IMG/VR virus record: IMGVR_UViG_3300034375_008177
Span: 1 to 22,208 of that record
Reading direction: 5' to 3' (one strand)
Length of the DNA: 22,208 nucleotides
Source: a virus
Part shown: positions 1 through 22,208 of the stretch, piece by piece
How positions within the stretch are numbered: position 1 is the first letter of the stretch
Layout: the number at the start of each line of letters is the position of its first letter
Notes under the pieces: model-generated
Databases searched by the model: none
The model's input: the letters and a program-made list of their open reading frames with translations, nothing else
What the model was told of the DNA's origin: nothing
Translations under genes and position numbers: made by a program

Positions 1-10
1 CCAAAGAGGT

Positions 11-769
11 GTGAAGGAGACATTTTCAAGGGTAGAAAAGGACATTAAAAATTCTTTTGATTTAGACATTACATGGTCAGATGACGGTGTTGATGCTATT
101 AAAAATCATTTAGAAAAGTCCAACAAGCTATCAGATGAAGATGTCACTCAATCAAAGATTTGGCGTGAGAGGGAAAAACAGTTCAAGCTTGAAAAGAAAG
201 AAATGAAAGATGCCTTTAATGAGAAGGTATCTGTCATGCGTTCTAAGCGCATTAAAAGCAAAGCAGAAGCTAAGTTAAGACAAATCGTTTCGAGCGGCAG
301 AGATGCCCCTAAAGACGAGGAAATCAATGATTTAGCAATGCGTGCGCTAATAGAGCAAATGTATTCTAATGGTTACAGTCCGGAGGAAACAGATTCAGGC
401 GAATTGATAATTGTTGATGAGAAAGGGGACCAAGCGGAGGATGAGAACTTTAACAAGTTGTCGTTTGACAAATTTATTACTTCTAAAACAAAAATTGATA
501 AGTTCTTTCCTGTTATACAAAGTAAAGCAAGAGACGGAGGAGGCCCATCGGCTTCTGATGTAGTAGTATCATCTTCTGGCAATTCAACTGGTGGTGATAA
601 CACAATAAAGTATACAGATAAGAACGGCAATGTACAATCTTTTATAGTTCCGGATAAATTTAAAGATGTTGATGAGTATCTAGAAAAAGTCAAATCAATC
701 CCAGAGGACGCATCTGCGGAGGTATTCGACAAGATGGAGGAAGCAGCATCACAAATTAGTAACGAATAA
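11..769 (+). CDS. Scaffold-like protein upstream of capsid gene (5' end probably outside the window)
   Basis: A 252-residue hydrophilic, strongly charged protein. The first 100 residues are rich in Lys/Glu and look helical or coiled-coil. Residues 130-150 are acidic, and about 178-195 form a Gly/Ser-rich linker. It ends 16 nt before the capsid-like gene. Position directly before the capsid gene, high charge, lack of a recognisable catalytic motif and a flexible linker fit a phage scaffolding or capsid-assembly protein; this is inference, not motif identification. The GTG at 11 is a doubtful start: the frame stays open to the window edge, and the purine-rich AAAGAGG ends only one base before the GTG. 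The true start is therefore probably to the left. Portal and terminase genes would be expected further upstream. Confidence 0.5.
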   Translation: MKETFSRVEKDIKNSFDLDITWSDDGVDAIKNHLEKSNKLSDEDVTQSKIWREREKQFKLEKKEMKDAFNEKVSVMRSKRIKSKAEAKLRQIVSSGRDAPKDEEINDLAMRALIEQMYSNGYSPEETDSGELIIVDEKGDQAEDENFNKLSFDKFITSKTKIDKFFPVIQSKARDGGGPSASDVVVSSSGNSTGGDNTIKYTDKNGNVQSFIVPDKFKDVDEYLEKVKSIPEDASAEVFDKMEEAASQISNE

Positions 770-785
770 AATAAAATAATACATT

Positions 786-1865
786 ATGCCTGCTTTAACG
801 AAAGGTGATTTTAGCGCGCTGACGGATATATACGCGCCGATTCAGGTTCCTCTCATGAGGATACAGCAGAATCCAACCGTCCTGAAAGATTACGATGAGA
901 CTTTCCCGGTCTTTAATGAGATGGCAATGAACCAAAATGTTGGTTTTGATGCCGAGTTCCTTGACCCACGTTCTGGTAAAAACATGAGAGCGCATTGGTT
1001 ACAAGATGAGGATAGTGGAATTATGGATGCAGATAGTACAGATTGCATTGTTCCTGATGCCGATGAAGTTGGTGCGCATAGCACAGATTACACACCAGCG
1101 ACGGCGGTAACAAAAGGTTTGAAGACTGTTGACCAAAAGACTTATGATTTAAAGTCTTTTCAGCAGAAACTAGCATTCGGATTTGCAAGTAGACTTTTTC
1201 ACATCATGAGATATGCTGAAAAGGATGCGATTACTCAAATCCTTTCTTTCCAAGATGATGCTACAGGATTAAACACTCAAGGCGTTGGAACAATGACAAC
1301 GACATGGAATATTGGCACTGCCGATGTTGTGCCTGAGTTGCTTTATAGAATTAAGCAACAAGCGATGGACTTGAGGATGATTGACCCTGTGTTGATTGTT
1401 GGTAAGAATTACGAGTACATGGAGATGAAGTTCAGAGGTGAAAGAGGTATTAACTTAACAACTGATGCAAATGCGTTATTGAATCAGCAATTGACTATCC
1501 CTATTATTAGAGATAGAAATCATTATGATACAATTGCAGGTGATAACTCTATGTTGTTAGTTGATAGAGCTACGATAGGCTATTTCTCACAGAACTACTG
1601 GGATAATGATGCACCACAGGATAAGGTGATGGAAGAGAATAATCATTTTACTTATTCAACTCCACTACCGAGGTTGTTCTGGAGAAACATGATTGACGGC
1701 AGGCCTGTAGTACAGAATGTGAGGGCGGATGTACGATTTGCACTTAAATGTGTTAATGAGTATGAGACGGCACTAGTACACAGATTCAAACTATTAGGGA
1801 AATGGGTAGAAGCGCCTAAAGGTGTTAATGATTACCCAACCGTTATCAGAATAGTTATAACATAG
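786..1865 (+). CDS. Major capsid protein (probable)
   Basis: A 359-residue soluble protein without signal peptide or membrane segment. It starts at an ATG 16 nt after the scaffold-like gene. Length, mixed alpha/beta composition and position after a scaffold-like gene fit a phage major capsid protein, probably of the HK97-fold group. The stretch around residues 120-150 (Lys-rich, then FGFASRLFHIMRYAEKDAITQ) resembles a long spine-type helix, and the C-terminal part (LPRLFWRNMIDGRP onward) is basic and beta-like. No sequence motif is diagnostic of the fold, so the call rests on context and general character. No N-terminal protease is fused to it, which fits a separate scaffold. Confidence 0.6.
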   Translation: MPALTKGDFSALTDIYAPIQVPLMRIQQNPTVLKDYDETFPVFNEMAMNQNVGFDAEFLDPRSGKNMRAHWLQDEDSGIMDADSTDCIVPDADEVGAHSTDYTPATAVTKGLKTVDQKTYDLKSFQQKLAFGFASRLFHIMRYAEKDAITQILSFQDDATGLNTQGVGTMTTTWNIGTADVVPELLYRIKQQAMDLRMIDPVLIVGKNYEYMEMKFRGERGINLTTDANALLNQQLTIPIIRDRNHYDTIAGDNSMLLVDRATIGYFSQNYWDNDAPQDKVMEENNHFTYSTPLPRLFWRNMIDGRPVVQNVRADVRFALKCVNEYETALVHRFKLLGKWVEAPKGVNDYPTVIRIVIT

Positions 1866-1871
1866 TAATTA

Positions 1872-2957
1872 ATGAGCGTTACGGATTGTCTCATTCCGAT
1901 TGTCGGACTTTCTAACACAGAATGTCCATGCCATTCTGCTGCTGGTGTTGTTGATTATCAACAAGGCACTAGCTCGGAGTATATAGATGACACGGAGCAT
2001 TGCGTAACGCTCAATTTCCCTTTAACGGAAATAGATTGTGAAAGCTCAGACATTTGGGCGCTATTAACAAGGGCTAGAAGTAAGGGTGTAACTAATTTCA
2101 TTGCTTCCTACCTTCAGCACTTGAATAGCACAATGACGAATAAATTTAGCGGGTACTCTGACCATGTAGGACAGAGGCCTTCTAATTTTTATGCCTTGAA
2201 TACTTTAACTGTAAGCGATACAGCGGTGGGATTCTACTGGACACCTACGATTTATAAAGGTGTATATCAGCACATAGATAAGGTTTATTTGACAATTAAT
2301 ACAGTCGGCACATATACGGTTAATTTGATTAATACGGATGAGCCTGACGTTGTTTTGCACAGTGTCGATATAGTTGTCACGAAGGCAGGTGTGAGGAAAG
2401 GTGTTGACTTTAACTATAGAGTTTCTCTTGAGGATATTAATAGGCCTGTAGTCTATGCCTTATATTACGAAAGAACAAGTGAGAAGCCTTACAATGTAAA
2501 ATTTTCATGTGGATGTGGCTCTGACCCTGCTTGGATGAAGAGGGGTTATATGGTTCCTCGTGGATTTAAGATAGATGATATAACGGCGTTAGATATTGAT
2601 ACGTTATTTACGTCTGATTATACTCACGGACTAGAGGTAGATTACTCATTTCAATGTTCAGCGTTAGATTGGTTATGTAATCAAGGCGATGAGTTTTGGA
2701 CCGAGACTGAATATGGAATACTAGCGGCTAAATTAATTGCAAAGTTCTCGGCAAACTGGTTAATGTCGGCAATTCTAGGAAATCAACCGAACCCTTATAC
2801 GGTCATTAATTCTGATTATATGCTTTCAAAGATAGAGAGCAATACAGAGGTTATTAATGACATTATGCCTATTCTTGTACAGAATAGTAATGATATGACG
2901 CATTGCTACACCTGCAAGAATAGCGGATTTATGAAACTTGAAAAAAATTACTTTTAA
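1872..2957 (+). CDS. Unknown protein in the structural block, Cys-rich
   Basis: A 361-residue protein beginning 6 nt after the capsid stop. I do not recognise the family. It has several clustered cysteines: CPC near residue 17, CGCG near residue 214 and CYTC near residue 347, which could bind metal or form disulfides. The middle (about 100-200) is beta-rich, with alternating hydrophobic and polar residues (VYLTINTVGTYTVNLINT). No signal peptide is seen. Its position between the capsid and lysis genes suggests a virion component such as a head-tail connector, minor capsid or decoration protein, or a tail protein; this is only inference. The downstream gene starts 16 nt later behind an A-rich leader. 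Confidence 0.55.
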   Translation: MSVTDCLIPIVGLSNTECPCHSAAGVVDYQQGTSSEYIDDTEHCVTLNFPLTEIDCESSDIWALLTRARSKGVTNFIASYLQHLNSTMTNKFSGYSDHVGQRPSNFYALNTLTVSDTAVGFYWTPTIYKGVYQHIDKVYLTINTVGTYTVNLINTDEPDVVLHSVDIVVTKAGVRKGVDFNYRVSLEDINRPVVYALYYERTSEKPYNVKFSCGCGSDPAWMKRGYMVPRGFKIDDITALDIDTLFTSDYTHGLEVDYSFQCSALDWLCNQGDEFWTETEYGILAAKLIAKFSANWLMSAILGNQPNPYTVINSDYMLSKIESNTEVINDIMPILVQNSNDMTHCYTCKNSGFMKLEKNYF

Positions 2958-2973
2958 TTTTTAAAAAAATAAA

Positions 2974-3423
2974 ATGAAAAACTTATTATTATTATTTTTT
3001 GTCTTAATGTCTTTTGCTGCTACTGCACAATTGACGGTAGATTGTAAGACTACAACAGCAATATCGGGGACGGATACTAATTACGTTCACACGGATTTAA
3101 TTTACCAGATGTTGGATGAGTCTGCTTCGGAGGATTCGATTTCTGTGTTCGGTATCTCAGGCTTTTCGCCGGGTGTACTAAAGTCAAAAAAGATACTATC
3201 TGGCACAGTTGCGGCATTGGATTGTTACGTTGAGTATACGCCTACAGATGCAACGGCGGGTTATAGGTATTTAACTCATGCGGAAAATATTCGAGCGGTT
3301 ATTACAGAAGGCGATTATGTAACTTTAAAGCTGATGAGGCCTTATACGGATATTGCTATCACAGAAAATGCTGCCGACATCAAAACGGCTTTAGACGCTT
3401 GGAAGGCTATAGACCATAATTAA
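2974..3423 (+). CDS. Small exported protein with signal peptide, unknown function
   Basis: A 149-residue protein with a clear N-terminal signal peptide: basic MKN, a Leu/Phe-rich hydrophobic core, then a likely signal-peptidase-I site after AATA, giving a mature N-terminus at Gln19. This AQ cleavage pattern is common in Bacteroidota exported proteins. There is no lipobox Cys at the site. The mature part is small, acidic and Thr/Ala-rich, with two Cys (one early, one around residue 87). It lies between a structural gene and the holin-like gene, so it may act in the host periplasm in lysis or superinfection exclusion, or be a membrane-routed particle protein. I do not recognise the family. Confidence 0.55.
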   Translation: MKNLLLLFFVLMSFAATAQLTVDCKTTTAISGTDTNYVHTDLIYQMLDESASEDSISVFGISGFSPGVLKSKKILSGTVAALDCYVEYTPTDATAGYRYLTHAENIRAVITEGDYVTLKLMRPYTDIAITENAADIKTALDAWKAIDHN

Positions 3424-3444
3424 TTTTTAACTTAACCACCTATT

Positions 3445-3942
3445 ATGAATTTTTTAAAGAAATTTTACACAGAGCAGAAGCTTATTTTTCATGTTGTTGT
3501 AACGGTTTTAGCAGGAGCTATTATCTACTTCACAGCAAGTTGGCATAACTTTCTATTCTGGTTTCCTGCGTTTATTTCACTATATGCTACGGCAGTTGGT
3601 GTAGTAGAGGCTTACAGTGTTTCTGTGAAGACATTAGACCCTTTAGGTCAAAAGATTAAAGGATATTTAGACGAGATTGACAAGTATATTGTTTTTCTGT
3701 TTACCATTCCTTTCATTGCTACTTTCTTGGATAAGACAAGCTTTCCGGATGTATATGTATACATACAGGAGAATTTCGAATCTATCTGGAAGAGTGGATT
3801 TCATGTATTTGCAGGATTGAAGGCTTTATGGTTCCTAGTGCGAGGGGGTGAGAATAACGCAGTAGCGGACACCTTGAGAGTTATTAAGGCAGATAAGTTA
3901 ACGGAGGATAGTATAGTTACATTTGCAACGAAGGTAAAGTGA
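3445..3942 (+). CDS. Holin-like membrane protein (putative)
   Basis: A 165-residue protein with hydrophobic segments near residues 16-32, 34-55, 80-96 and 118-133, compatible with three or four membrane passes, and charged ends. It overlaps the amidase gene by four bases, its TGA sharing bases with the amidase GTG. A multi-pass small membrane protein translationally coupled to an endolysin gene is the classic layout of a holin-endolysin pair. It is longer than many holins (about 70-150 aa) and no family motif was recognised, so the holin role comes from topology and neighbourhood. Confidence 0.6.
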   Translation: MNFLKKFYTEQKLIFHVVVTVLAGAIIYFTASWHNFLFWFPAFISLYATAVGVVEAYSVSVKTLDPLGQKIKGYLDEIDKYIVFLFTIPFIATFLDKTSFPDVYVYIQENFESIWKSGFHVFAGLKALWFLVRGGENNAVADTLRVIKADKLTEDSIVTFATKVK

Positions 3943-4505
3943 AAATTAAAGGTCTGATATGGCATTGCACGGCATCACCAGAGGGGTTGTATTTATCGCG
4001 GAAGCATTTGATGTCAATATTTATGTCAAAGCCGCCGACGGGGAACGGATGGGAAAAGCCGGGTTACCGTTCTGTTGTAAACTTGGATGGTAATGTGTAC
4101 GACCTTGTTGATTATAATATGTCTCCGCACATGGAATGGGACGAAGTCACATACGGAGCAAAAGGATACAATTCGGAGTACATTCATCTATCATATGTCG
4201 GCGGTGTTAGAAAGGATAACATTAACGTGCCTAAAGATACGAGAACGGATGCCCAAAAGAGGGTTATCCGTGCCATGACAGAGTATTATCTAGCTTATTA
4301 TCCAGATTTAGAGGTAGGTGGTCATTATGAAGTTAATTCAAAAAAGGCTTGTCCTAGTTTTAATTTGACAAGGGAGTTAGTGAAGTGGGGTATACCTGAG
4401 AAGAATATAGGATTGACAAAGAAGAATCTAACTGTAACAAATGAAATTGAAGGCCAGTTTGATTTTTCTTTTGATGCAAGGAATGGAAAATTCGTTGATA
4501 CTTAG
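3939..4505 (+). CDS. N-acetylmuramoyl-L-alanine amidase, T7-lysozyme-like endolysin
   Basis: A 188-residue zinc amidase of the Amidase_2/PGRP type. It cuts the bond between N-acetylmuramic acid and L-alanine in peptidoglycan. The visible motifs match T7 lysozyme: WHCTA with zinc ligand His9, PGYRSVV with Tyr43, YIHLSYVGG around 81-89, GGHYEV with zinc ligand His129, and KKACPSF with Lys136 and zinc ligand Cys138. There is no signal peptide, so export would need a holin. The start is a GTG overlapping the upstream stop, preceded by GAAGG. A GTG fits because translation is coupled to the holin-like gene. The last about 30 residues extend beyond the core domain. A strong terminator follows, closing the transcription unit. 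Confidence 0.9.
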   Translation: MKIKGLIWHCTASPEGLYLSRKHLMSIFMSKPPTGNGWEKPGYRSVVNLDGNVYDLVDYNMSPHMEWDEVTYGAKGYNSEYIHLSYVGGVRKDNINVPKDTRTDAQKRVIRAMTEYYLAYYPDLEVGGHYEVNSKKACPSFNLTRELVKWGIPEKNIGLTKKNLTVTNEIEGQFDFSFDARNGKFVDT

Positions 4506-4537
4506 TCCGGATTAGGTTGGTTTTTAACGGTTTTGAG

Positions 4538-4573
4538 GGGAGTTGGCTTTTATGACTGACTCCCTTTTTTTTT
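4538..4573 (+). terminator. Intrinsic terminator after the lysis genes
   Basis: GGGAGT (4538-4543) pairs with ACTCCC (4559-4564) and is followed directly by nine T (4565-4573). It lies 33 nt after the amidase stop and just before the next gene, so it probably ends the capsid-lysis transcript. Confidence 0.8.
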
Positions 4574-4584
4574 AAAAAAATAAT

Positions 4585-5442
4585 ATGGAAGAAATAAGAC
4601 TACCAAATTATGATGCAAAGTTAACCATTTTTGCAAAGGATGCTAAAGAGGTTTTCGATTGGACCTTTGATTTCTACGATATCAAAGGTATACACGAGAG
4701 AGGTTATTTTGGTGAAGGTGAGACTATTGCCATACTTGACACAGGGCTAAACGAAAAACATCCAGACCTTTTCGGCACAGTTATTCACGCTGAAGATATG
4801 CGAGGCAGCAATGATGTGACAGATAGGAACTACCACAGCACATGGATACACGGAAGACTCAGCGCGGTTCATAACGGCGTAGGTGTTCAAGGTATATGTC
4901 CAAAAGCTAAGATTATTATATTAAAAGTATTTAATGATAACGGTAGTGGCAATTCAGAATGGTTAGAAAAAGGAATAAGACGAGCGCGCGAATTAGGTGC
5001 TACACAAATCAATTTCTCAGGTGGTTTAGGTGTGAAGATACCATCCATCGAGGAGGCTATAAATGACTTTATTATTGATGGCGGCACTTTTTGGGCTGCA
5101 AACGGTAATGATGGGTTGAAAAATGACCTTGATTTCCCTTCTAACATACCTCAGACGGTCGCTGTTGGCTCGCATGATGAGAATGGTAGTATTAGTAACT
5201 TCTCGGATTTTGGCGCAATGTCGGACATCTATAGCGCTGGTGAGGATGTTCTTTCAACTTATGGTGATAAGGACTATGCCCTGTTAAGCGGAACTTCAAT
5301 GGCTACACCTACTGCATTAGGTGTTTTTGCAACATTGAGAATACCATTAGAAAAGAAATTAGGATTTAAAATTACACCTGCAAACTTGCATTTGTTCGCT
5401 CAAGATATAAAATCAATCAATGTCAAAGAAAGAAGATTTTAA
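4585..5442 (+). CDS. Subtilisin-like serine protease (peptidase S8)
   Basis: A 285-residue compact S8-family protease domain with the full catalytic set: Asp52 in AILDTGLN, His84 in YHSTWIHG (the family's usual HGTHVAG, here altered), oxyanion Asn173 in AANGNDG and nucleophile Ser238 in GTSMATP. There is no signal peptide and no clear propeptide, so it probably acts in the phage-infected cytoplasm or as part of the particle. The ATG start follows an A-rich leader after a terminator. It lies between the lysis genes and the tape measure gene. A role in maturing virion proteins or degrading host proteins is possible but not shown. The 3' end overlaps the next small gene by 23 nt. Confidence 0.88.
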   Translation: MEEIRLPNYDAKLTIFAKDAKEVFDWTFDFYDIKGIHERGYFGEGETIAILDTGLNEKHPDLFGTVIHAEDMRGSNDVTDRNYHSTWIHGRLSAVHNGVGVQGICPKAKIIILKVFNDNGSGNSEWLEKGIRRARELGATQINFSGGLGVKIPSIEEAINDFIIDGGTFWAANGNDGLKNDLDFPSNIPQTVAVGSHDENGSISNFSDFGAMSDIYSAGEDVLSTYGDKDYALLSGTSMATPTALGVFATLRIPLEKKLGFKITPANLHLFAQDIKSINVKERRF

Positions 5443-5548
5443 AATCGTGCCCTATGCGGTTAATAAGGTAGTGAGTTTAGAAGAATTAATTAAGCAAAAG
5501 GAAGATGATGCTAAAAGATATAATGAACAGACTGCCGATAAGCGGTAA
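5420..5548 (+). CDS. Small 42-aa protein overlapping both neighbours
   Basis: An ATG at 5420 opens a 42-residue frame beginning MSKKEDFKIVPYAV, highly charged and probably helical in the second half (EELIKQKEDDAKRY). It overlaps the protease gene by 23 nt and the next gene by 44 nt, all in different frames. Nested start/stop overlaps of this type are common between translationally coupled phage genes. A small charged protein before the tape measure gene could be a tail assembly factor, but no family is recognised. Confidence 0.5.
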   Translation: MSKKEDFKIVPYAVNKVVSLEELIKQKEDDAKRYNEQTADKR

Positions 5549-6062
5549 TAATACCGTCAAGGTAATAGACCCTGAGATTCTATTAGGTATTCTCGATAAG
5601 GGTTTAGATAATGAGCCTGTAAAGCCTGTTATTGACGAGGAAATAAAGTCTATAATACAAAAGATAATAGATATTCTAACTCGGTTTTTGAAATTGTTAT
5701 TTCCTATATTTTTCCCTTTCATATTATCTGCGCAATCCGAGCATATACAGACATCTGGAATTGTAGGCGATGGGCTAGGTGTTTTGGATAAGGTTTTGGG
5801 GATGTGGGAGCAGGATAATTGTGATGAAATAAGAGTAGTTAAGGCAAGAAAGAAAGGTGTAGGTTATGTTAATAAGCTAACAAGGCAATTGCAAAAATTG
5901 GACAAGCAATGGGCTAAAAATGAAATTGATGACTTAACTTACTACTACTCAAAAGCATATTTATTGGAGATGTCAATTGCTGATGTATTTGCATTAGAAA
6001 AAAAGGCAGTACAATTAGCCAGTAAAAAGGTTAAAAATTACAAGTTTTTAAAAAATAACTAA
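5505..6062 (+). CDS. Unknown protein upstream of tape measure, one hydrophobic segment
   Basis: A 185-residue protein. Residues about 48-76 contain a strongly hydrophobic stretch (IIDILTRFLKLLFPIFFPFILSAQ) compatible with a membrane helix or, given the closing SAQ, a buried signal-like sequence. The rest is basic and helical. The start could be ATG 5505 or ATG 5523; the first is chosen for length. Its stop overlaps the ATG of the tape measure gene by one base (TAATG), implying translational coupling. Tail chaperones normally occupy this place in siphophages, but the hydrophobic segment is not typical of them and no slippery heptamer was seen here. Confidence 0.5.
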   Translation: MMLKDIMNRLPISGNNTVKVIDPEILLGILDKGLDNEPVKPVIDEEIKSIIQKIIDILTRFLKLLFPIFFPFILSAQSEHIQTSGIVGDGLGVLDKVLGMWEQDNCDEIRVVKARKKGVGYVNKLTRQLQKLDKQWAKNEIDDLTYYYSKAYLLEMSIADVFALEKKAVQLASKKVKNYKFLKNN

Positions 6063-8500
6063 TGGCAGAAATAGGCGGTAAGGTAAGTTTTGATATATCC
6101 GAGGTTCAGAAGAATCTACCGAAAATAATAGAGCTTTTTAATGATTTAGGCGATGCCTCAGAAGGGATGACCGACGAGATGAAAAGTTCTTTGAAGGATG
6201 TCCAAAAGGCACTAGATGGATTCGGCAAAGAAACAAAAGATGCCGCTAAAGAAGTCGATAAGCTGAATAAAGAGCAAAAGGAATCTGTAGCCGTTTTAAA
6301 AGAATCTGCAAAGGAAATTAAGGTCTTCGGTGTAAGCCTTGATGATGTTACCGGTAAACTTGCAAAATGGAGAGCTACGCAAAAGGCTGTAACCGCCGCA
6401 ATGGGTGGGACAACAAAGGCTTTAAAGCTTTTCCGTATAGCTTTAATCTCAACCGGGGTTGGTGCTATTGTTGTGGCATTAGGAAGTATGGTCGCATTTT
6501 TGACTAAGACGCAGAGGGGAATGGATAGACTTAACGTCGCTATGGCTAAAATAACTGGGCCTATCAAGGTTGTTTCAAAAGGTTTCTATGCAATAGGTGA
6601 GGCTCTCTTAGATTTAAGGAACCCTCTAAAAGCCGTTCGTGATTTATTCTCAGGCTCCGGTGGTGTGGTTAATGCAATGAAGGAAGCGAGTAAGGCGGCG
6701 GTTCAATTAGAAAAAGATAAGATAAAGTTAAGAGATGCACAAAGAAATCTATCTATTGAGACTGCAAAAAGTAGAGCTGAGATTGAGAAGCTGAAAAAGA
6801 TAAGTGATGATACAACGAAGTCAACAAAAGAAAGAATAAAGGCTACACAATTAGCGACAGAAAAAGAACAAAACTTGTTGACGAAACGAGAAGAACAGCA
6901 ACGTTTGCTGATAAAAACATTAAAAACAGAAAAAGAAAAGATAGCAGCAGATGAAGACAATATAGAGCTTTTAGACAAGATTGCAGAGGCTGAGATAGCA
7001 CTTGCAGATATACAAAAAGAAAGTACAACGTTATCGATAGAATTACAGAACAAAGAGAATGCCTTACTAGACGAGAAGAAAAGAAAATTAGAGGAGATTG
7101 CTAATCAGTTTGAAACAGGTTTAGATGTATTAAGAGATGCTTTAGAAAAGCAGGAATTTGAGGAGCTTACACCTTTCGGTAAGATATTAAAAGAAAGTGA
7201 AAATGAATTAGAAAAATTCAAAAAACTTAGAGACGAATTAATTCCATTGGCAAAACAGCTAGGTAGGCCAATGGAAGAACTAGAAGAAACGTATGATAAA
7301 ATCATAGTAAATTTACAGGCAAAGGTAGATAAATCTATCGAGGACTTTATTAAGTCTATTGAAAAATTCGATGAGTACCAATCACCAACTGTTACCACAC
7401 TAGGCATTGATGAACTAGAAGTTGTGCCAAATACCACAAGTATAAGAGAGCCATCTGAGGACGATTTACGTTCTTTTGGGCAAAAATTAAAAGATTCATT
7501 AGATAAAGTTTTTTCATCCGAAGAATTCCAAGCCGGTGAGGCAGCATTTAACGCCGTCACGGATGCTTTCACAGCAGGTATAGATGTGCAGATAGCAAAG
7601 ATTGACGAGCTATTAGCAAAGCAAGATGAGAAAGTTAGTAGGCTTCAGGATGACCTTGACAAAGAAAAAGAGTTTGCAAAGGAAGGGCTAGCATCTAAAG
7701 CCGAAACGCTAGAGGAGGAGTTAAGAGTTGAAGAAGAAAAAAGAGAGCAGGCCTTAAAGAAAAGAGACGAGTTACAAAAGAAACGGCAGAAGCTACAATT
7801 AGCTCAGTTAGCTGTGCAACAAGCTCAAAGTCTAGGTACTGCCGTCGCTCAGATATTTACTGCTTATTCCTCTATTCCGTTTGTGGGTATAGCTTTAGCT
7901 GTTGCTCAAATTGCTTCAATGTACACAGCATTCGCTAAAGCAAAAGCGCAGGCAAGTAGTCTCTCTAAGCTCGCCACAGGTACACAAGAAGGGCCGATAG
8001 GCCACTATGCAAGAGGAAAAGGCGCTGATGATAGGTACAGCGTTATAGAGACGGCAACAGGTCGTGATACAGGTGTAAGAGTTGGTCCAGATGAGGACAT
8101 AATGCGTCCAGAGATTAGCCGAGAACATGGTGCATTATTGCGCGATATGAACAAGAATCCTTGGAAGTATAGAGGCCGAAATCTATCTGCTGAATTATTT
8201 GACGTTGGTGTAGGTGGCAGCGTATTGGAAGGCTATGGTGGCATTGAACAACTGGATAAATCAGAGTTGATTGCTTCGGCTAATAAAGCAAGTGTTAACC
8301 GTGCTAACTACTTGATGAATAGCGCCATATCGAAAGAGGATTTAAAGCAAGTAATGACGGAGGTATTAGCGGAAAACAGAGGCGCAGAACAAACCTATGA
8401 TATGAATAAAAAAGAAACTCATTACCTGACCGATGATGTCAAGAAGATAGTTCGTACTTGGAACAACGGCAAAAATAAAGAAACAATAAATATATTATGA
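6062..8500 (+). CDS. Tail tape measure protein
   Basis: An 812-residue protein with the typical tape measure design. It has long Lys/Glu-rich coiled-coil stretches (about 45-85, 210-345 and 525-590). A hydrophobic membrane-like segment lies near residues 121-150 (ISTGVGAIVVALGSMVAFL), and a second long hydrophobic helical region near 583-640 (QLAQLAVQQAQSLGTAV through the AVAQIASMYTAFAKAK part). The C-terminal about 170 residues are more globular, Gly/Arg-rich. Such proteins set tail length and occupy the tail lumen. Its presence points to a long-tailed phage. Genes for tail tube and baseplate are not seen in this window. The following 43-aa gene overlaps by four bases (ATGA). Confidence 0.85.
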   Translation: MAEIGGKVSFDISEVQKNLPKIIELFNDLGDASEGMTDEMKSSLKDVQKALDGFGKETKDAAKEVDKLNKEQKESVAVLKESAKEIKVFGVSLDDVTGKLAKWRATQKAVTAAMGGTTKALKLFRIALISTGVGAIVVALGSMVAFLTKTQRGMDRLNVAMAKITGPIKVVSKGFYAIGEALLDLRNPLKAVRDLFSGSGGVVNAMKEASKAAVQLEKDKIKLRDAQRNLSIETAKSRAEIEKLKKISDDTTKSTKERIKATQLATEKEQNLLTKREEQQRLLIKTLKTEKEKIAADEDNIELLDKIAEAEIALADIQKESTTLSIELQNKENALLDEKKRKLEEIANQFETGLDVLRDALEKQEFEELTPFGKILKESENELEKFKKLRDELIPLAKQLGRPMEELEETYDKIIVNLQAKVDKSIEDFIKSIEKFDEYQSPTVTTLGIDELEVVPNTTSIREPSEDDLRSFGQKLKDSLDKVFSSEEFQAGEAAFNAVTDAFTAGIDVQIAKIDELLAKQDEKVSRLQDDLDKEKEFAKEGLASKAETLEEELRVEEEKREQALKKRDELQKKRQKLQLAQLAVQQAQSLGTAVAQIFTAYSSIPFVGIALAVAQIASMYTAFAKAKAQASSLSKLATGTQEGPIGHYARGKGADDRYSVIETATGRDTGVRVGPDEDIMRPEISREHGALLRDMNKNPWKYRGRNLSAELFDVGVGGSVLEGYGGIEQLDKSELIASANKASVNRANYLMNSAISKEDLKQVMTEVLAENRGAEQTYDMNKKETHYLTDDVKKIVRTWNNGKNKETINIL

Positions 8501-8628
8501 TTGACTTTTCAGAAGATTTTTTAAAAAAGTTAGAAGCTAAAGACAAAGAGTTAGAAGATAAAATCAAATCCGGTGAAGTCAAAGTTTGTGATATTGCCGA
8601 CGATGACTGTGAGTCCTGTAGTGCATGA
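8497..8628 (+). CDS. Small acidic 43-aa protein with C-terminal Cys cluster
   Basis: The ATG overlaps the tape measure TGA (ATGA). It encodes 43 residues: a charged helix (FLKKLEAKDKELEDKIKSG), then VCDIADDDCESCSA with three Cys at residues 31, 38 and 41. The overlap and the coding bias argue for a real gene. A promoter-like element and leader terminator follow at once, so it ends the late operon. Function unknown. Confidence 0.5.
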   Translation: MIDFSEDFLKKLEAKDKELEDKIKSGEVKVCDIADDDCESCSA

Positions 8629-8659
8629 TTGTTTAATATGTAAAAAATTAATATATTTG
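8629..8659 (+). promoter_or_regulatory. Bacteroidota-type promoter
   Basis: TTG (8629-8631) is separated by 20 nt from TATATTTG (8652-8659), a good match to the Bacteroidota primary sigma pattern (TTTG/TTG, about 19-20 nt, TAnnTTTG). No gene begins before the terminator at 8700-8736. Confidence 0.6.
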
Positions 8660-8665
8660 GACCAT

Positions 8666-8736
8666 CTTAATTCTTTTATTACGTTATTTAAAATCTAAAG
8701 CTCGTATCTGGATTGCCGTCCATACGGGCTTTTTTT
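8666..8736 (+). ncRNA. Putative short leader or small RNA
   Basis: If transcription starts about 7 nt after the -7 element, the RNA would be about 70 nt, carry no open frame of note and end at the strong hairpin-T7 terminator at 8700-8736. It could be a stand-alone small RNA or an attenuated leader for the genes from 8826. Boundaries are estimates. Confidence 0.4.
8700..8736 (+). terminator. Strong intrinsic terminator upstream of early genes
   Basis: The left arm GCTCGTATCTGGA (8700-8712) pairs with TCCATACGGGC (8719-8729), with one wobble and a two-base bulge, a loop of six, then seven T (8730-8736). Confidence 0.85.
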
Positions 8737-8760
8737 ATGCCCGAATGATACTTGCTCTTA

Positions 8761-8774
8761 TTAAACTTGTTTAA
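8761..8774. promoter_or_regulatory. 14-bp palindromic operator-like site, copy 1
   Basis: TTAAAC-TT-GTTTAA is a perfect inverted repeat. It ends 22 nt before a TATATTTG -7 element (8797-8804), thus at or beside the -33 region, and 51 nt before the ATG at 8826. A near-identical site with the same spacing occurs at 16990-17003. This arrangement fits a repressor or activator binding site. Confidence 0.5.
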
Positions 8775-8796
8775 CTAGATTTAAATATATGTGATA

Positions 8797-8804
8797 TATA
8801 TTTG
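8797..8804 (+). promoter_or_regulatory. -7 element of promoter for the gene at 8826
   Basis: TATATTTG matches TAnnTTTG. No clear TTG lies at the ideal -33 distance; that place abuts the palindromic site, as expected if a regulator controls it. Confidence 0.5.
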
Positions 8805-8825
8805 AATCATTATTTAAATAAAAAT

Positions 8826-8987
8826 ATGAAAGAAAAATTAGAAAGACTCATCTCCATCTTGGAAGAGATGGAGACTATGGTCGTAGACAAGAATATGTAT
8901 GACCAATTACTGTTCCTTGAAGAGGATTTAGATGACTTCTTTGAGGAACTTGATAACAAAATGTATTTCAAAATCTGCAAAAACTGA
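8826..8987 (+). CDS. Small acidic coiled-coil protein (53 aa)
   Basis: The frame can be extended to a TTG at 8802, but that TTG lies in the -7 element, so ATG 8826 (MKEKLERL) is preferred. It sits behind AATAAAAAT and gives 53 residues. The protein is a charged heptad-like helix (EKLERLISILEEMETMV) followed by a very acidic stretch (FLEEDLDDFFEELD). It begins an early operon, 2 nt before the winged-helix gene. An acidic small early protein could be a regulator or a DNA mimic, but nothing establishes this. Confidence 0.55.
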   Translation: MKEKLERLISILEEMETMVVDKNMYDQLLFLEEDLDDFFEELDNKMYFKICKN

Positions 8988-8989
8988 AC

Positions 8990-9346
8990 ATGAAACTTAA
9001 GAAAACATTTTCAGATAATATCTATGACTCGGAGTTAACAGACTCTGAGTTCAGGCTGTTGTCTGTAATAGACGATAATTTAGGCTTTGACGGCAAGTGC
9101 GAAGCCTCTGTCAAAGACTTCTGTGAATTATTAGACAGACGCCTAGCGCTTGTCTGGAGAGACATTAGAAGTTTAATAGAGAAAAAGTATATCGATACTG
9201 TTCACGAGCATGAACGGTCTAAATACTTCTTTCTAACTGATGATGTCAATGCCGATATTGACATCACAAAGACGGCCGAATATCAACGTATGTTGGACGA
9301 ACGGCCAGATTATTGTCCACATGATGATGTGGCGCACGATATTTAA
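8990..9346 (+). CDS. Winged-helix DNA-binding-like protein
   Basis: A 118-residue protein. Residues 13-75 (LTDSEFRLLSVIDDNLG, then ASVKDFCELLDRRLALVWRD, then IRSLIEKKYIDT) have the pattern of a winged helix: a recognition helix after a short helix, then a two-strand wing. Similar N-terminal domains occur in phage replication initiators and helix-turn-helix regulators of the replisome-organizer type. The C-terminal 40 residues are acidic and His/Asp-rich (DDVNADIDI, DDVAHDI). It precedes the replication genes and may be an early regulator or an initiator accessory. Moderate confidence in the fold, low in the function. Confidence 0.55.
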   Translation: MKLKKTFSDNIYDSELTDSEFRLLSVIDDNLGFDGKCEASVKDFCELLDRRLALVWRDIRSLIEKKYIDTVHEHERSKYFFLTDDVNADIDITKTAEYQRMLDERPDYCPHDDVAHDI

Positions 9347-9362
9347 TATGAAATAATTATTA

Positions 9363-9370
9363 TATATTTG
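9363..9370 (+). promoter_or_regulatory. -7 promoter element for the replication operon
   Basis: TATATTTG matches TAnnTTTG. A clear -33 TTG is lacking; the region upstream is T/A-rich. A structured leader and terminator follow before the ATG at 9484. Confidence 0.5.
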
Positions 9371-9376
9371 CATTGC

Positions 9377-9467
9377 CGACGACACGAACAAGTTGGTATC
9401 AGAAAACATATTTTTAGCTCTATTCCGAGGTAGTATTCGTGTCCTGCCTTGGTTTAGGGCTTTTTTT
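9377..9467 (+). ncRNA. Structured leader RNA with terminator
   Basis: The predicted leader of about 90 nt has a long-range pairing of GACACGAA (9381-9388) with TTCGTGTC (9436-9443), followed immediately by a hairpin (9446-9460) and seven T. The next gene starts only 16 nt later, so transcription of the replication operon would have to pass this terminator. Boundaries are approximate. Confidence 0.45.
9446..9467 (+). terminator. Intrinsic terminator in the leader of the replication operon
   Basis: GCCTT (9446-9450) pairs with AGGGC (9456-9460) with one wobble, loop GGTTT, then seven T (9461-9467). Confidence 0.6.
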
Positions 9468-9483
9468 ATCTAAAAAATTAAGC

Positions 9484-10449
9484 ATGAATACAGTAAAGTA
9501 TTTTGATGATGATGTAGCAAAAGATGTAGGTACGGATGCTGCTATAATATTGCATAATATTGAGTTTTGGCAAGTAAAAAACAAGGCTAATAAGAGAAAC
9601 TTTTATGATGGCAAATATTGGACTTATAACTCATTGGAAGCTTGGGGAAAACTATTTCCTTACCTAACTACATCAAAGATAAGAACGTGCCTGTCAAAAT
9701 TAAAGGGTGCTGGTTATGTTGTGACAGGTAATTATAATAAAAGTAATTATGACAGAACAACGTGGTACAGCTCTACCAGAAGCATAAGTAAAAATGCTCA
9801 ATCCCATCTGCTAGATTTAACAAATCAATCTGATAATAATGACTTACCTATACCAGATAATAAACCAGATAATAAACCATATAATAATATAGAAAAAGAA
9901 AAAAAGAAAAAAGATTCTCTTCCTTTAAATAAAGGTAAAGAAGAAGGTGCCATACACAAGATACCAGAAGGGCATAAACAATTCAAAGATGATGGTAGTG
10001 GACAAGGTATGGCAGAGAAGTTAAAGTTAGGTGAAGAGGTTAATGAGCTATTGAATTGGTGGCATAGCCAAATAAGCTTTAGAGAGAATGAGAATAATGT
10101 AAAGTATGTGATAAGTGCAATGGGTGATGAGTTTAGTGTAGGCGATATAAAAAAACTGGTTAATTTCATGCTCTCACATTCTGAGAAAGATTCGAATGGG
10201 TATAAGAGGCATAATATAGTACCATCCAGTTTGAGCAGGGATGAAGATTTGATATACAAATGGGCAGGAGAATACAAAAGTGTAAGAGGTGGAAGTTTAT
10301 CACAAACTAAAACAATTGATTATGATGCACAGAAGAGAAAAATAAATGACCAAGCTTGCAGAGAGGTTCATGGAATATCCTTAGACGAGTATGAAGCTAA
10401 TGAAGAAAAAGAAAGACAAGAAATGTTAAACCGTGAACCAGATTTTTAG
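9484..10449 (+). CDS. Phage replisome organizer / replication initiator-like protein
   Basis: A 321-residue protein from ATG 9484. A GTG at 9439 would also open the frame, but the 15 added codons would be read through the leader terminator, so it is rejected. Residues 1-90 (VAKDVGTDAAIILHNIEFWQ, YWTYNSLEAWGKLFPYLTTSKIRTCLSKLKGAGYV) have the character of the N-terminal winged helix in phage replisome organizers, followed by a low-complexity Asn/Lys/Asp linker (about 115-160). Residues about 195-270 (LLNWWHSQISFRENENN through YKWAGEYKSV) are helical, possibly a DnaD-like or helicase-loading part. It lies 3 nt before the primase-helicase gene, supporting a role in recruiting that enzyme to an origin. 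Confidence 0.6.
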   Translation: MNTVKYFDDDVAKDVGTDAAIILHNIEFWQVKNKANKRNFYDGKYWTYNSLEAWGKLFPYLTTSKIRTCLSKLKGAGYVVTGNYNKSNYDRTTWYSSTRSISKNAQSHLLDLTNQSDNNDLPIPDNKPDNKPYNNIEKEKKKKDSLPLNKGKEEGAIHKIPEGHKQFKDDGSGQGMAEKLKLGEEVNELLNWWHSQISFRENENNVKYVISAMGDEFSVGDIKKLVNFMLSHSEKDSNGYKRHNIVPSSLSRDEDLIYKWAGEYKSVRGGSLSQTKTIDYDAQKRKINDQACREVHGISLDEYEANEEKERQEMLNREPDF

Positions 10450-10452
10450 ATT

Positions 10453-12219
10453 ATGAAAGTTTTAGAATACAGCACAAAACAAGAATATAACTTACCTGTA
10501 GAAGGCAGAAAAGGGAATATAAAGCTAAGATGCCCAGTATGTGATGAGGCACGTTCAAACAAGACAGACAAATCATTATCTTTTAATGTTGATGATGAGG
10601 TAGGTCATTGTCATTATTGTGAGGCATCATTTTACAGGCAGAAGCATAAGCTATTCCAGAGGAAAGTATATGTGGTTCCGGAAAGAAAAAACAAAACAAA
10701 GCTTTCCGATAAGGCATTAGCTTATTTTAAGAGTAGAGGTATATCGGAGAAGACACTTGAAAAAACAGGCGTTTATTCTTCATTTGAATTTATGCCGCAG
10801 ACCGGGAAAGAAGAAAGTGTTATTTGCTTTCCATACATACGTGATGATGAACTTGTCAACATTAAGTATAGAGATGGAAGGAAGAACTTCAAATTGGTTA
10901 GAGGTGCTGAAAAAATTCTATACAACATTAATGCCCTTAAAGACCACGATGAAATTTATATTGTAGAGGGTGAAATAGACGCTTTAACTTTTATTGAAGC
11001 AGGCATAGAAAATGTAGTTTCTGTACCAAATGGAGCAAATAAGAATTTAGATTACCTCGTAATTGACGATTTAAGGCACCATACCTTCGTTCTAAGCGTA
11101 GATAATGATAAAAGTGGTTATATACTAAGGAATGAACTTTTACGTCGCTTAGAGGCCGAAAAGTGCAAGTTGTTAGATTTTGGTGTTCATAAGGATGCGA
11201 ATGGGTTTTTTGTTGCTGAAGGGAAAAGGGAGTTTTTGAATCACTTAAAGACGGCAAAGGATGCGCCTGTTGATGGTTCCATTACCGCTTTTGATAGAGA
11301 GAATGAGATTTTAGATTTGTACATGAATGGTTTAAAAAACGGTCATAAAATAGATAGTTCATTAGATGAAATTATAACATGGGAAACTGGCAGGCTTGCT
11401 ATCGTGACTGGTGTTCCGGGAAATGGAAAATCTCAATTCGTTGAGTGGTTGGCAGCAAAATTAAATATAGAACACGAATGGAAGGTTAGTTATTTCTCAC
11501 CTGAGAGGAATCCTATGGAGCTGCATTTTTCATTGATAGCTTCATTGTTGTCGGGCAAAACTTTTTCAAGTAAGTATATATCTGGTCCAGAATTTGCTTA
11601 CACTTTCGGCCATATATCAAAAAATTTCTTTTGGGTAGATAGTGATGACATATATGATGTGGATAAGGTGTTGGAAGTTGCAGAGCTTCATGTGAGGAAA
11701 TACGGAATAAGAACATTGGTGCTAGACCCTTACAATTGTTTTGACCATTCAATTGGTAATCGCTCTGAGACTGATTATATAGGTTTATTCCTTGACAAGC
11801 TTAGGCGGTTTGCAAAAAAACATAGTATACTTGTTGTGCTTGTAGCTCATCCACGAAAAATGAGAAAAAACGATACAGGTAATTATGATGTGCCTAGTTT
11901 GTATGACATCTCAGGGAGTAGTAATTTTTTTAATAAAGCTGATTATGGCATATGCGTTCACTTGGATTATGTGGATGGGGACAAGAGTCAAATCGTTCAG
12001 ATATATATACAGAAGGTAAAGCATTTACATCTAGGTAAGATGGGGCTTGTTAAGTTTGTTTATAATCTAGTGAATGGCAGATATGAAGAAATGCAAGGTG
12101 TAACGGTGATGGGCCAGTTTGATGATTATAGTGTGGATGGGCATAAATTTAATATATCGTCATGGCTTAAATTGCCGTTTGAAAATGATAAAAAAAGAGA
12201 TAAAAATCCAATATTTTAA
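10453..12219 (+). CDS. Fused DNA primase-helicase, T7 gp4-like
   Basis: A 588-residue bifunctional replication enzyme. An N-terminal zinc-binding domain has Cys27, Cys30, Cys53 and Cys56. A TOPRIM primase core has the acidic motif IVEGEIDAL (Glu172) and the metal-binding Asp217-Asn-Asp219. A RecA-like SF4 (DnaB-type) helicase has Walker A GVPGNGKS (320-327), Walker B LVLDPYN (Asp425) and VLVAHPRKM with His466. It would unwind the phage fork and make primers. The DnaB-type intervening helical domain is short, as in T7 gp4 and Twinkle-like proteins. No separate DNA polymerase gene is seen in this window. Confidence 0.9.
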   Translation: MKVLEYSTKQEYNLPVEGRKGNIKLRCPVCDEARSNKTDKSLSFNVDDEVGHCHYCEASFYRQKHKLFQRKVYVVPERKNKTKLSDKALAYFKSRGISEKTLEKTGVYSSFEFMPQTGKEESVICFPYIRDDELVNIKYRDGRKNFKLVRGAEKILYNINALKDHDEIYIVEGEIDALTFIEAGIENVVSVPNGANKNLDYLVIDDLRHHTFVLSVDNDKSGYILRNELLRRLEAEKCKLLDFGVHKDANGFFVAEGKREFLNHLKTAKDAPVDGSITAFDRENEILDLYMNGLKNGHKIDSSLDEIITWETGRLAIVTGVPGNGKSQFVEWLAAKLNIEHEWKVSYFSPERNPMELHFSLIASLLSGKTFSSKYISGPEFAYTFGHISKNFFWVDSDDIYDVDKVLEVAELHVRKYGIRTLVLDPYNCFDHSIGNRSETDYIGLFLDKLRRFAKKHSILVVLVAHPRKMRKNDTGNYDVPSLYDISGSSNFFNKADYGICVHLDYVDGDKSQIVQIYIQKVKHLHLGKMGLVKFVYNLVNGRYEEMQGVTVMGQFDDYSVDGHKFNISSWLKLPFENDKKRDKNPIF

Positions 12220-12221
12220 TT

Positions 12222-12440
12222 ATGATACAAGACCCGAATGTTGAACAATATGTTCAAAAACGAATAGAACCTTTACAGGAACAGATAAAAGAGCTGCAAG
12301 CCTCAATGTTTAGACTAATGCAAGCCAATAATTTGCATTTACAAAATGTTAGGCTTTCGTTTTTAGAAGAGGTTACGAAAAAATGGGGCGAAAGTGATAT
12401 TGTTGAATTTGATGAATGGCTTTACGCCCAAAAAAAATGA
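12222..12440 (+). CDS. Small coiled-coil protein (72 aa)
   Basis: It starts 2 nt after the primase-helicase stop. The residues form a long amphipathic helix (VQKRIEPLQEQIKELQASMFRLMQ), then a charged C-terminal part with WGESDIVEFDEWLYAQ. It is probably an oligomeric accessory of replication by position, but no family is recognised. Its stop lies only a few bases before the first attC-like palindrome. Confidence 0.55.
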   Translation: MIQDPNVEQYVQKRIEPLQEQIKELQASMFRLMQANNLHLQNVRLSFLEEVTKKWGESDIVEFDEWLYAQKK

Positions 12441-12443
12441 AAC

Positions 12444-12491
12444 ATAACGTTGAATGTAAACCACGTTTTAATGTGGTTTAAATAGTGTTAT
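12444..12491 (+). repeat. attC-like palindrome, site 1
   Basis: The outer arms ATAAC (12444-12448) and GTTAT (12487-12491) are complementary. The inner arms TAAACCAC (12457-12464) and GTGGTTTA (12473-12480) are perfectly complementary, and the loop is GTTTTAAT. The spacers between arms are unequal. This R''-L''-loop-L'-R' plan with terminal AAC/GTT is that of integron attC sites. There is no T run, so it is not a terminator. Confidence 0.6.
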
Positions 12492-13083
12492 AGGTATTTA
12501 ATTATTTGATTTATGAGAAAATGTATAAAATGTGGGGAAGTAAAGCCATTATCGGAGTTTTGTAAAACAGGTTTTAAAAGTGATGGTAGCCAAAGATATA
12601 AAAGCCAATGTAAAGTCTGCTATAATTCTAATTGGAAATATAGACTTATGAGTACATTGACAAGCAGGGAAAGTAAAAGAGTTATGTCAGATGGTCGTGA
12701 AAGAAAATGTTTGAGTAGAGATAAAGGTATAAACGGTGCGTTTTTGGAAAGTTTGAAAAAAGAGCAAAAAGGAATGTGTTATTGGTTAAATATACCTATA
12801 GATTTTACAATGAAAGATAAATTACGAAAACCAAGTTTAGATAGGCTAGATAATAGTAAAGGTTACGAAATAGGGAACGTTGTTTTGACTACGGTTTTTG
12901 CTAATACAGGTAGGAGAGATGCTACAATAAAAGAGATGAAAGGTTTTGTAGATGATTACCTATAACGGAAAAGCGTATGAGCAGTGGCGAATTACCCGCA
13001 GAAACTTAATTAAAAGAACGAAAGTATGAATAACGAAATAACTATCATAGATGCACTAAAACCGCCATTGCTTATACGCAGTG
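12488..13083 (+). mobile_element. Putative integron-like cassette with HNH-like gene
   Basis: The first bases at the left boundary, GTTATAGGTA (12487-12496), are perfectly complementary (10/10) to TACCTATAAC (12957-12966), which opens the palindrome closing the segment. In integrons this arises because a circular cassette holds both halves of its own attC site. The segment carries one gene that begins 25 nt after the boundary and whose stop codon lies inside the attC-like core. Confidence 0.6.
12513..12965 (+). CDS. HNH-like (His-Me finger) nuclease with N-terminal zinc finger
   Basis: A 150-residue protein. The N-terminus holds two CxxC pairs (CIKC at 4-7, CKVC near 33-36) forming a likely zinc finger, as in many phage HNH proteins. 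The C-terminal half has the pattern PSLDRLDNSKGYEIGNV followed by an Asn (VFANTGR), typical of a subset of HNH nucleases with the SLDRID-KGY-N signature. The classical first His of HNH is not clear, and the usual CxxTG motif is altered (CYWLNIPIDF), so activity is uncertain. It probably nicks or cuts DNA. It sits alone in a cassette-like segment; its TAA overlaps the R''-like core of the closing palindrome. Confidence 0.7.
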   Translation: MRKCIKCGEVKPLSEFCKTGFKSDGSQRYKSQCKVCYNSNWKYRLMSTLTSRESKRVMSDGRERKCLSRDKGINGAFLESLKKEQKGMCYWLNIPIDFTMKDKLRKPSLDRLDNSKGYEIGNVVLTTVFANTGRRDATIKEMKGFVDDYL

Positions 13084-13092
13084 TTAGTGGCA
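12957..13092 (+). repeat. attC-like palindrome, site 1b (long type)
   Basis: AAC at 12964-12966 and GTT at 13083-13085 bound an inverted repeat. The 17-nt arm 12973-12989 (GCGTATGAGCAGTGGCG) pairs with 13063-13079 (CGCCATTGCTTATACGC) by 15 Watson-Crick and two G-T pairs. The centre of 73 nt is unpaired in this simple reading. The total of about 120 nt is within the known length range of attC sites. It contains the apparent start codon of the downstream methyltransferase. Confidence 0.6.
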
Positions 13093-13694
13093 GTGCTTTC
13101 TACTTACTTATTAATGGCGATTCTCAAAGTGTGATGGCAAAGAACGATTTAGATTTTGATGCTATAATCACAGACCCACCTTACGGATTGAAAAAAGAAC
13201 TTAAAAGGGGTTGGCACGGAAACAACGGGAAAACAAAATTCCACGCAGAAAACAGTTGGGATGAAAAACTAAATTCGTTTGTTGAAAATTTGACAACACA
13301 AAAAGACCAAATAATAATGTGGGGTGGAAACTTTTATAATTTACCACCAACAGATAGTTGGATGATTTGGGATAAACTGCAAGACAATAGAGGTAGTGAT
13401 GCGGAAATGGCCTGGAGTAAATTAAAAAAGCGTGGATGCAGAGTTTTTAGAATGAGTAGAATTGATGCTTATTTCAACAAACGAATTTTTCCAAAAGAAC
13501 ACCCAACTGAAAAACCAATACAACTAATGGAATTTTGTGTGAATAAGACCACAGGTGTAGTGATAGACCCTTTTATGGGAGTAGGTAGCACAGGGTTGGC
13601 TTGTGTAAATCTAAATCGTTCTTTTATAGGGATTGAGAAGGATGAAAATTATTACGACATTGCTGTTCGGAGGATTTCACAGCATTGCCACTAA
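13026..13694 (+). CDS. DNA methyltransferase (N6-adenine or N4-cytosine type)
   Basis: A 222-residue amino-methyltransferase. The catalytic DPPY (50-53) precedes the target region, and the SAM-binding motif DPFMGVGSTG (181-190) lies near the C-terminus with HPTEKP (159-164) before it. This order (IV before I) is that of the beta-type N6_N4 class that methylates adenine N6 or cytosine N4. No restriction partner is adjacent unless the HNH-like gene serves. The first 19 codons lie in the upstream attC-like palindrome, and no ATG/GTG/TTG exists in frame inside its own cassette before the conserved LLINGDS region, so translation seems to start in the attC loop. The TAA stop lies inside the R''-like core of site 2. 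Confidence 0.85.
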   Translation: MNNEITIIDALKPPLLIRSVSGSAFYLLINGDSQSVMAKNDLDFDAIITDPPYGLKKELKRGWHGNNGKTKFHAENSWDEKLNSFVENLTTQKDQIIMWGGNFYNLPPTDSWMIWDKLQDNRGSDAEMAWSKLKKRGCRVFRMSRIDAYFNKRIFPKEHPTEKPIQLMEFCVNKTTGVVIDPFMGVGSTGLACVNLNRSFIGIEKDENYYDIAVRRISQHCH

Positions 13695-13734
13695 CGCCCA
13701 TATAAGAACCGTTTTAATGGTTTCTTATATATTG
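13084..13734 (+). mobile_element. Putative integron-like cassette with methyltransferase
   Basis: The left boundary GTTAGTGGCA (13083-13092) is perfectly complementary to TGCCACTAAC (13686-13695), which opens the closing palindrome site 2. The segment is one gene long, with almost no non-coding DNA, as is usual for cassettes. Confidence 0.6.
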
Positions 13735-13737
13735 TTA
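13692..13737 (+). repeat. attC-like palindrome, site 2 (40 nt shared with site 5)
   Basis: The outer arms are TAAC/GTTA. The inner arm ATATAAGAACC (13700-13710) pairs with GGTTTCTTATAT (13719-13730) with one bulged T, around loop GTTTTAAT. Positions 13693-13732 are identical to 21683-21722. The bulged base is reminiscent of the extrahelical bases that guide strand choice in attC sites. Confidence 0.6.
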
Positions 13738-13754
13738 ATAATAACATCATAAAT

Positions 13755-13859
13755 ATGAGAGAATGCAATAAATGTAACCGGCTTTTTGTTGAATCTATAT
13801 TCTGCCTATGGTGTGGAAGCTCTGATGTGGAAGAAGTTTCTGATGAGCTGCCTTTTTGA
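13755..13859 (+). CDS. 34-aa zinc-ribbon microprotein with SSB-like C-terminal tail
   Basis: ATG 13755 opens a 34-residue frame with two CxxC pairs, CNKC (4-7) and CLWC (17-20), a compact zinc-ribbon pattern. An acidic tail follows, ending DVEEVSDELPF. The acidic stretch ending in LPF at the C-terminus matches the tail of bacterial SSB, which docks many replication and repair proteins; the SSB encoded here (15720) ends NDLPF. The tail suggests binding to SSB partners or competition with SSB. It begins 17 nt after attC-like site 2. Very small, but the double CxxC and the tail argue for a real gene. Confidence 0.6.
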   Translation: MRECNKCNRLFVESIFCLWCGSSDVEEVSDELPF

Positions 13860-13904
13860 TAAATTAAAAAAAAATAAACCATAAACAAAAATCCCTTTTT
13901 TAAC

Positions 13905-14204
13905 ATGATTGGAATTAAAGAAAAACAAATAAGGCTCCGAGATACAAACCCGGAAGGATTCAAGGAGTTAGCAACAAATCTAAAATCTAAACTAGGATTG
14001 ATTGTCGATGAAGATGCTATTAAAAATGAAGTCTATTACAGGCAGCTTTATAAGGAAAGGTATTGCGAATGGCTTGATCATCAGTTTAGGTTGAGTAATG
14101 AACAGAGGCGTTTTGCGAAGTCATTACCAAGACATAAGGTTGATGCTTATGTTGCTTCTTGCGTGAAAAGAAGGGAAGATTATTTTAATAAATTCACAAA
14201 ATAA
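13905..14204 (+). CDS. Unknown small basic helical protein (99 aa)
   Basis: A 99-residue protein with many Lys, Arg and Glu. The sequence is predicted helical, with conserved-looking aromatic stretches (VYYRQLYKERYCEWLDHQF). There is no signal, no metal motif and no catalytic motif. It is placed just before the leader of the recombination genes. I do not recognise it. It could be a DNA-binding accessory, by charge and location only. Confidence 0.5.
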   Translation: MIGIKEKQIRLRDTNPEGFKELATNLKSKLGLIVDEDAIKNEVYYRQLYKERYCEWLDHQFRLSNEQRRFAKSLPRHKVDAYVASCVKRREDYFNKFTK

Positions 14205-14238
14205 TATTCAAAAAATGTTTTTATTATTCAAAAACTTA

Positions 14239-14246
14239 TATATTTG
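14239..14246 (+). promoter_or_regulatory. -7 promoter element for the recombination operon
   Basis: TATATTTG matches TAnnTTTG. The -33 region is T-rich (ATGTTTTTATT) without an exact TTG. It lies 113 nt before the annealing-protein-like gene, with a structured leader in between. Confidence 0.5.
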
Positions 14247-14252
14247 TACTCG

Positions 14253-14341
14253 AGCGATTTTGCTCATTCAACTTAAAGAAGTTGATAGTCTTTCTATTTT
14301 CGGTATAGGCGATTCAAAAAGTTGATCCGCCTATATTTTTT
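14253..14341 (+). ncRNA. Structured leader RNA with three hairpins
   Basis: Three successive hairpins: GAGC/GCTC (14252-14255 with 14262-14265), TCAACTT/AAGTTGA (14268-14274 with 14279-14285, loop AAAG), and the terminator TATAGGCG/CGCCTATA (14304-14311 with 14328-14335). The terminator loop repeats AAGTTGA (14319-14325), so the 5' TCAACTT could pair with either copy. Boundaries are estimates. Confidence 0.45.
14304..14341 (+). terminator. Intrinsic terminator before the recombination genes
   Basis: A perfect 8-bp stem TATAGGCG/CGCCTATA with a 16-nt loop is followed by six T (14336-14341). The next ATG is 18 nt downstream. Confidence 0.75.
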
Positions 14342-14359
14342 AAAAACAAAAAACAAACT

Positions 14360-14896
14360 ATGAAATTAAAAACCATTTCTATTAAAGGTAACGAGTATGT
14401 TACTGTAAATGAACGTGTAAAAGCGTTCAGGTCAAACCATCCGGAGCATTCGCTCATTACGGAGTTGATAAATGCTGACGCTGAATCATGTCTTTTTAAA
14501 GCGTCAATACTAGACAAAACTGGCCGAGTCATAGCCACAGGCTATGCTCATGAATTAAAGGCGTCTTCTTATATAAATAAGACATCTTATATTGAGAATT
14601 GTGAGACGTCAGCGATTGGACGTGCTTTAGGCTCTTTCGGCATCGGCATAGACTCCTCATACGCTACAGCTGATGAGGTTATCAATGCTATTAATCAGCA
14701 ACAGAATGGATTAAAGGCTACAGAAAGGACTGGTACTATAGATTCAAAAATACTACAGAAATACAATGAGGAAATTAATGAACTTACATCACTAGAGGAG
14801 CTTAAAGATTATTACAATATCTTACCTGCCGAATATCAAAGGCACGTACAGATAAAGTCTATCTTCTCATCTAGAAAAGCTGAAATCAATGGATAA
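14360..14896 (+). CDS. Erf/annealing-protein-like ssDNA recombination protein
   Basis: A 178-residue protein. The core has VNERVKAFRSNHPEHSLITEL, then ILDKTGRVIATGYAHEL, then YIENCETSAIGRALGSFGIG with DSSYATADEV. The ENCETSAIGRAL-GxG-ADEV pattern recurs in phage single-strand-binding and annealing proteins of the ERF/Rad52-like type. The last 50 residues are a charged helical tail. It overlaps the exonuclease gene by eight nt, which supports a beta/exo-type pair for single-strand annealing recombination. The family assignment rests on the motif and the partner. Confidence 0.65.
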   Translation: MKLKTISIKGNEYVTVNERVKAFRSNHPEHSLITELINADAESCLFKASILDKTGRVIATGYAHELKASSYINKTSYIENCETSAIGRALGSFGIGIDSSYATADEVINAINQQQNGLKATERTGTIDSKILQKYNEEINELTSLEELKDYYNILPAEYQRHVQIKSIFSSRKAEING

Positions 14897-15638
14897 GCTT
14901 GGAGGAATAGGTGCTAGTGAGATAGGTAAGCTTTTCACTAGAGATGGAATGGCTTCAAAAGGCGTGAAAACCTTGTGCGTCGAGAAGTGTGAAGAGATTC
15001 TGAATGGCGAAAAACCTAGAATCAACACGGTTGCAATGCTGCATGGCCTCTTTAACGAGGAGGAGGCTTATAACTCTGTTGTAAAGGTGTTTTATCCATC
15101 GGCACGATACAGGTCTTCAGAGTCTGTTTGGATAGATAGCAATTGTTGGGCTACGCCTGACATAACAGACGAGGAGAATAGTCTTGTGATTGATGTAAAG
15201 TGTCCATATACGGTGTCTAGCTTTTACAAGAATTTAAATAATCTGCCGAGCAGTTATATGTATCAAGTACAAATGCAGATGCTCGCTATGGGTTATGATA
15301 ATGGAATGATATGCCTATATTTAACATCGAATAGAGTAGATGGTTTTGGCAATAAGATTGAGTATGAAATTGATATAAATGATAGGCATTCTTTTATTAC
15401 AATCCTAAAGGACGAGGCAATACAGAAAGAGATACCGCACCGGGTTGATGTGTTTGTAGGTATGAGGGATACATTAATGGTTGATTTGCTAAATGCCATT
15501 GAAGTAAACGACTCTGAATTTTTCTATATACACAAAGAGAAGAAAATAACGAGGCTAAAAGACAAATCCAATCCATTCACGTGGGGTGGACAAATAGTAA
15601 GAAACGGTGGCATACATTATGTCGCAGAAGATTCATAG
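14889..15638 (+). CDS. YqaJ/lambda-exonuclease-like 5'-3' exonuclease
   Basis: A 249-residue nuclease of the PD-(D/E)xK type. Motifs: GIGASEIGKL (6-15), LHGLFNEEEAY with His52 and Glu57/58, CWATPDI with Asp91, SLVIDVKCP with Asp102 and Lys104, and YQVQMQMLAMG (125-135). The order fits lambda exonuclease and YqaJ recombinases, with Asp in place of the usual Glu of ExK. It would resect double-strand ends to single strands for the annealing protein. The start overlaps the upstream gene, and a terminator follows before SSB. Confidence 0.85.
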   Translation: MDKLGGIGASEIGKLFTRDGMASKGVKTLCVEKCEEILNGEKPRINTVAMLHGLFNEEEAYNSVVKVFYPSARYRSSESVWIDSNCWATPDITDEENSLVIDVKCPYTVSSFYKNLNNLPSSYMYQVQMQMLAMGYDNGMICLYLTSNRVDGFGNKIEYEIDINDRHSFITILKDEAIQKEIPHRVDVFVGMRDTLMVDLLNAIEVNDSEFFYIHKEKKITRLKDKSNPFTWGGQIVRNGGIHYVAEDS

Positions 15639-15663
15639 TTTTTTTGTTTTTAATACAGATTTT

Positions 15664-15697
15664 CCTGCGGTGGGTACCCAACTCATCGCAGGTTTTT
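15664..15697 (+). terminator. Intrinsic terminator between exonuclease and SSB genes
   Basis: CCTGCG (15664-15669) pairs with CGCAGG (15687-15692), extended inward by GTG with CAT, loop containing GGGTACCC, then five T. It sits 23 nt before the SSB ATG. No clear -7 element is seen between the exonuclease and SSB, so SSB would rely on readthrough or an unrecognised promoter. Confidence 0.7.
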
Positions 15698-15719
15698 AAA
15701 CGAAATTTAAATTTTAAGT

Positions 15720-16118
15720 ATGATAAATAAAGTTAATTTATTAGGTAGAATAGGCACAGACCCAGATTCTAGGCAATTCGAAGGAAATGAAGTTACATCA
15801 ATCAATGTGGCTACTTCCAAATCTTATAAAAAAGGAGATGAATGGGTCGAGCAGACCGAGTGGCATAATGTCTCATGTTGGGGTTCGATGTCGGATAAGG
15901 CTAAATCTTTTAGGAAGGGAGATTTAGTGTGGGTTGAGGGGGAGTTGAATACTCGAAAATACGAGAAAGAAGGTATTACCCATTACAGAACAGGGATTAA
16001 GGCTTCGTATGTTAGGAAAATACCTACAGGACAAGGGGGTCAGTTAGCAGGAGGTTTGCAAGGCAATGCGTTTGCCCCGGTTGAAAGTTCTAATAATCAA
16101 AATGACTTGCCTTTTTGA
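15720..16118 (+). CDS. ssb: Single-stranded DNA-binding protein
   Basis: A 132-residue SSB. The OB-fold signature is evident: MINKVNLLGRIGTDPDSR at the start, SINVATSKSYKKGDEWVEQTEWHNVSCWG (28-55), then GDLVWVEGELNTRKYEKEGITHY (67-89). A short Gly/Gln/Asn linker precedes the acidic tip NDLPF, the peptide that binds partner proteins. It protects single strands in replication and recombination. It is shorter than E. coli SSB (178 aa), mainly in the linker. The TGA overlaps the ATG of the next gene. Confidence 0.93.
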   Translation: MINKVNLLGRIGTDPDSRQFEGNEVTSINVATSKSYKKGDEWVEQTEWHNVSCWGSMSDKAKSFRKGDLVWVEGELNTRKYEKEGITHYRTGIKASYVRKIPTGQGGQLAGGLQGNAFAPVESSNNQNDLPF

Positions 16119-16357
16119 TGGATAATTACTCAGATATATACTTTGATGAAGATGGTCAAATGCGTTTTAATTCTGAGGATAGTAAGGCACGTTTTACAGT
16201 TTTATGTGGGCAGACTATCATCAACTTTATAAATAGTCGGCAGGCTAAAATGGATATTATAGAGCTTCAAAATGGGCAAGGTGATTTGGTCGTTATCGAG
16301 TGTAGAATAAAAGAATGGACTAATCCGATTAATATTAATGAAAATCAAAATAATTAA
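16118..16357 (+). CDS. Small acidic protein (79 aa), unknown
   Basis: ATG 16118 overlaps the SSB stop (TGATG) and is preferred to the TTG three bases earlier. It is an acidic alpha/beta protein (MDNYSDIYFDEDGQMRF... LQNGQGDLVVIECRIKEW) without known motifs. Coupling to SSB suggests a part in replication or recombination. The following lipoprotein gene starts two nt after its stop. Confidence 0.55.
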   Translation: MDNYSDIYFDEDGQMRFNSEDSKARFTVLCGQTIINFINSRQAKMDIIELQNGQGDLVVIECRIKEWTNPININENQNN

Positions 16358-16359
16358 AG

Positions 16360-16551
16360 ATGAAAAAATCAATGTTATTTTTTTTAGTAATAATTCTTCT
16401 GAGTAGCTGTGCTTCTAGTAGATATGCACCAGTTAAAAATAAGCAATTTAAGATTGTAAATTGCGGAATTGCCAAATATGAGCGATACTCAAAGAAACAG
16501 AAGAAAAAGAACGCTCGGAAGATGAGAAAATGCAAAACTTTCCGAAAATGA
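16360..16551 (+). CDS. Small basic lipoprotein (63 aa)
   Basis: The N-terminus MKKSMLFFLVIILLSSC is a lipoprotein signal with lipobox LSSC, Cys17 being the lipidated residue. The mature part is about 47 residues and very basic (YSKKQKKKNARKMRKC). Small phage lipoproteins can be outer-membrane spanins or superinfection-exclusion factors. It is not next to the endolysin, but a second wall hydrolase (17056) lies 0.5 kb downstream. Function unknown. Confidence 0.6.
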   Translation: MKKSMLFFLVIILLSSCASSRYAPVKNKQFKIVNCGIAKYERYSKKQKKKNARKMRKCKTFRK

Positions 16552-16638
16552 GAAATCACGAGATATGGCGATGGTGTGATGTGTGCTTTGTCTGGATAGA
16601 TATAAGGTCCGAATCCTGTCAATGTGAAAAATAATGAT

Positions 16639-16899
16639 ATGAAAAACAAAGAAGGTAGAAGTTCAAAATACAAAGGGATTACTTGGCATGAAGGGGCTTC
16701 TAAATGGCTCTCACGCATAAAAATAAAAGGCAAAAGTTTATATTTAGGCTTGTTCGATGATGAACTGGATGCCTATGCGATGTATAATGGGATGGTCGAT
16801 GTGGTGAAAAAGAATCCGGGCATTTCATACAAGAAAGCCAAGAGGTTGAGAGATGTTGTATCGCTTTTCATGTTTAATGAAATAATAGTAAAAAAGTAG
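16639..16899 (+). CDS. Stand-alone AP2-like DNA-binding domain protein
   Basis: An 86-residue protein from ATG 16639; a GTG at 16624 would add five residues. The segment SSKYKGITWHEGASKWLSRI with KIKGKSLYLGLFDDELDAYAMYN is the three-strand sheet plus helix of an AP2/ERF DNA-binding domain: YKGI-W, KW-RI, LG-FD, A-AYN. In phages this domain is usually fused to an HNH nuclease, which is absent here. It may be a remnant of a homing endonuclease or a stand-alone DNA-binding protein. The C-terminal helix is basic. Confidence 0.75.
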   Translation: MKNKEGRSSKYKGITWHEGASKWLSRIKIKGKSLYLGLFDDELDAYAMYNGMVDVVKKNPGISYKKAKRLRDVVSLFMFNEIIVKK

Positions 16900-16930
16900 A
16901 ATAATTTTTTTTAATCGTTTCTAGCGGTTA

Positions 16931-16938
16931 TATCTTTA
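16931..16938 (+). promoter_or_regulatory. Weak -7-like element before leader terminator
   Basis: TATCTTTA differs from TAnnTTTG at the last base. It stands before the hairpin at 16951-16984 much as 8652-8659 stands before 8700-8736. Confidence 0.3.
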
Positions 16939-16950
16939 AATTGGTTATCA

Positions 16951-16988
16951 GGCAGGTCTCGGCTAAAAGTAGTTTTGCCCTGCCTTTT
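16951..16988 (+). terminator. Intrinsic terminator upstream of the SleB-like gene
   Basis: GGCAGG (16951-16956) pairs with CCTGCC (16979-16984), with an inner stem of GC/GC and AAAA/TTTT around GTAG, then TTTT. Confidence 0.8.
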
Positions 16989-16989
16989 G

Positions 16990-17003
16990 TTAAACTGGTT
17001 TAA
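16990..17003. promoter_or_regulatory. 14-bp palindromic operator-like site, copy 2
   Basis: TTAAAC-TG-GTTTAA, followed by TTAGATT, closely matches copy 1 at 8761-8774 with its following CTAGATT. It ends 22 nt before a -7-like TATTTTAG (17026-17033) and 52 nt before the ATG, the same geometry as copy 1. Confidence 0.5.
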
Positions 17004-17055
17004 TTAGATTGTAAATAATACTAACTATTTTAGTGCCTAATCTAAAATTAAAACT

Positions 17056-17547
17056 ATGAAAAATGTATTCATTATATTACAGATATTGGCATTCTTTTAC
17101 ATATCCTACAAGATATGCCAATACGAAAAACCTATCAAAGAAGAGCTTCTCATCACCGAAGCTCCTAAACCGGAAGTTAATTATGAGCTAGAAATTCTAG
17201 CTAAGATAGTGGCAGCAGAAGCATTAGGCGAATCATTCCAAGGTAAATTAGCTGTCGCCTCTGTTGTTCTTAATAGAGTAGAAGCTAAGGAATTCCCTAA
17301 CACCATCCAAGAGGTGATATACCAAAAGAATCAATTCCATGGCGTTAGCTCACCCCTATTTAATCGGCCGAATGAAGATTGCTATATTGCCGCTAAAAGA
17401 GCTTTAGAAGGCGCTATAATTACGGAAGCATTATTTTATGCTAATACCGACACGGCTACGAATAGAGGGTGGATAAAACATATCAAAAAACTATATCCAA
17501 ACCAAGAAAAAATAGGAAATCACACATTTTATAATAAAAGCATTTAA
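17056..17547 (+). CDS. Membrane-anchored SleB/CwlJ-type cell wall hydrolase
   Basis: A 163-residue protein. The N-terminal hydrophobic segment (about 3-19) is a membrane anchor or signal-anchor. From residue 46 a Hydrolase_2 (SleB) domain follows: ILAKIVAAEALGES with likely catalytic Glu55, GKLAVASVVLNRV, FPNTIQEVIYQKNQF and ALFYANTDTAT. SleB proteins are lytic enzymes acting on peptidoglycan glycan strands. This is the second wall hydrolase here, besides the amidase. Its upstream region has its own terminator, palindrome and -7-like element, so it seems to be expressed apart from the late lysis genes. It could help DNA entry, tail assembly or lysis. Confidence 0.8.
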   Translation: MKNVFIILQILAFFYISYKICQYEKPIKEELLITEAPKPEVNYELEILAKIVAAEALGESFQGKLAVASVVLNRVEAKEFPNTIQEVIYQKNQFHGVSSPLFNRPNEDCYIAAKRALEGAIITEALFYANTDTATNRGWIKHIKKLYPNQEKIGNHTFYNKSI

Positions 17548-18024
17548 ATGGATTCTAATTTTTTGCGAGTAATCATCAATTCAGATGCTCAATATAATGA
17601 GCTGCAAAGCTATTTGGCATCTGAAGGCTTCACAGAAATGAACTGGGTAAAAGAGGTTTCTGAGCCTGTAAGGCATAAACCCGGTATAGGTATAGTGGGC
17701 ATATCTAGGGGCGAAAAAACTGTCCATCAGATTAGCAATAAAATAATTGATGTATTGCGACGTTATCAAACTAGCATATATCCTGCGTATTGCACATACC
17801 ATAACAATGCAGACCTGTTTGAATTTTTGGAAATACATAAAACCACCAAGAGGGTCTACAAGAAAAAGCGTATACTAGGAGCTGATGGAACTATATATGA
17901 TTCAGCTATGGATTACTTATTGGTCAATCAGATTAGCCCTAGAAACATCCATGTGCTTTACAATGCTTTACACCATAAGAAAAAATATAAAGGAAAAGAA
18001 ATAAGTTATTATGAGCAATCTTGA
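17548..18024 (+). CDS. Unknown protein (158 aa)
   Basis: It follows the SleB-like gene with no gap. A mixed alpha/beta protein, basic in its second half (KTTKRVYKKKRILGADG), without signal, membrane segment or known catalytic motif. The His/Tyr-rich centre (YPAYCTYHNNADLFEFLEIH) may bind metal, but this is speculative. It overlaps the next gene by 14 nt. Confidence 0.5.
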   Translation: MDSNFLRVIINSDAQYNELQSYLASEGFTEMNWVKEVSEPVRHKPGIGIVGISRGEKTVHQISNKIIDVLRRYQTSIYPAYCTYHNNADLFEFLEIHKTTKRVYKKKRILGADGTIYDSAMDYLLVNQISPRNIHVLYNALHHKKKYKGKEISYYEQS

Positions 18025-18193
18025 ATTAGAAAAAAAGATTTATAATTTAGCATACAGGAGAGGCGTCTGTCTTTCTATTTTAAAATCAATTAAGATGAGA
18101 TTAGATGATGAAAGTCTGACTTCTGAATTAGATGATGTTATCTCAGAACTTGATAAGCCTGTAGAGGAAAGTAAGTATAAGCTACCTGTATAA
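18011..18193 (+). CDS. Small helical protein (60 aa), unknown
   Basis: ATG 18011 overlaps the upstream gene by 14 nt. The residues form one or two helices with Leu/Glu/Lys heptads (NLELEKKIYNLAYRRG, RLDDESLTSELDDVISELD). No family recognised. The TAA ends seven nt before attC-like site 3. Confidence 0.45.
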   Translation: MSNLELEKKIYNLAYRRGVCLSILKSIKMRLDDESLTSELDDVISELDKPVEESKYKLPV

Positions 18194-18200
18194 AAGGCGG

Positions 18201-18250
18201 CTAACGGAGGAGTGTATGGTGCGCTTTAATGGTTTTTACCACGTGTTGTG
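18201..18250 (+). repeat. Degenerate attC-like palindrome, site 3
   Basis: AAC (18203-18205) and GTT (18245-18247) flank a weak inverted repeat in which GTGTA (18212-18216) pairs with TACCAC (18237-18242) if one base is bulged. It retains CTTTAATG in the centre, like the loop of the other sites. Support is weaker than for the other sites, but its right core GTTGTGTGC pairs with the left core of site 4. Confidence 0.35.
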
Positions 18251-18312
18251 TGCTGTATGGCGACTTATACAACGAATGATGATTAAATGTACTAACGTAA
18301 AAATATTTAAAA

Positions 18313-19470
18313 ATGTGTGATGGCAAAAATGGTTTTGAAAAAAACAAATTAATAAATGAAATTAAGGACTATCTGAGTAAGTTAGATTTTGCAGATAAAA
18401 TTAATAGTATAAATGAAATACGAGAGGCTATACATAATGAGTCTCCTTTTAAAAATGAACCTGTTGATTTTGTAAAATGGGTAGTAAATAAAAATGTTGT
18501 TGCAAATGATTACAACCCTAACAAAGTCGCACCACCTGAAATGGAACTTTTAGAAGTCTCAATAATGAATGACGGATATACTCAACCTATTGTTACGTGG
18601 GATAATCCAGAAAAAGAAAAAATCGAAGTGATTGATGGGTTTCATAGGAATAGAGTAGGCAAAGAGTCTAAGGTTGTAAATCAAAGAGTGATGGGATACT
18701 TGCCAATTGTAGATATTCGAAAAGAACAGTCTGGGAAAAATGACAGAATTGCCTCAACCATAAGGCACAACAGAGCAAGAGGAAAACATCAAGTTGATGC
18801 TATGAGTGAAATAGTTATTGAATTAAAAAACAGAAATTGGACCAACAAACGCATAGCAAAACAGCTAGGAATGGATGAAGAAGAAGTATTAAGACTTTGT
18901 CAAGTTTCAGGGTTAGAACATTTATTTTCTGATAACGACTTCAGTAATGCATGGGAAAGTTCTGATAGCATTTGTGACTATGAACAAATATCTGATGATG
19001 TTACGGAAGATGAGTTAAACCTATACAGAATACCAAATGAAGGCGATACTAACAGAATATTTCATACTTACGATAAATGGGAATGTCACAAGGCAGGTTT
19101 TTATAAAAGCAAGAAAGAAGGAATGACAAAAGAAGAATGCTATTTAGAATATAAACGAATATTGTCAGACGGAGAACTATTTTCAAGCATTCTTGATAGG
19201 GTTATAATGGAATGGAAATATTCATGTGAACACTATTTAACAAATAAAAGTATGAATAGAATAGCATGGCTTGGTAAAGCAGCTGTATGTTATGAAACTG
19301 GAATACCCTCATCATATTCAGGAGCATTGTTTGAATTAGATGAGAATACTCAAAATGAATGTAATAATATAGCTTTAGAATATTTAAACAAGTGGTTAAG
19401 GAATAATAATATTGAAGAAATAGATATAAATGAAGCTGCTATAATTGGCAGACAAGTAGAACTTTATTAA
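18313..19470 (+). CDS. IbrB-like ParB/Srx-domain protein
   Basis: A 385-residue protein. The ParB/sulfiredoxin-like fold is at about 45-150: NPNKVAPPEMELLEVSIMNDGYTQPIVTW, then IEVIDGFHRNRVGKE (the ParB GEHR-like box, here DGFHR). RHNRARGKHQVDAMSEIV and a helix-turn-helix (WTNKRIAKQLGMDEEEVLRL) follow. The C-terminal about 170 residues are family-specific. ParB-like proteins of this kind occur directly before PAPS-reductase-like genes as the IbrB/IbrA pair on phages and mobile elements. Their biochemical role is unsettled; regulatory and DNA-acting roles have been proposed. The next gene starts one base after its stop. Confidence 0.75.
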   Translation: MCDGKNGFEKNKLINEIKDYLSKLDFADKINSINEIREAIHNESPFKNEPVDFVKWVVNKNVVANDYNPNKVAPPEMELLEVSIMNDGYTQPIVTWDNPEKEKIEVIDGFHRNRVGKESKVVNQRVMGYLPIVDIRKEQSGKNDRIASTIRHNRARGKHQVDAMSEIVIELKNRNWTNKRIAKQLGMDEEEVLRLCQVSGLEHLFSDNDFSNAWESSDSICDYEQISDDVTEDELNLYRIPNEGDTNRIFHTYDKWECHKAGFYKSKKEGMTKEECYLEYKRILSDGELFSSILDRVIMEWKYSCEHYLTNKSMNRIAWLGKAAVCYETGIPSSYSGALFELDENTQNECNNIALEYLNKWLRNNNIEEIDINEAAIIGRQVELY

Positions 19471-19471
19471 T

Positions 19472-20692
19472 ATGGCAACAAAGAAATATTTAGACATAAA
19501 CGTACTCCAGGCAACTAAAGAAAGGATAAGTAAAGTGTTTGATTCATTTGAAAAATATTACATAAGTTTTTCTGGTGGTAAAGATAGCACTGTAATGACT
19601 CATTTGGTTATGAATGAAGCTATTAAAAGGGGGAAAAAGGTAGGATTATTAATTATAGACTTAGAGGCTCAATACAAGCACACAATAGACCACATAAGAG
19701 AAATAGTTGAAGAATATAAAGAACATATAGATTTACATTGGTTTTGTGGAGAATTGTTATTGAGAAATGCAGTTAGTGACTTTCAGCCTAAATGGATATG
19801 TTGGGATGAAAATAACAAAAATATTTGGGTAAGAGAAAAGCCAAACGAATCATCAAATTTAGAACAATATGATTTTTATATTCCAAAAATGGAATTTGAG
19901 GAATTTATGGTTTTGTTCGGTAAGTGGTATGCAAATAATAAATTAACAGCTGGATTTATAGGGATAAGGGCTGATGAAAGTTTACATAGATATAGAGCTA
20001 TTGTTTCAGAGAAAAAAAACTTAACATTCAATAATTACAAATGGACTACAAAATTGTCGAATATGTTATACAATGTCTACCCGATATATGATTGGAGAAC
20101 TGAGGATATATGGGTATTCCATTCTAAAAACAAAAATTTATCTCATAATAAGATATATGACATGATGACAATGGCTGGAGTTAAATTAAGTAATCAAAGA
20201 TTATGTCAACCGTTCGGTGACGACCAAAAAAAAGGACTTTGGCTTTATCATATTTTAGAAAATGAAACATGGTACAAGCTTCTTAACAGGGTTAGTGGTG
20301 TTAACAGTGGGGCATTATACATAAAGGAAAAAGGAAATATTAACGGATATAATGATGTAACTAAGCCAGTAAATCATACTTGGGAATCATATACTAACTA
20401 TTTACTAAAGTCATTGCCTATAAAAATGCAAAAGCATTATAAGGAAAGGTTTGTTAAATTTATAGTAGGCTGGAAAAAAAGAGGATATGATAAAATACCA
20501 GATATTGCACCTCATGATTTAGAGGTTAAATGCTGGGCTCCAAGTTGGAAAAGAATGGCAAGATGTATATTGAGAAATGACTATTATTGTAAAGGACTTG
20601 GACAAACACAGCCAAAATCAGAGGCATATGAAAAATATAAGCAAATCAAAGAAAAACGGAGAATAGAAAATGAAATTAAACCTAACGGCTAA
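19472..20692 (+). CDS. IbrA-like phosphoadenosine phosphosulfate reductase-family protein
   Basis: A 406-residue protein of the adenine-nucleotide alpha-hydrolase (PP-loop ATP-pyrophosphatase) fold. The PP-loop SGGKDS is at 34-39, followed by THLVMNEAIKRGKKVGLLIIDLEAQY. The central GFIGIRADESLHRYRAI and the segment YNVYPIYDWRTEDIWVF are characteristic of PAPS reductases. The longer C-terminal part (about 270-406) resembles the extension of IbrA proteins (DUF3440 type). PAPS reductases make sulfite; related PP-loop enzymes (DndC, SspD) act in DNA phosphorothioation. Pairing with a ParB-like partner makes nucleic-acid chemistry or regulation as likely as sulfur assimilation. Tightly coupled to the upstream gene. 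Confidence 0.8.
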   Translation: MATKKYLDINVLQATKERISKVFDSFEKYYISFSGGKDSTVMTHLVMNEAIKRGKKVGLLIIDLEAQYKHTIDHIREIVEEYKEHIDLHWFCGELLLRNAVSDFQPKWICWDENNKNIWVREKPNESSNLEQYDFYIPKMEFEEFMVLFGKWYANNKLTAGFIGIRADESLHRYRAIVSEKKNLTFNNYKWTTKLSNMLYNVYPIYDWRTEDIWVFHSKNKNLSHNKIYDMMTMAGVKLSNQRLCQPFGDDQKKGLWLYHILENETWYKLLNRVSGVNSGALYIKEKGNINGYNDVTKPVNHTWESYTNYLLKSLPIKMQKHYKERFVKFIVGWKKRGYDKIPDIAPHDLEVKCWAPSWKRMARCILRNDYYCKGLGQTQPKSEAYEKYKQIKEKRRIENEIKPNG

Positions 20693-20735
20693 GGCTTTGC
20701 AATAGGTTTTCAAATAAGTAAACCACATAAATGTA

Positions 20736-20819
20736 ATGGATGAGAAAGTCGCAATGCTTGAGAGAGCCAAGCAAGAAGCCATGAAGTGTTTAACTACACT
20801 AATATACATAAACCAATAA
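20736..20819 (+). CDS. Possible 27-aa peptide before site 4
   Basis: ATG 20736 opens a short frame beginning MDEKVAMLERAKQEAMKC and ending INQ, an amphipathic helix. It fills the gap between the IbrA-like gene and attC-like site 4, but it is too short to be sure. Confidence 0.25.
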   Translation: MDEKVAMLERAKQEAMKCLTTLIYINQ

Positions 20820-20823
20820 TTGC

Positions 20824-20879
20824 ATACAACGTTGAGTATAAACGGTCGTTTTAATGCCGTTTATACATTGTTGTGCGTA
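20824..20879 (+). repeat. attC-like palindrome, site 4
   Basis: The outer arms ACAAC (20826-20830) and GTTGT (20870-20874) and the inner arms TATAAACGG (20837-20845) and CCGTTTATA (20857-20865) are perfect complements. The loop GTTTTAAT is closed by C-G, with one bulged T. The left spacer AACGTTGA is shared with site 1. Confidence 0.65.
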
Positions 20880-21724
20880 GTACGGATTTAATAGACGAAA
20901 TATGATTGATTTACGAAATACTGATTGCCTTGATTTGCTAAAAAGCATTGACGATGGTAGTGTAGATTTAATTCTGCAAGACCCGCCATATAATACAACG
21001 CAATGTGATTGGGAATATGATATTGATTTACCTGTTTTATGGCAAGAATGGGAACGAGTTTTAAAGCCCGATGGTGTAATACTTATTTTTAGTGATGAGC
21101 CGTTTACGAGCCGTTTAATTATGTCAAGGCTTGGGTTTTTTAAATATAGAATAACTTGGGATAAGATGCAAGGAAGTAATTTTCTTAATGCTCACAAAAT
21201 GCCATTAAAACAAACAGAAGATATTGTGATGTTTAGTAGGGTGAAAAACGGTGAATATACTTATAACCCTATATTAAAACCCAAGCCGAAACAAAACATA
21301 AGACCAATGGGAAACCCAAAGGATAAAAAGAAAAGCACTTACGGTGAGCATAAAGGCGAGTTCGCAGATGGTTATGACAATACTAAAAGTTACCCAACAA
21401 ACTTAGTTAAGTTTAGTGGAAAGGCTGATGAATGCAACCCACTAAACAGATGGCACCCAACACAAAAACCTGTAGGGCTTTTAAACGAGTTAATAATAAC
21501 ATTTAGTAATGAAAACGACTTAGTATTTGATGGATATTCAGGAAGTGGTAGTACAGCCATTTCTTGCCATAAAACGAAACGCAGATTTATTGGCGCAGAA
21601 TTAAATGAAGAATATTATAAAAAAGCAATTAGAAGAATAAAAGACGAAACATCTCAATTAACGATGTTTTAGTATTACGCACAACGCCCATATAAGAACC
21701 GTTTTAATGGTTTCTTATATATCG
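20871..21724 (+). mobile_element. Putative integron-like cassette with second methyltransferase
   Basis: The left boundary GTTGTGCGTA (20870-20879) is perfectly complementary to TACGCACAAC (21676-21685), which opens site 5. The single gene starts 31 nt from the boundary and ends a few bases before the closing palindrome. This is the clearest cassette in the window. Confidence 0.7.
20902..21672 (+). CDS. DNA methyltransferase (N6-adenine or N4-cytosine type), second
   Basis: A 256-residue amino-methyltransferase beginning MIDLRNTDCLDLLKSI. Catalytic DPPY is at 27-30. The target region includes RITWDKMQGSNFLNAHKMPLKQTEDIVMF (about 83-111), a pattern of adenine/cytosine-N4 methylases. HPTQKP (185-190) precedes the SAM-binding motif DGYSGSGST (210-218), where the usual DPF is DGY. 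The beta-type order is the same as in the enzyme at 13026, but the two differ in length and target region, so they probably modify different sites. No cognate restriction gene is adjacent. Likely role: protecting phage DNA from host restriction. Confidence 0.88.
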   Translation: MIDLRNTDCLDLLKSIDDGSVDLILQDPPYNTTQCDWEYDIDLPVLWQEWERVLKPDGVILIFSDEPFTSRLIMSRLGFFKYRITWDKMQGSNFLNAHKMPLKQTEDIVMFSRVKNGEYTYNPILKPKPKQNIRPMGNPKDKKKSTYGEHKGEFADGYDNTKSYPTNLVKFSGKADECNPLNRWHPTQKPVGLLNELIITFSNENDLVFDGYSGSGSTAISCHKTKRRFIGAELNEEYYKKAIRRIKDETSQLTMF

Positions 21725-21727
21725 TTA
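21680..21727 (+). repeat. attC-like palindrome, site 5 (40 nt identical to site 2)
   Basis: The inner arm ATATAAGAACC (21690-21700) pairs with GGTTTCTTATAT (21709-21720) around GTTTTAAT, with core AAC at 21683-21685 and GTTA at 21724-21727. The right core contains the stop codon of the minus-strand gene. Confidence 0.65.
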
Positions 21728-22208
21728 TCTTTTCTTCTTACTCTTCTTCTCTTGTTTCTTTTGCGCCTTAATTATCTTTTGTGCCTTCGGAATCATACTA
21801 AAAAAAGTTGGGTAATTCATTTGCATTAAATCCATCCTGCTGTATGGCAAATGTGTAGTAAGGAATAGCATTAAATCTTCGTAATCCTTATCTATCCTCT
21901 TGATATTGTCAATTATCTTTTCCTTGTACTTGCCATTCTCTTCTACTAGCTCAAGCGTAAACTCATATGGATACCTTGACCTGTTCTTTTGTTTTCCTTT
22001 CTTCTTGCCCGACCTTAAGTATGGCCCTATATCTTTGTAGAACGTTTCAATACTTCGCGGGCATATAAAAAAAAAGACTCCATATCCATATCAGTCTTCC
22101 AGTCGTTTATCTTCTTAGCTTGATGTGTAAGGTCGATAATAGTTGCATCCTCATTATCTGTGACGATAAACAAGGCACAAAACTCTAAAAGCAACTCATG
22201 ACTGGTTG
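21725..22208 (-). CDS. Tail assembly chaperone-like protein, -1 frameshift product (partial)
   Basis: This minus-strand gene is cut by the right edge. The 0-frame product is joined to the -1 frame at the T9 run (+ strand A9, 22067-22075). The -1 frame then runs about 115 codons from FFICPRSIETFYKDIG to a C-terminus rich in Lys. It includes LVEENGKYKEKIIDNIKRID and DLMLFLTTHLPYSRMDLMQMN, reminiscent of the C-terminal part of gpGT-like tail chaperones. This frame has no ATG, GTG or TTG start near the T run and has a stop just upstream of it, so it needs a frameshift. A one-base homopolymer error would give the same picture. The function is inferred from layout and character; no homology search was done. 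Confidence 0.5.
22027..22208 (-). CDS. Tail assembly chaperone-like protein, 0-frame product (partial)
   Basis: The 0 frame enters from the right edge. It reads HELLLEFCALFIVTDNEDAT, then KKINDWKTDMDMESFFLYAREVLK and stops at a TAG (complement of 22027-22029), 13 codons after the slippery run. The pattern of an acidic region, then DW and a hydrophobic FF-x-A helix near the C-terminus is like gpG-type chaperones, which are the short products of such genes. The start codon is outside the window. Confidence 0.5.
   Translation of the reverse strand, partial: TSHELLLEFCALFIVTDNEDATIIDLTHQAKKINDWKTDMDMESFFLYAREVLKRSTKI
22066..22072 (-). promoter_or_regulatory. Slippery heptamer U UUU UUA (putative -1 frameshift site)
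   Basis: On the minus strand, codons TCT TTT TTT TTA contain T TTT TTA in the correct phase for a -1 slip, and T TTT TTT overlaps it. The second frame begins exactly here. Confidence 0.5.

Follow-up and report, generated by a model that had tools for sequence, protein, structure and literature searches.

Integrons are among the closest described systems to the locus considered here. In the accessible text of PMC7790495 the I2 helix is regarded as an innovation that enables integrases to recombine single-stranded attC sites, and the accessible part of PMC9668308 gives it as part of the integrase calling by integron finders. Clusters of attC sites lacking an integrase (CALINs) are already known from phages, where examples with methyltransferases have been described (Qi et al. 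2023, PMC9892861, section 3.4); among the literature found, this is the only study that takes phage integrons as its subject. A search of the literature, with most subscription papers and preprints lying outside its reach, recovered no description of the integrase clade, gene inversion or array turnover presented below, and the accessible sections of PMC9892861 likewise report neither this clade nor the inversion.

The window, i.e. the whole stretch of 22,208 nucleotides that was analyzed, is part of a 48-kb viral contig and carries two clusters of two cassettes each, with an HNH nuclease and a methyltransferase in cluster 1 and an IbrB/IbrA-like pair and a methyltransferase in cluster 2. It very probably represents an integrase-less member of a phage-borne, integron-like system whose integrases lack the I2 helix. 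Its features are as follows:

12446..12489, - strand: terminal attC of cluster 1, matched by the site pattern and by the site model (whose training set includes it), fold z -1.85
12448..12965: cassette A, end pairing 10/10 (12487-12496 with 12957-12966), gene on the + strand and inverted relative to attC; bounded by the AA/C cut drawn from the viral-contig break comparison
12513..12965, + strand: HNH/endonuclease VII-like nuclease, 150 aa (PHROG 1035, E 3.5e-19; no match in the Pfam search)
12964..13085, - strand: long-loop attC between cassettes A and B, 17-bp stem, z -2.43, end pairing 10/10 on both sides
12966..13694: cassette B, end pairing 10/10 (13083-13092 with 13686-13695)
13026..13694, + strand: N6/N4 DNA methyltransferase, 222 aa (PF01555, E 6.3e-23)
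13693..13736, - strand: proposed docking (attI-like) site of cluster 1, with a model match; its first 38 nt are identical to the site at 21683, and its start, AACGCCC, resembles by eye that before the Leef integrase
18203..18247, - strand: degenerate terminal attC of cluster 2, pairing 18245-18253 with 20822-20830, fold z +0.65
18205..20829: cassette C, end pairing 8/9 plus a wobble
18313..19470, + strand: ParB-like protein (IbrB-like), 385 aa (PHROG 2159, E 3e-66)
19472..20692, + strand: PAPS-reductase/DUF3440 protein (IbrA-like), 406 aa (PF11922, E 2.2e-31), relatives of which bear the name IbrA in some phage records
20828..20872, - strand: attC between cassettes C and D, model 69.5 bits, fold z -2.96
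20830..21684: cassette D, end pairing 10/10 (20870-20879 with 21676-21685)
20902..21672, + strand: N6/N4 DNA methyltransferase, 256 aa (PF01555, E 3.4e-34)
21683..21726, - strand: proposed docking (attI-like) site of cluster 2, fold z -2.82

All six palindromes of the attC plan that an earlier note on this DNA had placed at 12444, 12957, 13692, 18201, 20824 and 21680 are present in the sequence at these positions, and the four end pairings it had listed were re-found, being exact in three of the four cassettes. Exact 10-nt GTT...AAC pairs number seven between 12401 and 21800, and three of these coincide with the sites; shuffles give a mean of 0.69 and a maximum of 5, with 0/300 reaching seven. 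A generalized site pattern, derived from the four best window sites and hence from those that it re-finds, gives four matches in the window and none in 100 shuffles. Folded as single-stranded DNA, the six sites show z values of -1.85, -2.43, -2.13, +0.65, -2.96 and -2.82 in the above order, the site at 18201 folding no better than shuffles, while that at 12957 has a loop exceeding 70 nt and lacks GTTTTAAT. The AAC...GTT R''/R' boxes, paired arms, extrahelical base and circle-pairing ends of integron attC sites are all found here, with one of the six sites folding poorly. An Rfam scan of the window gave no attC match and nothing else relevant, and a nucleotide search of the window against phage records gave no match; the sites were scored with a purpose-built model. 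All six are genuine cassette sites of the integron type, in the orientation opposite to that in the earlier note.

The pairing of cassette ends extends to the phage sites of the family at large, 47 of 89 of which have an exact 9-nt downstream partner as against 1/89 when shuffled, with an exact upstream partner in only 2/84. This downstream search replaced a comparison of consecutive sites (8-9/9 matches in 25/73 adjacent versus 9/132 non-adjacent pairs), which was noisy because long-loop sites were missed.

The recombination point had been put at G/TT on the + strand (the slash marks the break), but breaks in homology between viral contigs indicate that it is most likely AA/C on that strand: they fall near AA/C in 42 of 66 comparisons, which are mutually dependent, and near G/TT in six. 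Right-shared matches may extend through the body of a site because site bodies resemble each other; in the left-shared control, consisting of four cases, viral units end at AA/C in three, while bacterial right-shared units do so in 5/5, and 0/3 left-shared breaks in genomes fit either edge. With a cut at AA/C the cassettes would be 12448-12965, 12966-13694, 18205-20829 and 20830-21684, leaving the almost identical sites at 13693 and 21683 in the phage as docking sites. Since the breaks lie mostly at AA/C on the + strand, attC would read on the - strand with the genes inverted relative to it. The bulged base is found on the arm expected under this reversed reading in 15 versus 2 of 82 phage cores and in 22 versus 1 of 96 genome cores. 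The genes of integron cassettes run in the attC direction, read from Pc; here they face the other way in 49 of 51 phage cassettes as against 3/54 in bacterial genomes. This count typed 108 cassettes from 23 loci; of the 28 loci whose chains comprise at least three cassettes, it set aside five (L316, L325, L333, L373 and L352, the last being almost a copy of L348), together with four links in L311, L319 and L320. One locus, L334, has genes running opposite to the usual phage pattern. Comparison further points to a G/TT crossover in the R box, as in integrons, and to exact gain and loss of cassettes, the latter in the more distant phage Freya (see below).

In agreement with the earlier note no integrase was recovered: PF00589 is found in 0/3 of the possibly incomplete records from this phage group, and a search of this phage detected neither a tyrosine recombinase nor a resolvase. 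The designation CALIN holds for this contig but not beyond it, as arrays of this sort lie next to an integrase in other phages. In other viral contigs, arrays of this site family adjoin a tyrosine recombinase, which in most cases belongs to a single phage clade, and 61 phage integrases fall on one side of a single branch (99/100). Matches to attC (E up to 0.5) are present in 21 of 80 phage integrase loci, with 59/80 having none, and all 42 of 42 lie on the integrase strand. Chains of at least three cassettes, counted anywhere at the locus without regard to their being upstream of the integrase, occur in 28/82 loci versus 2/246 shuffles, the shuffles being the only control as the reverse-strand count is symmetrical. 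Among 23 hand-chosen loci (L359, L358 and L368 from chains of two, L348 by eye), the end of the last cassette precedes the integrase start by 37-59 nt in 15, 13 of which are within two mismatches of AACTAYTATATRTA, a candidate attI; in the other eight the chain ends farther away. Alignment of the associated integrases to VchIntIA (2a3v) covers only the parts flanking the IntI-specific insertion, and by this alignment the relatives' enzymes lack the additional domain (I2 helix) of integron integrases.

Alternatively, the window might hold ordinary bacterial integron cassettes caught by a phage as a CALIN and moved by the canonical IntI of the host, given that the same attC family is present in many marine Bacteroidota genomes and that phage CALINs with methyltransferases are known (PMC9892861). 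However, the opposite gene orientation in phages and genomes makes the phage cassettes look like a separate pool, and among 38 attC-bearing host genomes searched none (0/38) encodes a protein exceeding the TIGR02249 cut-off. We accordingly regard a host-driven origin as unlikely.

Cassette exchange in related phages, set beforehand as a test of integron-like cassettes on a phage, was found in one close relative, L011, which holds different cassettes between the same flanks: the docking site at 21683 and the right flank are common to both at 99%, and of the L011 end pairs one is exact over 8 nt and one includes wobbles. As its left flank is only 88% identical, an older homologous recombination may have occurred on that side. 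Isolates of the cultured Polaribacter phage Freya with near-identical backbones (Freya_3, _4 and _7 set aside) have arrays that vary through exact losses and a single gain, at AAC next to the integrase; five of these isolates show single simple deletions joined at AAC, with joints sharing only 3-4 nt. The Freya integrase shares 37% identity with the phage integrase and falls beside, not inside, the 61-member clade (SH-aLRT 88, long branches), and the Freya sites gave no scoring match to the family site model (best E 0.39); hence, Freya supports the mechanism rather than this very family. With the same model the Ingeline and Leef sites gave E 0.1 or no match, and Ingeline_1 has no clear cassette chain, while Polaribacter phage P12002L, one of the phages with CALINs in PMC9892861, has three good matches, all on the - strand amid - strand genes, i.e. 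in the phage-type orientation. The integrase region of Danklef_1 and _5, where the integrase is a fragment, is identical over 7.5 kb. A cassette common to Freya and Danklef is 99.6% identical, which by itself is no sign of recent transfer, the nearby backbone being 98.8% identical. Bartlau et al. (PMC8776804), whose accessible main text uses neither 'integron' nor 'cassette', interpret the integrase as a sign of a temperate lifestyle.

These comparisons also bear on two further explanations. Tailed phages are mosaic and intergenic palindromes often end transcripts, so that the palindromes could be terminators or other repeats, with the variation stemming from homologous recombination or assembly error; this is highly improbable in view of exact end pairing far above controls and the AAC-joined single deletions on near-identical Freya backbones. 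Equally improbable is the swapping of segments by a non-integron enzyme, such as a phage HNH nuclease (one is encoded in the window and another adjoins the Freya integrase), or by short-repeat recombination, given the very short sequence shared at the Freya joints and the location of arrays at the attI-like end of integrase genes.

The phage-borne, integron-like system might operate as follows. In this marine tailed phage each of the two small arrays would begin at a resident docking site (13693 and 21683), followed on the - strand by two cassettes, each comprising a gene or gene pair and one attC. Cassettes might enter by recombination between attC and the docking site, with the integrase supplied by a co-infecting phage or by the host's own integron using the same attC family; as no recombinase was found in this phage, we infer that the enzyme acts in trans. 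Because the genes point against attC, they would be expressed as part of transcription units of the phage itself rather than depend on a promoter of the integron. DNA methyltransferases make up most of the cargo, which probably shields phage DNA from restriction by the host.

On balance, we favor the view that phages possess an integron class of their own, with I2-less integrases, their own attI and genes directed against attC, and that this class is active in nature (as suggested by the Freya isolates) as well as widespread, acting as a common reservoir of DNA-modification genes. If true, this would imply that attC-type cassette recombination can proceed without need for I2, either as the ancestral state or as an independent solution. 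With such a system the origin of integrons would become testable and phages could exchange anti-restriction genes, and widespread attC arrays with I2-less integrases would evade current integron finders.

In terms of known systems, the locus shares attC sites and methyltransferase cassettes with the phage CALINs of Qi et al. (PMC9892861, accessible sections), which were found with IntegronFinder, whose integrase call needs an IntI-specific profile. The enzymes themselves recall the XerA/XerC type: NF040815 is the best NCBIfam match of 6/6 bacterial integrases tested, and a structural model of the phage integrase (pTM 0.62) has 5hxy as its top match (Z 22.4), ahead of VchIntIA 2a3v (Z 19.3), these matches saying nothing on the I2 region. 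Nevertheless, the integrases adjoin cassette arrays whereas full-length Xer-like proteins of the same genomes do not, 0/69 lying within 10 kb of attC among the attC matches listed; this comparison typed 35 integrase matches above 205 bits and 69 full-length Xer-like proteins, leaving out about eight listed attC rows, matches below about 137 bits and the fragments G005 C2, G024 C47, G026 C3:3760 and G030 C5. The G005 and G030 fragments are situated about 2 kb or less from attC. The system differs from integrons in the absence of the IntI-specific insertion from the associated integrases, in the inversion of phage cassette genes relative to attC and in that no integrase was found in this phage. 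It resembles them in its attC-like hairpins, the pairing of cassette ends, the G/TT breaks, the small mobile units of mostly one gene and, in its relatives, an integrase placed where the array has its attI-like end.

The six palindromes and the four end pairings recognized in the earlier note are present in the window and exceed chance expectation. For five of the six sites the DNA fold is 1.85 to 2.96 standard deviations better than the shuffle mean; the site at 18201 folds no better than the mean of its shuffles. The window spans one complete IMG/VR record and encodes phage proteins, namely a tape measure protein, a primase/helicase and a protease. Positions 1-22206 are 100% identical to part of a 48,247-base viral contig, and positions 9115-22206 match a second contig at 99.95%. 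Across the three records of this phage group, which are possibly incomplete, neither a tyrosine recombinase nor a resolvase was recovered (0/3 each), in agreement with the earlier note, which saw no integrase. A protease-family protein (4585-5442; PHROG 3677, E 9e-48) lies amid the structural genes, and a small protein at 16624-16899, with a weak match to the AP2 domain (E 0.003, under the cut-off), is possibly a homing endonuclease relic. Pfam searches with 52 phage cassette ORFs, five of them from the window, recovered N6/N4 methylases (11), MT-A70 (4), C5 methylases (3), and Dam, D12 and Mom (one each), families which may overlap. The window's own cargo goes beyond methylases, with an HNH nuclease in one cassette and an IbrB/IbrA-like pair in another.

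The comparison with related phages, proposed earlier as a check on precise cassette exchange, supports it in part. The close viral relative L011 shares its left flank with window 16879-18186 at 88%, and its last site and right flank with window 21665-22206 at 99%. Between these flanks it holds other cassettes, coding for proteins of 728 aa (helicase/methylase-like, a name given from reading the sequence without a search) and 102 aa. The cassettes thus differ between like flanks, although the left flank is only 88% identical. The cassette ends GTTCGATG (1372) and CATCGAAC (3601) match exactly over 8 nt; the other pair (3691, 3955) matches only with wobbles.

A pattern generalized from the best window sites, read with its AAC edge on the left and its GTT edge on the right, matched at least 119 stretches of viral contigs; in prokaryote genomes the matches numbered at least 116. 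Among the genome matches listed, most titles are of marine Bacteroidota, the exceptions being bins named Marinimicrobia, Verrucomicrobia, Kapaibacterium and Cloacimonadota. When an exact 9-nt partner was sought 100-2500 nt downstream of each site, one was found for 47/89 phage sites (1/89 shuffled, 2/84 in the upstream control) and for 45/83 genome sites (3/83 shuffled, 2/94 upstream).

Several observations bear on the strand of these sites. In comparisons between contigs, which are mutually non-independent, right-shared viral units begin at the AAC edge in 42/66 cases and near the GTT edge in 6/66, and left-shared units stop at AAC in 3/4. In the genome loci, right-shared units begin at AAC in 5/5, and the three left-shared breaks fit neither edge. 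Alike site bodies could lengthen the right-shared matches, an explanation against which the few left-shared units count. The bulged base lies in the right arm in 15 and the left arm in 2 of 82 phage cores, and in 22 and 1 respectively of 96 genome cores, the others being unbulged or unclear. Integrase genes sit at the right-hand end of the arrays (in the host genomes in 9/9 near cases, judged by eye). Breaks, bulge arm and integrase position therefore point to the reverse of the orientation first proposed: judged from sequence, the true attC most likely lies on the opposite strand, the site body moving with the right-hand gene. On this reversed reading, window sites 13693 and 21683 would be docking sites, a role that fits their mutual likeness and the sharing of one of them with L011.

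The genes themselves take distinct directions in phages and genomes. At the 113 phage sites the closest ORF follows the pattern in 69 cases and opposes it in 9 to the left, and in 78 and 4 to the right, others having no ORF; in genomes it runs against the pattern in 93 and with it in 14 to the left, and in 104 and 3 to the right (117 sites). Exactly delimited cassettes agree, with genes following the pattern in 49/51 phage cassettes and opposing it in 51/54 genome cassettes. In a selected set of 108 chain cassettes from viral integrase loci (23 of the 28 loci with chains of three or more), 104 point the same way as the integrase and 4 the opposite way.

A PF00589 protein is encoded in 10/50 attC-bearing viral records; in four of these ten (G046, G063, G074 and G090, with only a partial match in G063) it and an attC are no more than about 2 kb apart. 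Among the 80 best viral loci for this integrase, which had at least 569 relatives, 21 have attC hits (E up to 0.5), of which 42/42 are on the integrase strand and 41/42 upstream. Chains of four or more cassettes occur in 17/82 loci as against 0/246 shuffles, reaching 13 units in the phage locus L355. In 15/23 loci examined the integrase starts 37-59 nt past the last cassette end, and 13 of these 15 ends have at most 2 mismatches from AACTAYTATATRTA. In a 90-row tree, whose bootstrap had not converged, 61/70 viral integrases fall on one side of a branch with support 99/100, including 19/21 attC-adjacent ones. In another phage integrase locus (L300) an ORF at 1962-2339, S1-like by sequence reading only, starts at the last base of the integrase ORF.

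An IntI-type recombinase, which the earlier note proposed seeking in likely hosts, did not emerge: no protein in 38 host genomes passed the TIGR02249 (integron integrase) cut-off, the best matches being in two pieces, at about positions 1-185 and 235-315. Similarly, two bacterial integrases aligned with VchIntIA (2a3v) only at 9-212 plus 245-318, and 13-173 plus 248-318. Between the same conserved blocks the phage integrase has 48 residues fewer than VchIntIA, and that of the cultured Polaribacter phage Freya 44 fewer. The missing region presumably holds the IntI-specific I2 helix. Seven of the 35 host-genome integrase hits have an attC no more than 5 kb away (expected 0.34) and nine have one no more than 10 kb away (expected 0.68), while none of 69 full-length Xer-like proteins lies within 10 kb (expected 1.21). 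Eight of the nine integrases within 10 kb have their 3' end toward the array (by eye). Chromosomal arrays of the window's attC family near integrases without the IntI-specific region were seen in loci of marine Bacteroidota and other genomes (L269, L279-L287). A region of Flavivirga jejuensis (L288) has several short integrase C-terminal fragments in series, no further than about 20 kb from attC sites.

Related proteins, at about 37-40% identity to the phage integrase, occur in 28 Polaribacter and Cellulophaga phage records among 32 hits, and seven Freya isolates (Freya_1, 2, 5, 6, 8, 9 and 10) were compared. Over a 43,513-base backbone, Freya_5, 8, 9 and 10 have no mismatch to Freya_1, Freya_6 has one and Freya_2 has four. 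Relative to Freya_10 the array is shorter by 4942 (Freya_1), 4100 (Freya_2), 3198 (Freya_5), 902 (Freya_8) and 307 nt (Freya_9), each loss being one deletion whose joint shares AAC (four) or CAAC (one). The Freya_6 array is that of Freya_5 with one 472-nt segment, absent from Freya_10, added at the integrase-proximal end. Such differences are what integron excision and attI insertion would leave. Freya is a more distant phage: its integrase shares 37% identity with the phage integrase and falls beside the 61-row clade on long branches, and its sites gave no score with the site model of the window's family. In the Polaribacter phages Danklef_1 and Danklef_5 (L397, L398) the array-adjoining integrase is fragmentary, its annotated CDS being 132 bases long.

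Cassette sites in phages are already known: Qi et al. 2023 (PMC9892861) report integrons or their components in 21 phages, 17 CALINs (attC clusters lacking an integrase), recombination by IntI1 of five of six phage attC sites assayed, and methyltransferase cassettes. P12002L of that study has sites of the window's family in the phage-type orientation. The literature searched gave no account of this integrase clade, the gene inversion or the Freya array turnover. The finding is real and extends beyond its first description, with its orientation reversed. Integrons have an integrase in cis, whereas none was found in the three records of the window phage; integron integrases possess the IntI-specific domain, whereas those associated with this site family are without it. 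Given these two departures, we file the window system as an integron-like variant rather than a canonical integron.
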